A DNA stretch of 64,000 bases, from contig JAJOHG010000101.1 in the NCBI GenBank assembly GCA_021029095.1, positions 33,096-97,095 on the forward strand. The letters run 5' to 3'. This DNA is from Phellopilus nigrolimitatus (taxonomy: Eukaryota > Basidiomycota > Agaricomycetes > Hymenochaetales > Hymenochaetaceae). This document shows, in pieces, positions 1-64,000 of the stretch. Under the pieces are notes generated by a model, which was not told the origin of the DNA, searched no databases, and saw only the letters and a list, made by a program, of their open reading frames with translations. The translations under genes were made by a program, and so were the position numbers. Position 1 is the stretch's first letter; each line of letters begins with the position of its first letter.

Positions 1-698
1 CATCACGTACAAGCAGCGCACGTTCAACCTCGAGGGCAAGGTGAACGCGCAGTGGTCGCGCGTGCTCGGCATCGACGGGCGCCTGCGCATCCAGAACCAG
101 CTCGGCTGCTGCGGCTACTACTCGCCGTTCGTCGAGGCGACCGCGAGCCAGACGTGCTACGCGCGCAGCATCCTCCCCGGCTGCAAGAGCCCCTACCTCA
201 AGTTCGAGCGCAACGCGCTCGAGCGCTGGTATTCCGTCGCGTTCGGCATCGTGCCCTTCCAGATCCTCGCCATCCTCGCCGCGCTGCTCTGTTCGAACCA
301 CGTCACGTACCGCTTCGGGAAGGGCATGATGCCGAAGGCATACCGCCTCAGCATGAACTCCATGGCCGTCATCATGGACAACTACGCCAAGTGCGTCTCG
401 CCTTTCTTCTTTTCTCCTCTTTGTTTCCCCATTTCAAATTGAAACTGACGCCGTCTCGTGCTGCAGCCAACTCGCGGAGCAGTACGGCACGGACGTCGCC
501 TCGGAACTCGTCTCGCGCTCGCGCTCGAACGCACAGTTCGACAGCGTCCCGTCACTCCACTATACCGGCAGCGACTCGGGCACCCCGCCCGCCGTCCCCG
601 GGTACCAACCCCCGCTAGGCGGCGCCAGCGGCGGGCTCCACGCGCAGTACGCCTCGCTCGGCGGCTCGATCACAGACGACTACGGCAAGCGGCTGTAA
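1..698 (+). CDS. Tetraspanin-like membrane protein, 3' part (5' end outside window)
   Basis: Two exons are visible, 2-390 and 467-698, joined by a 76 bp intron (GTGCGT to TGCAG); the stop is TAA at 696-698. The translation has a CCG motif (LGCCGYYSP) followed by further cysteines in a large extracellular loop. A hydrophobic segment of about 25 residues ends in a basic stretch, which matches the fourth membrane span of tetraspanins. The tail is rich in Ser, Gly and Pro and ends DDYGKRL. Tetraspanins are plasma-membrane scaffold proteins; basidiomycetes have a Tsp2-like class. What is seen is the CCG loop, the last span and the tail. The family call is strong and the subclass is inferred. The first three spans and the promoter lie left of the window. 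Confidence 0.8.
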
Positions 699-2432
699 GA
701 TATAAATGTACTGCGGGTGACGACGACCCGTTCTTGAAACTGTACGCATGCATGTTGTTGGACAGTAATTTCCCGGACTTTTTTTTTTCTCTCCGTGCCT
801 TCTCGATTCCTTTTATTATTTCTTTCTTGGTGGTTTTCGTCTTCCGACCTTCCCTTCTTCCGCTCCGCGCTGAAGCGCGAGACGTTCCTGCATTGCCGGC
901 TGCGCCTGCGCACCGAAGCCGCCCATTCTTTCTTGCGAGAAGAACAAAATATGTTTATCGTGCACTTCAAATTCTCCTTCTCTCTCAGACTGTATGTTTT
1001 GACGAATCTGCCCCTGAGCAGCGACGACTTATTTTCTTTTCCGTCCTCCAACATTTGTCCGACTCCCTGTTGTCTCTCCTATATTGCCATTGCCATTCTG
1101 TTCCACCGTCCACCGCATTATCGCAGACACTGCGCCGATATCAGCACCACTACATAGCTTATGTTATATTATCATTATACCCTCGAGGTCGACCTACAAT
1201 ACATACGTACATGTATATATATATATGTGCTCGAGAAGACGCGCGTGAGACCCGCTGATGTCGATTACCGATACGATCGCGAGTGCGCCGTCCTTCCCTC
1301 TCTCATACACCCATCGCACATGCTGCCTGGCTCCACGAACCCGGCCGTCGTGCTCACACTCTCCCGTCATCGCTGGTGTTCCGTAAAAACGGAAACCTGC
1401 TGTTGGCGGGGGTGGGCGGAATCGACATCCGCCAGTTCGTGCTCGCTGGGAGCGTGCGCGGTGGGCCTTCGCGCCGTCTCATCCTTGAAACAACAAAGGC
1501 ATGCGTCTCCTTCCTCCATTCGCTTTCTCTGAGATACTTACTTGGGATGTTGGTGTTAGGGCTCTGCGTAAGTATGCCCTCTTTCTCTTGGCTGCTGTTC
1601 GATAGGACTTTACGCGGGTCGAGCCATGCTCTCCCTGGTTGATTGGATGTTTTACTGCATTCTGCTTGTCGTCACTTACGGCCGATTCTAATGACTGGAG
1701 TTCCTGTTTTGACGTCCTCGGAGCCGAGTTTTCCTGTCCCTCGAGGTGCTCGAGGTGCTGAGCATCTGCTTGCTCTGCTCCTTTTCGCGCAATCGCACCC
1801 GCTTCTCCGAGTAGGCTGCCTCAACTCTGACTTGTTCGTTCTTCGGGTAGCCTTTTTTCGTATTTTAAATCTGGTGGAAAGTCTCGGCTACCAACGCCTT
1901 CGTCTGGCTATCCATCGCGCTACTGATACATCCGGGTGGATGCCATTTGAAGGGGAAAAAAGGGAGAGAGTTGGAAAATGTGTGATTCCGATAAAGATCA
2001 GACGGGGCATTCTGCTTAGGCGCAGAACTAGAGAAATTTATGGCAGCATAATTATAAATTTGGATAGGTGAACGTAGCGTGTGGTGAACAGGAGAATATT
2101 ATATTAATCTTGTATCCTAAAAATATCTAGCTGTGACTGTGACAAGAAAAACGGGTGAATTTTACATAATTCGATGGGAATATATTTCTTTGCTCGTCAC
2201 TTCTGTCACGTTGATCGGTAACGTATTGCCGGTGTCGAAGTATCCGTGATCTTTTTAGGAAATTTTGCATTTCGATACTTTTACGCCGCGAAAAAAGAGT
2301 CCTGTCCGACGCCACAATCCGTTACTAATTCCGAGCTCATCTTGCCCTGCAGACATTGGCTGATTCGTACCACCAAGTGGCGTAGTCGCGTCAGCTCAGA
2401 CTCCGCCTTGATCCTTGATTGCTTCTCTGACT
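699..2432. other. Intergenic region, no convincing gene
   Basis: The start holds the 3' flank of the tetraspanin gene, with pyrimidine-rich stretches near 780-860 and an alternating AT run near 1213. Open frames at 1283-1642 and 1643-2071 abut in different frames, show no recognisable domain and lack convincing splice sites between them. The last 350 bases are AT-rich and probably hold the promoter of the next gene. I see no RNA gene here. Confidence 0.5.
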
Positions 2433-4679
2433 ATGCCAAACCTCAACAGACGCGGCCGCAAGGCCGAGGGACCTCGTCAGGGAGAAGACAGCGACAATTT
2501 GCTCAGGTCGGATGTGCACGCCAAGAGGGTCCGAACGTCTCTCAAATAGTTATAACTTAAAGACGTTGTCTGATGTTATCTATAATACAGGCTATCTCCC
2601 TCGCAAAAAAGGGCTCCGCTGACGAATTGCTGGTGCTCTCAAATAACATCAGCATCATCCCTAAGCAGCTTATCCCAGATGCCCTATCTGTTCTGCTCAA
2701 GTCTCTTGAGAGCCGACGTCCGGACTCTGGCGCCACGGCTGTGGGCATTCCTCACTCCCGCTCGCTGGCGCACTCTGAGAATGCAGAAATCGCAAAATCC
2801 GTTATGAGCGGCATCCATTGTATCCGACCTTACTTCAATAAGTCTTCTTTACAGCCGATCGTAGAACGTCATTGGCCAGCGCTGCTCGCGTGGCTCTTGC
2901 TTTTCTATACCGAGCTTAACAATGTCTATGAGGACTCCGGCCGCCTCGACAAAAAGAAGCTATTCTTTATCATTGACACGTTACATACTGTCGCATTCTG
3001 CGGGGATGGGGTATATGCCTCTCTCAAAGACCCGTCTGCTATCGAGCTAGCGACAAAACTTTGGTACTTGGCCGACTCTAGCTCTGCTTTCTTCGCCTCT
3101 CAGATTTTGTTGTGGATGCTCAAACAAGCAGGCTTATGCGAACTTACGTGTCGCCTTCTCCTAAAGGCCGCGCACGACGATCACAATGCGATAGCTCAGG
3201 TCGCATTGCGCCGATTACGCCAGTCTCTTAGACAAAACTCGTTTGACAGCAAGAATGCTATAGCATATGTATGTGTGGTGTTAGAATTGGCTTCGAGCGA
3301 ACAAAGCAAGTTCCGCCAAGAGCTGCTCGAGAAGCGCGCTATCACGTTCGCTACCAGGGTTATGCTCTTCGCCATGAAGAGCGTTTCTAGCTCTGACTTT
3401 CTCCCGGAAAGAGTCCTACTGTTATTTTTCGAAGATCTATCAAAAATCGTGGTTAACGAGGCCACTGGTCTCCCTTACATCACTGAAGCTGTCCGAGCAG
3501 GCTTGCTGGAAATTATCCTTATATCCATTCCATACGCTGCTCCGACTAATCCATTGATCATTATGAGGCTCCAAGATTTTATCGAGACAATCATCCCGGA
3601 ACACATGATAATGCACTCTTTCCTCGGGGCTGTCATTAGCTCTCTACAAGCTCTGCCTCTTGACCTACTCAATACTCCCGCAAAATTGAAGAGGTGTACC
3701 ATTCGTGAATCTTGGATCTCCTTCGAGAATCTCGCGTTGTCCTATGCTGTTCTGAAGAGAAAATATGACCGGTGGAGATTCCGACGTGAAATTGCGTGTA
3801 GTTATGTATGTCTCCTTATTTAAACGATGTTCTCCAGCGATGCTTATGGAATTCCAGTGCAAGGACGTTAAGCTCAGAACAGAACTTTGGAAATGCGAAG
3901 GCTGTGAGAAGTCATACTATTGTACAAGAGACTGCCAAGTGAACGATTGGAGAAAGAAGCATAGACGAATCTGTAAACAACTTCAACACCAAGTCCAAAT
4001 GGGTATGTATTAATACTCCCTCCCATATGATTTGATCACAATAGGAATCTATACAGAAAGCCTCTCTCCACGATTTCATGACCGCGAATTTATCAAAAGA
4101 GTTGCTTCGATAGATGTTCGGCGTCATTTCTCCGCGCTTTTATTCACGGCATCGTCCGAACTTCCGGGACTTCCTAAGGATCTCATCTCGTTCGGAGTCG
4201 ACTATAGACATTCAAATCCTCAATTTACAGTCAGGAGCCTACCGGAAGAATACCGCAGGGCAAAGAAATGCAAGGAAGCATGGCTTTCCTACATAGGGGG
4301 CCTCGTGGCAGATGTTACAGAAACTTCGCTCAACAGAAAGTCGGCCTTCCGAGGCTACAACAAATCGATGCTCATTGTCATCGACTATTTCCCACTGGAA
4401 TCAAGCCACGAAGAAGTACACACACTGACTAGGGCTATTTTTGATGATGAGACAAATTGCCTCCCACCCCGCCTACGGCCTGGAGCTCTCACCGGCCCTA
4501 AACGGCCCTCTGGACAGTATTACGAAGATGATCTGGAGGCTTGCTATGATGAAGTCGATGAAGCGATTCGAAGGTTGAGAGAAGGAACGAAGCTATCTTC
4601 TACGAGTGTCTGGAACAGAATCGATGAAGTCTTAAACTCGATGGACAAACACAATAAAAACTGGCCTTTCGAGTGTTAA
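2433..4679 (+). CDS. MYND-type zinc-finger protein
   Basis: Proposed exons are 2433-2528, 2591-3797, 3838-4002 and 4045-4679, giving 2103 nt (700 residues) with consistent phases. The first donor (GTCCGA) is weak, so exon 1 is the least certain part. Exon 2 encodes a long helical, Leu-rich region without a recognised domain. Exon 3 encodes the MYND finger: WKCEGCEKSYYCTRDCQ, then an H and a C about eight to twelve residues on. MYND fingers bind two zinc ions and mediate protein contacts. The first cysteine pair is not canonical: only one Cys (FQC) is visible before WKC, and the splice junction falls exactly there, so a different donor could alter it. The last exon has no recognised domain. 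Many such genes occur in mushroom genomes without known function. Confidence 0.7.
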
Positions 4680-6082
4680 CAGACGCTAGCACGTTTTATA
4701 TAGTAACGTTTGAAACATGCATGTGCAACAAAGTAACCTTTAAGATATTAATTTAGTAAATTTTCCTTGTACACATGTGATCTGCGGTTCTGAGGGAAAC
4801 ATATGCACCGACAAGCTCTGACTTTGCGGACGAAATATAATGTTTCTGCAAACACCCGGTCCATTTCACTCTCAATGATTGTTTGGATCAAGCCTGCATA
4901 AAGAAAACGACATATGCCCATAATATGAAGGGGACGCAGTCTCCGTAGGTCTAGTTCAGGATGGATTTTCTCTTGTAGAACTGGTCCAGAAATGAATGAG
5001 GTTAAGGACCATGTCTGCGGATCAAGGATCCGAGCGCTCGAACCTCGTCAAGCCGAGAGACGCCAAACGGAGTAGCCGTCGCACTGACATCTTACAGTTG
5101 CACAGCGAGGAGCGAGGGGTGGGATACGAAGCACAACCTGTAAGTTGATAGGAAGACTACTATCACAAGCGTTGAGATAGTCTGGACTGTGCAAGAAGTT
5201 CAAGGGGAGATGTCGTTGCGCAAGGAAGGAGAGTTTGGTACGAAAACTGTACTTGATATTCAGATGTACAGCGCTGCGCTATCTGTGCAGTTCATCTTTG
5301 AGGCGGTTTCCGAGTACTTATTTAGTACGTAAAGTAAGAAGGACAAGAAGAAGTGCAATCGCAAACCAGGTAATGGAATCTCGGGAAATATCCGACATGA
5401 TTTCTCTCGATTAGACGGATCTGACCCTCTGAGCCCCAAAGAAAGGCGAGCCTTCCGCTGAGCAATCAGTCCGTCGTCAATTGACGCAGTTTAGGGCCGG
5501 TATCTTCGTGTTTAGCGAGTCACGCGCCGTCGTCGCCTATTACACGCGTGGCGTTTGTAAATTTCGACACTTCAAACCAAAACAGCTTCTCCCTTTCCTT
5601 GTCTCGACGACTCCAGCAGAGGTCTCCATTCAAATCAGCTTCGACTCAAACTATGACTGCGATCTGAAGGAACCTGGGTCGTGGACAAATCTACATTACA
5701 GGCCCGCCTCAAATGACACGACGATGCCTCGTGGAAGACGTGCAGATGCCGTACGTGCGGACCTTGAATCTCTGGGGGCATTTCAGACTGAGAAGTAAAG
5801 CATGAGGCCTTGAGGTTCATGTGCAGTCTGATATAACCAGTTTCCCAACTTGCTTGTCTTCTTTGTATCTTCATACAGTACTTCGAGCTCCTTCGCGAGC
5901 GCTTAGTTGTATAAGCTTTCGAACGTACAATGAACACATGTCCGTAATCATTCTATTGCTGCGATCCAACTACGCGAAAGAACAAGGGCATGCATCGAGT
6001 ATTTAAGACAACCCGTACGTCTCTTGCTACTCCCATCGTCTCCACTTCAGACATCAGTAACTCGCAGCTCATACAGAATACT
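4680..6082. other. Intergenic region and upstream region of AGO copy 1
   Basis: No supported gene. The part from about 5480 resembles the region upstream of AGO copy 2 (from about 19830): both contain AGGGCCGGTAT followed by a similar stretch, and both end in a TATA-like box and a CGTACGTCTC block. The AGO promoter was therefore duplicated along with the gene. The open frame at 5481-5798 lies in this shared block and has no support as a gene. Confidence 0.5.
6000..6007 (+). promoter_or_regulatory. TATA-like box of AGO copy 1
   Basis: TATTTAAG lies 76 bp before the chosen ATG. It aligns with TACTTAAGG at 20380 before AGO copy 2, and CGTACGTCTC follows shortly after in both. Conservation between the paralogues supports a core promoter element. 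Confidence 0.5.
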
Positions 6083-9000
6083 ATGGACGATTCCAGAGGA
6101 CGTGGTCGAGGTCGAGGTGAACGCGGTCAGCGTGGTCGGGGCGTGTCACCTGGCCAGCGAGGTGGCTCACCTATGTATCGTGGAGGTCGTGGAGAGTCTC
6201 CTTCCGGATCGAGCGGACGCGGATCTCCAGCCGGCTTTCGCGGCGGCGGCGGCGGAGGAGGTCGAGGTCGAGGCGGACCTGTCCAGATATTCTCTCCGAA
6301 TGCGCCAGCGCAACCCGACGCGCGGCTATCGGACAAGGAGCAAAACGCGCTCATTGCTGGCTTCAAGTCACTGTCGACGTCTGTCCCTGATCGTATTGTG
6401 CGTCCGGGCTTTGGGAAGCGCGGTGCCGCAATCACCCTTCGTGCGAACTTCTTCGCGCTCAAGTATCCGAAAAACGTTGTTCTCTACGATTACGCCATCG
6501 AGATCAAACCCACCGTGAAAACGGAAGAGAAGCGTCTTCGCAAACGCTTATTCGAGCTGTTGGAGTCCACGGAGGAGGTAGCGCCATATCTTCATGAGAT
6601 CGGTCACGACAGGGCGCAGAGGCTGATTTCGAAGAGGCCGCTTCCGGCAAATTTCTCTGCGACAGTCCCGTTCTACGAGGCCGGCGAAACGGGGCCTCGT
6701 CCCGGGGGGAAGGTCTACACAATCAAGGTACTCGAGCCGAAGGAACTCAAGTCGGCTGACTTGGACCGGTAAGCCGATCTCCTATCCATAACATAAGTGG
6801 AGCTGACCAATCTTTTCAAGACACTTACAGGGCGCTGATGTGAATTACGACCCACTGCCAATTATTTCTGCGTTTAATCTAATCGCGACCGCGCCCGCCT
6901 CTCGCGATGGCATACTTGTCGGTAAAAATCGCTATTTCTTCCCGCCCTCTGCTCTGGGCGAGTCTCCGCTCGTTCTGAGTGCGGGCCTTGAAGCTTGGAA
7001 AGGCTTCTTCGCCAGCGTGCGACCGGTTTACAAAAACCTGATGGTGAACGTCAACGTCTGCATGAGCGCGTTCTACATCCCGAATGCGCGCCTCAGTGAT
7101 GCAATGATCAAATATCAGCAGATGTCGTACGGGGCGAGCAACCCGCAGAGGTTCTATAAACGCGTGCGGGTCACGACAAAGCACTTAGGATTTCGCAAGA
7201 AGAGCGGCATCAAGGGTTTCGGAAGAGACACGGCAAGGAAGACTACTTTCCAGTGCGACGAACTGGGCGGGAAAGTCAGCGTGGAGCAGTACTTCCAGCG
7301 GAGTAAGTTCATTCTCATATGGCTGACTATATACTAAAAGCAATTACTCTGTAGAGTACAGTATTCGCCTCCAACACGCGGACGACTTGCCTGTCATTAA
7401 TCTTGGGAACAAGACCAAGGACATATTTGTCCCCGCGGAGCTCTGCGAGATCGAGCCGGGCCAATCGTACGGGGGTACGCTCTCCGAACGCGAGACGGCG
7501 GAAATGATTACTTACGCGTGCAACCCTCCATTCGTCAACGCTCAGTCAATCACTGGCCAGGGCCTGGGCATACTCGGGCTGAGGCAGCGCGCGTCGCCGA
7601 TGCAAGGTTTCGGCATCGAGGTCTCCGCCGACATGACGGTCGTCCCCGCCCGTGTCCTTATCCCTCCAAAAGTAGTCTACTCGTCCGGTTCACCAAATGT
7701 CGCTAACGGATCATGGAATATTCTCAATGTGCGCTTCCACCGGCCCGCGCAACTTACTCGCTCTGCCATTCTTGTTCTCGCGGATGGCGGACGCGATGAC
7801 TTTAGAGATAACTCGGACCCAGCTCTGCGTAGCATCGTGACAGGATTCCTGGCGAAATGTCGTGCGAGCGGAATGCAGGTTGATGCCGCTGTTCCGCCAC
7901 TACTTTTCCTGCGGCTCCCGAAACCACAGCAACGCGACCCGCTGCGCTCCGCGGCGATTGTTGAAATCGAGAAGGAACTTAAATCGCTCCCTGGACGCCC
8001 GACGATCGTCCTCGTTTTCATGTCGGGTCGTGACCCAAACATATATCCGGGACTGAAGAAACTCTGCGACTCTAAGCTTGGAATTGCGACCGTATGCATG
8101 TTGATGCCAAAAGTCAGGAGGGAAAAAGGTCAAGATCAGTACTTTTCAAACATCGCGTTGAAGGTCAACACAAAGCTTGGCGGCGTAAACCACCAGCTTG
8201 ACGCAAATTCCATGCGTTGGCTTAAGAACTCGATGATCGTCGGGATGGATGTGACGCACCCTGGCTTAGGATGTGTTAAGGGGACGCCATCGATCGCCGC
8301 TGTCGTGGCAAGCTGCGATACAGAGTTCATGTTGTACCCTGCGAGCATGAGGCTTCAAGAATACAGGAAAGAGGTGAGTTTCGAATCTCTGTTGTTGTTT
8401 TGCTCGCTGAAGATCCCATTACCAGATGATCACGGACGTCAAGGCCATGATGATCGAGCGCATTAATGAATACTTGAAACGCATGAAATCGCTCCCAGAG
8501 CGCGTCGTCGTTTTCCGCGATGGCGTCTCCGAAGGCCAGTTCGACCAGGTACTCATTCATGAGCTCCCGGAAATACGAGCCGCCCTCCGCTCTTTCAAGG
8601 GCAAGACACCCAAGCTAACGATTGCCATCTGCGGGAAGCGTCACCACACACGCTTTTACCCGACGAAACCCGAGCAGGCGGACAAGACGTCTAACACGAA
8701 GGCTGGAACGCTCGTCGACCAAGGCGTTACCGCGGTTTACGACTTCGATTTCTACTTACAGGCGCATGCGGGCTTGCAAGGCACCGTACGTCCGACGCAC
8801 TACACCGTGATCTTTGACGAGAGCCGTTTTCCCGCGGACGAAATCCAGCAGGGTGCAAACGATGTCAGCTACTTGTGGGCGCGAGCGACGAAGAGCGTGA
8901 GCCTGATCCCACCGGCGTATTGGGCGGACACCGCATGCGAACGCGGACGACTCTACTTGCATGGGATCCTGCCTCCGCTTCCAGACAGTAGGGAAAGCAA

Positions 9001-9091
9001 AATGACTGAAGATCAGATCATGCGCAGGGCGAGAGAGTTGTGGGGCGAAGGCGTTCATGAAAACCTTAGAGGTTCGATGTTTTACTCCTAA
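6083..9091 (+). CDS. Argonaute, full length, slicer tetrad intact (AGO copy 1)
   Basis: Exons 6083-6768, 6821-7302, 7355-8373 and 8426-9091 give 950 residues with all phases consistent. ATG 6083 is chosen because the paralogue at 20478 starts at the same place; an in-frame ATG at 5990 lies before the TATA-like box. Residues 1-70 form an RGG/Gly-rich tail. The Argonaute N domain, linker, PAZ (about 290-400), MID (about 530-640) and PIWI (about 650-940) follow. The catalytic tetrad is visible: D688 (VGMDVTHPG), E729 (QEYRKE, last codon of exon 3), D761 (VFRDGVSEGQ) and H854 (PTHYTVI). The MID pocket keeps Y, K and K positions (IYPGLKK, KLGG). Argonautes bind small RNAs and direct cleavage or silencing of matching RNA. 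The gene is tail-to-tail with a family X gene. From exon 2 onward it is copied in inverse at 50123-52398. Confidence 0.93.
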
Positions 9092-9704
9092 ATTGTGACT
9101 GACAACGGAATGAATTGAAATTTCGCTTTTGTGTTTGCTCTTCTGTAAAATGTAACATGAGATTGTCTTCACTGTACTTTTAGTCTGTGCAAATTAAAAT
9201 TTGAGTCCAGATCCATCTGATAGTTCTATCCATTAAAAAATGACGCATTAAGTCGATGCAACGCCAGAACTCCAGTGTTTACAAGACAGCTATTTGCTCA
9301 CAAAATGTGTATAGTAGAACGAAAATATGGATAGCAGTACGAACTGACTGTGAAGTGGACTCGAAGGATGTCATGCTTCGAAAAGACCCTGCGCAGGACA
9401 TTTGTACCCAACGCTAAATAAGCTCCAGAGTAATGAGCAAGTCTTAAATAAAATATTTAACAAGCTCCTGGGATCGAAGCACCCCGTCTTCGATACACGC
9501 CGATTTCGCTGGGCTAAGCTGTCCTCTTACGTCTTCCGAATCATCCTTGCTATCTCACTTCTGTTTTCAAAAACATTTTCATCGTCCACATTCTGGAGTT
9601 TTAATATACTATCTCAAAAGAAACCATAGTAGATACCTATCTCGTAGTGAGAGGCGGATACAAAGAGTCGTTGCACCGCGCAAAGTCCAGAAGTAATCAT
9701 CCCA
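9092..9704. other. Intergenic spacer between convergent AGO copy 1 and family X
   Basis: This is an AT-rich spacer between two gene ends and probably holds both 3' untranslated regions. A 75-codon open frame at 9402-9629 has the same translation in the other arm (49585-49812, minus strand). The arms are nearly identical here anyway, so that is not evidence for a gene. Confidence 0.4.
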
Positions 9705-10226
9705 CTAGGCCATTTCACGCATTTCTCCCACCATCTCCGAAAGTCCTACGATCTTATGTCTGTAATTCTCTCCAATCCAGAAGCTTTCCAATTTTCCGAC
9801 GACTTTCGCGTTGTTGCCTACTTTACTATAGGCCGGGCGGGCTCGATCGCCGACGCGCGCAAATATCGAGTCGAACGACCTCTGCACAACGTACGACAGC
9901 CAATGCTTGCGGTCCTTCCACGCCTTCGGAGTACTGAATAGCTGCTGCAGCGCGTCATACCAGGCCGTATTCTCGTAATTCTTGTGGATTTGGACTGCAG
10001 TCTCGAGCCCGTAACGGTCTACCAGCTGCTTCGGGCCGACATTCGGCTTGAACGCCGTGCGGGATCCCGTTGCGGGATTTAAGACGAACGGTGCGAGTTC
10101 GCCAGTCTGGCCATCCTTCGACCAGTAAAAGCCATAGGTCTGGTCTTTGCCTTTGCCGAGGTAGACGATATAGAGTGACCTGGCCTCGAAGGAGCCTGAG
10201 AAGCCGGTGAGTTGTACTTGCGACAT
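9705..10226 (-). CDS. Orphan family X protein, copy 1 (173 aa)
   Basis: A single exon from ATG at 10226 to TAG at 9705. I do not recognise the family. The protein starts MSQVQLTGFSGSFEARSLYI and is probably cytosolic, with no signal peptide or membrane span. It is rich in Trp and Tyr (YGFYWSKDGQTGEL; NTAWYDALQQLF; RKHWLSYVV), which suggests a compact folded domain. Two relatives lie in this window, at 29118-29651 and 48979-49509. Conserved positions include the MSQVQL start, YWS.DG.TGEL, a K/H..TAWY.ALQQLF block and an N..VV..LE..G block. A TATA-like box lies 124 bp upstream. It is tail-to-tail with AGO copy 1. The last 40 residues differ strongly from the inverted copy although the flanks are nearly identical. 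Confidence 0.75.
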   Translation of the reverse strand: MSQVQLTGFSGSFEARSLYIVYLGKGKDQTYGFYWSKDGQTGELAPFVLNPATGSRTAFKPNVGPKQLVDRYGLETAVQIHKNYENTAWYDALQQLFSTPKAWKDRKHWLSYVVQRSFDSIFARVGDRARPAYSKVGNNAKVVGKLESFWIGENYRHKIVGLSEMVGEMREMA

Positions 10227-10349
10227 TATTGTTTATAGATCGAAAGTTGCTGTGAAGAGTTGTTGTATAAGAAGCTTGGATATGTGCGTGTCTGAACAGT
10301 GAGATTTGGATGCAGTTGTGTTGGAGAATTTTGAAGGGAGGCGGCTTGG

Positions 10350-10357
10350 TATTTATC
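10350..10357 (-). promoter_or_regulatory. TATA-like box of family X copy 1
   Basis: GATAAATA followed by CCAAGC on the minus strand. The same block (TATAAATACCAAGC or GATAAATACCAAGC) stands at a similar distance before the copies at 29118 and 48979. Confidence 0.55.
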
Positions 10358-10765
10358 CCCCCCGGGCCACCCCGGCCTCGGCCATGAATGGCGAGTAGGT
10401 GCAAGTCACCACAGTAGTAGTGTGGGAAAATCTGAACTTCGGATTCCAATGTTTACATTGCCTACAAAGTTTCAGAGTCAATTGAAGCAAACGCCACACA
10501 CGTGCAAGACAACTTGCCTTCGAAACGGACGTGCTGTCGCGCATTTCTTGATCCATTTCGTGTTTCGCCATGCCACGTCGAACAGATTTGCTCTTGCCTG
10601 TGCTCGCATCCGCGTTTCGACTTGTCGCAATCGGCGTGAAACGAGATTGCCATTTAGTAGATGCCCGTTAGCTGTGGCAATCTCTTTCCCCAACAATTTT
10701 AGAGTCTTTGCTCTCCGTTTCTTGCTCGAGGGAGAGGCAGGACCTACGCGAAGTTTGCGAGGAAG

Positions 10766-11395
10766 TTACATGGCGACGAAAATCGCGATTGGTACTCTGC
10801 GCGGCCCAGTACGGGGCAAAGCAAATGGCCAAGCGGGTTTACCAGGAGAATCAGTGGGTGATGGTGTAAAGGACCATTGAACACAATTCATTGAAACAAG
10901 TAGTCGGAGATGGCCTAGGGTAACAAATCCTCGTTCTGCCCTTTCAACGGCGAGCCAGCTTGTTGATCTAGAAAGATCCCAGAAGAACGATCGAACTGCC
11001 CATGCATTCAATCGGTCAGGCGACAGCTGGCTCGCAGTAGCTGCCAGTGACTCCAGTATATGAACGAGTTTCTCAACTCGAGTCTCAGAGGCATGAAGTA
11101 ACGGAAAGTGCATGCGCAGAAGTCCAAGTACCAAAATTCGAAGCTCGTATTGTAGATGGTAAATCTGTACGACGGAGGTGAGCCTCAAATTGATAATTGG
11201 TACTGAATGACGAGAAGATAACACACTCACGAATGTAATCCAACTCAACTTCTGACAATCAAGCATAACTTGGTACCAACCCGAATTCAGACCAGAAGGC
11301 GTCTCGAACTCGCGCGTATATTGAAACAAAGATAAATTTATGCATCGACGTACAGCGTACAGAAAGAATTCCAATAAAATCGATAGCAGATACAT
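10766..11395 (-). CDS. Possible gene remnant, hypothetical protein
   Basis: An open frame of 209 codons lies between the YVH1 3' end and family X copy 1. A plausible intron sits inside it: a GTGAGT donor after SWITF and a ...TACAG acceptor before IYHLQYELRILVLGLL. With that intron the downstream part is Leu-rich and protein-like, but I recognise no domain and the start is unclear. The matching stretch in the other arm (about 47890-48513) no longer has one continuous frame, which argues against a functional gene or for decay there. The call is kept low. Confidence 0.3.
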   Translation of the reverse strand: MYLLSILLEFFLYAVRRCINLSLFQYTREFETPSGLNSGWYQVMLDCQKLSWITFVSVLSSRHSVPIINLRLTSVVQIYHLQYELRILVLGLLRMHFPLLHASETRVEKLVHILESLAATASQLSPDRLNAWAVRSFFWDLSRSTSWLAVERAERGFVTLGHLRLLVSMNCVQWSFTPSPTDSPGKPAWPFALPRTGPRRVPIAIFVAM

Positions 11396-11538
11396 TTTTT
11401 CTTGTTGTTATGCCTTGAGCGCCGCGCGTGTGTGTACGTACGCACATGTACATGTAAGATTGAACGCGGTCGATGTAATCCCGTCAACAGGGACCCGAGG
11501 CGAAAGTAAGATCAGACACCAAAACCAAAACCTGCAAT

Positions 11539-13461
11539 TTATACGACGACTTCGTCTACCTTCGATCTATGGATGCAGAATCCCTGCAACCGCAAAAAAA
11601 GGCAACAACTCAGCCTCCAACATAGCAGAAAGTCTGCGAAGAAAGAAGCGCACCGGTGTGACCCACTGCCGACAGCTGCAGCACACGCCCGCCCAGTCGT
11701 AGTTCCCCAGCTTCGCACCACATTTCGCGTTCGGGCACACGATCTTCCCCGCGAGCTCACCCGCCTCCAGCGCGGGTTCCATCCACTTCATCTGTGGCGC
11801 GCTTGTTGGTCAGCCTTGCAGGAGACAGAGAATAGAAAGCAAGAGGACGTACGGGTTCGACGAAGTACCCCGAGCATGCTGGATTCGTGATCAGCGGCGG
11901 GACGCGCGCCGCCGCCGACAGGTGCCGTGCGAGTGTCCCGCCTCCACTACCGTTACTGCTTCCACCGCTCGCACTGTTAGGGCCATTGAGCGGCGACATC
12001 GGCTGTAGGCCCCCGAGCCCGCCGGATGGCGAGCGCAGCGCCGCAAGCTTCGGGTGTGCGTTCAGTTGCGCGGCGAGGTCCATCGGGCTCAGGTACGACG
12101 GCGTACGCGCAGCATGCTTCCCCTGTGCACCTTTTCCCTCCTCCTCTCCCTTTTCGTCCGCATCGTCATCCTCGTCGTCGTCTGCCAGTGCGCTCGAATC
12201 CAAGTGCTCGCCCTCCGGGATCGCCCGCGTGCTCGGCGCGAGCTGGCTCGGGCGGCGCGGCCTGGTCCCGGCTGACTCGCGGCGCGAGCCCGTACCCGAC
12301 CCTGGGCCGAGCCCCGAGCCCGACGGACGGCGTAGTAATACAGGCTCGCCGTTCAGCGTCGCCTGCGCACCGGCGGAGCCGCGGCGCGGCGACATCGCAA
12401 GCCCTGGCCACGGCCGCTCGAGCGTGGAGGGGCGCCGCGAGGCTGCGGGGGAGCACGCGAGTGCGGACGCGGGTGTGTCGGGCCCGACCTGCCCGTGGTC
12501 GAGCATGTGCTCGCGCGCGGCGAGCTCTGTGCGGCACAGCTTGCAGCGGATGCGGCGGCGCGGGCCCGTAGTGGAGGTGGAGGCGGAGGGGTGGGCGGAG
12601 GCTGAGGAGGGCGTGGGCGGCACGGAGTCGGACGGTGAGCGCGGGAAGTTGGCGAACATCTTCGTCGAGGGGAGCGTCCCGTCGCCGTCTGCGTCGCGCG
12701 CGGGTCAAATCAGTAAGGAGAATGCATAGTGGGGATCGCACGTACTCATAACTTCATCGAGCGCGCGCTCGAGATAGTACATGCGCATGGCCTTGTTCTT
12801 GCGCTCGACTTTGTACGCTGCTTGGTAAAACACATCGAGCTGCGCGAGGAAGCCGTCGTTCGGCCTGCGCCGTCCCAGTTTCAGATTTCAGCCATCTAGG
12901 AGGGCGATAAAGTGGGTACGCACTGTGTGCACGGGCGCGCGCGAACGACCATGTCGAGCGCCGCCTGGGCGTCGAGCTGCTGCGCGTACATGAGGTACGC
13001 GGCGACAATCGTTGCACTGCGGCCTGCCACCGTCGGCATCGTCAGCGAATTCAGTCTCCGGTGCATCGTGCACGCTGAGACGCACTCATTCCGGCCTGGC
13101 AGTGCACGAGCACGCCGCGCTCCTGTGCGAGTTCGTGCTCGACGAAGCTGATACACTGCGGGAAGAACGCGAGTGCGTCCGCGTCTGTGGTGTCGTCGAG
13201 CTGGATCTGGAAGTGCGTGAACGTCTTCATCCGCACACGCAGACAGCGCTTTTATCAGCAGGTTGCTAAGAGAGCCAAACGGGAAAGGCGACGCACTTCG
13301 TGGATGGAGAGCTTCCCGCGCATGGCGGAGAGCACGCTGTGGATGTTGTGCGCGCGCAGGGCGGCGGCGTCGGTCGCAGCGAGGAGGCTTCCGATCCAGA
13401 GCCCCGGGATGACCTCGTCCATGTTGTGGCCTGCTGAGTCGGTCTGGGTCTGAAGCGCCAT
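11539..13461 (-). CDS. YVH1: YVH1/DUSP12-like dual-specificity phosphatase
   Basis: Seven exons: 13461-13297, 13248-13086, 13023-12924, 12864-12746, 12688-11853, 11791-11654 and 11583-11539. They total 1566 nt, 521 residues, phases consistent. The N-terminal half is a dual-specificity phosphatase domain. The P-loop VHCQAGMSRSAT fits HC-x5-R, and the exon 2/3 junction splits it. The C-terminal half has a low-complexity Ser/Gly/Pro spacer and a zinc-binding domain: a first CRTEL cysteine pair, then CPNAKCGAKLGNYDWAG, VCCSC and WVTP. This layout is typical of YVH1 (human DUSP12). In yeast YVH1 helps release Mrt4 during 60S ribosome maturation, and the zinc domain is the part needed there. The spacer is longer than in yeast. 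The C-terminal exons are duplicated in inverse at 47325-47763. Confidence 0.9.
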
Positions 13462-15190
13462 TGGCGAAACTACATGTACATGTGCGCGGGGCGGGCGATG
13501 AGGAGAGAGATGTAAGCGATGGGCTCGGCAGTCGGGACGACGCCACCCGCTTTCTTTATTACGTAACATTCATTAAATAAAACTTTTTCGTATGTAATGT
13601 TTTCCTTTGAAAAACCGCTGGATATGACTCTGACAGCAGCAACTCAAGATGTGCTCTGATCAAATGGCGCTCTACTACCGTCACGTACGTGTATTTTACT
13701 TTGCACCAGCCCGACATACACGACGTATATCAATTATGAAGCGGTCAACAGCTAGTCCGGCACGCCAACGGACGCGCCATATTCCGGAGAGCGAGCGCGC
13801 GGATTGTCGTCCGATCGTGATCCGAGACGGACCTGGAAAGTGCTTGATCGTCTGAGAAACAGAAGAAAGAAGAGATGGAGATGACCGAACCGCTGGACTT
13901 TCTCGGCACTCTTTCGCGCTGCACCTCCGGCGCCAGCTTTAGTCTTGACTCGCCAACCTCTCGATTTGTTCTTTTCTAGTTCAAGCAGGACCACCCTCGA
14001 AGCACACATGCATGTGTCGTCGCTGAGATGAAATATACGTACAAGGCTGAATACCCTATACCGTTATCTCCTCCTCCCAGTCGACGGCTGGAGATATACG
14101 TAGCACTCGCTTCTATGCCACATTTGGAACTCTTTGGTTCGAAAGACAATCAAGCCGCAGCTTCGTTTCCAGCCTCCGCTCTCGTGCCACACTTTGAGTT
14201 CCCAATTTTCGATTTCGTATCTTAAACTCGCTCTGAAAATAAAGATCGCACTTGTGGTCAGAAGGGCACCGAAATTCCCGGCGCATTTGATTATCGCCTA
14301 GAACCGCTTAGAACGCCAGGGTACGAAGTCGATGACGCTGTGCGCTCATAACCCAGCGCTCCGAGTCGGTGCCTTCGCAAACTCTGCTCGTGGGCACTGC
14401 GTCGACGAGAAGCTCTGGCGAGTTTCCAACAATATGGACAGAACCTAAAGGTATTCCTCTGAAAGGGATTTTCATTCTCACTGATACTTCTACGCGTCGG
14501 ATTATTTGATGCGCATCCGGCACGGCGAGTTTTCCTGCTCTCTTACATGACCCTAACCTCTTCTTACCCTATGCATATGCTACTTGCAATATCGTCAACC
14601 TTACCATGGTAGGACGACGCTTCTTGAAGCTTTAAAGTTCCAACATGTGTTGGTGGTATCAGCTAGAAGAGACGGTTCGACTTGTAAGTCCGGTACTTCT
14701 GTTTCTTCGAGTCACTGCTAGGGAAATGCAGAAGTTTTGCAGAACATCATGTTCTTTTAGTTTTATCAGCATCAATAACGCGTATTTCGCAATTCCTATG
14801 CAACAATGTCTGGATTCATCATTTGGATTTCCATATCATTTCCCATTGTTGAAGATGTGCAAGACGTGCCATCAATGTTATGAGATGCTTCTTTTCAGAT
14901 TTAGATGCTGCGCAGGTGACTCCCGAAGCATCTCGGGCGCATCACGATGTCTTCGCGACAGCCTCGAAAACTGTTATAGCCGACGCTTGATATTGCAGAC
15001 TTTGATCGACTGGTACAACGTATCCCCTGAGTCTTCAGGCAGTAAATTTGCTACTGCATCGTATCGACCTGCCTTATCTTACCGGCTCATCACTATAAAA
15101 CGTCAACAAGGACGTCAGGCTAGTCCAGCCTGCCCCCACAAGCCGACCTTCCTAAGCTTTGTCGACGGCTTGACGTGCGGGCACTTCAAG
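13462..15190. other. Upstream region of DUF6533 copy A
   Basis: No supported gene. From about 14130 the sequence resembles stretches upstream of the other DUF6533 copies (AATCAAGCCGCAG and following), so this is part of the tandem repeat unit. A TATAAAA box lies at 15094. Confidence 0.5.
15094..15100 (+). promoter_or_regulatory. TATA box of DUF6533 copy A
   Basis: TATAAAA lies 97 bp before the ATG. Equivalent boxes stand at 25352 (B), 32515 (C), 37913 (D) and 43501 (E, TATAAAG), each 81-98 bp before its ATG and preceded by a shared block (CGGCTC or CAGCTC). Confidence 0.7.
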
Positions 15191-16832
15191 ATGCATTCAA
15201 CACGATCTGACGTCGAGCTTGTCGATCCAAGCCTAGTTCCGCTTATCACTTCGGAGATACATACTTGGACGTACGCCGTAGTGTCCGTGTTGACTATCTT
15301 GGTCTATGACACCAGTAAGTCTGACGTTTTGGCCAGATACGAATTCCGCTGACAAATTGACCGCCCAGTTATCACATTGGACAAGGAGGTACGCAAAGCT
15401 TGGCAGTAGCACCCTACGTCTAGACTGATCGTCGTAACGGTACCTCTAAGATCAGATACTTCTGGGTACGTCAATTTCGTAATATCAACACCAGGAATAG
15501 TATGCTTACTTATGCGGCGTAAAGAGCGCTCCCTACAGAATTGTCAGCTTGATTTACTTTGCGGTAAAGAGCATCTCACAGCTTATTCTAAAGAAGTAAG
15601 CTAATCAACAACTCCACTGAATTGTCGTAGAATCGCTATGTTGGAATCATTGGAGCCATTTCCGGTTTACTCGGTAAGCTGTACACAAACCTTACGTGAA
15701 AATGCATTTTAGACAAGAACGCTCACTGGCATTGCCTTTTACAGTTCAGTCTTTTCATGCAAATGAAACGTTGTAAGTAATCCCTGATTAAAGTACTACG
15801 TCTCGCTTTAACTAATTTTAACTAACTCTAAATCTCACTCGTAGGTGTAAGCATTCAGATGCTATATTTGGTCCCTACTGACGATATCGAAAAGGTCTCG
15901 GTGCTGTTTGGATTGAGAACCTTACAAGTGAGTTCTTTAATATTGCATAAATCAATATTTTGCTCATTCCGAGGAAGATTGGATGACTACGTTGTTGATG
16001 AACTGTAATAACACCGCCCTCCTCACAATAGACAAAGTATTCATCGAGTTCTAATTGTTTCGTAGACATCCTTTTGATGAGGGTCCTAGCGCTTTATTTT
16101 CAAGGTGAGCAATCCTGATATTGCGGAATACTTCTTATGTTTATATTATGTAGACAAGAGATTAGCTGTATACCTAAGGACTATATTTAGCCTCGGGGCA
16201 TCGGTGGGGATAGGATTTCTGATCTTTGGCAACATATACGCAGAGAGTAAGCAGAACTTGTCGATGTTGATTGCATAGCTCACTAAATAAATGTTACAGT
16301 TTCCATAGAGAGTCTCGCAGAAGGCGTAACAGTATGTGCTGAAAATAGAAGCCCTCCAAGATTTTGGCGTGCAGTATCTTGGTGAGTATTGACATTTCCG
16401 GTCAAAATCTATTACTTATCTGGAACAGGGCTGCGCCATTGCTGTATGGAATTATCTTAATGGTCCTAGCGCTACATAAAGCTGCACAGCACTGGAGGGA
16501 GTCGAATGGCTTCGGTCATTCCAGCCTTGTTAAGGTGCTCATCCAAGATCAGGCCATCTATTTCGTTTTGTATGTTTTTCTTCATGCATGACCAGTGTCG
16601 ACAAGCTGACTAGCCTGACAGGGTCGTATTTTTCAGTGTTATGAAAGTTGTAGCAGGTCATTTGCGCATCCCCAATTTGCTTCTGGCTAATCTCCTGGCG
16701 GTTTTGGGAGGCCCCAGCATTCTCTCTGTCCTTGGGAGTCACCTGTTGGTTAATATGAAGGAAGCTGGAGAGAGGGGAGCCAATGGGGGGCCCATCGGAA
16801 TGGGTACCGTGAGCAGCATGGGATTTTCCTGA
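15191..16832 (+). CDS. DUF6533-type multi-pass membrane protein, intact copy A
   Basis: Thirteen exons give 966 nt, 321 residues, with every phase consistent: 15191-15314, 15369-15388, 15451-15465, 15501-15563, 15631-15673, 15745-15772, 15852-15927, 15974-16004, 16066-16104, 16154-16246, 16300-16381, 16429-16569, 16622-16832. Two are microexons of 20 and 15 nt. The N-terminus matches DUF6533: TILVYDTIITLDKEIRYFW, then NRYVGIIGAISG. About seven hydrophobic segments follow, with YILLMRVLALY and a final LLLANLLAVLG...GSHLLVNMKEAGE typical of the family's last helix and tail. These are basidiomycete-specific, probably plasma-membrane proteins of unknown function. It is the only undamaged one of five copies in the window. 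Confidence 0.82.
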
Positions 16833-17109
16833 TTTTGCGAAGGGAAATCCAAGGTGACTGCATCTGCTTTGACCTTCCCAGGCTGCTGCGCGGGACTGAC
16901 TGATCATTTAGCAGTCGTATAAGACATGTATACTTCTGCACACCCATCCGATCTTTTATGTACATGTACTCTTGCCCTTACTTCTTGTGCCTATTCTAAC
17001 TGTCGGGTTCTCGCTGGGCGAAGAAATACGAGTTCTGTTCAGTTTCAGCACAACTATCGATTGCATGCATATTCTCGTACAGCTCAAAATGAGATAAGAT
17101 AGTACAGTG

Positions 17110-17661
17110 AGAACACGTCATGATCGCTCAGCCACCCTGCGTTCCATCACGTACTTGCGGCACGATGAGCGCGAGTGGCGACGTGCCTTACTGATTCGCC
17201 TGCACGACTGAAATAGTTCGCTAGCGTCAGTGACGGAGACAAACGGTAATGGGAAAGACGAAGAGAAAGCGCGCCAACTTACATGTGTGCCTCCAGGTGC
17301 TAGGTACCCGTGTGCCAGGACCAACGCGCTCTCGGGCACGAGTCCACAGGCTGGGGAAAGTGGCACGCCTGTCCGAGGATCGCGAGAGAGCACAGTGCCC
17401 AGTTCCCACACCGTATCTTTGCATTTGCTTTCGAGCCCTAAAGTATGGTCTTGAGCGTTTTGCGCTGTCTAAACATGAGAGTTCGTGTGTAGCATAGGAA
17501 ATTTGCGTACGCACCGACACGTCGTCGAGAATGCGGGACAACATGTCGCGTCGCGTCGTGAAACTTGAAGTCTTGAGAAGGTCACGCGGAGAGACGGCCG
17601 GGACAAACCCATGTGCGCCAAGCGCTCCGTTCAGTAGGATTTCCTCATGTAATAGACACAC
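17110..17661 (-). pseudogene. Unrecognised minus-strand gene relic downstream of copy A
   Basis: Protein-like pieces with plausible splice sites are visible: a block ending TTRRDMLSRILDDVSV before GTGCGT, a block VWELGTVLSRDPRTGVPLS ending before GTAAGT, and a short terminal block. The middle stretch does not join them cleanly. A diverged copy lies at 28301-28640, downstream of DUF6533 copy B. I do not recognise the family. It could be the end of a gene that belonged to the tandem unit. Confidence 0.35.
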
Positions 17662-20477
17662 CGGTCTTCTTGAGGACTACCCACAATGTGCATAACCGAC
17701 TTCTTTGGCAATGCAACCTGCTAATGAATGAAGCCACGCTGGATACCTAACAGCGCGCACACTGGATGAAGCCAGATTATGGGCGGAATATTTTCGCACA
17801 GCGCCTTAATGGTGCTGCCTCCCGTCGTCCGGTGGTCGACACGAGGCGCCCATCTCGTCTGCTGCAGCAACAGCGCAGATCGCATCGGAAGCAAACTCGT
17901 TCAGCTCCGAGATCGAAGGACGTTAAGAGAGACGCACGCTATTCGTTAACAAGACCCAGCATTCCCGCCGCGCGCTTCCAAGCAAACCGAGAAGGACCCT
18001 CGGCCGTCCTGTCTCTTACTGTCTTGCTCTCTCAATCCGTTCTATCGCCTGGCGCACGGTACGGTACCACTTCTGCTCGCATCCGCGCCCTCAGCCAGAT
18101 ATCTGCGCACTCCTCCCTCTGCGAAGCCGCGAGCCCCAAGGTCAGAAATGGACGAAGGGAGAGAGAATCGGAGGCGCACCGTTGTAGCCATACGCGCACA
18201 GAGTCCGGAAACAGCGCGCTAGCGGCTAGAGTCCGTTATCGTTTCGCAGGTGTAAAAGGTGGAGATTTGAGCTTGCTCCTTCCTGCGTCTGCTTGCGCAT
18301 GATATTTAGAAAGTGAAACTTTTTGCAGGGACGAGAAGCGAAAGTATTCTGTCGTCGAGGAATGATGCATGATGTTTTACTGGTGATTGTGTATGTTGAC
18401 GTACCGGAGAACCAGGTAGCAAATGCGAGATCGAGAAACATGTGCGCAAGAAACGCACAAATATGCACAGTCGCGCCCGTCTTCCATCTTTATTCTTCCA
18501 TCTTCGCATCTCTAGGACCCCCGCGTCGTGCTTTCCCCCGCGTCTGACGACGTCGAGCACGAGAGAGCCATGGGCGCAACCGAGGCAGACGGTGCCGGGC
18601 CGCCGGCACCGCCGGCGACTTGAAGTTGAAGCTTGAAGTTGAAGGCCGGCTACTAACGCCGCTCGTCGTCTGGCCTGAACGCTGTGCGCGCAAAGACCTA
18701 TAGCTAACGAAGCGAGCAAGCGCCTCTGCTTTCTGTAATATTGTTTGTTCCCATACATCTCCAGCGACATGCGCCGGTAGCGAAAAACGACACGACGGGC
18801 TCCAGTTCGTCCAACTCGATCGCGGCCGCAAACGAGACATCGCGTGCCCGATGGCTCTTCTCCAACATCGGACAGCTGCAGTGCCGAACGATTATAAGAG
18901 CAGTTTCATTTGTTCGTTCTCCAACTACATTCTCGCGTGGCTTCTGGGTTGAACGCAGTTCTCTCGCTCTCTCTTGTTTCGCCCCTTCAGGAAATGACGT
19001 GCTAAGAATACATAGCTGGTTTCACGCTGTCTGGATCCATCACCCTGCAACTTGTTGAATGAATGCTGGAGAAAGAGACTGTCATCGGCATGACAGCCTT
19101 GAAGAAGACAAAAATTGGGCCGCGTGCCGACTGAAACTGTACGACTAGTGAGTGGATTGTTGTCAATACTGCATGGAATTTCGTATGTGCAAATAAAAAC
19201 ATGAATGCCTGTATTTAGATTCCAAATGCTCTCCCAATAGTTACGCTTTTCTCCTTGCGAAGAAGCGACAGACAATATTGGAAGACAAGGACAGTCACTA
19301 GAAGACGAACCTGGACTTTGAACCTGAACTGCTGCGAGCCCTACTATCGCGATTGCTAACTTGGAGTGAATCGAAGGAGCGCTATTTTCCGCGAACTAAA
19401 CCCGCAACAGGCCGCGAGAGCGCGAGCGGAACAGCGTCACAATGGCTGCGGTACTGCCCAAAGTTAATTCCGGACTTGAGCTGCGCGGATGAGAAGCATT
19501 GAGAACCACTGGAAGTACGTACAGGTGGCTGCGAGAGATGAATGGATAGAATGCGAGTCTAGAGTACAAAAGCAATGCGCAACTAGTACCGCAGAGACTG
19601 TGCACTGTGTCTTCGAGACAACGGCTTCACAGTCTTGATTAGCTCCATCATTTGAGTTCAACAGTAGAAGAAGACTTGAACTTCAAACGATGAAACCCGG
19701 AATGCTTGACTCAATGAGAGTAACCACCCTTGTTTTTCGCATTTATAGCAATGCCACTTTTTGATAAATTGACCGTACAGTACGTACATAGAAGAGAGCC
19801 GGACAGCGAAGAACATCGGACAGCGAAGAACATCTTTAGGGCCGGTATTCTCGTGACAGCAGAATCACGTGCTCTCGCATATCCTGCGCTTCATTTTCAA
19901 CCTCAAGTCTCGACAGCTCACGACTTCTGAAACTCTCGTCGGTTTGCGACCGTGCGCGACGGTCTCCGTATACCGCACTAACTGCGATGTAATCGTGTGG
20001 TCAAAAGGCTGGTGGCATAGATTCAATATACGCAGTTCTTGCTGTTGGCGCAGGCATATCTTGCAGCAATGGTGAACAACACGCTGCGTTCACAACACCC
20101 GACTTGTTCTGCAGCGAGTGACAACCGTAATACACTCGTGCATCGATAGGCGCAGGTAGCTGCGAGTTAAGAGTGAGTTCTCAATCTGATGTGATTAACG
20201 AAGAGTAGGGTCTTAACCGCATTTTTAGTGCTCGCACTGACTCGGAGTGAGCTCTTCTTCGCAGCATCCGAAGCACGCCGCGTCTTCTTCTGTATTTGCG
20301 TTCGACTGCGAATGGAGCTCCTAAAAATGTCTATAGCTGCGATCAAAATCTTCATGAGACGGCAAGTGCTGGTTTTCGGTACTTAAGGCGACGCGTACGT
20401 CTCATGTTGCCTCATCCTATCCGTCCTATCCACTTCAGACACTGCTCAATCTCACTCATATACAACAAAGGACTATC
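17662..20477. other. Intergenic region up to AGO copy 2
   Basis: No supported gene. 17760-18360 resembles stretches at about 30300-30750, 41390-41800 and 46920-47280 (the GACCCAGCAT block and the CGCGCTCGCGGCGCGGAAGA-like block), part of the tandem unit. From about 19830 to the ATG it resembles the upstream region of AGO copy 1. The middle part shows only scattered short frames. Confidence 0.45.
20380..20388 (+). promoter_or_regulatory. TATA-like box of AGO copy 2
   Basis: TACTTAAGG lies 98 bp before the ATG and aligns with the box before AGO copy 1; CGTACGTCTC follows in both. Confidence 0.45.
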
Positions 20478-23390
20478 ATGGACAACTCCAGAGGACACGG
20501 TGTAGGACGAGGTGATCGCGGCCAGCGCGGCAGAGGCATGTCTCCCAGCCATCGAGGGGGCCCTCCTATGGCTCGTGGGACACACATCGACTCGTCTTCG
20601 AGGTCCGCTGGAGCTGTACAGGTGTATGCTCCCAACTCTCCCGCGCAGTCCGACGCGCGGCTCACGGACAGAGAGCAGGATGCGCTTGTCTCCCGCTTCC
20701 AGGCACTGTCGGCCGCAGACCCCGACCGCGTCGTGCGTCCGGGATTTGGGAAGCGCGGTGCAGCGATCGCAGTTCGCGCGAACTTCTTCGCGCTCAAGTA
20801 TCCGAAGGATGTCGTCTTGTATGACTACCCAGTCGTGATCACTCCCGAAGTGGACTCTAAGCCCCTTCGTAAGCGCTTATTCGAGCTTTTGGAATCCACG
20901 CAGGAGGTCGTGCCCTACCTTCACGAGATCGCGCACGACTGGTCTCAGAGGCTGATTTCGAGAAGCCGTCTTCCTGTAGACTTTTTGGCGACGGTCTCGG
21001 AAGGACCTGAGAGGGTTTACACTATCAGTGTTCTCGAGCCGAAGGTACTGAGGTCTACAGACTTGGATCGGTAAGTATTGATATTCTCAATTAGACATGC
21101 GACTGACCCTATTCGAAAACAAAATGTTTCTAGTTACCTGCAAGGCGAGAATGCAAGCTATAATCCTCTCCCGCTCATCTCGGCCTTCAACCTCATCACG
21201 ACCGCACACGCCTCGCACACGGGCGTGTCCGATAGGAAAGGTTACATGTTTCCTCCTTCTGCTTTGGGAGAATCTCCGCTCGCTCTCAGTGCGGGTCTCG
21301 AGGCCTGGAAGGGGTTCTTCGCGACCGTGCGTCCTGCATGCGGGAAACTGATGGTCAACGTAAACGTCTGCATGGGCGCGTTCTACGTCCCGAATGCGCG
21401 CCTCAGTGATGCGATGGTCAAATATCAGCAGACGTCGTACGGGGCAAGCAACCCTCAGCGCTTCTATAGGCGCGTGAAGGTCACCACGAAGCACCTAGGC
21501 TACCGCAAGCAGGTCGGGATTAAAGCTTTCGGAACTCAGTCGGCAAAGAAGACGGTCTTCCAGTGCGACGAACTGGGCGGGATGGTCAGTGTCGAACAGT
21601 ATTTTCAACGAAGTAAGCACAATGGCATGTGTAACTACTTAGATCTTAGACACTCACCACAATATACAGAATTCAACATTCGCCTCCAACACGCCGACGA
21701 TTTGCCTGTCATCAATGTTGGAAGTAGGACGAAGGACGTTTTCGTTCCCGCAGAGCTTTGCGAGATTGAGCCGGGCCAGACTTTCGTGGGCGTGCTTTCT
21801 GGGAGCGAGGCTGCGGAGATGACGAAGTACTCGACCAACCCTCCATATGTCGATGCTAAGGCGATCACAGAGCAGGGCCTAGAAGTACTGGGTTTGCGTC
21901 AGGGTGCGCCGCCCATACAGGGCTTCGGGATCGAATTGTCCAGAGACATGGCCGTCGTCCCCGCTCGTCTGCTGAGCCCGCCCAAAGTCATTTACTCGTC
22001 CGGCTCTCTCACCGTCGCCAACGGGTCCTGGAACACGCGCGACGTCCGCTTCCACAGACCTGCGCAGCTCACTCGCGCCGCCATTCTCGTCCTCGCAGAT
22101 GGCGGGCGCGATGACTTCAGGGATTCCTCGGACCCGGTACTGCGCGGCGTCGTGACGCGGTTCCTGGCGACGTGTCGGACGGGCGGGATGCAGGTCGACG
22201 ACGCGCTCCCGCCGCTTCTTTTCGTGCGGCTCCCGCTAGCGAATCCACGCGACCCACTGCGTGCTGCTGCGATCGACGCGATCGAGAACGAGATTAAGAC
22301 GCTCCCCGGTCGCCCGAACATCATGCTCGTTTTCGTATCCAACGGTGGGATCTACCCGGGTCTGAAGAAGCTATGCGACTGCAAGCTTGGAATTGCGACC
22401 GTCTGCATGTTGATGCCGAAAGTCAAGAAGGAAACGGGTCAAGACCAGTATTTCTCAAACATCGCGCTAAAGGTCAACGTGAAGCTTGGTGGCGTCAATC
22501 ACCAGCTCGATGCAAGCTCTATGCGCTGGTTGAAGAGCACAATGCTCGTCGGAATGCGTGTGACGCACCCTGGTGTTGGGACACCGTCTATCGCTGCTGT
22601 CGTGGCAAGCTGCGATGAAGAGTTCATGCACTATCCGGCGAGTCTTCGCCTCCAGGAACACGGGAAAAAGGCGAGTGGTGACCTCTGAATTTCCTATCAT
22701 TATAAACTGACAGCTTCTTCCGAACAGATGATTACCGATGTCAAGGAAATGATGATCGAGCGTCTCAACGAATATACAAAACGGATGAAGACTCTTCCCG
22801 AGCGCGTCGTCGTGTTTCGCGCCGGCGTCTCTGATGGCCAGTTCAAGCACGTACTCACCCACGAGCTCCCGGCGATCAAGGCCGCGTTTCTCTCTTTCAA
22901 GGGCAAGAGCCCTAAGCTTACTATTGCGGTCTGTGGGAAGCGGCACCGCACGCGCTTCTACCCAACGAGGTCCGAGCAGGCCGACAAGTCGTCGAACACG
23001 AAGGCCGGGATGCTCGTCGATCAAGGCGTCACTGCCGTCTATGACTTTGACTTCTACTTGCAGGCGCACGCGGGGCAGCAGGGCACCGTGCGCGCGACGC
23101 ATTACACCGTGATATTCGATGGAAACCGTCTTTCCGCGGACGAGATCCAACAGGGTGCACACGACGCGAGCTACCTATGGGCGCCCGCGACGAAGAGTGT
23201 TCGGCTGGTCCCGCCGGCGTACGCGGCGGAACGGGCGTGCCAGCGCGCGCGGCTCTACCTGCTTGGGATCATCCCTCCTCCGATCAGCAAGGAGAGTACC
23301 ATTGATCATGCGCTGATCATGCGCAGGGCAAAAGAGCTATGGGGCACGGGCGTCCATGAGAATCTTCGTGGCTCTATGTTCTACTTGTGA
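20478..23390 (+). CDS. Argonaute paralogue with substituted slicer tetrad (AGO copy 2)
   Basis: Exons 20478-21070, 21134-21612, 21670-22670 and 22728-23390 give 911 residues with consistent phases. The intron positions equal those of AGO copy 1. The domain order is the same, with a shorter RGG tail. Three of four catalytic residues differ: R654 (VGMRVTHPG) for Asp, K691 (last codon of exon 3, HGKK) for Glu, A723 (VFRAGVSDGQ) for Asp; H816 is kept. By the known Argonaute mechanism this protein should not cut RNA. The MID-domain pocket motifs (IYPGLKK, NVKLGGVN) are kept, so guide binding may remain. No stop or frameshift is present, so the loss looks tolerated or selected rather than simple decay. 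Intron 3 starts with GC (AAG|GCGAGT) where copy 1 has GTGAGT. Confidence 0.92.
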
Positions 23391-25449
23391 TTTGCGACAA
23401 AACGGGAGAGATAATAAGAATTTGAATGAGTATGTGAATACGTGTTCCTGTGTATATTGAAATCTGATAGCGTGTTACATGTGACCGTCTGACACTGTGT
23501 ACAATTAGTTTTAGTGAATTAGAAATTGAAGATTGCTGTCTGTTTCAAGACGGTCGTATAGAAAGGGAACTAATTATGTAATATTAGTATCTCTTACATC
23601 AGCTCAAAGTACGTAACTCCAGAACATTGGTCCAGACTCCAGAAGCCTCTTGCTTAGTCGAGACAACGTGCGTCTCCCCACAGTGCATCGTCTTCATCTA
23701 GCGCTGCGCGGCGTGCGCATACATCCCGGGATGGCCTCGGTTTTTTAAGGTCATCTTCGTCTGGAGCGCTGCGTTTGGGCGGGGCAGGTGAGCGTACATA
23801 TGGCACTGATGACAGCGGACGGTCCAAGCTCTGACACCGGTACACCGACCTCATTCCCCTGCGTCCATCTACGACTGTATCAGGAGGGCGCCCTGCTACA
23901 GCGGCGCGGGGCATTGTTTTGTTCGGGGATGCAGACGGCTCTGGAGGCAGGTAATGGCGGATGTGCTAGCGGAAACACTATCCAAGTTGGCGAGGCATGC
24001 GCGATCTTGCGGGCAAGGATTGCCAGCGAGAACAGGCCGTGGCAGTGATGAAAGCAGAGCGTACGCGCTGGTGCGAGCCATCGCTCTCTCTTCCGTGCTG
24101 CTTTTCCTTTAGGCCGTCGACGCCAATTTCAGTCTCGTACTACTCATTGGTATCTCGTTGTTTCTTCTTAATTCAAATAGGACTACTCTCTCAAGTACCT
24201 CCACGTGTGGCACGTTTGAACTCTTCGACGTGAAATCCCATCAAGCTGTAGATTCGCCTCTCGCCTCCGCGTTCGTAGACTTAGCCAATCGACGCGCCCA
24301 GACATTGAGCTCTCAGTTCTCAACGCTCGGATTACGAAACCGCTCTGAAAGAAAACTCGACATTCTCATATTTCTCTTATGTTGCAGTTGCCGCCTGAAG
24401 CGCACTGAAAAGCTCTGTGTCCTTTTGGATCGTCCACGCTCGGCGATTTCGTGGATGATACTGAAGGCGCGTCACGTCGAGCACCTCTGGCGAGCGCGGA
24501 ACAGACGCGGGTCTTACGCCGAAGGGTACTTCTGCTCACGCAATGATATATCAACTACGCTTCAGTCACACACGCGCTCGACGGTAACTTATCCTGCTCT
24601 TTGACCTAGCACCAAGCTCTTCACTTAGTGCGCCGTCCTCGTGCTGCTGTGTTGTCGCCGACCTCGCCATGGATATCTGGCAGGATGACTCTTTTTGAAC
24701 CTTAAACATCCGTAGATACGCTAGCAAATAGGAGGCCCTGTAAGTCCGGTCTTTCTGTTTCCTCGAGTCATGGCTAAGGAAATGCGCCTGTCCGGAAAAG
24801 AAAAGTGGACTGCGATGCACAGACACGAACGACGCGTTTCTTCAACTGTATTAGTGTCAATTACGTTTCAGTAGGCAGAAGATCCAGGCGTGTTTATTTG
24901 ATGATGCGATCTGTCAATGTTTTCATATTCGGTAATCTCTCATCCTGAACCTGTTTAGAACCTCCTTACATTTGTTTCGAATCATACAGCTCAAAGAGTA
25001 CGTATATATATATGTACTTCGGAATTCCTGCGCTCGATTTGATCCTCTGAATTCCGGCGGTATTCGTACCGTTTCTCCCGTTGAAAAGGCTTGTTGACTG
25101 CTCTTTATAACGCAAACTAGATGGGGAAGCTATACGCAACAGTCAGATTTACAGATCCCGTTCGCTAATGCGTGGTCATCGGGCGTTCTTGAGCCAGTTT
25201 TTAGTATTGCCGATGTCGAATGCGTGTTGACCTCGAAAGCAGGCCTCTCCTCACAGACTTGTATCAGCCGAAATAGCGTATTGCCTGAACCTTCGAGCAG
25301 CAAATGTGCCATTGACTCGTATCGGTCTGTCTTATCGTACCGGCTCGCCGTTATAAAATGCCTACAAGGATGTTCGGCTAGCCCAGCTTACGCCCCCGAA
25401 TAGCCCATTCTAAGCTTCATTGAAACTTGACGACTGCAGACGCCTCACT
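23391..25449. other. Upstream region of DUF6533 copy B
   Basis: No firm gene. The minus-strand frame ending at 23654 has an acidic/basic protein-like tail (DEDDLKKPRPSRD, DEDDALWGDARCLD) and could be a gene fragment, but no start or domain is visible. From about 24240 the sequence is the upstream part of the tandem unit, seen again near 31440, 36930 and 42520. The TATA box of copy B is at 25352-25358. Confidence 0.45.
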
Positions 25450-27938
25450 ATGCATTCAACGCAATCTGACATTGAATCTATTGATCCAAGTCCCGTGCCA
25501 CTTCTCGTCTCAGGGAGTATGTACGGCCTAGTGGCATTGTTAACTCTCTTGGTCTACGACACCAGTAAGTTTTGCATCTCAATGGGTGTGCCAGGTAGCT
25601 GCGATGTCATTAATTGTTCAGTTATCACAATGGACAAGGAGGTAAGCGAAACTTGACATTTATATCTCGATGTCTAGACTAATCGCAGTATCTATTAGAT
25701 AAAATACTTCTGGGTATGTCTTTTTCACAACAATAACATGAGGAATAGTGTATCTACTCATGTGGCATGAAGAGCTCTCCTTGCAAATTTGTCAGCTTGA
25801 TTTACTTTGTGGTAAGTAAGATTGCACAACTTATTATAAAGGAAATAGCTGATCATCTCCTCTAATGAATGGTTATAGAGTCGATATCTTGGAGTACTTG
25901 GAGCCATTTCTGGTATAGTAGGTAAGCTGTACTCAATTCTTTAATAGGAGTGCATTAAAAACAAGATTGTCCACTAATACTGTTTAGGGCTCCGCACCGT
26001 ACCGTATACGGTTACGACCGTAAACACTACCTCTGTATACGGTTACAGGCCGTATGAATACAGGCCGTATTAATGAGTATTAAGGTGCTTTACGGTACGG
26101 TACAGAGAACTTACGGCCGTATACGGCAGCATACGACAGTACGGCTGGAGTTGTATGAATATAGTCTAAAATCTACTGTGTGTCGCCAACCCGAACGATG
26201 CACGACACAATGATGCGACACAACAATAGACAGGCAAAACTAATCAGGAAAATCATGATAGATTATGTATCTACGCTGTAACATATGTTCCTGATGGCCC
26301 GAATATATTTAAAAGCAAAAGCCAGATGTTGAAAGTGTGCAATTGAGCTTGACATCTTTTCGCCGACGGTATTCAGTTCTTTTCGCAGCCACTGCTTTCA
26401 CGTACCAGTTAGCCAAAATCCTTTGTGACACATATTTTCGTGACTCACCAATTTTGGTTGTCCTTCAACAATTGGTGCAGAACACAACACCAAAGGCTCG
26501 TACGGGTGCGCCTCGATACAATAAGAGGCGGGACATGGCAGATAAAAGTTGCAGAAGCAGCAAAGAAGAAGCACTCACTGGCTCACACGTCGACTGGCCT
26601 TGCTTCATTTGATTTTACTACAAATGGTAATTTTAAACCATGTAAACCTATATATGTAATATGTAAATACCGTAAGTCGTATTTACGTCCGTATACGGCC
26701 GTAACATACGGTTATATTACGGATACGGATCGTACATTACGGCGCCGTACTTTCAAACTCTGAGGAGCATACGATACGGGTACGGGCCCGTATACGGTAC
26801 GGCCGTAAACCGTAATTACGGTTACGGTGCGGAGCCCTAATACTGTTTTTATACTCAGTTGTTACTCTTCAAGCAAATAAAACACTGCAAGTAATCTCTT
26901 ATCATTGCATTATAACTCATTGAAGCTAAATCTAAATGTGGACTCATTTATAGGTGTAAGTTTCCAGATACTCTTTTTTTTTTCTTTCTTTACTAATGAT
27001 AGTGAAAAGGCCTTGGTTTTATTTGGCCTCAATATCTGTCCTGTGGGTTATCAATTGTTCCATAAAACAAAATTCTACTCATTCAAGCAAAGATTGGACG
27101 GCTGTCCTTTTAATTGACTGTAGTGACATCTCCTTACTACATATAGTATGCAAAATATTCATCTGCCACTAATCATTTATGCAGATATTCTTCTGATGTG
27201 GGTTTTGGCTCTCTACCACCAGGGTAAGGCACTCCTGGTACCACCAATGCACAACTGATATTTGAATCCGGCAGACGCAAAACTGACTGCATGTTTGAGG
27301 ATTCTATTCGGCCTGGAGGCAGCTTTTGGGCTAGGTGTTCTAATATACATCATCATATATTCAAAGAGTAAGCAAAAATATTTATTGTAGAGTGTACAAT
27401 TCACTAAACAATTGTTCCAGTTTCTGTACAGAGACTTACAGAAGTGTAGCAGTATGTTTTCTTCATAGAAGGCCAAAAGTCTGGGGAGCATTAATATGGT
27501 TAGTACTGATGTCCTTGAGTGAATATTTGTATTGATTTAAAACAGGGCTATGCAATCATTCTAATGGTTCTAGCTCTCCACAAGGCTGCACAACACTGGA
27601 GGGAGTCAGCTGGTTTCGGTCAGTTTAGCCTTCTTAAGGTGCTCATCCAAGATCAAGCCATCTACTTTATTTTGTATGCTTCTTGATGTATAGCCAGTGG
27701 TATATGAGCTGACTAGTCTGACAGGGTCATATTCTGCAGTGTTATGGGGATAATTTCATATCAGTTTAACATCCAATATTCTTTTCCTGAACTTCTCCTA
27801 GCCGTTTTGGGAACTCCCAGCATTCTCTGTGTTATTGGGAGTCACCTGTTGATCCATCTGAAGGAAACTGGAGAGAAACGAGGTGGTGGAGGGACCAGCT
27901 ACAGGATGAGGACCATGAGCAGTATGAGGTTCACCTGA
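25450..27938 (+). pseudogene. DUF6533-type gene copy B, frameshifted and carrying a MITE
   Basis: The exon order of copy A can be followed from ATG 25450 to TGA 27936-27938. Exons 1-5 and the last exons are open. Damage: one base is missing in the exon matching copy A exon 11, giving TAG at 27447-27449, and the acceptor before the DWTAVLLID exon is out of phase. An 855 bp MITE sits in the intron after exon 5. The exon 6 donor is GCAAGT. It could be a recent pseudogene or could use altered splicing; the frameshift favours the first. Confidence 0.7.
25985..26839. mobile_element. Non-autonomous hAT-type element (MITE), 855 bp
   Basis: The ends are inverted repeats starting TAGGGCTCCGCACCGTA; the right end reads TACGGTGCGGAGCCCTA. 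The element is flanked by the 8 bp direct repeat ATACTGTT (25977-25984 and 26840-26847). An 8 bp duplication and TAGGG termini are typical of the hAT superfamily. No transposase frame is present. The interior is filled with variants of CCGTATACGG and TACGGCCGTA on both strands, probably subterminal binding sites. The other DUF6533 copies lack it at this intron, so it arrived after the tandem duplication. Confidence 0.88.
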
Positions 27939-28300
27939 ACTTGCAAAGAAAATTCCAAGGTGATTGCATCTCTTTCCTGCCGGAGTCTGAGTGACCATTC
28001 ACAAGTCGTGTAGAACATCCAAATACTCCTGCACTCCTGTCCGGTCTTTTATTTACTCTTACCGCTTATTCTTTAAAATGTCCTACATTGTCGAATTTTC
28101 ACTGGACAAGGAAATACCAGTTTGTTTGCGCGTACACGAGCTCACTGTTCTTGTTCTGCTCAGATTTGTCACAACCATCGACTGCATGCAGATGTTCGCG
28201 CAGCTTAGAGAAATAAGATGATACAGCAGCAGTGCGCAATGATCGCTCAATCGCCTTGCGCTCTATCGTATGTTTGAGCAGCGAGTTCTTCACAACCCGC

Positions 28301-28640
28301 TTAGTGCATTGGCATGAGAGACCGAGAGAAGAGAAAAGACAAAGGCGAGGAGAGGTCTCGAGGTGCTCGGTGTCCGGGTTCAAAAATGACAAATCTCGGG
28401 CACGACTCCGCACGCTGCCGGAGTGGCATGCCTTTCCAGCCCCGCGCCGTGTTCTTATGCTTAGTTCTGGAAGCCCTACTAAGAGAATGACCATGCGTTC
28501 TTCGCGCTGAAATTCTGTGTAGAATAGGGACATTTGCGTACGTACGAGACTCGTCGTTGAGGTTTCCGTCTCCATCTTCAACTACATGCTCTAAACTGCC
28601 GGTGCTTTCCGGAAACACTGACCACATCGCATGGACTGGC
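28301..28640 (-). pseudogene. Diverged copy of the 17.1-17.7 kb relic
   Basis: On the minus strand it shares with the relic after copy A the block around the CGTACGCAAAT intron start and the stretch GGCATGCCACTC...GAGTCGTGCCCGAGA. Reading frames are broken. The family is not recognised. Confidence 0.3.
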
Positions 28641-29007
28641 ACAATAACGTCTGAATGCGTAGCTTGCGCTTTGCTCCCCTAGGTAGTGCCGCGGCGGTGC
28701 CGACCGTAATTTGAAAGTCGTGTCGACCATGCGGTCGCGACAAGGCGAACCAGGGATGTGAAAGCAGCCAAGGAAAATAAAACGCCAGTTGCCCGCAAGT
28801 CATGCAAAAACGCCGGAGGACCGGCAGATGTACGTCTGCGATATTCGGCCTGGTGGGTGGCGGCGCCTCCGGGCTGTCGCTCCTGAAACGTTTCGGACAA
28901 TGCAGGACATGCATCCTGACGGCCAGACACGCTCTCCCTAGTCTCCTATTGCAGCCCGCACCTGCAGAATGCTCCAGCGCGCGCAAAGGCCGATCGCAAT
29001 AGGGGTG

Positions 29008-29015
29008 TATAAATA
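29008..29015 (+). promoter_or_regulatory. TATA box of family X copy 2
   Basis: TATAAATA followed by CCAAGC, 103 bp before the ATG. The same block precedes both other family X genes. Confidence 0.65.
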
Positions 29016-29117
29016 CCAAGCAACCTCTCCGAAAAGCATCAACACAACCGCACCAAACCTCACTGCACCGACGCACCCACTCCAACCTCCAACTCCCGAT
29101 CTTACTAGTAAACAACA

Positions 29118-29651
29118 ATGTCCCAAGTGCAACTCCCCGGCTATACAGGCGCCTTCGAGGCCAACTCGCTCTACATCGTTTTCCTCGGCGCAGGGAAGGA
29201 GCAGACCTGCGGCCTCTACTGGTCCAGGGATGGCAAGACCGGCGAGCTCGCCTGGTACGAATTCGACAAGAAGACAGGCGCAGACCGCAACGGCACCGCC
29301 CACGGCTTCAGCCCGCGTGTCACCCCAGAACAGCTGGTATCTAAGAAGCTCGAGGTCGCCGTCCAGTTCCATAAGGACACGCCGAACACGGCCTGGTACG
29401 AAGCACTGCAGCAGCTCTTTGGCACGACCAAGGTGTACAGGAACCGCAGGCAGTGGCTCCAGCTCGTCATGCGGCAGGTCTTCAACTCCATATATGGGCG
29501 CGTCGCCCCGAAAGACCGCCCCGACTACACGAAGGAAGATCAGAACGCTGCCGTTGTCGACGCATTGGAACACTTTGGGGCGAACTCGGCCTACAAGTAC
29601 AACATCGCAAACCTCACGACGATGACAAACAAGGTGGCGGGAAATCATTGA
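29118..29651 (+). CDS. Orphan family X protein, copy 2 (177 aa)
   Basis: A single exon from ATG to TGA. It starts MSQVQLPGYTGAFEANSLYI and aligns along its length with the copies at 9705-10226 and 48979-49509: YWSRDGKTGELAWYEF, a HKDTPNTAWYEALQQLF block, an R..W...V..Q.F.SI..RV block and DQNAAVVDALEHFG. It is the most diverged of the three, so it separated before the inverted duplication. No signal peptide or membrane span is seen. It lies between DUF6533 copies B and C, about 5.7 kb after AGO copy 2. The sequence is GC-rich with an intact frame, so it looks functional. I do not recognise the family. Confidence 0.78.
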   Translation: MSQVQLPGYTGAFEANSLYIVFLGAGKEQTCGLYWSRDGKTGELAWYEFDKKTGADRNGTAHGFSPRVTPEQLVSKKLEVAVQFHKDTPNTAWYEALQQLFGTTKVYRNRRQWLQLVMRQVFNSIYGRVAPKDRPDYTKEDQNAAVVDALEHFGANSAYKYNIANLTTMTNKVAGNH

Positions 29652-32605
29652 GGAGCGCATGCTGCGTACGAAGCTATGCGAGGCGGGCACGTATGGAGTC
29701 GGCAGTCGGTGAAGTGGTAACATCGTAGATTGTCACTGTAATTCTGTTTAGCAGTATTTAACCCCGCTTTGTTCGCGTTGCTGCAATAAATTCTCCTTCA
29801 ACTAGCTATGATATTGTCCTGAAGCATCTGCGAGTCCAGAGGGCGATTCGAATAAAGAGCGATTCTGAAAGTGTGCGTCGAGTTTGGATGTATTAGACAA
29901 AGAGTTTGTCGGCCTGTCGACTCTTCACAATATCTTACGAGGGGGTAAGTGAAAGTATGTTGCATATGCGCCTCTCGATAGTCGAAGTGGATATAAGACT
30001 GCGAAGAGGGCGGATTTGGAGTCGGCTTCAGAAGACGTGAGCACGCTGGGCCGAAAACAGAGTATCGGCGGTGCGGTTATTTGGCGGTCCTATGTCTTTA
30101 CTTTGCCGCTGGTCCAACGCGGCAAGGTCGAACCACCGTCGCACAGAGGTATTGCTCCCTGCCGTCAAACGGCTCGATATGACACATCCATCTCGTCTGT
30201 GCTTTTCCGAACCTCCGGTGTGCGGAAGACCACCGCACCTTCGGCGACTGCAGCAACAGCATAAGTCAGATCGAGAGAGAAAACGCTCAGTAGCTGCCCT
30301 CCGAGTTCGGGTGACATGAAGAAGAACGTACGCTACTCGTGGACACGACCCAGCATACCCGCCGCGCGTTCTGGGCCTTCGTGGGAGGCATGCCACGACG
30401 CCGACGCGCTGCCCCGCCGTATCAGGAAGAAGAGATTGCCCTCCTCTCCTCCTTCTCCTGCTGATCCGCTCCTCGGCCCGCTCCTCTGTTTCACGCGCAG
30501 CGCAGTGCCCCTTTCTGCCCAAGCATCCGGGCCTTGTGCATCGGTGCACATGTGCGCAGAATCGCACGCCTCGGGGTCAAAATGGGACGAAGACAAATAT
30601 AATCGCAGGCGGGCCATTAAAACCATGAGTCTGTGGATGGCGCGCTCGCGGCGCGGGAGATATCGCTTCGCGGGCGAAACATGGACTTGTAGTGCGGGTA
30701 GGTTTGACGTGTCCGCGTGCCTTGCTGCGTCTCCTCGCGCGGAAGATCTTTAGCACGCGAAGGTCGTGTATGGACAGGACGCAACCGCATTTTGTAGTCA
30801 AATAATGATGTATGGATTTCGGCACGCTGGAGAGCGAGACACCGAGCTCGAGATCGAGGACGCGAAAGAGAACGCAGAAGGTGACGGTGACTTGAAAGTG
30901 GAAGCCGGCTACTAAAACCGTGACGAGCTCGTCGTTCTGCGAGCCGATGCAGGCACGAAGGCCTAGCGCTTCTTACATCTGTGTCGCGCTCGTCGCTCTT
31001 GGCTATGTCTGTTCAACGCCCCGAAACACCTTCTGTTTGTCGATGGAGCCGATCCAGAGCCCCCGGGAGCGCGCGGGGGGCCGTCGGGCTCTGTCAGCGT
31101 GCGCCTCCTCCTGCACCGGCGTCCGTCTGCGCCTGTCTGCAGTTGCCAGCGTCGTCGCAAAAGGTGCTCAAGAGGAAGAAATGTTGCCGACATGGAATGC
31201 CCGATCGCACAGGATGATTTTTATTTTTCTACGTATTTTGGCAGCCTCGGCTCCGTTGCGCGCGGGAGGAAAACAGACGGCCGTGGTACGTGTGGCAGTA
31301 CAGGCGAACTGCTTCCGTTGCTGCCAACCTTAGCCTCGACAGGCTACTGTCTTGTTGTTGTTTCTCAATTTGAACATGACTACTCTCTCAAACAGCTCTA
31401 CCTGTTCCGCATTTTGAACTCTCCTACATGAAAGCCCGTCAAGTCGTAGATTCACTTCACGTATCCGTGCTCGCAGAATCGACGTGACCAGAGATTATTA
31501 ACAAGCTCTCAATTATCAACGCTCAGATTGCGAAACCGCTTTGAAAGAAAACTCGTCCTTTTCATATTTGTCTTAAGTTGCATTTGCCGCCTGAAGCGCA
31601 CTGAAAGACTCCGTGTCCTTAGGATCGCCCATGGTTGACGAATTCGCGAACAATATAATAGGTGCACATCGTCGAGCAGCTCTGGCAAGCTTCCGGACAG
31701 GCGGAACGGACGCGGGTCTTACGCCACACAATGATATACCAATCATGCTTCAGTCACACCTCATCATCGGATACGCGCTCGACGGTACCTTCTCTTGCTC
31801 TCTTTCCTAGCGCCAAACTCTTCTCACTTCATGCGCCTTCCTCGTGCTATCGCGTTATCGTTGACCTCGCCATGGATATCTGGCAGGACGACATTCCTTG
31901 AAGCTTGAAACATCCGTATATACGTTAGCGGCATCAACTAGGAGGCCTTGTAAGTCTGGTCTCCTGTTTCCTCGAGTCACAGCTAATAAAATGCGCCTGT
32001 CTGAAAGCCAAAATTGGACTGCGATGCACAGACGCGAACATCGCTGTTCTTCGGTTGTATCAACATCAAATATGCCTCATCACGACAGTTTACGTATAAG
32101 CTAGTACAATAGGACCATTTTCTTTCACATCCGGTAATCTCTCCTCTTGCATTTGTATGAAACCACCTTACATTTGTCTTGAATCACGCAACTGGGGAAG
32201 CATACTCTTGTATGCCGCAATGCCCGATTTGATCGTCTGAATTCTGGCGGTATTCGTACACCTTCTCCCACTGAAAAAGCACGTTAACTGCTCTTTATAG
32301 CACAAGCTAAATCATGAAGCTATGCGCAGCAATCTGATTCACAGTTCTCACTCGCTAATGCGTGGACATCAGGAGTTCTCGAGCCTATTTTTTAGGATCA
32401 CCGACGTCGAACGTCGCAGACTTTGATCAGCCGAAACAATGTATTTCCTGAATCTTCGAGCAGAAAATGTGCTATTTACTCGTATCGGCCTGCCTTACTT
32501 TACCGGCTCGCCGCTATAAAATGTCTACGAGGATAGGCCAACTTACACCCCCGAACAAACCTTTCTGAGCTTTATTGGAGACTTGACGTCTGCAGACGCC
32601 TCACC
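29652..32605. other. Region upstream of DUF6533 copy C
   Basis: No supported gene. 30010-30900 carries degraded tandem-unit sequence seen again near 36020-36300, 41380-41800 and 46500-47280; minus-strand frames there are broken. 31440-32600 is the upstream part of the DUF6533 unit, with TATAAAA at 32515-32521. Confidence 0.45.
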
Positions 32606-34224
32606 ATGCATTCAACACGCTCTGACATCGGGTCTCTTGATCCAAACCTAGTGCCACTTCTCGTCTCAAAGACAGATACCACTATGTATGGCCAAGTGGC
32701 AATTTTAACTTTCTTGGTCTACGACACCAGTAAGTTTGCATCTCGATGGGTGCGCCAGGTACCTGAGATGACATTGATCGTGCAGTTATCACTATGGACA
32801 AGGAGGTAAGCGAAGTTTGACATTTATATCTCGATGTCTAGACTAATCATAGTATCTATAAGATAAAATACTTTTGGGTACACTACTTTTCTAACATGTA
32901 CGCCATGCATAGCATATTTACTTATGTGGCACGAAGAGCTCTCCTTGTAAATTTGTCAGCTTGATCTACTTTGCGGTAAGTAAGATTTTACAGCAGATTA
33001 TAAGTTAGATAGCTGATTAACTCTTGTAATGAATGGTTGTAGAATCGCTATGTTGGAATTCTCGGAGCCGTTTCTGGTATAATAGGTAAGCCGTACTCAT
33101 ATCTTTAAAAGGAGTGCATTTAAAACAATAATGTCCACTAACACTGTCTTTCATACTCAGTCGTTGCTCTTCCAGCAAATGAGCCACTGCAAGTAATCTC
33201 TGATTATTGCTTGAAACTAACTCTAAAATGCGGACTCGTTTATAGGTGTAAGTGTCTAGATACTATATTGTTTCTTTACTGATATTAGTGAAAAGGCCTT
33301 GGCTTTAGTTGGATTATAGGTCTATCATGTGAGTTATCAATTATCCCATAAAACAGCATTTTACTCATTCAGGCAAAGATTGGATGACTGGCCTTCTAAT
33401 TGACTGTATAACATCTCCTTGCCTACAATTGACCTGCCACTAATCATTTGTGCAGATATTCTTCTGATGCGGGTCCTGGCACTCTACCACCAGGGTAAGG
33501 CACTCCTGATATCACCAAAACACCGATGATGTTTTAAATCCTGCAGACAAGAAACTGACTGCATGCCTGAGGACTCTATTTGTCCTGGAGGCAGCTTTTG
33601 GGCTGGGTGTTCTGATATACACCATCATACATGAAAAGAGTAAGCAGAACTGATTATTATAGAGTGCACAGCTCATTGAACAGTTGCTCCAGTTTCTGTA
33701 GGGAGACTTGCAGAAGGTGTAACAGTATGTTTACTCAATGGAAGCCCAAAGGTTTCGGGTGCATTAGCTTGGTTAGTACTGACATCCTTGGGTAAAGGTT
33801 TAGACTGATTTAAAGCAGGATTGAGACATTGCTGTATGCCATCATCCTAATGGTTCTAGCTCTCTTCAAGGCTGCACAACACTGGAGGGAGTTAGGTGGT
33901 TTCAGTCAGTTTAGCCTTCTTAAGGTGCTCATCCAAGATCAGGCCATCTACTTTGTTTTGTATGCATCCTTAATGTAAAACCAGTGGTAAATGAGCTGAC
34001 TGTCCGACAGTGTCATACTCTGCAATGTTATGGGGATAGTATCATTTCAGTTTAACACCCAAAAATTGCCTCTGGCTAGTCTCCTGTCTGTTTTGGGTTA
34101 CCCCAGACTTCTCTCTGTCCTTGGGAGTCACCTGCTAGTTCATCTGAAGGAAGCTGGTGAGAGGCAAGCCAATGGAGGAACCAGCTACAGGATGAGGACC
34201 GTGAGCAGTATGCGGTTCTCCTGA
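32606..34224 (+). pseudogene. DUF6533-type gene copy C with stop in exon 7
   Basis: The exon order equals copy A, from ATG 32606 to TGA ending 34224. Exons 1-6 and 9-13 are open. Using the acceptor homologous to copy A, exon 7 meets TAG at 33257-33259 and a second TAG further on. The exon 6 donor is GCAAGT. The TATA box is kept. It is probably a recent pseudogene; different splicing around exon 7 cannot be excluded by eye. Confidence 0.65.
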
Positions 34225-35029
34225 ATTTGAGGAGAGAATTTACAAAGTGAGTGCACCTGTCTTGGCCTTTTTTGGATTCTTCCCGAGACTGATTGTTCAT
34301 TCAGTAGACATGTAGACATCCAGATACTTCCACGCTCTTGTCCGATTTTTCATTTATGCTTGCTTTTTCCGCATATGGGGTATCCAGATACCTTTGCGCT
34401 CTTGTTTAGTCTTTTATCTGTCTTTGCTCTCTCTTCTTGCACATATTCAGTATCTCATAGAATGTAAAATCTTCACTAGGCGAAGAAATACCAAATTATC
34501 TGCCTGTACATGAGTCCACTGCCCATATTTTGCTCAAATTCAGCGGAATTATCGATTGCATTTCATGAAGCTCAAAGTAGGCCAACACGATACAGTAGCC
34601 GCGCGCACCGATCGCGCGGCGGCTTAGTACTTCGTCGCATACTTGAGTAGTGATGTCGATATGGCACAGCTTAGCTTATTAGCGTGGGGGATGGAGAGAA
34701 GAGCAATGGTGAAGGCGGAGAGAGGGCGCTCCAAGTGCGCGCTCTGCCGCTATATTTGCGCCCCCTGCTTACGCGGCCCTGCCTTTCCCCTCTCTCAGAC
34801 CATCGCTCCGCACTCAATTACCGGTCCCGCACCCGCATCCTCCTCCGAATCAGCGGCCACGGGCTCAAGCGCAGCGGCAACCAACGCATCCGCATGTGCG
34901 CGCACCCACGCGCACATGGGAAGCACCCCGGGCAGAGAGCGCGCGTCTATGCGTCTCTCTCTTTCTCCTTCTCCTTCACATCCTCCTTCTCCGCGTCTGT
35001 GTCGGTGGTTGACGAGGGAGATACGAACA
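34225..35029. other. Intergenic, downstream of copy C
   Basis: The 3' flank of copy C, related to the flanks of D (39700-40050) and E (44980-45310). It includes a repeated pyrimidine-rich block with TCTTGC. No gene seen. Confidence 0.4.
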
Positions 35030-35690
35030 AGCGCAGGTCGCCCGCGGTCGTATGGAAGTTGGCTGTTCGTTCGTTCGTCCGGTTGTTTGGGGCAGAGGTC
35101 AGAGGCATGCGGGTACGCGAGCGTTGTGTGCGAACGTACCCATGCCTTTTTTGTCGGTGGTTTGGTTTGAGGATATGAGAATAGGACATGAGGGGGCGGG
35201 TTGTCAGTTCCGGGAGGAGACTGGGCGGAAGAAGAAAAGAGAAAGGAAGGGCGCGGAACGCACTTGCACCAGAGCTCTTCGCTGAGCAGGCACACGGACG
35301 CGAAGGCTGCGGCGTCGACCTCACGGAGGGTGACCTCCTTTACCTCCGCCGCATTCCCTTCGTCTCCGGCGGAGGCGTCCGCATGCTCGTGCAGCGCGTC
35401 GTTGAGCGAGGTGACGAGCACGCGCGCGGTGACGACCTCAGGGGTGACGTGCATGTCCGCGCCTGCCGGGCGTCCGTCAGCACACCCAACACAAACGAAG
35501 CGTAGAAAAGAGAGACGCGGCGCGCACCAAGCCGCCGCGAGAGCGTACGCGCAGGTGTCTGCCGCACTGTACGCGCCGGGAGGCCCGTGGGAGCGGAGGA
35601 GTGGCCAGGCTGCCGCGTAGAGCGTCGGGGTGAGCTGTTTGAGCTTGAAGACGTCGAAGTGCAGGGAGTTCTCGGGGTAAAAGGTCGTAT
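35030..35690 (-). pseudogene. NmrA-like gene fragment 1
   Basis: Read on the minus strand from about 35690: a block LYTTF..EN.L.FDVFKLKQL and then GVYSAADT, a second block ADMHVTPEVVTARVLVTSLN with EVKEVTLREVDAAAF and SEELWCKC, and a third with TTAGDLRLFVSP. The order fits the C-terminal half of NmrA-like NAD(P)-binding proteins (an MENF-like motif, the ADIG-like motif, the LTPEE region, then AEELW). No N-terminal Rossmann part is visible, and intron boundaries are only partly clear. The same fragment recurs at about 40410-41010 and 45415-46110. The family call is moderate. Confidence 0.45.
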
Positions 35691-38003
35691 ACAGCCTGCG
35701 GAGCGGGTGGTTAGGAAAACGGAAAGAAGAAAAGGAGGGCGCGACTTGAAGTCGGATTCAGAAGACGTGAGCATGCTAGCATCCGGCGAGAAAGATAACG
35801 CACAAAAGGGAAATAAATGCGGAACGTGCTCCTACTTAGCACTCAGTGCGTCGCTGTCGCACAGCGCCTTGGAGGCCCTATTCCCATCCGGTTGACCAAA
35901 GTGCCCATCTCGTCCGCGCTTTCCCGGTGTGCGGAAGTTTACCGCACCTTCGGTGACTGCAACAACAGCATAGATCAGATGGTGAGCAAACTCACAGCAG
36001 CAGCCCTCCGAATTCGGCGGATTTGAAGAGAAACGCACGCTATTCATGGACACGACCCAGCATCTCCGCCGCGAGTTCTGGTTCTCGTAGGACGGACGCT
36101 GCAACGCCGACGCGCTGCCCGTCGCCCGACGTATCGGACAGCGTCTGCCCTCCTCCCCTCTTCGGGACGGGTTTGAGGCGTTCGCGTTCCTTGCTGGGCT
36201 TGCTCGCGCGGAAGATCTTTAGCACGCGAAATTTTTGTATGGACAAGACGCGATCGCATTCTATCGTTGAAGAATGGTGCATGGATGTCGGCACGCTGCA
36301 GAACGAGACAACGAGCACGTGACAAGAGACGGTGAAGGATCAGACTGAATTGTATCGAGCTCGTTGTCCTCTTATATCTATCTGTATTGCTCGTCGCGCT
36401 CGTCGTTCTTGACGATGCCTGTGCAGCGTCCCCGAACGGTATATGTTTGTCCATGGAACCGATTCAGGGCCCCCGGGAGGCGCTCTCGACCGTCGGGCTC
36501 TGTCTGCGTGCGCCCTCCTCCTGCACCAACGTCCATCTCCGCTTGTCTGCAATGACCTTCGTCGACGCAGAAGGCACTCAAGAGGGGGAACCATCGCCGA
36601 CGGGAAATGCCCGACTACGCAGGATGATGCTTTATTTTGCCAACCTCGACCGCATTTCGTGCGCGAGGCGCCGCTGGGGAGGAAAACAGGCGCCCCTTCC
36701 TTGCGTACGCGGAGTCCTGCGGCGCGTGCGGAAATACAGGCGAGCTGTTTTTTCTTCAGGCCGTCGACACCAACCCCAGCCTCTATCGGCCTCTCATTGT
36801 TTCTTCTCAACTTAAACAGGACTGTTCTCTCGAGCATCTGTACATGTGTCGTCGCTGAATTGGAATATACTATTTTGATTACCCTGGTTTCATACCGCAC
36901 CTTGAATTTTTCGGCATGAAAGCCCATCAAGCCGCAGATTCACTTCACGCATCAGTGCTCGTAGACTTACCCAATCGATGCGACCAGACATTAAGGTCCC
37001 AATTCTCAACGCTCGGATTGCAAAACCGTTTTGAAAGAAAACTCGACATTCTCACCTTTCTCTTGAGTTGCATTTCCCGCCTGAAGTGCATCAAAAGGCT
37101 CTGTGTCCTTTGGAATATTTACGCTCGGCCATTTCGTGAACGAAATTGAAGACACGTCATCGTCGAGTAGTTCTGGCGAGCTTCCGGATAGGCGGAACGG
37201 ACGCGGTGCTTACTCACACAATCATATACCAATCATGCTTCAGTCACACCTCATCATTGATACCCGCTCGACAGTACCCTCTCCTGCCCTCTTACCTGGC
37301 ACCAATTTCTTCGCACTTTGCCGTCCACATGCTATCGCGTTATCGTCGACCTCGCCATCGATATCTGGCAGGACGACACTTTCTGAAGCTTCAAACATCC
37401 GCAGGCACGCTAGCGACATCAACTAGGTCTTGTAAGTTCTGTCTTCCTGTTTCTTCGAGTCACGGCTAAAAAAAAAAAGTGCGCCTGTCTGGAATACAAT
37501 CTTGGACTGCGATGCACAGATACGAACGAAGTGTTTCTTCAATAGTATCAGTGTCGACCACGCTTCATCGCGACAAGTGGTCTCAATATACGTATAAACT
37601 GGTACAATAAGGATCCTGGCGTGGTTGTTTGATGGTGCGATGTCCTCTTTCTCATAATCGGTGATCTCTAATCCTGAACCTGTCGGAAACTACCCTACAC
37701 TAACACAAGGTAAATGATGAAGCTATGCGAAACAGACTGATTTACAGTTCTCATTCCTTAGTGCGTGGACATCGGGCGTTTCTTTAGCTAGTTTTTTTTT
37801 TTTAGGATCGCCGACGTTCAACGTCGTAGAATCTGATCGGCTGGTATAATGCACCACCTGAATCTTCGAGCGGCAATGTGTCATCGCCCTGTCTTACCGT
37901 ACCGGTCGCCGTTATAAAATGCCTGCGAGGACGTTCGACTAGCCCAACTCACGCCTCCGAATCGACCTTTCAAAGCTTCGTTGAAGACTGCAGACGCCTC
38001 ACT
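35691..38003. other. Region upstream of DUF6533 copy D
   Basis: Holds degraded unit sequence (35760-36320), then the upstream part of the DUF6533 unit from about 36900, with TATAAAA at 37913-37919. Minus-strand frames around 36040-36320 (ending MLGRVHE) recur near 46530-46640 but show no recognised domain. Confidence 0.45.
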
Positions 38004-39630
38004 ATGCATTCAACACGCTCTGACATCAAGCCTCTTGATTCAAGTCTAGTGCCACTTCTCGTGTCAGAGATGGATACTACTACGTATGGCTTAGTTGCAA
38101 TGTTGACTCTCTTGGTCTACGACACCAGTACGTTTTGCGTCTCGATGGGTGTGCCAGGTACTGCACTGACATTGATCGATCAGGTATCACAATGGACAAG
38201 GAGGTAAGCAAAGCTTCGCACTGTTATCTCTATGTCAGGACTAATTATAATAAATACCAGATAAAATACTTTTGGGTGTGCTGCGACCAACCTTAATGCC
38301 AGCCATGGCATATTTACTCATATGATATGAAGAGGTCTCCTTGGAAATTTGTCAGCTTGATTTACTTTGCGGTAAAAGAATTTTGCAGCTTATTATAAAG
38401 TAAGCTGATAACTTCTCTAATGAATGGTTATAGAATCGCTATCTTGGACTTCTCGGAGTTGTTTCTGGTATAGTAGGTGAGCCATACATAAATCTTTGAT
38501 AAAAGCAATAATGTCCACTAATACAGTCTTTCATACTCAGTTATTGCTCTTCCAGCAAATAAGCCTCTGCAAGTAATCTCTGATTATTGCATTATAAATC
38601 TTTGAAACTAACTCTACATGTGGAATCTTCTATAGGTGTAAGTGTCCAGACACTTTTTTAAAAATCTCTGCTGATGATAGTGAAAAGGCCTTGGCTTGAG
38701 TTGGGTTTCAAGTCTGTCCAGTGGGTTATTGAATATTCTATAAAGCAGCATTTTACTCAATCTAGAAAAGATTACATGACTATCCTTTTAATTGATTGTA
38801 GTAACATCTCCCTATTACATTTAATATGCAAAACATTCATTTGCCACTAATTACATGTAGATATTCTTCTGATGCGGGTCCTGGCACTCTACAACCAAGG
38901 TAAGGCACTCCTGGTACCATCAAAATACTGCTGATGTTTAAAATTTAACAGAAAAGAGAATGACTGTGTGGCTGAGGATTCTGTTTGGCTTGGAGGCATT
39001 TTGGGGGCTAGGTCTTCTGGTATATGGTGTTATATATGCAGAGAGTAAGCAAAATGATTTATTGAAGAATGTACAGTTTGCTGAACAATTGTTCCAGTTT
39101 CTGTAGGGAGACTTGCAGAGGGTGTAACAGTATGTTTGACCAATAGAAGCCCAAAACTTTGGGGTAGATTATCTTGGTTAGTGCTGACATCCCTGAGCAA
39201 AGATTTGGACTAATTTGAAACAGGGTTATTCCAATGCTGTATGCAATCATCCTAATGGTTCTAGCTCTCTGCAAGGCTGCACAGCACTGGAGGGAGTTCA
39301 CTGGTTTCAGTCAATTCAGCCTTTTAAAGGTGCTCATCAAAGACCAGGCCATCTACTTTATTCTGTATGCTTCCTTAATGTACAACCAGTGGTATATGAG
39401 CTGACTGGTCTGATAGGGTCATATTCTGCAATGTTATGGGAATACTAGCAGACAAGCTTTTCAACCCAAACTCACTTCTGGCTAATCTCCTGTCCATTTT
39501 GGCATACCCCAGAGTTCTCTGTGTCCTTGGGAGTCACCTTCTGGTTCATCTGAAGGAAGCTGGAGAGAGGGGAGCCAATGAAGGGACAAGCTACAGTATG
39601 AGGACTACAAGCAGCATCGGGTTTTCCTGA
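38004..39630 (+). pseudogene. DUF6533-type gene copy D with stop in exon 7
   Basis: ATG at 38004, last stop TGA ending 39630. The exon order follows copy A. The first donor is GTACGT and the exon 6 donor is GCAAGT. With the homologous acceptor, exon 7 reads into TAA at 38659-38661 in a T-rich stretch. The later exons, including the final LLANLLSILAYPRVLCVLGS exon, stay open. It is a probable recent pseudogene with a conserved promoter. Confidence 0.65.
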
Positions 39631-40409
39631 ATTTGTGGAAGGAAAGCCAAGGTGATTGCACCTGTTTCGGCTTTTCTTGGATTCTGCCCGAGACTGATTG
39701 ATCATTCAGAAGATGTGCAGGGCATCCATGTAGTTCGGCATCCCTATCTGATCTTCTGTTTATGCTTGCTTTTTCTTCTTGTGGGACATCCAGATACCTC
39801 CATGCTCTTGTCCTTATTTGTCTTCCCCTTCTCTTCTTGCTCTTATTCAGTATCCATAGAATGTGAAATCTTCACTGGGCAAAGAAATACTAATTTGTCT
39901 GTGCATACACGAGTCGACTGTCCAGATTCAGCTCAGATTCAGCAGATTTACCAATTGCATCCCGTAAAGCTCAGAGTGAGATAACGCGGTATAGTAGCCG
40001 CGCGCAGTGACCGCTCGCCGCTTTGTACTTCGTCGTATATTTGAGTAATGAGTTCAGTGACTTGGCTCAGCTTGTTAGCGCGAGATATGGAGAAAAGCAA
40101 TGGCACAGGTAGAGAGAAGACGCTCCAAGTGTTCGCACGCTGCCACATGTGCGCCCTCTGCTTACGCAGCTCTGACTCCCCTCACTCAGCCCGTCGCTCC
40201 GCACTCAGGTCCCCGCTTCGCGTCCTCCGTGTCGGCGGCCGCGGCCGCGGGCTCGAGAGCTGCGGCAAGCAGCACGTCCGTATATGCGCGCATCCACGCG
40301 TGCATGGAGAGGCGCCCCGGGCAGCGCGCGCGCCTCTGCGTCTCTCTCTTTCTCCTTCTCCTTCGCATTCTCCTGCCCCGCGTCTGTGTCAGTGGTTGAC
40401 GAGGGAGAG
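39631..40409. other. Intergenic, downstream of copy D
   Basis: A 3' flank like that of copies C and E. No gene seen. The stretch 40190-40370 is low-complexity and GC-rich. Confidence 0.4.
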
Positions 40410-41010
40410 GCGAAGAAGCGCAGGTCGCCCGCGGTCGTGTAGAACTTGGCTGTTTGTTTGTTCGAGTTGACTGTTTAGCCGTTCATTTGTTCGTTACGGG
40501 CAGGGTCAGGGGCGTGCGGGCGTGCGAGCGGTGTGTGCGGACGTGCACATGCTTTTGTCTGTCAGTAAGTTGGTTTGAGGATATGAGGATAGGACACGAG
40601 GGGCGGGTTGTCAGATCCGGGAGGAAATGGGGCGGAAGAAGAAAGGAAGAGAGGGCGCGGAACGCACTTGCACCAGAGTTCTTCGCCGAGCGAGCACGCG
40701 GACGCGAAGGCCGCGGCGTCGACCTTGCGGAGGGTGACCTCATCTACCTCCGCCGCATCCCCTTCGTCTCCGCATGCTCGCGCTGCGACTATCTCGGGAA
40801 GAGGGGGGTTACATGTCTGCGCCTGCCGGTCGCCCGTCAGTACAAGCGAAACAAAAAAGTGAGGTGGATTAGAGAACGAGAAACGCACCGAGCCACGTGC
40901 GCGGGTCGCGGCACGCCGCGAGGGCGTGGCGCGTCGGGGTGAGCCGCGTGAGCTTGAAGATGTCGGCGCGCAGGACGTTCTCGACGTGGAAGGTCGTGTA
41001 CAGCCTGCGG
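40410..41010 (-). pseudogene. NmrA-like gene fragment 2
   Basis: The minus-strand order is as in fragment 1: LYTTFHVENVLRADIFKL near 41000, a shortened middle, and EVDEVTLRKVDAAAFASAC with GEELWCKC near 40750-40680. Part of the middle exon (the SAADT block) is missing compared with fragments 1 and 3, so this copy carries a deletion. Confidence 0.4.
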
Positions 41011-43581
41011 CAGTTAGGGAAATGGAAAGAGGAAAGAGGGATTCAGAAGACGTGAGCACCCTAGCATCCGGCGACCCATCTAGAAAGATAACGCACAAAA
41101 GCAAAGGAAAGGCGGAAAACAGAGTACCGACTGTGCTCCTACTTAACGGTCGTATGACTCATTGCGTCGTCGCCATTTGTCCTTTGCGGCATGGGCAAAC
41201 TACTGTCGCACAGCGCCTTGGAGGTCCTGTTCCCGTCCGGCTGACCAGAGTGCTCATCTCGACCGCGCTTTCCCAGGGTGCGGAAGCTTCCCGCACCTTC
41301 GGTGACTGCAATAAAAGCATAGATCAGATCGAGAGCAAACTCACAGCAGCTGCCCCAAGTTTGGAGGATATGAAAAGGAACGCACGTTATTCGTGGACAC
41401 GACCCAGCATCTCCGCCGCGGGTCCTGGGCTCTCGTGAGAGGGGCGCTGCAACGCCGACGCACTGCCCGTCGCCCGCCGTTTATCAGGAAAAAGCGGCCG
41501 CTCTCCTCCCCTCTTTTCCCTACTAATCCGCTCCTAGGCCCGCTCATCGACCTCGTGCAGTGTAATGCCTTCTGCCCGAGCGTCCGGGCATGTGTGCAAG
41601 CGCCTCTCGTTGCATGGCCACGCCTCGGTTCAGAATTGGACGAAAGCAAATAGCTATACGCGCACAGGGTCCATGTACAGCGCGCTCGCGGCGCGGAAGA
41701 TTTCGTTGAGCGAGCGAAACATGGACTATAGTGAGGGTAGGTTTGGCGTGTCCACGTTCCTTTCTCTGTCTCCTCGCGCGGAAAGTCTTTAGCACGCGAA
41801 AGTCTTGTGTGGACAAGACGAGATCACGATTCATTGTTGGAAACGTATATGCATGCTGGCGTGCTGGAGAACGAGACAAGGAGCGCAAGATCACGAACGC
41901 ACAAAATATCTACAAGTACGCGCACCGAGTGAGACGGCGCCGGCGACTTGAAGTTGTCAGCCGGCTACTAAACAGTTTCGAGCTCGTCGTCGTCGTTGTC
42001 TTCGACGCTCGAACGCCTCGGTGCACTCTGCTACCAGCAAGCGCCCTCACTCATATTTGCATTGCTACTTGCTCCTCCACCGAGATGGGAAGCATTGCGC
42101 TTTCAGTGGCACGTATCACGCCTCCTGATCCGCGCCCATCAACCGCGCCTAGCTCAGAGCCTCGGCGCGCGCAACGTCGCGCGAGAGCCTCCGTCCCAGG
42201 CTCCCTACCGTCACCGACTAGGATGTGCCCGACGCCCAGGTGGATTTATTTATTTATTTTGGAAGTCTCGGCTCCATTGTGTGCGCAAGGCGACAGGCGG
42301 CCCTGCCGAACGCACTCGGAGTGCGGCGCGTGTGGCAGGCGAGCTGCTTTTCTTTCAGGCCGATCTTAGTCTCGACTCTCATTGTTTCTTCACTACTTAG
42401 ATTGGACCGCCCTCTCAGGCTCCTCTACGTGTGTGTCGTCGCTGAATTGAAATATACAATTTTGATTATTCCGATTTCATGCCGCACTTTGAACTCTCCG
42501 ACATAGAAGTCCGTCAAGCCGTAGTTCCAACACCCGCCTCCGTGATCGCAGACTTTGCCAATCACCGAGACCAGACATTGAGCTCTCGATTTTCAACGCT
42601 AAGACTGCGAACCCATTCTGAAAGAGACTCGTCATTTCCATCTTTCTCTTGAGTTACATTTGCCGCCTGGAGCGCACTGAAAGGCTCTGTGTCCTTTGAC
42701 CGTCCACGCTCAGGGATTTCATGAACAGTACTGAAGATGCGTCATCGTCGAGCAGTGCTGGCGAGCGCGGAACGGACGCGGGTCTTACGCCGAAGGGTTC
42801 TTCTGTTCACCCAATGATCATATGCTTCGATATCTTTCGATACAGCGCCAATCATTTCTCGCCTCATATGCGTCGTCCGCGTCCTACTTGCGATATCACC
42901 GACCTCGCCGTGGGTAACTGGCGGGATTACGCTTCTTGAAGCTCCAAAATTAGTGGATGCGTTCAGCGGCATCAACTAGAAGGGGATTTCTGTTTTCTCG
43001 AGTCGCAACTAAGGAATGCAACTATCTGGTAAGTAAAAACGAGCTGCGATACACAGAAACTAACACCACTATCGTATCAACATCAGATTTCATTCACATT
43101 CAGGACCGCCTTGCATTTGTTCCGAATAACACAACTGAGGGACATGCTCTCGTATTTCGCAATTCCTGTGCAACAATGTTCGGTCTCATCACCTGGCAGT
43201 ATTCGCATATCTTTTCCCATTGAAAAGGTTATTGTTTGCTCTTAGCCCAAGATAAATGGCAGAGATATGTGCTCTCGTTCTCTTGCTCGTTGTAGATGTG
43301 CGAGACGTGCCATCAATGTCTGTAGAATTAGATGCTGTGCAGCGTGACTTCCGATGCATCTCGATGCCTTCGCGACAGCCTTCAGGACTGTCACCGACGT
43401 TTGATATTGCAGAATTTGATCGACTGATTTCATCTGAGTCTTCGGGTAACAAATATGCTGTTGCATCGTATCGGCCTGCCTTATCTCATCAGCTCGTCAC
43501 TATAAAGTGTCTGCGAGGAGTCCAGCTTTCCCCCACGAGCTGACCTTTCTAAGCTTTACTGAAGACTGCAGGCACTCCGCA
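41011..43581. other. Region upstream of DUF6533 copy E
   Basis: Degraded tandem-unit sequence at 41040-41900, then the upstream part of the DUF6533 unit from about 42400, with TATAAAG at 43501-43507. No supported gene. Confidence 0.45.
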
Positions 43582-44962
43582 ATGCATTCAACACGCTCTG
43601 ATGTCGAACCTATTGATGCAAGCCTAGTGCCCCTTTTCATCTCGGAGATAGACACCTCAAAATACACCCTAGTGGCAATGTTAACTCTCTTGGTCTACGA
43701 CGCCAGTAAGTGCTTTGCCTCTTGGCGGGTGTGTCAGGTACCAGTTCTTCCCTTTTCTGATCATTTTAATCTTTCAGTTACCACGATAGACAAGGAGGTA
43801 AGTAAAACTTGGCACAATCATCTTCGTGTCTAGACTAATCATACTATCTTGAAGATAAAATACTTTTGGGTTTGCCGCTTTTGTAATATCAACACGAGAC
43901 ATAGTATACTTACTTATATGGCATTAAGAGTTATCCTTGCAATTTAGTCAGATTGATTTATTTTATAGTAAATAGAAATTTATAGATTATTCTCGAGAAG
44001 CAGGCTGATCAATTCATTCAACAAATTGTCATAGAATCGCTATCTTGGAATGCTTGGGCCCATTTCTGGTATTGTAGGTAAGTCATACTACTCGAACCTT
44101 TCATAGGAGTGCATTGGGGTTAAAAATGTCTATTGACATTGCCTTTTATGCTTAGAACATACTCTTCAGGCAAATGAAACATTGTAAGCCATCCATGCTT
44201 ATTGCATCATAGCTCACTGAAACTAACTCTATAAGTATATTTTTAAAGATGTAAGCACTTATGTCATATCTGGACTCTACTGATGATATTGAAAAGGCAT
44301 TAGCCTTGATTGGATTGGGACTCTGGCTAGTGAGTTAATCATCATCTATAGATCAAATTTTCACCCATTCTTGGAAAGATTTGATGACAGTCCTTTTAAT
44401 TGACTGTAGTAATATCTCTCTACTTGTAATTCATCCAACACTAACTGTAGCTACAGACATTCTTCTGATGCGGGTCCTGGCGCTCTACCATCAAGGTGAA
44501 GCACCAATAATACTATCAAAGCACTGCTTACACCTATAATCCAACAGACAATAAACTAGCTGTATTCCTGAGGACTCTATTTGGCCTGAATGCAACTTTT
44601 GGACTGGCAATACTAATATATGGCAAAATATATGTGGAAAGTAAGCAGAACTGTTTACTGTAGGTGTACAATTCACAAAATGACTGTTCCAGGTTCTGCA
44701 TGGAGTCTTGCAGAAGGTGTAACAGTATGCTTAGTAGATAGAAGTCCTCCAAAAGTTTGGAGTGCATTAACTTGGTTAGTGCTGACATCATTGGGAAAAT
44801 ATTTGGACTGACTTCGGATAGGGCTGCTCCATTGCTGTATGGAATTGTCTTAATGGTTCTAGCACTCTATAAGACTTCAGAGTTTTGGAGGGAGTCATCT
44901 GGCTTTGGTCAATTCAGCCTTGTTAAGGTACTTGTTCAAGATGAAGCCATCTATTTCATTAT
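43582..44962 (+). pseudogene. DUF6533-type gene copy E, frameshifted, last exon deleted
   Basis: ATG at 43582; exons 1-6 and 8-12 follow copy A. Exon 7 is two bases shorter than in A, so it runs into TGA at 44281-44283. After exon 12 (ending 44962) the final exon with the last helix and tail is absent: the sequence passes directly to the stretch that follows the stop codon in copies C and D (GACTGATTAATCATTC). The protein would therefore lose its seventh helix even if the frame were kept. Confidence 0.7.
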
Positions 44963-45414
44963 GTATGCTTCTTTCTGCTCAAGACTGATTAATCATTCTG
45001 CAGACGTGTGGACATCCAGAAGTCTCTATGCTCTTGTCTAATCTTTTATTTGTCTTCGCCTTCTCTTCTTGCTCTTATTCAGTATCTCATAGAGTGTAAA
45101 ATCTTCATTGGGCGCAAAAGTGCCAATTTGTCTGCGTGTACATAAGTCCACTGCCCACATTCTGTTCATATTCAGCGGAATTATCGATTGCATTTCATGA
45201 AGTTCAAAGTGAGCCAACGCGACACAATGGCCGCACGTACCGATCGCGCGGCGGCCTTGTACTTCGTCATATACTTGAGTAGTAAGGTCGATATGACCCA
45301 GCGTAGCTTATTAGCGTGAAAGATGGGGAGAAGAGCAATGGCGAATGTGGAGACGGCGCTTCAAGTGCGCGCTCAGCCGCTACATGTGCACCCCCTCCTT
45401 GGCGGGCGGGGAGG
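44963..45414. other. Intergenic, downstream of copy E
   Basis: A 3' flank shared with copies C and D, joined directly to exon 12 of copy E by the deletion. No gene seen. Confidence 0.4.
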
Positions 45415-46110
45415 CGAAGAAGCGCAGGTCGCCCGCGACCGGGTAGAAGTTAGCTGTTCGTTCGTTCGTCCGTTTGTTTTGGACAGGATCAGGGGCGTGC
45501 GGGCGTGCAAGCGGTGTGTGCGGACGTACCCATGCTTTTTTTTCTTGTCAGTGGTTTGGTTTGCTGATATGAGAGTAGGACATGAGGGGGCGGGTTGTCA
45601 GTTCCGGGAGGAGACTGGGCAGAAGAAGAAGAGATAAAGGAAGGGCGCGGAACGCACTTGCACCAGAGCTCTTCACTGAGCGGGCACGCGGACGCGAAGG
45701 CCGCGGCGTCGACCTCGCGGAGGGTGACCTCCTTTACCTCCGCCGCATCCCCTTCGTTTCCGGCGGAGACACCTACACGCTCGCGCAGCGCGTCTTTTAG
45801 CGCGGTGACGAGCACGCGCGGGTTGAAGACCTCGGGAGTGACGTACATATCCGCGCCTGCCAGGTGTCCGTCAGCAGACTCAACAAAAACGAAGCGTAGA
45901 AAAGGGAAGGGGGGGGGGAGAGAGAGATGCGACGCGCACCGAGCCGCCGCGGGGGCGTACGTGCCCGTGTCCGCCGCACTGTACACGCCGAGATGCCCGT
46001 CGGAGCGGAGGAGCGGCCAGACGACAGCGTAGCCCGTCTGGGAGAGCTGCTTGAGCTTGAAGGCGTCGAAACGCAGGAAGCTCTCGAGGTTGAAGGTCGT
46101 GTACAGCCTG
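45415..46110 (-). pseudogene. NmrA-like gene fragment 3
   Basis: The best preserved of three fragments. From about 46110 on the minus strand: LYTTFNLESFLRFDAFKLKQ, WPLLRSDGHLGVYSAADT, an intron-like gap, ADMYVTPEVFNPRVLVTAL, EVKEVTLREVDAAAFASAC and SEELWCKC. It matches the C-terminal half of NmrA-like proteins in motif order. No N-terminal dinucleotide-binding motif is found upstream. It is probably a relic. Confidence 0.45.
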
Positions 46111-47324
46111 CGGTGCCGGCGGTTAGAGAAACAAAAAGAGAAGAGTGAGAGCGCGGCTTGGAGTCGGATTCAGAAGACATGAACACGCTAGCATCCGGCG
46201 ACCCATCTAGAAAGATAACGCACAAAAGGAAAAGAAAGGCGGAAAGCAGAGTACCGGCCGTGCTCCTATGTAACGGTCGTATGTCTCATTGCGTCGTCGC
46301 CGTTAGTCCTTTGAGGCATGGGAAAACTACCGTCGCACATCGCCTTGGAGGTCCTGTTCCCATCGGATGGCCAAAGAGCCCATCTCGTCCGCGCTTTCCC
46401 GGTATGCGGAAGTTTACCGCACCTTCAGTGACTGCAGGAACAACATAGATCAGATCGAGAGCAAACTCACAGAAGCAGCCCTCCGAGTTCCGGATATGAA
46501 AAGGAACGCACGCTGTTCGTGTACACGACCCAGCATCTCCGCCGCGAGTTCTGGTTCTCGTAGGACGGACGCTGCAACGCCGACGCGCTGCCCGTCGCCC
46601 GACTTTGAGTCGGATTTAGAGGATATGAGCATACCAGCATGCGGCGGCTTATACAGAGAAATGACGCACATGAGGAGGCAACTAAAAAGTGGAAAACAGA
46701 GTATCGACTGCGCTCCTACTTAAAGGTCCTATGTCTCCTTGCGTCGCCGTCGCACAGCACCTTGGAGGCCCTATTCCCATCCGGTTGACCAAAGTGCCCA
46801 TCTCGTCCGCGCTTTCCCAGCGTGCGGAAGCTTACCGCACCTTCGGTGACTGCAGCAACAGCATAGTTCAGATCGAATGCAAACTCATAGCAGCTGCCCT
46901 CCGAGTTCGGGGGATTTGAAGAGGAACGCACACTATTCGTGGACACGACCCAGCATACCTGCCGCCGACGTGCTGCCCGTCGCCCGCAGTACCAGGAAGA
47001 AGCGGCGGCCCTCCTTTCCTCCTTCTCCTACTAATCAGCTCCTCGGCCCGCTCCTCTATTTCACGCGCAGCGTAGTAACCCCTTCTGACCGAGCGTCCGG
47101 GCCTTGCGTATTGTTACGCGTGTGCGCGCTCCTCTCTTTGTAAGGTCGCCTCGGGGTCAGAATGCGATGAAGGAAAATAGAATCGCAGGCTCGCCATTAG
47201 AGTCATACATGCGAAGAGTCCATGGACGGCGCGCTCGCGGCGCGGAAGATATCGTTACGATTTGACTTGTCCACGTGCCTTGCTGCGTCATGGCGTCGCA
47301 TCGGCTTACATAATGCGTGGATAG
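46111..47324. other. Degraded tandem-unit sequence up to the right inverted arm
   Basis: Holds two direct near-copies of the block around GACCCAGCAT (46530 and 46950) and the CCCATCTCGTCCGCGCTTTCCC block (46380 and 46800), so the unit was locally duplicated again. No DUF6533 gene follows here; the sequence is cut by the right arm at 47325. Confidence 0.45.
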
Positions 47325-47763
47325 AACAGTGCGAGCGGCGGAAGCAGTAACGGCAGTGGAAGCGGGACACTCGCGCGGCACCTTTCGGCGGCGGCGCGCG
47401 TCCCGCCGCTGATCACGAATCCAGCGTGCTCGGGGTACTTCGTCGAACCCGTACGTCCTCTTGCTTTCTATTCTCTGTCTCCTGCAAGGCTGACCAACAA
47501 GCGCGCCACAGATGAAGTGGATGGAACCCGCGCTGGAGGCGGGTGAGCTCGCGGGGAAGATCGTGTGCCCTAACGCGAAATGTGGCGCGAAGCTGGGTAA
47601 CTACGACTGGGCGGGCGTGTGCTGCAGCTGCCGGCAGTGGGTCACACCGGTGCGCTTCTTTCGTCGCGGATTTTCTGCTGTGTTGGAGGCTGAATCGTTG
47701 CCCTTTTTGCGGTTGTAGGGATTCTGCATCCATAGATCGAAGGTAGACGAAGTCGTCGTATGA
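47325..47763 (+). pseudogene. YVH1 3' fragment
   Basis: Holds the last part of exon 5 (ending GYFVEP before GTACGT), exon 6 (47512-47649, complete zinc-domain motifs CPNAKCGAKLGNYDWAG and CCSC) and exon 7 (47719-47763, stop TGA where the parent has TAA). The phosphatase domain is absent. It could be transcribed only from a new promoter to the left. Confidence 0.8.
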
Positions 47764-48829
47764 ATTGCGGGCCTTGGTTTTGGTGTCTGATCTTACTTTC
47801 GCCTCGGGTCCCTGCTGACGGGACTATATCGACCGTGTTCAACCTTGCATGTACATGTGCGTACGTACACACACGCGCGGCGCTCAAAGCATAACAACAA
47901 GAAAAAAATGTATCTGCTATCGATTTTATTGGACTTCTTTCTGTACGCTGTACGTCGATGCATAAATTTATCTTTGTTTCAATATACGCACGGGTTCGAG
48001 AACGCCTTCTGGTCTGAATTCGGGTTGGTACCAAGTTCTGCTTGATTGTATCAAGGATAGAAGTCGAGTTGAGTGTGTTGTCTTCCCGTCAGTACCAGTT
48101 ATCAATTTGAGGTTCACCTCCGTCGTACAGATTTCCCATCTACAACACGAGCTTCAAATTTCGGTACCTGGACTCCTGAGCATGCACCTCTGAAACTCGA
48201 GTTGAGAAACTCGTTCATATACGGGAGTCACTGGCAGCTACTGCGAGCCAATTGTCTCCTGACAGATTGAATGCGATGGGTAGTTCGATTATTCTTCTGG
48301 GATCTTTCTGAATCAACAAGCTGGCTCGGTGTTGAAAGGGCAGAACGAGGGTTTGTTCCCTTAGGTCATCTCCGACTACTTGCTTCAATGAATTGTGTTC
48401 AATGGTCCTTTACACCATCACCCACTGATTCTCCTGGTAAACCCGCTTGGCCATTTGCTTTGCCCCGTACTGGGCCGCGCAGAGTACCAATCGTGACTTT
48501 CGTTGCTATGTAACTTCCTCGCAAACTTCGCGTAGGTCCTGCCTCTCCCTCGGGCAAGAAACGGAGAGCAAAGACTCTAAAATTGTTGGGGAAAGAGATT
48601 GCCACAGCTAACGGGTATCTACTAAGTGGCAATCTCGAAACACGAAATGGATCAAGAAATGCACGACAGCACCTCCGTTTCGAAGGCAAGTTGTCTTGCA
48701 CGTGTGTGGCGTTTGCTTCAATTGACTCTGAAACTTTGTAGGCAATGTAAATATTGGAATCCGAAGTTCAGATTTTCCCACACTACTACTGTGGTGACTT
48801 GCACCTACTCGCCGTTCATGGCCGAGGCC

Positions 48830-48848
48830 GGGGGGGGGGGGGGGGGGG
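48830..48848. repeat. Run of 19 G directly before a TATA-like box
   Basis: G19 on the plus strand, abutting GATAAATA of family X copy 3. The other arm has an interrupted GGGGTGGCCCGGGGGGG-type stretch at the same place. Confidence 0.9.
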
Positions 48849-48855
48849 ATAAATA
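48848..48855 (+). promoter_or_regulatory. TATA-like box of family X copy 3
   Basis: GATAAATA followed by CCAAGC, 131 bp before the ATG, as in copy 1. Confidence 0.5.
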
Positions 48856-48978
48856 CCAAGCCGCCTCCCTTCAAAATTCTCCAACACAACTGCATCCAAA
48901 TCTCACTGTTCAGACACGCACATATCCAAGCTTCTTATACAACAACTCTTCACAGCAACTTTCGATCTATAAACAATA

Positions 48979-49509
48979 ATGTCGCAAGTACAACTCACCG
49001 GCTTCTCAGGCTCCTTCGAGGCCAGGTCACTCTATATCGTCTACCTCGGCAAAGGCAAAGACCAGACCTATGGCTTTTACTGGTCGAAGGATGGCCAGAC
49101 TGGCGAACTCGCACCGTTCGTCTTAAATCCCGCAACGGGATCCCGCACGGCGTTCAAGCCGAATGTCGGCCCGAAGCAGCTGGTAGACCGTTACGGGCTC
49201 GAGACTGCCGTCCAAATCCACAAGAATTACGAGAATACGGCCTGGTATGACGCGCTGCAGCAGCTATTCAGTACTCCGAAGGCGTGGAAGGACCGCAAGC
49301 ATTGGCTGTCGTACGTTGTGCAGAGGTCGTTCGACTCGATATTTGCGCGCGTCGGCGATCGAGCCCGCCCGGCCTATAGTAAAGTAGACAAGAACGCGGC
49401 AGTCGTCGGCAGGTTGGAATACTTCGGGATTGGAAAGGAATACGGACATAAGATCATAAAACTTTCGGAGATGGAGAGAGAAGTGCAGAAGATCCTGTAT
49501 ATGGCCTAG
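48979..49509 (+). CDS. Orphan family X protein, copy 3 (176 aa)
   Basis: A single exon from ATG to TAG in the right arm. The first about 130 residues are the same as copy 1 as far as I can see (MSQVQLTGFSGSFEARSLYI through VGDRARPAYSKV). The last about 45 residues differ at many positions: DKNAAVVGRLEYFGIGKEYG here against GNNAKVVGKLESFWIGENYR in copy 1. The version here is closer to copy 2 (DQNAAVVDALEHFG), so copy 1 probably changed. It lies tail-to-tail with the truncated Argonaute, as in the parent arm. The frame is intact. Function is unknown. Confidence 0.72.
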   Translation: MSQVQLTGFSGSFEARSLYIVYLGKGKDQTYGFYWSKDGQTGELAPFVLNPATGSRTAFKPNVGPKQLVDRYGLETAVQIHKNYENTAWYDALQQLFSTPKAWKDRKHWLSYVVQRSFDSIFARVGDRARPAYSKVDKNAAVVGRLEYFGIGKEYGHKIIKLSEMEREVQKILYMA

Positions 49510-50122
49510 TGGGATGATTACTTCTGGACTTTGCGCGGTGCAACGACTCTTTGTATCCGCCTCTCACTACGAGATAGGTATCTACTATGGTTTCTTTTGA
49601 GATAGTATATTAAAACTCCAGAATGTGGACGATGAAAATGTTTTTGAAAACAGAAGTGAGATAGCAAGGATGATTCGGAAGACGTAAGAGGACAGCTTAG
49701 CCCAGCGAAATCGGCGTGTATCGAAGACGGGGTGCTTCGATCCCAGGAGCTTGTTAAATATTTTATTTAAGACTTGCTCATTACTCTGGAGCTTATTTAG
49801 CGTTGGGTACAAATGTCCTGCGCAGGGTCTTTTCGAAGCATGACATCCTTCGAGTCCACTTCACAGTCAGTTCGTACTGCTATCCATATTTTCGTTCTAC
49901 TATACACATTTTGTGAGCAAATAGCTGTCTTGTAAACACTGGAGTTCTGGCGTTGCATCGACTTAATGCGTCATTTTTTAATGGATAGAACTATCAGATG
50001 GATCTGGACTCAAATTCTAATTTGCACAGACTAAAAGTACAGTGAAGACAATCTCATGTTACATTTTACAGAAGAGCAAACACAAAAGCGAAATTTCAAT
50101 TCATTCCGTTGTCAGTCACAAC

Positions 50123-52398
50123 TTAGGAGTAAAACATCGAACCCCTAAGGTTTTCATGAACGCCGTTGCCCCACAGCTCTCTAGCCCTGCGCATGATCTG
50201 ATCTTCAGTCATTTCGCTCTCGATACTGTCTGGAAGCGGAGGCAGGATGGCATGCAAGTAGAGTCGACCGCGTTCGCATGCGGTGTCCGCCCAATACGCC
50301 GGTGGGATCAGGCTCACGCTCTTCGTCGCTCGCGCCCACAAGTAGCTGACGTCGTTCGCGCCCTGCTGGATTTCGTCCGCGGGAAAACGGCTCTCGTCAA
50401 AGATCACAGTGTAATGCGTCGGGCGCACGGTGCCTTGCAAGCCCGCATGCGCCTGCAAGTAGAAATCGAAGTTGTAAACCGCGGTGACGCCTTGGTCGAC
50501 GAGCGTTCCAGCCTTCGTGTTTGATGTCTTGTCAGCCTGCTCGGGCTTCGTCGGGTAAAAGCGTGTGTGGTGACGCTTCCCGCAGATGGCAATTGTGAGC
50601 TTGGGTGTCTTGCCCTTGAAAGAGCGGAGAGCGGCTCGTATCTCCGGGAGCTCATGAATGAGTACCTGGTCGAACTGGCCTTCGGAGACGCCATCGCGGA
50701 ACACGACGACGCGCTCTGGGAGCGATTTCATGCGTTTCAAATATTCATTAACGCGCTCGGTCATCATGATCTTGACGTCCGTGATCATCTGGTAATGGGA
50801 ACTTCAGCGAGCAAAACAACAACAGAGATTCGAAACTCACCTCTTTCCTGTATTCTTGAAGCCTCAAGCTCGCAGGGTACAACATGAACTCTGTATCGCA
50901 GCTTGCCACGACAGCGGCGATCGATGGCGTCCCCTTAACACATCCTAAGCCAGGGTGCGTCACATCCATCCCGACGATCATCGAGTTCTTAAGCCAACGC
51001 ATGGAACTTGCGTCAAGCTGGTGGTTTACGCCGCCAAGCTTTGTGTTGACCTTCAAGGCGATGTTTGAAAAGTACTGATCTTGACCTTTTTCCTTCCTGA
51101 CTTTTGGCATCAACATGCATACGGTCGCAATTCCAAGCTTAGAGTCGCAGAGTTTCTTCAGCCCTGGGTATATATTTGAGTCACGACCCGACATGAAAAC
51201 GAGGACAATTGTCGGGCGTCCAGGAAGCGATTTAAGTTCATTCTCGATCGCATCAATCGCCGCGGAGCGCAGCGGGTCGCGTTGCTGTGGTTTCGGGAGC
51301 CGCAGGAAAAGTAGTGGCGGAACAGCGGAATCGACCTGCATTCCGCTCGCGCGACATTTCGCCAGGAATCCTGTCACGATGCCACGCAGAGCTGGGTCCG
51401 AGTTGTCTCTAAAGTCATCGCGCCCGCCATCCGCGAGAACGAGAATGGCAGCGCGAGTAAGTTGCGCGGGCCGGTGGAAGCGTACATTGAGAATATTCCA
51501 TGATCCGTTAGCGACATTTGGTGAACCGGACGAGTAGACTACCTTAGGGGGGATAAGGACACGGGCCGGGACGACCGTCATGTCGGCGGAGACCTCGATG
51601 CCGAAGCCCTGCATCGGCGACGCGCGCTGCCTCAGCCCGAGTATGTCCAGGCCCTGGCCAGTGATTGACTGAGCGTTGACGAAGGGAGGGTTGCACGCGT
51701 AAGTAATCATCTCCGCCGTCTCGCGTTCGGAGAGTGTACCCCCGTACGATTGGCCCGGCTCGATCTCGCAGAGCTCCGCGGGGACAAATATGTCCTTGGT
51801 CTTCTTCTCAAGATTAATGACAGGCAAGTCGTCCGCGTGTTGAAGGCGAATATTGTACTCTACAGAGTAATTGCTTTTAGTACTCGTATATAGTTCGGCC
51901 ATATGAGAATGAACTTACTCCGCTGGAAGTACTGCTCCACGCTGACTTTCCCGCCCAGTTCGTCGCACTGGAAAGTAGTCTTCCTTGCCGTGTCTCTTCC
52001 GAAACCCTTGATGCCGCTCTTCATGCGAAATCCTAAGTGCTTTGTCGTGACCCGCACGCGTTTATAGAACCTCTGCGGGTTGCTCGCCCCGTACGACATC
52101 TGCTGATATTTTATCATGGCGTCGCTGAGGCGTGCATTCGGGACATAGAATGCGCTCATGCACACGTTGACGTTCACCATCAGGTTTTTGTAAACCGGTC
52201 GCACGCTGGCGAAGAAGCCTTTCCAAGCTTCAAGGCCCGCACTCAGAACGAGCGGAGACTCGCCCAGAGCAGAGGGCGGGAAGAAATAGCGATTTTGGCC
52301 GACAAGTATGCCATTGCGGGAGGCGGGCGCGGTCGCGATTAGGTTAAACGCAGAAACAATCGGCAGTGGGTCGTAATTCACATCACCGCCCTGTAAGT
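50123..52398 (-). pseudogene. Argonaute copy 3, lacking exon 1
   Basis: Exons 52398-51919, 51859-50841 and 50788-50123 match AGO copy 1 exons 2-4 with identical boundaries and no internal stop. The PAZ, MID and PIWI regions are present and the tetrad is intact: VGMDVTHPG, QEYRKE, FRDGVSEGQ and PTHYTVI. The RGG tail and N domain are missing. Upstream of the break the frame runs back only to an in-frame TAG without an ATG, so no normal start exists. It would need a fused upstream exon or an internal Met (the first is in NLMVNVNV). It is most likely a 5'-truncated pseudogene of recent origin. Confidence 0.85.
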
Positions 52399-53048
52399 TA
52401 CGATTCCTGACGTAAGGAAGGGATCGTCCTTTCCACTCCTACGTTTTCACCCCCAGTGGCTGTGCATGTATGTCACGGTCACCATTACAAAAAAGTGTAC
52501 AAAGTGGCCGAAAAGTGTACAAAAAGTGTGGGAACGTATGCCTTATAATGGGGGTGGTTCACTGCCACACGGCATCGCCACGCGTCACACAATTCCTCGT
52601 GAGCCTTCCGGTTCGTATCTAACATTTCTTATTTTTCCCTCTGCATATAAAAGCTTGATTTATTTTTTATTATGAAGGTCCACGTCTAAGCTATATATCC
52701 ATGTAATTTTTTTGTGCATATACGTGACTGAATGATATGTAAAAGCTGACCGACTGGGCACTGCTTAGGTGACAGCAAATTTGAGCCTCGGGCTTCGAAA
52801 TCGTCTAAGTCCTTTCTTCTTCTTCACCACCATCCTCTTGTCATCGTCATCGTCGCCGCCGCCGCTGCCATCACCTCACCCTCGTCGTTCACACCGCTGC
52901 CCTCTTCCTTCGTCCCCGCTGCCGCTCTCGTCCTCGCCGCCACCCTCCGATGTCCTCGCCGCCACCCTCCCTCGTCCTCGCCGCCACCCTCCCTTATGTT
53001 CGCCGGCCGACCGCACATCCTCAACCGGGAAGAAGAAGAAGAAGAAAG
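52399..53048. other. Junction region right of the inverted arm
   Basis: Foreign to the left arm. Near 52492-52530 the motif AAAAGTGTAC is repeated. 52800-53000 is a low-complexity Ser/Pro-coding CCTCGTCGC-type stretch with tandem CTCGTCCTCGCCGCCACCCTC units. No supported gene, though an upstream exon of the next gene could lie here. Confidence 0.45.
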
Positions 53049-53098
53049 CTGGCTTAGAAGCTCGTGTCTGTAGTACAGACACGAGTAGTTTAAGCCAG
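53049..53098. repeat. Long hairpin with CTGTA-G-TACAG core
   Basis: A perfect inverted repeat of 12 bp with a 1 nt loop (53061-53072, 53074-53085) inside an outer 8 bp inverted repeat (53049-53056, 53091-53098). The right end directly abuts the ATG at 53099. A second hairpin with the same core lies at 58816-58840. Confidence 0.8.
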
Positions 53099-54244
53099 AT
53101 GCAGCAAATGCGGGCCATGCAGGAACGCAAGGCGATCGGGCTTGCCGCACATCAACAACAGCAACTGCAGATGCAGCGCCAGGCCGTCTCTAGCGTCCCC
53201 GCCTCCGACGTTCTCGCGCACGGCTTTACCCACCTCAACAGCGTTCGCCGTCGCCGGTAGCCCCGGCTCCTCCGCCTCTCCCAAGCCCTTGCATTCAAGC
53301 TCAACTTCGTCCCCGTTCCTCAACCATGCCGCCCAACTTACCGCTGCCCAGGCTCCCTTTCTTTCCTCCGCGCTTGCAGACGCGGACGCACGCTGTCGCG
53401 AGCTCACCGTCGCGCAGGGCCGCGCCACTCGCGCCGAGCACCTTCTGGCGTCGGTCCAAGGCCTGCCTTCTCGCGCTTCTCCTGACCCAAATGTGGACGG
53501 AGAGAAGGTCAATGGAGAGAGGGAAAGGGAGAATGACATGAAAGCGGAGCCCAAAGCGCTCGAGAGTGCCGCGAAGGTCGTCCTCGACGCTGAGGCACGC
53601 GCGGAGCGCGCTGAGCGGTAAGCAGCAGATTTTCTTCTTTCTTTCAACTTGCTGAATGTATGCCGCACAGTTCTCATGCCGACCTCGCTGAGTCGCTGCA
53701 GTCTCTGTGCGCGCAATTCACCAAGGTCGAACGGTACGAACACGCGGGCTCCCTCGTTCCGCCGACGCGCGCACCGCTTTTGCGCCCCTCCTCGACGGCG
53801 TCGCACGCTCCCATCCCAGTGACCCGACCGCCTCATCTTTCGAGAGCCCGCATTTTCAGCACGAACGACGACGAAACTCTCACCCTGCCTTCCCTTCCTC
53901 TGCCGCACGCCATCGGCGCTCCGTCCTCCGGAAGTAGCATGCTCACCGGACCAAGCACACATCCCGCGCCACCTGCGTCATCCACTTCCCTGCGAGCGAT
54001 ACTCCCGCGCTCTGTCAGCACCTCACGTCTGAGGCGCACTCTATACTCTATCTGGCTCCCGGACACGGACACGGACAAGGATTGGGTCACCTGTGGTAAA
54101 GCTCCCAACAGAGCGCGTCTTTCCACACGCTTCCGCTTCCCCACCGCCATCCGCCACGAGGCTCTCGATGTTCGCTGCGGGCGTCATGTACGCGAAATGC
54201 AGCCACAGGAGCAGGAGCGGCCGCGGGCCGGAGGAGCTGCTTAA
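53099..54244 (+). CDS. Probable coiled-coil protein, gene model uncertain
   Basis: Protein-like pieces lie in two frames. The first starts MQQMRAMQERKAIGLAAHQQ (Gln-rich). The second, about 53275-53621, is a helical stretch with ALADADARCRELTVAQGRAT and AKVVLDAEARAERAER, typical of a coiled coil, ending at a possible GTAAGC donor. A third follows from about 53670 (SHADLAESLQSLCAQFTKVE). The first switch of frame needs an intron or frameshift near 53247-53275. After about 53750 two frames look equally plausible. I do not recognise the protein. It might be the N-terminal part of the next gene, but typical Mub1 N-terminal motifs are not seen. Confidence 0.35.
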
Positions 54245-54419
54245 CGGCGAGTGCGAAAAGGACTTCGAAGGAAAGAGGTGCAGGGTCGGCAGTGGGACTT
54301 GGAGGTTGATTCCGTACGTTGCATTGTTTCTTCGTGAATTGTTGGTACAATATACTGATTATTTGTGAATCTACAGTCTTCGCTCTTCCACGCCGCGCAC
54401 GCGCACGACTAACCTTCAG

Positions 54420-56013
54420 AACCCGCAACACGTCGCGCGAGCACCACCGTCACCACGGGCACGCGCTCGGGCAAGAAGAGTTCACGCCGCGTTCTTCCTG
54501 GCGAGTTACCCATGCACACGCACCCGCCAATGCCTGTCGCGATGCGCATCGCCGCCGACGGCGCGAATGCGGGTCCAGCGCGGAGCTCGCCTGCTCGCGG
54601 TGCCGCGGGCGGATCAAACCTCGGGTCTCCCGTTCAAGCGACGCGCGGTGCCCTAGCATTGCCCGCTCCTGCTGCCGCCTCGCCTTCACCGGCCGCGACG
54701 GGCCCCACCCCGCGCGCGACGCACCGGCACCATCATCACCACCATCACCATCACCACGGTGTGGAGGAGCCGGGTCCGTTCCGCAAAGAGGATGTACTAC
54801 TTTCGCTGCAGCTCCTCGCCTATCTCAGCAAGTATCCGCACGTACGCCAGGCGTTTTACAAGCCGCGTCTGAGCTTCCATCCGGCGACAGCGACGGGTAG
54901 CGCAGGCACGCCGTCAGCGTCTGCCCTGGCTGCTGGAGCGAGGGATAGTTCAAGCTGGAGAGGAGGCGCGTGGTCTAGAACCGATGCGACGACAAGCGCG
55001 CACTCAGCCGCGACGGCGTCGGCGGATCTCAAGAAGGACGGCTTCTTCAAGGCTCTGACAGGGCGCGGGAAGGAGAAAAAGAAGGCCATCGCGATCACCT
55101 CTGGACTAAATCCGCCATCGCCTACCTCTCCGTCCAGCTCGCCGTCGCCGCGGATGACCAACGTGTTTGCGTTCGTCGAGCGCTTCACGTTTCGCCCAAG
55201 CCCGACGGAGAGTAGTCTTCCGACACCGCCGCCTTTCTTACCACCAGAAATCCAATATTGGACGGGCGTCATTATGCGCAATGCGTGCCGGAAGGACGGA
55301 AGCCGCGGCGGGATAAGACAATGTGCTAACGGTATGTCTTTCTTTGCATAATCTCTTATTTGTCTATTCACAAAGGCCTCCCACCTATTCTAGTGCTTTG
55401 TGATAAATGGAAGTCATTTCCGCGAGAGTTCGCCAAGTGCCGACGGTGCAGGAAGGCGAAGTATTGCGGGAAGGAATGTCAGTCGCGTGCATGGAGCAAC
55501 GGTCATCGATTCTGGTGCAGTGCGCGCGAGGGCGACGACATAGCCGAGGGCGGGTCGGGTATCGGACAGGGTCAGAATGCTGAAGTCGACGGCGACAGTG
55601 CGGAAGGTGCGGTGACCAGTGTCGGTGTTGGAAGCGGAAGCTGGTCGGGAAGGCGCATGGTGTCGACGGTCGCGCATGACAGGGTGGAGCGCCAGTTGGC
55701 GCGGGACAGAGAGCGCCAGCGACTTGCATATGCAGCCGCTACCGCTCTTGCGGGCATTGCAACCTGTTGCACACTTCCCGGTTGCTCGGAAGAATGGTAC
55801 ATCGGCTCCGAGGACGAGCTCCTGAACTACCAGTTCGGCGCGGGCAGGCGCAGCGCCGCGGGCACCACCACGGACACGCGTGATGAGGGCAGCGCGGCCT
55901 CGCACTTCAACCGGAATTCAAGCAAGTATCGCATTTTCATTCTTTTTGCATACAAGTTTCTTACTATTTCCATAGAACCGCCCACACTCAATACGAGAAC
56001 AAGTCAGTATTGA
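54420..56013 (+). CDS. Mub1/SamB-like MYND zinc-finger protein
   Basis: The main exon ends at 55331 (frame with ATG 54512); the next starts at 55394. The first holds a His run (HRHHHHHHHHHHG), then LSLQLLAYLSKYPHVRQAFY, NVFAFVERFTFRPS and ACRKDGSRGGIRQCAN. The second continues VLCDKWKSFPREFAKCRRC, RKAKYCGKECQ and HRFWC, a MYND finger. This order is characteristic of fungal SamB/Mub1. In yeast Mub1 works with the ubiquitin ligase Ubr2 on Rpn4; SamB affects Aspergillus morphogenesis. Upstream coding (RVGSGTWRLIP before GTACGT at about 54314) suggests at least one more exon, but the 5' end is unresolved. The 3' end is also unclear: read without an intron it stops at 56011-56013, while intron-like sequence (55925-55976) could extend it. 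Confidence 0.65.
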
Positions 56014-56214
56014 CCAAACGTCTCTTTTCCTCGTCGGGCACCCCTCCGATGGATCAGGGGTCCAGGATGACGACCTGCACATGTCCTTCCTGCTATCGGT
56101 CGCACCCATTGTGCGCTCCATCGCCCAGACACAGTCGTGCCAGCCGATCATCAACTATCCTGACAACGGCGAGCTCGATCGGCTCGACAAGGGCCGGCTC
56201 GTTTCCGCCATTCC

Positions 56215-56328
56215 TATGACGTACCAATCGTTTTATTTCTTCTCGGCAAATCAAGTGTACGTCATAGTATATTCCTATGACGTATAACTCGCTTTTTCTT
56301 GTTCTCGCTTTGCGAGTGATACGTCATA
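56215..56328. repeat. Two tandem 52-53 bp hairpin cassettes with TATGACGTA ends
   Basis: TATGACGTA...TACGTCATA occurs at 56215-56266 and again at 56276-56328, each preceded by ATTCC. Each cassette could fold on itself. It may be a small MITE pair or part of an intron of the next gene. Confidence 0.7.
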
Positions 56329-56389
56329 ATGTGCAGTGCTCGGGTAGACCCGTGTCAATACCCAGTACTGGCATCCTGCTCGACGTGCC

Positions 56390-58396
56390 ATCCACTCGCG
56401 CGCACTCCGGTCTGCCTCCGCCTCCAGCTCCGTCTCTTTCTCCCTCTCCCGCTCGCTGTCCCCGTCGCCCTCGCGCGGGGACGACTACTCTTTCCTCTCC
56501 ACCAAGCCGTCCCTGACGCTCTCCACCTGCCCACCTTCCTTGAGTGCGCACCACCCGACTTTGCTTGCGCTGCGAGATAACCGTCCCGATGCGCAGACTG
56601 GGCTCTCGAGCCTCACACTCCTCCACCCCATCTCGCCGAACCACGAGCTCATGCACAAGGGCTCCTTTGCGTCAGCGCTCGCTGGCTCTGATGGCGGCAA
56701 AACCTCAAGCCCGACAAGCCCAATGATCGGCAATCCTGACTCGACAGCCAAGGCCCATACGGCTCCGCCAGCGACATTGCTTTAGAGTATCACCCCCCAG
56801 ACGTGCCTCACAACGTGCTGAGTGCGGACGGCGTCGTGGAAGAAATGAATTACGGGTACGCTGTGGCCGAGGATGCGCGCGACGCTAGGGCCGCCTATGC
56901 GTCCAAGATGCTTCACATATGCGCACATTGTGGAAGGTCCTTCAATCGGCCGATCAGCCTCAAGCTGCATGAACATACGCACACAGGCGCAAAACGTGAG
57001 TACATATTTCATCTATATTCTTCCGCGTATCTTTTCTGTGCGCGACCGAGCGCGGAGGGTCAGACTGCGTGTGAAAGAGAGAGGCGGGGTCAGGTGGACC
57101 GCAGCCTCTGATCACAGTCTCTGCTTTCAGTATACTCTTGCTCATACGCAGCGCTTACTGGCTCTCTCTTCCATCCCACCAGCCTTCGTGTGCCCCTTTC
57201 CCGAATGCGGTCGCTCGTTCAGTGTCGCATCAAACATGCGGCCGCACCACTGCACCCACGGGAAGTTCTCAAAGCCGAAAGGTCCCCCCAAGGACCTCTT
57301 TGCCTTCGTCCAGCTCACTGCGCGCCCCGAGGTGCGCCAGTACGCGAAATATCCAAAGCTCCGTACGAACTCCCCTATAACCCCTATGGACACGGCGGCC
57401 GCCCACACGACCCGCTCTACCCGCCGAGCCCTTACTTGCACGCAGGCGCGCAGTCCTACCAATGGTGGCATCCGCAGATGTTCCCGCCGACACCGCCGTA
57501 CACGAGCGCGGGCGAGGAGGAGGGGGCGCACGCCTATGTGTACGGGCCTGAGGCCGATTATTCCGAGGATGGATACCGTGATGGCGCTGGGGAAGGAGAA
57601 GGGGCCGACGCGTTTGAAGCGGACGACGATTATGGAGCGGACAACGCGTTTGGAGAGGACGACGTTTGAAGCGAACGACGCGTCTGGTCTGCCCGTTCCA
57701 GTGGACCCCGCGCTCGACGAGAGACCCAGCTCCCGTCCAAACTCGACCGGCTCTGATGACGAGAGTTCGGCCCCGGAAGACGATAGCGCTTCTTCCTACC
57801 ACGCCTCGAGCCCCGATTCTGAAGATTCCGAAGCGGAGGACGAACCACCCGCGCCCAGCGAAAATGACGATGACGAGCTCCCGAGCTGGACGACAATGCA
57901 TGATCTGTATCTTCCGCCCGGCGCGCCCACGCAGCAGCCCTCGCCCAACACGCCGAACACGCGCGCGGTCTGCCCGCTTCCCAGCCCTCCGGACCCTTTG
58001 CCCCGCGCTCACGAGGTGCCGGGCGGCGCGCGCCGCTGCTCGAAAGCCAGCGGGAGTGCCCAATCTGGCCCGCAGGTCCCGACCTCTAACTTTACATATA
58101 GGCCGGTGCCCGGCGCCGCGCCCCCGCCACCGTACGCGATGTACACGTACTCGCCGCCCATGCCGGTTGAAGACGCGGAAGATGGCCGAGTAGTCGATGA
58201 TGACCCAGATGCCGACGGGGACCCTGCGTCTGCACGTGGTCCCGTCTCGTTTCGCATGAAGGCGGGCGCGAAAGCGGGTCCGAAGGCGGGCGCAAAGGCG
58301 ATCCCGAAGGCAAGCGCGAGGTCAGGCGCGAAGACAGGCACGAAGGCGCACGCGCCAGCGTCTAAGCCCACGGCGAAGAGGCGCAAACGTGGTTAG
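56390..58396 (+). CDS. C2H2 zinc-finger protein, probable transcription factor
   Basis: 5' end unresolved. A Ser-rich stretch (SLSRSLSPSPSRGDD, SFLSTKPSLTLSTCPPSLS) precedes two classical fingers: ICAHCGRSF...LHEHTHTG, then after an intron (56996-57182) FVCPFPECGRSF...HHCTHG. A short intron or frameshift is needed near 56660-56740 to join the Ser-rich part to DIALEYHPPDVPHNVLS. The last exon 57183-58396 has a continuous frame to TAG, but 57340-57665 looks more protein-like in another frame (SYQWWHPQMFPPTPPYT), so paired frameshifts are possible. The C-terminus has an acidic Ser-rich part and an Ala/Gly/Lys repeat (KAGAKAGPKAGAKA) ending KRRKRG, likely nuclear. Two-finger proteins of this kind bind DNA as regulators; targets are unknown. 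Confidence 0.65.
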
Positions 58397-58945
58397 ACGA
58401 GCTCCAGCGGCTTTCTGACCTCGCATTCCGCCGTCCATGTCTTATGAGTGTCCGTGGCGTTGTGTTATCTCTTTTTCAGGCTAGGTCCGGTGTTCCTATA
58501 TATCTATGACATATGACTTGCTTTCTTTCTTCTTCTCGACATTTATGTGTGATAAATAAATCTTGAATGAGCTATATATAAATCTCAAATTATATATTTT
58601 GGATGGCTTCCCACAGGCTGAATGAGCAGACCACGTGATGGGAATACTATTTCTTTATTTGGATATACTGTACAGTACTAACGCAAACCCTGTACACCTG
58701 TTGGTATGCCTGCCAGTCCCTCTCGAACCCCATGTCTTCTTCTCAAGTACAATCTCGTCTCCCTCAAGAGAATCTGAACAACCAGGGTACGTCTAAATGG
58801 GCAGGGGATGTCCATGTCGCATCTGTACTACAGATGCGACTTGAGCTCCTTGGACCCTTGTTTTCATTATCTTTACAAGGTCTGACGTGTTTCATTGCAG
58901 ATTCTTGCCTGTTCATACACACAATGACAGCAGGCACTACTCAGG
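58397..58945. other. Intergenic region with 3' flank of the zinc-finger gene
   Basis: An AT-rich flank with TATATA runs, a short palindrome TACTGTACAGTA near 58670 and the second CTGTA-core hairpin. No gene seen. Confidence 0.45.
58816..58840. repeat. Perfect hairpin with CTGTA-C-TACAG core
   Basis: GTCGCATCTGTA, one base C, then its reverse complement: 12 bp stem, 1 nt loop. An outer GTCCA/TGGAC pair (58810-58814, 58851-58855) may extend it. It matches the hairpin at 53061-53085 in stem length, loop length and core but not in outer stem bases. Confidence 0.8.
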
Positions 58946-58946
58946 A

Positions 58947-61900
58947 TAGGGCTCAGCACGAGTCCACCCGTGGGTTGACTCGGACCCGTTGGCGGGTCGC
59001 CCGTGACAAAAAATCCTTGACCCGGACCCGTCTTGACCTGGACCCGTACAGACACGGATTTGCGGATCCTCAGAAACCCGCGGATACAGGTCAAGCAGGT
59101 TGACAGTTAGTCCACGGGTTTTTATAGCATTATGCAGGACTTGTAAAAAATAAATAGTAAACTACCTAAAAACGCTCTACGAGCTAATCCCCGCCCTCTA
59201 CGTCTTGATTCCCATCCTTCTCCTTTGACTTGATACGTTTTTGCTTCTCATCGAAGGCTTCAATGACGTCATTTTCCACAATTACATTTGAGACCCGGGA
59301 CCATGACCCAAGGAACACCTGTGCGCGGCTCGACTCGTCGGAAAGAGCGTGCCTGTACTTAGAAATAGTCAAAGTGCCTTGCGAGAACGAGCGCTCAACG
59401 TCAACAGATGTTGCTATAATCAATAAATTAATAATAAATTAATAAATAATGTAGTAAAGACAAAGAAGAAAGTAAACGCGTACCCGGAGCAGAAAGAAAG
59501 TCTAATGCCATACAAGCAAATGCGTCTCCGGTAGTAGCAATGGGTGACCAGTACGCAATAGGATCTTTACACGTCGAGACGATAGGACTGTGAAGATAAT
59601 CATTAAGTTTAGTCTGCAAGTCTCCGGTTTTACCCCAATTGTCAATGTTTGAGAAAAAGTCGGGCTCGTCATCCGTAGTGTCATCAGCGGCGGGCTCGTC
59701 TTCTCCAACAAGCGCGGGCTTGTAGTTCTCATTCCATTGCTCCAAAAGCATCTCCTTCGCGGCCGAAATCCACTCAGCAGGCCATTTTTGGTTTTCGAAG
59801 TACGCTGTCTTGTAGAGCGGATGAAGCACTACAAAAATAAATAAATAACAATAATTTAGATAGAAGACAAATGACTTACTCATTGCCATACGGTACATGA
59901 TTGACTCGTCGGATTTAGCATAATACTTATTAAGGACTTCGCGGCCTCTCGAGGCTGCAGCACGGACCAGAGGATGGTACATCTTGTTTAGGATAGCCGT
60001 ATCGAGCATTGTTGAGAGCGCGTCAATGAGAGGGATGACTTCGTGGAGAAGGGGAGTTGCCGACTGTGATATTCTTTGCGTCGTAGATAGAAAAGGCTTT
60101 AAACATAATTTAAATTAGCAGTGGGCATTAATAAATATTATAGTACGCGCTGGAACTGTTCTGAGAATCCCAGACTCGTGATTTGCATCAACGACGATGG
60201 TGCTGACCTCGCCAGGACATCGTGAAGAGTTGGAAGTGGTGGTGGAACAAGAAAGAGAGACAATGAAAGACTTACCTGAAGGACAGTATGTAACTGCGCG
60301 AGGATCTCCCATTCCTCCGATTTGAACTTGTACCGTTTGAGACGAGATGACTGCGGGCCATTATGGTGCCTGAGGTCGACAAGCTTATCGAGCGCTGAGC
60401 GCAAGTAAAGCGCGCGCCCGATAGCTTCCGTGACCGAGTTCCATCGAGTTGGAACGGCTCGCACCATTTTTTTTGCCGGGACAATCTCTGTCACGGCACA
60501 GCACATCTGTAAGTCACTGACGAGATTCGGCGAATGACAGGTTCGTTTTGCGAGCCTTTTGAGCTATGAAACAAGTTATTACAGATAATAAAGTATAATG
60601 TCAGATATTCACTCACCTTTGTTACTGCACCCCGTCCGAGACGAAGTTGATCAGGGCGTAGCCTCTCGCGTTTCTCAATTTCTTTCTGCAGTTCTGCTAA
60701 AAAACTATCGTCGCTACTTTCGCGAGCAACGTCAACAGTCAAGTCAGTACTATCGCCCTCGTCGTCACTGTCCATCTCATCGTCATCACCATCGACACTA
60801 TCCATGTCATCATCTTCGTCGTCGAATTCTGGCGTGTCCTCTGTCCCATCAGCTGTCTTCGCAGTGGCCTTGTGTTCGTACGTGAACAGAGATAACGTAG
60901 CCTAAGATATTATTAGTGATTTATTATAAGTATTAATTATTAGTTCTCACCTTGACTACGAGATTGAGTATGCGAGCGAAGCAGCGTATGCGTGTGTGCA
61001 CACCATTCTGACTGTTCAGTGCAAGCTCCAATTTTGATACGAGTGTGTCATTATTTGAAGCGTTGTCGCAGACAATGCCAAGAATCTAAAGCCGAACTAT
61101 GTTAGTTTGTAAACTTCGCTATGAGTACGCTACTTTACCTTCTTACTAATCCCATATTCCTTGAGGCATTTGACGAGCTGTTCGGCGAGATAGCTGCCGG
61201 TATGTGCCTTCGTGAGTCTAAAAAAGAGAAAATCAGTTACGAGCATTCATATTCCTTATGTACTTACTTCACGAAGTCCAGTATGAATGATGATATTTTT
61301 TTGTTCTCGACCATGTGGACGACGACACCCAAGAATGAGATGGTGTTCGGAGAAGTCCAGCCGTTGATGCCAATATGAAACTTTCCCGGATATTCCTGAA
61401 GAGAGTTAAACATTAGAATCCGCATTCATATATCTATGCCGTCGATACTGGTGTATACATCAAACACACTGAGTTTGAGGGCCGCACTCGCTAGGGCAAG
61501 ACCATTCCTAAGAATGAAGAAAACGCAGCGTACCTTCAGCTTAGCTATCATGTTTATCTTCGCCATGTGGAATATTTCCTGAACGTCGCGAGATATCGTC
61601 GCAGGAGAAGGAACCTCGACATTCGCGCAAAACATGCGGAACATCGAGATTAATTCGGCATCTTGTATAATCACATATGGTCGGTGATGGCGGATAACCC
61701 AGAGGACAATAAGAAATCGAAGTCGAGATTTGGAGTATGTCGAGCCGTACGCGAAGCTCTTGAGAAGCTCAGTTTGCTTGTTTTCCTCGGGCGCGCACCT
61801 ATAAACATGACGCAGAATGTTCGCAGTTGAAGCATCCTCACATCGCCTCATGACCGGCTTCGCAGAGGGATGTCTAGATTAATATAGGATAAGTATATCT

Positions 61901-62252
61901 TCTACATATATAAAACGGTCACTCACTCTTTGCACTGATAATTGTACAGTACGCCACCCCTTTTCCCCTCGACGATGCCTGGTGGCATGTTAAAGTGGAG
62001 GTAGCACGCGGCTTTCCACAACTTCATTTGCATACCTGGCAGTAATTTAATAATCAATAAATAGAGTAAAGGCAGAAATAATAACTTACGGAGTACTTCC
62101 TCCTTCGTTCTCCTCGCAGTGTCGAACCGTTTGTTGAATATGGCCAGCCGATTCGCAGTCGCCACGTCATCAGGATCCGGAGAGCTGCGAATGCTCGCAG
62201 GTTGCTCGTCGTCGTCGTCGCTGATCACGATAGGTCGGTTGCGTTTCGCCAT
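58947..62252 (-). mobile_element. hAT superfamily DNA transposon (ends not fixed)
   Basis: The transposase gene fills most of it. Left of the gene, 58960-59060 carries repeated GGACCCG/CGGACCC motifs on one strand, like hAT subterminal repeats, and TAGGGCTCAGCACGAGTC at 58947 could be a terminal repeat. I find no matching inverted end right of 62252, so the right end and target duplication are unknown. Confidence 0.55.
59184..62252 (-). CDS. hAT transposase, multi-exon, frame apparently intact
   Basis: Starts at ATG 62252 (MAKRNRPIVISDDDDEQPAS) and stops at TAG 59184. Exons can be followed with consistent phases through at least the first three junctions. In order: a BED-like zinc finger region (YNYQCKE, then RCEDAS...HVYRC), HIGINGWTSPNTISFLGVVV, ILGIVCDNASNNDTLVSKLE, RCFARILNLVVK, an acidic Asp/Ser stretch (about 60780-60840), VPTRWNSVTEA, TPLLHEVIPLIDAL, DESIMYRMAM, HPLYKTAYFEN and the C-terminal dimerisation motif ATSVDVERSFSQG with ALSDESSRAQVFLGSW. 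These blocks define Ac/hAT transposases of fungi, which excise and reinsert DNA with 8 bp target duplications. No stop was seen in the expected frames, so it may still be active or recently so. It could act on the MITE at 25985, but their ends are not shown to match. Confidence 0.85.
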
Positions 62253-63177
62253 GGTTCGTACTGAGTATAATTTGATGAGACGGGCCTCTATTATATAGCA
62301 ATTATTTTAATTTAATGTCAGCAGTACAGACTAATGCTACGAGATAGCAAATTTTCGTAGCACAACAAATGAAAACATAGCTTACCGATAACCACCGGGT
62401 ACTGACAGTGACTAACGCGTGAAACACGACCAAGCATCGGGAGCCGCGCTTATGACCGACGGGCAAAGGTGTCGAGAAACGCTTGAAGTTGTCGTTGTCA
62501 TCGCAGATCGGGAATACATCCATGACATTACGGTGCTCGTATCTGCGAGGGATATGCAAGAGAACTGGGTCTGAGTGCGAGATCGGTTAGCTGTTCAGGC
62601 TTCTTGATCGAGGTGCTCGCCGAACGAGTCGGCTCGACTCGACAATGACACCCGCACGACACATTTGTCCGATCTTGCTTTACAGTCACCAAAATAGGCG
62701 ATCACGCAGGACGGGGTGGAGAAGAAGAATGGGGTGAGCGACCCGCTAAAAAAAAAGGTAATTAAGAGACTTACAGTAAATCCAGATCCGAAACACGGCG
62801 ATGTGAGCAATCCGACTGCACGAGCAGTGCATCACACGCGACAAGCGGAGACGCCGCTTTTCTGGATTTCAGCGGGTGTTCTGGGGTTCGTCGCCAGGGG
62901 GTGCATGGTGGAGCGACAAGAAAGATGTAGTAGAGATGATGGACAACTCAGACATGGCAAAAGGGTGAGGCATGCCACGTATGATCCAAATAAAGCCAAA
63001 CAGAGTGAGCGTGGTCAGGCCGTCATTGTGCGTGAACATCGGACAGGTCATTCTTACTTTGCCACCTGCATGCACGCTCCGACTGACTCGAAAGCACTGT
63101 CTGTATTTTGTGGGCGACGACCGCCTCCTTCTCGCAGCACTACATGTCCCGAGGTTCTTCAAGTTTTGTTCGCTGCG
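62253..63177. other. Intergenic region right of the hAT gene
   Basis: AT-rich near 62260-62340, then ordinary sequence. The long frame that opens near 62716 has no domain before 63178 and is not supported there. Contains the promoter of the hAT gene or the transposon end. Confidence 0.4.
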
Positions 63178-63694
63178 ATGGAAGCCATCCGTTCGACTCA
63201 TTCCACTGTCAACTCAGCACGATCCGTTCTTCCTTCGACGACCCGTGTGGCGCTGGCCACTGCCATGGACAGCATCGACACAGCACGATCGGCCCTCGAA
63301 GACGCTGCTTCCGCGCTTTGGACGGCCTTCGCGATCGCCGACTTCTCTTCTGCGCACCTTAACCCGATCAGCACTGCAACTGAGGGGTACACAACCGATT
63401 CAGCAGTCACATCTGAAATGGCTCGGACTCGCCTTTTTTCCGGTATATATCCACAAGAGGAGGTGTTCGCGAACTACGGGGAGGTCGGGCTGGGGTCTAT
63501 TAACGGTTTGGTGAGTCTCCTTTCTTTCTTTCTTTCTTTCCTTCTTTCTTTCTTTCTTTTGTGTATTTTTGTTCTGACTGACGGCTATTGTACAGGCAAT
63601 GGAGGATGTCGCAAACACTGTCGACAGTGTTTCCGCTGATGACTCCGACTCCGATGACATGCCGGAGTTGGTAGAGGAACTTTATATAGATTAA
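63178..63694 (+). CDS. Small hypothetical protein with acidic C-terminus (143 aa)
   Basis: Exons 63178-63510 and 63596-63694, with intron GTGAGT to TACAG; the phase is kept and the stop is TAA at 63692-63694. The protein starts MEAIRSTHSTVNSARSVLPS, is Ala/Ser/Thr-rich with helical stretches (ATAMDSIDTARSALEDAASA), and ends in an acidic tail (SADDSDSDDMPELVEELYID). No domain is recognised. An earlier start in the same frame is possible. The intron holds a TTTC repeat. Its last exon overlaps the minus-strand frame that enters from the right edge; if both are real they are convergent and overlapping. Confidence 0.5.
63521..63560. repeat. TTTC microsatellite in an intron
   Basis: About ten TTTC units with one CC interruption, inside the intron 63511-63595 of the small acidic-tailed gene. 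Confidence 0.9.
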
Positions 63695-64000
63695 AGCAAC
63701 TGTAACTTCGTCTCAACGTCAAATGAAGTTGTTTCTGCGCTCGCCCGTTTGCGGCACAGCAGACCCGGCAGTCGTTCCAGTCCACTGCACCTGAGTACAT
63801 CAACATGCCTGGCTTTGGTAACGGCGCACCCGTGCAACTTCCCATGTAGTTGGGATACCAGCAGACGGGCGCGGTGACAGGCCAATTCTCGTAGAAGGGG
63901 TTCGCAGATGGACAGAAACCACATTCGCTGTATACCACAAACCTACTGACGGCCCCACCCGGTCTACGCAAACTATACACGCCGCCTCCAGAGATTCGCT
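63585..64000 (-). CDS. Cysteine-rich protein, 3' part (5' end outside window)
   Basis: A minus-strand frame open from the right edge. The part from 64000 to about 63720 is protein-like: SECGFCPSANPFYENW, APVCWYPNYMGSC and WNDCRVCCAANG, seven or eight cysteines in 60 residues, suggesting a secreted disulfide-rich or zinc-binding region. The end is unclear: unspliced it runs to a stop at 63585, over the last exon of the convergent gene, where it no longer looks like protein. The family is not recognised. Confidence 0.35.
   Translation of the reverse strand, partial: RISGGGVYSLRRPGGAVSRFVVYSECGFCPSANPFYENWPVTAPVCWYPNYMGSCTGAPLPKPGMLMYSGAVDWNDCRVCCAANGRAQKQLHLTLRRSYSCFNLYKVPLPTPACHRSRSHQRKHCRQCLRHPPLPVQ

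Follow-up and report, generated by a model that had tools for sequence, protein, structure and literature searches.

Animals are known to have Argonautes that lack slicer activity, and the WAGO Argonautes of Caenorhabditis elegans are slicer-dead, expanded, and under selection. In the titles and abstract beginnings of the open-licence literature, we recognized no description of a clade of slicer-dead Argonautes from a basidiomycete, which is weak evidence of novelty. An expansion of Argonautes in a fungus is reported for Rhizophagus irregularis, with 40 AGO-like genes (PMC6399891), and a 2014 survey describes the first two residues (aspartates) of the DDH motif as well conserved in fungi (PMC4290597). 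Altered loading has a precedent in the fungus S. pombe, whose Ago1, when inactive, is reported to associate for the most part with siRNA in double-stranded form (PMC13136243).

The gene that we describe here, Argonaute copy 2 of the wood-decaying polypore Phellopilus nigrolimitatus (order Hymenochaetales), carries the residues RKAH at the positions of the catalytic tetrad. It shares subfamily and domain order with its neighbor, copy 1, and with three orthologues of copy 1, P0003 from Phellinidium, P0005 from Coniferiporia, and P0004 from Sanghuangporus (copy 2 is 64–67% identical to these three), and the intron positions of copy 1 match its own; all four of these proteins are DEDH, whereas copy 2 is RKAH. 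As in the WAGOs, predicted loss of slicing is found together with expansion and selection, but copy 2 is probably of unrelated origin; it groups with fungal Argonautes in a tree of Phellopilus copies and ten outside proteins. Phellopilus and R. irregularis both show a fungal Argonaute expansion, in different phyla. The closest engineered counterpart is human Argonaute2 (hAgo2) D669A, the equivalent of A723 in copy 2, which is described as a catalytically dead form (PMC11893014); in contrast to that protein, copy 2 is natural, and two more of its catalytic residues have become basic, in addition to H712R.

Argonaute Genes in the Window and the Tetrad of Copy 2

The stretch analyzed here (the window, 64,000 nucleotides) is part of contig C4 of an assembly that totals 56.4 Mb. 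It holds three Argonaute genes, modeled as follows.

6083–9091, forward strand: AGO copy 1, DEDH, slicer-competent by its tetrad, 950 aa; exons 6083–6768, 6821–7302, 7355–8373, 8426–9091
20478–23390, forward strand: AGO copy 2, RKAH, 911 aa; exons 20478–21070, 21134–21612, 21670–22670, 22728–23390 (from the spliced open frame, alignment, and domains)
22671–22727, forward strand: third intron of copy 2, donor GC (GCGAGT), with GT in the allele on contig C368
50123–52405, reverse strand: AGO copy 3, DEDH, without exon 1 and the N domain; exons 52405–51919, 51859–50841, 50788–50123

Copy 3 is the public model P0006 (721 aa), which starts at exon 2; a Piwi search found no counterpart of it on C368.

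The frame of copy 2 comprises 911 codons and a stop, with zero internal stops, as had been claimed for it, and the protein is identical to copy 1 at 675 of 911 residues. Realignment to copy 1 reproduced exactly the residue numbers of the original prediction, D688/R654, E729/K691, D761/A723, and H854/H816, and all three intron positions said to be common to the two copies are indeed retained. In hAgo2 numbering, the substitutions are D597R, E637K, D669A, and H712R. The GC donor of the third intron in the window allele had been overlooked. Contig C368 represents the second haplotype; the order and orientation of copies 1 and 2 there match the window, and the flanks are 97% identical. Its copy 2 allele (L010) is 99.1% identical to that of the window and likewise RKAH with an intact frame, and our model of this allele agrees at every residue with the public protein P0001 (911 aa). 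In neither haplotype does copy 2 have a slicer tetrad (DEDH or DEDD).

Tetrad Loss among Homologues

A protein search scored 7992 candidates, 207 of which were found at E ≤ 0.001, and the best 120 of these 207 were compared together with two window copies (122 sequences). The tetrad is DEDH in 114 of the 122. Six of the eight exceptions are from Phellopilus (copy 2, P0001, P0002, P0011, P0013, and P0097); the others are P0056, where the exception is a gap at the second site, and P0082 from Mycena sp. CBHHK59/15, which reads DEGH. Among the 113 non-Phellopilus Argonautes within the best 120 of 207, the first site is D in 113/113, the second E in 112/112 with one gap, and the third D in 112/113, and a clear loss of the tetrad is found in 1 of these 113. 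Given such near-invariant sites, the RKAH of copy 2 is far from chance. P0082 has lost the same third aspartate, to Gly, with the first two sites kept; because it is placed on a different and distant branch of the tree, this loss is apparently independent of the one in the Phellopilus clade.

A Phellopilus Clade with Three Intact Loci

We modeled 19 further Argonaute places, namely copy 3 of the window and 18 stretches chosen among the stronger ones of 73 Piwi matches at exon level. In the protein tree, 14 of the 19 join copy 2 (100% bootstrap), and with ten outside proteins included in that tree, the clade consists of Phellopilus sequences only. Full open frames are present in five of the 15 clade sequences: copy 2 and L010, which are the RKAH alleles, L011 on C27 and L015 on C390, which are both GEGH (dS 0.028), and L017 on C90, which is DEGH. 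There are accordingly three frame-intact loci, RKAH, GEGH, and DEGH, and the third catalytic residue is gone from all of them. The aligner models of L011, L015, and L017 contained a spurious small intron near the N terminus, and those of L015 and L017 also a spurious frameshift; we counted the three as intact because their frames run through 936 codons each without an internal stop. L013 has an open frame that covers residues 464–911 only (dS 0.035 to L017), and the other nine clade sequences carry stops or frameshifts or are fragments.

The third site is A or G in 11 of 14 scorable clade sequences. An apparent RKTH in L021 is an artefact, its first two sites being uncovered, and was excluded from the residue counts. 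L023, L024, and L025, all broken genes, have D at the third site and N at the first and are placed inside the clade with 76% support. Because these D-bearing sequences sit within the clade, either a single ancestral loss of the third residue would have been reversed there or the residue would have been lost more than once. At the third site, copy 1 has the codon GAT, nine clade members have GGC or GGT, and the two alleles of copy 2 have GCC; the codons are GAT or GAC, GGT or GGC, and CGT at the first site and GAG and AAG at the second. On our reading, this pattern fits an order in which the third residue was lost first and the others later.

One genome holds a graded series of frame-intact genes, from an intact tetrad to one, two, and three lost residues, and so what Argonautes do after they cease to cut becomes directly testable with natural variants. 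The series is also a caution that Argonaute gene counts alone are unsafe for inferring RNAi capacity.

L012 and L016, on C27 and C390, represent a DEDH paralogue that is broken in both haplotypes, in one by two frameshifts and in the other by two different stops, and the GEGH copy is intact on these same contigs. The donor of the third intron varies within the copy 2 clade; it is GC in copy 2, L011, and L015 and GT in L010, L017, and L013.

Retained and Altered Parts of the Protein

The Pfam domains ArgoN, L1, PAZ, L2, and Piwi are found in this order in copy 2, each above its cut-off, which places the protein in the eukaryotic AGO clade. The structure model of the allele P0001 has an Argonaute fold (pLDDT 79.3, pTM 0.75), with human Ago2 (E 6.1e-66) and Ago1 as the best Foldseek matches. 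Residues Y529, K533, K566, K570, and R812 of hAgo2, which we take to form the guide 5′-phosphate pocket of MID, are matched at 5/5 positions in copy 2, L010, L011, and L017, and the pocket is thus predicted to be retained in each.

Of 166 near-invariant columns, 147 are retained in copy 2 and 19 altered, compared with five altered in copy 1, 23 in L011, 22 in L017, and 16 in the broken L012. When eight slicing-related sites are set against the other 158, the altered fractions are 4/8 and 15/158 in copy 2 (Fisher p 0.0065), 4/8 and 16/158 in L010 (p 0.008), 4/8 and 19/158 in L011 and L015 (p 0.014), 3/8 and 19/158 in L017 (p 0.073), and 0/8 and 5/158 in copy 1. The slicing-related sites are not enriched for change in the broken L012 (1/8 and 15/158) or L016 (1/8 and 16/158). 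We give this enrichment little weight because the tetrad, which prompted the comparison, is itself among the eight sites; at the four slicing-related sites outside the tetrad, one is altered in copy 2, two in L011, and two in L017.

The Thr-His pair that follows the first catalytic site, which in AtAGO10 is reported to contact the target backbone (PMC10772731), is retained in copy 2, whereas its His is Gln in the GEGH copy and Arg in the DEGH copy. On this alignment, the part of the cutting machinery that was lost therefore differs among the three intact dead loci. The dead clade is altered at two sites of the seed region close to the guide, and these changes, R882P and S888R, could affect guide binding.

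Upstream of the coding region, three short blocks are common to copy 1, copy 2, and the intact dead copies. They look promoter-like and are not seen in the flanks of the broken L012 and L016, where the gene start is uncertain.

20340–20477, forward strand: 5′ flank of copy 2, with the blocks GTAYTTAAG, CGTACGTCYC, and CCACTTCAGACA (160-base flank alignment)

Selection on Copy 2

Codon models were fitted to 914 columns of nine sequences, in an alignment made from the aligner models with a few codons missing near the N terminus. By branch class, ω is 0.098 on slicer branches, 0.147 on the copy 2 stem, 0.175 for the copy 2 alleles, 0.228 on the dead-clade stem, 0.22 for the broken DEDH pair L012/L016, and 0.133 for GEGH/DEGH, a rough value for reasons given below. 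Fixing ω at 1 costs 53.85 (2ΔlnL) on the copy 2 stem, 16.65 for the copy 2 alleles, 278.83 for GEGH/DEGH, and 123.97 for L012/L016. A dN/dS near 1, which had been named as the mark of a decaying copy, is therefore rejected on the copy 2 stem as well as between its alleles. Purifying selection on the protein has been strong ever since copy 2 diverged from its relatives, which are likewise without the third catalytic aspartate. Dead copies taken together have an ω of 0.139 against 0.098 for slicer copies (2ΔlnL 4.44), so that the dead clade is slightly less constrained.

Pairwise comparisons gave similar values. The copy 2 alleles differ by 15 synonymous and 8 nonsynonymous changes (ω 0.17), and the copy 1 alleles have an ω of 0.16; copy 1 versus copy 2 gives dS 1.16 and ω 0.14, and copy 2 versus GEGH, like copy 2 versus DEGH, dS 0.64 and ω 0.14. 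Domain by domain, no part of copy 2 is unconstrained (0.09–0.19 against GEGH, 0.10–0.19 against DEGH). Between L011 (GEGH) and L017 (DEGH), dS amounts to 0.65 in PIWI but to 0.02 in L2; a gene-conversion tract between the two copies is likely, and the branch values of both are therefore rough.

Free neutral drift of copy 2 can be ruled out. With a stem dS of about 0.30, neutrality predicts about 826 changes and about 21 stops, and 0 stops are observed; the stem ω of 0.147 also lies below the branch values of seven broken clade members (0.24–0.51). Recent repair of copy 2 by gene conversion from copy 1 was rejected because dS between the two is 0.95–1.36 in all seven segments. A low ω alone is no proof of present use, because L012/L016 reaches 0.22 while broken, and the intact frame in both copy 2 alleles is evidence of use beyond low ω.

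How Copy 2 May Act

It is quite probable, in our view, that copy 2 loads guides and pairs with targets without cutting them and has been kept by selection for that activity. A maintained, non-cutting Argonaute was the core of the original prediction; maintenance finds support in ω and the intact frames, and the lack of cutting is what the lost residues would imply. As possible roles, that prediction had offered a decoy, a form for transcriptional silencing, or a regulator of the active sibling. We count in favor the loss of the tetrad at near-invariant sites, RKAH in both haplotypes, ω, and the absence of stops, and further the kept MID pocket, the 147 retained columns, the fold model, the common 5′ blocks, and the behavior of hAgo2 D669A. 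Against it we count the 19 altered columns (5 in copy 1), the slightly weaker constraint, the nine of 15 clade sequences that are broken or fragmentary, the low ω of the broken L012/L016, and R882P and S888R near the guide. With its pocket unchanged, copy 2 would still take up small-RNA guides and pair with targets, and it would hold these targets instead of cutting them. It could then act by recruiting other factors, whether for amplification by RdRP or for silencing at chromatin, as worm secondary Argonautes do, or alternatively by occupying guides and targets.

Both of these are sub-cases of the maintained non-slicer reading, and the first appears the likelier. A WAGO-like secondary effector, in which the dead copies would bind RdRP-made small RNAs and recruit chromatin or RNA-turnover factors while copy 1 cuts, is a plausible role that falls somewhat short of an even chance. 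Copy 2 combines lost slicer residues with a maintained protein, as in the WAGO-type way of working. The coexistence of an intact DEDH copy with three slicer-dead loci that are also intact is consistent with this role, as are the retained guide pocket and the RNAi families of the genome (Dicer-dimer, 8 matches; RdRP, 23 exon-level matches).

We regard as rather doubtful that copy 2 is a competitor or brake, which would reduce the slicing done by copy 1 by binding guides or masking targets, perhaps with the siRNA retained as a duplex whose passenger strand cannot be cut. The retained guide pocket and target-anchoring Thr-His pair would suit such a protein, the common promoter-like blocks suggest that the two copies are expressed together, and the inactive S. 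pombe Ago1 offers a parallel for duplex retention (PMC13136243); this role alone, however, leaves three separate intact loci unexplained. Still more tentatively, and with the odds well against it, the Phellopilus genes may constitute an independent fungal class of non-cutting Argonautes whose catalytic site was lost step by step, the intermediates being intact in one genome (DEDH, DEGH, GEGH, RKAH), and the formerly acidic metal site of RKAH, now basic (Arg, Lys), may clamp the target RNA backbone in place of cleaving it.

That copy 2 is instead in early decay, with slicing lost first and stops yet to come, is very improbable. The broken or fragmentary state of nine of 15 clade sequences, the 19 of 166 altered columns, and the persistence of low ω in the broken L012/L016 pair are what such decay could look like, but the stem ω of 0.147 (2ΔlnL 53.85 against 1), about 21 expected stops with none observed, two intact alleles, and intact GEGH and DEGH relatives (ω 0.133) speak against it. 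An assembly or gene-model error behind RKAH has next to no probability, despite the near-duplicate contigs retained in the assembly and the unusual GC donor, and we rule it out, barring one error common to both contigs, because the second haplotype has the same residues and intact frame with a GT donor and its public model matches ours exactly.

Neighboring Genes and Repeats

An array of multi-exon membrane-protein genes lies among the Argonautes of the window, at 14600–16834, 24500–28000, and about 31700–39700.

14600–16834, forward strand: multi-exon membrane-protein gene with a DUF6533 match (Pfam PF20151, E 6.4e-11), exons joined by eye
24500–28000, forward strand: region 3′ of copy 2 with another member of the DUF6533-match neighbor family, interrupted by the repeat at 25985–26839

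When the genome was searched for DUF6533 one exon at a time, these neighbors in the window gave no match, whereas the joined model did. DNA matches of two neighbors of the window Argonautes adjoin copy-2-type Argonautes on C368, C390 (three places), C27, and C90, and the matches of 24500–28000 elsewhere overlap those of 14000–17000. The broken DEDH pair and copy 3 have no neighbor match closer than about 5 kb. From these positions, we infer a shared local duplication of the neighbors and the copy-2-type Argonautes.

The repeat at 25985–26839 (about 855 bases) is present in C4, absent from the matching place in C368, and found full-length at six other places with 98–100% identity; it is a young, heterozygous insertion. 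Elsewhere in the genome, at C625:78475–81040, a Piwi fragment is found about 2 kb away from an RdRP fragment.
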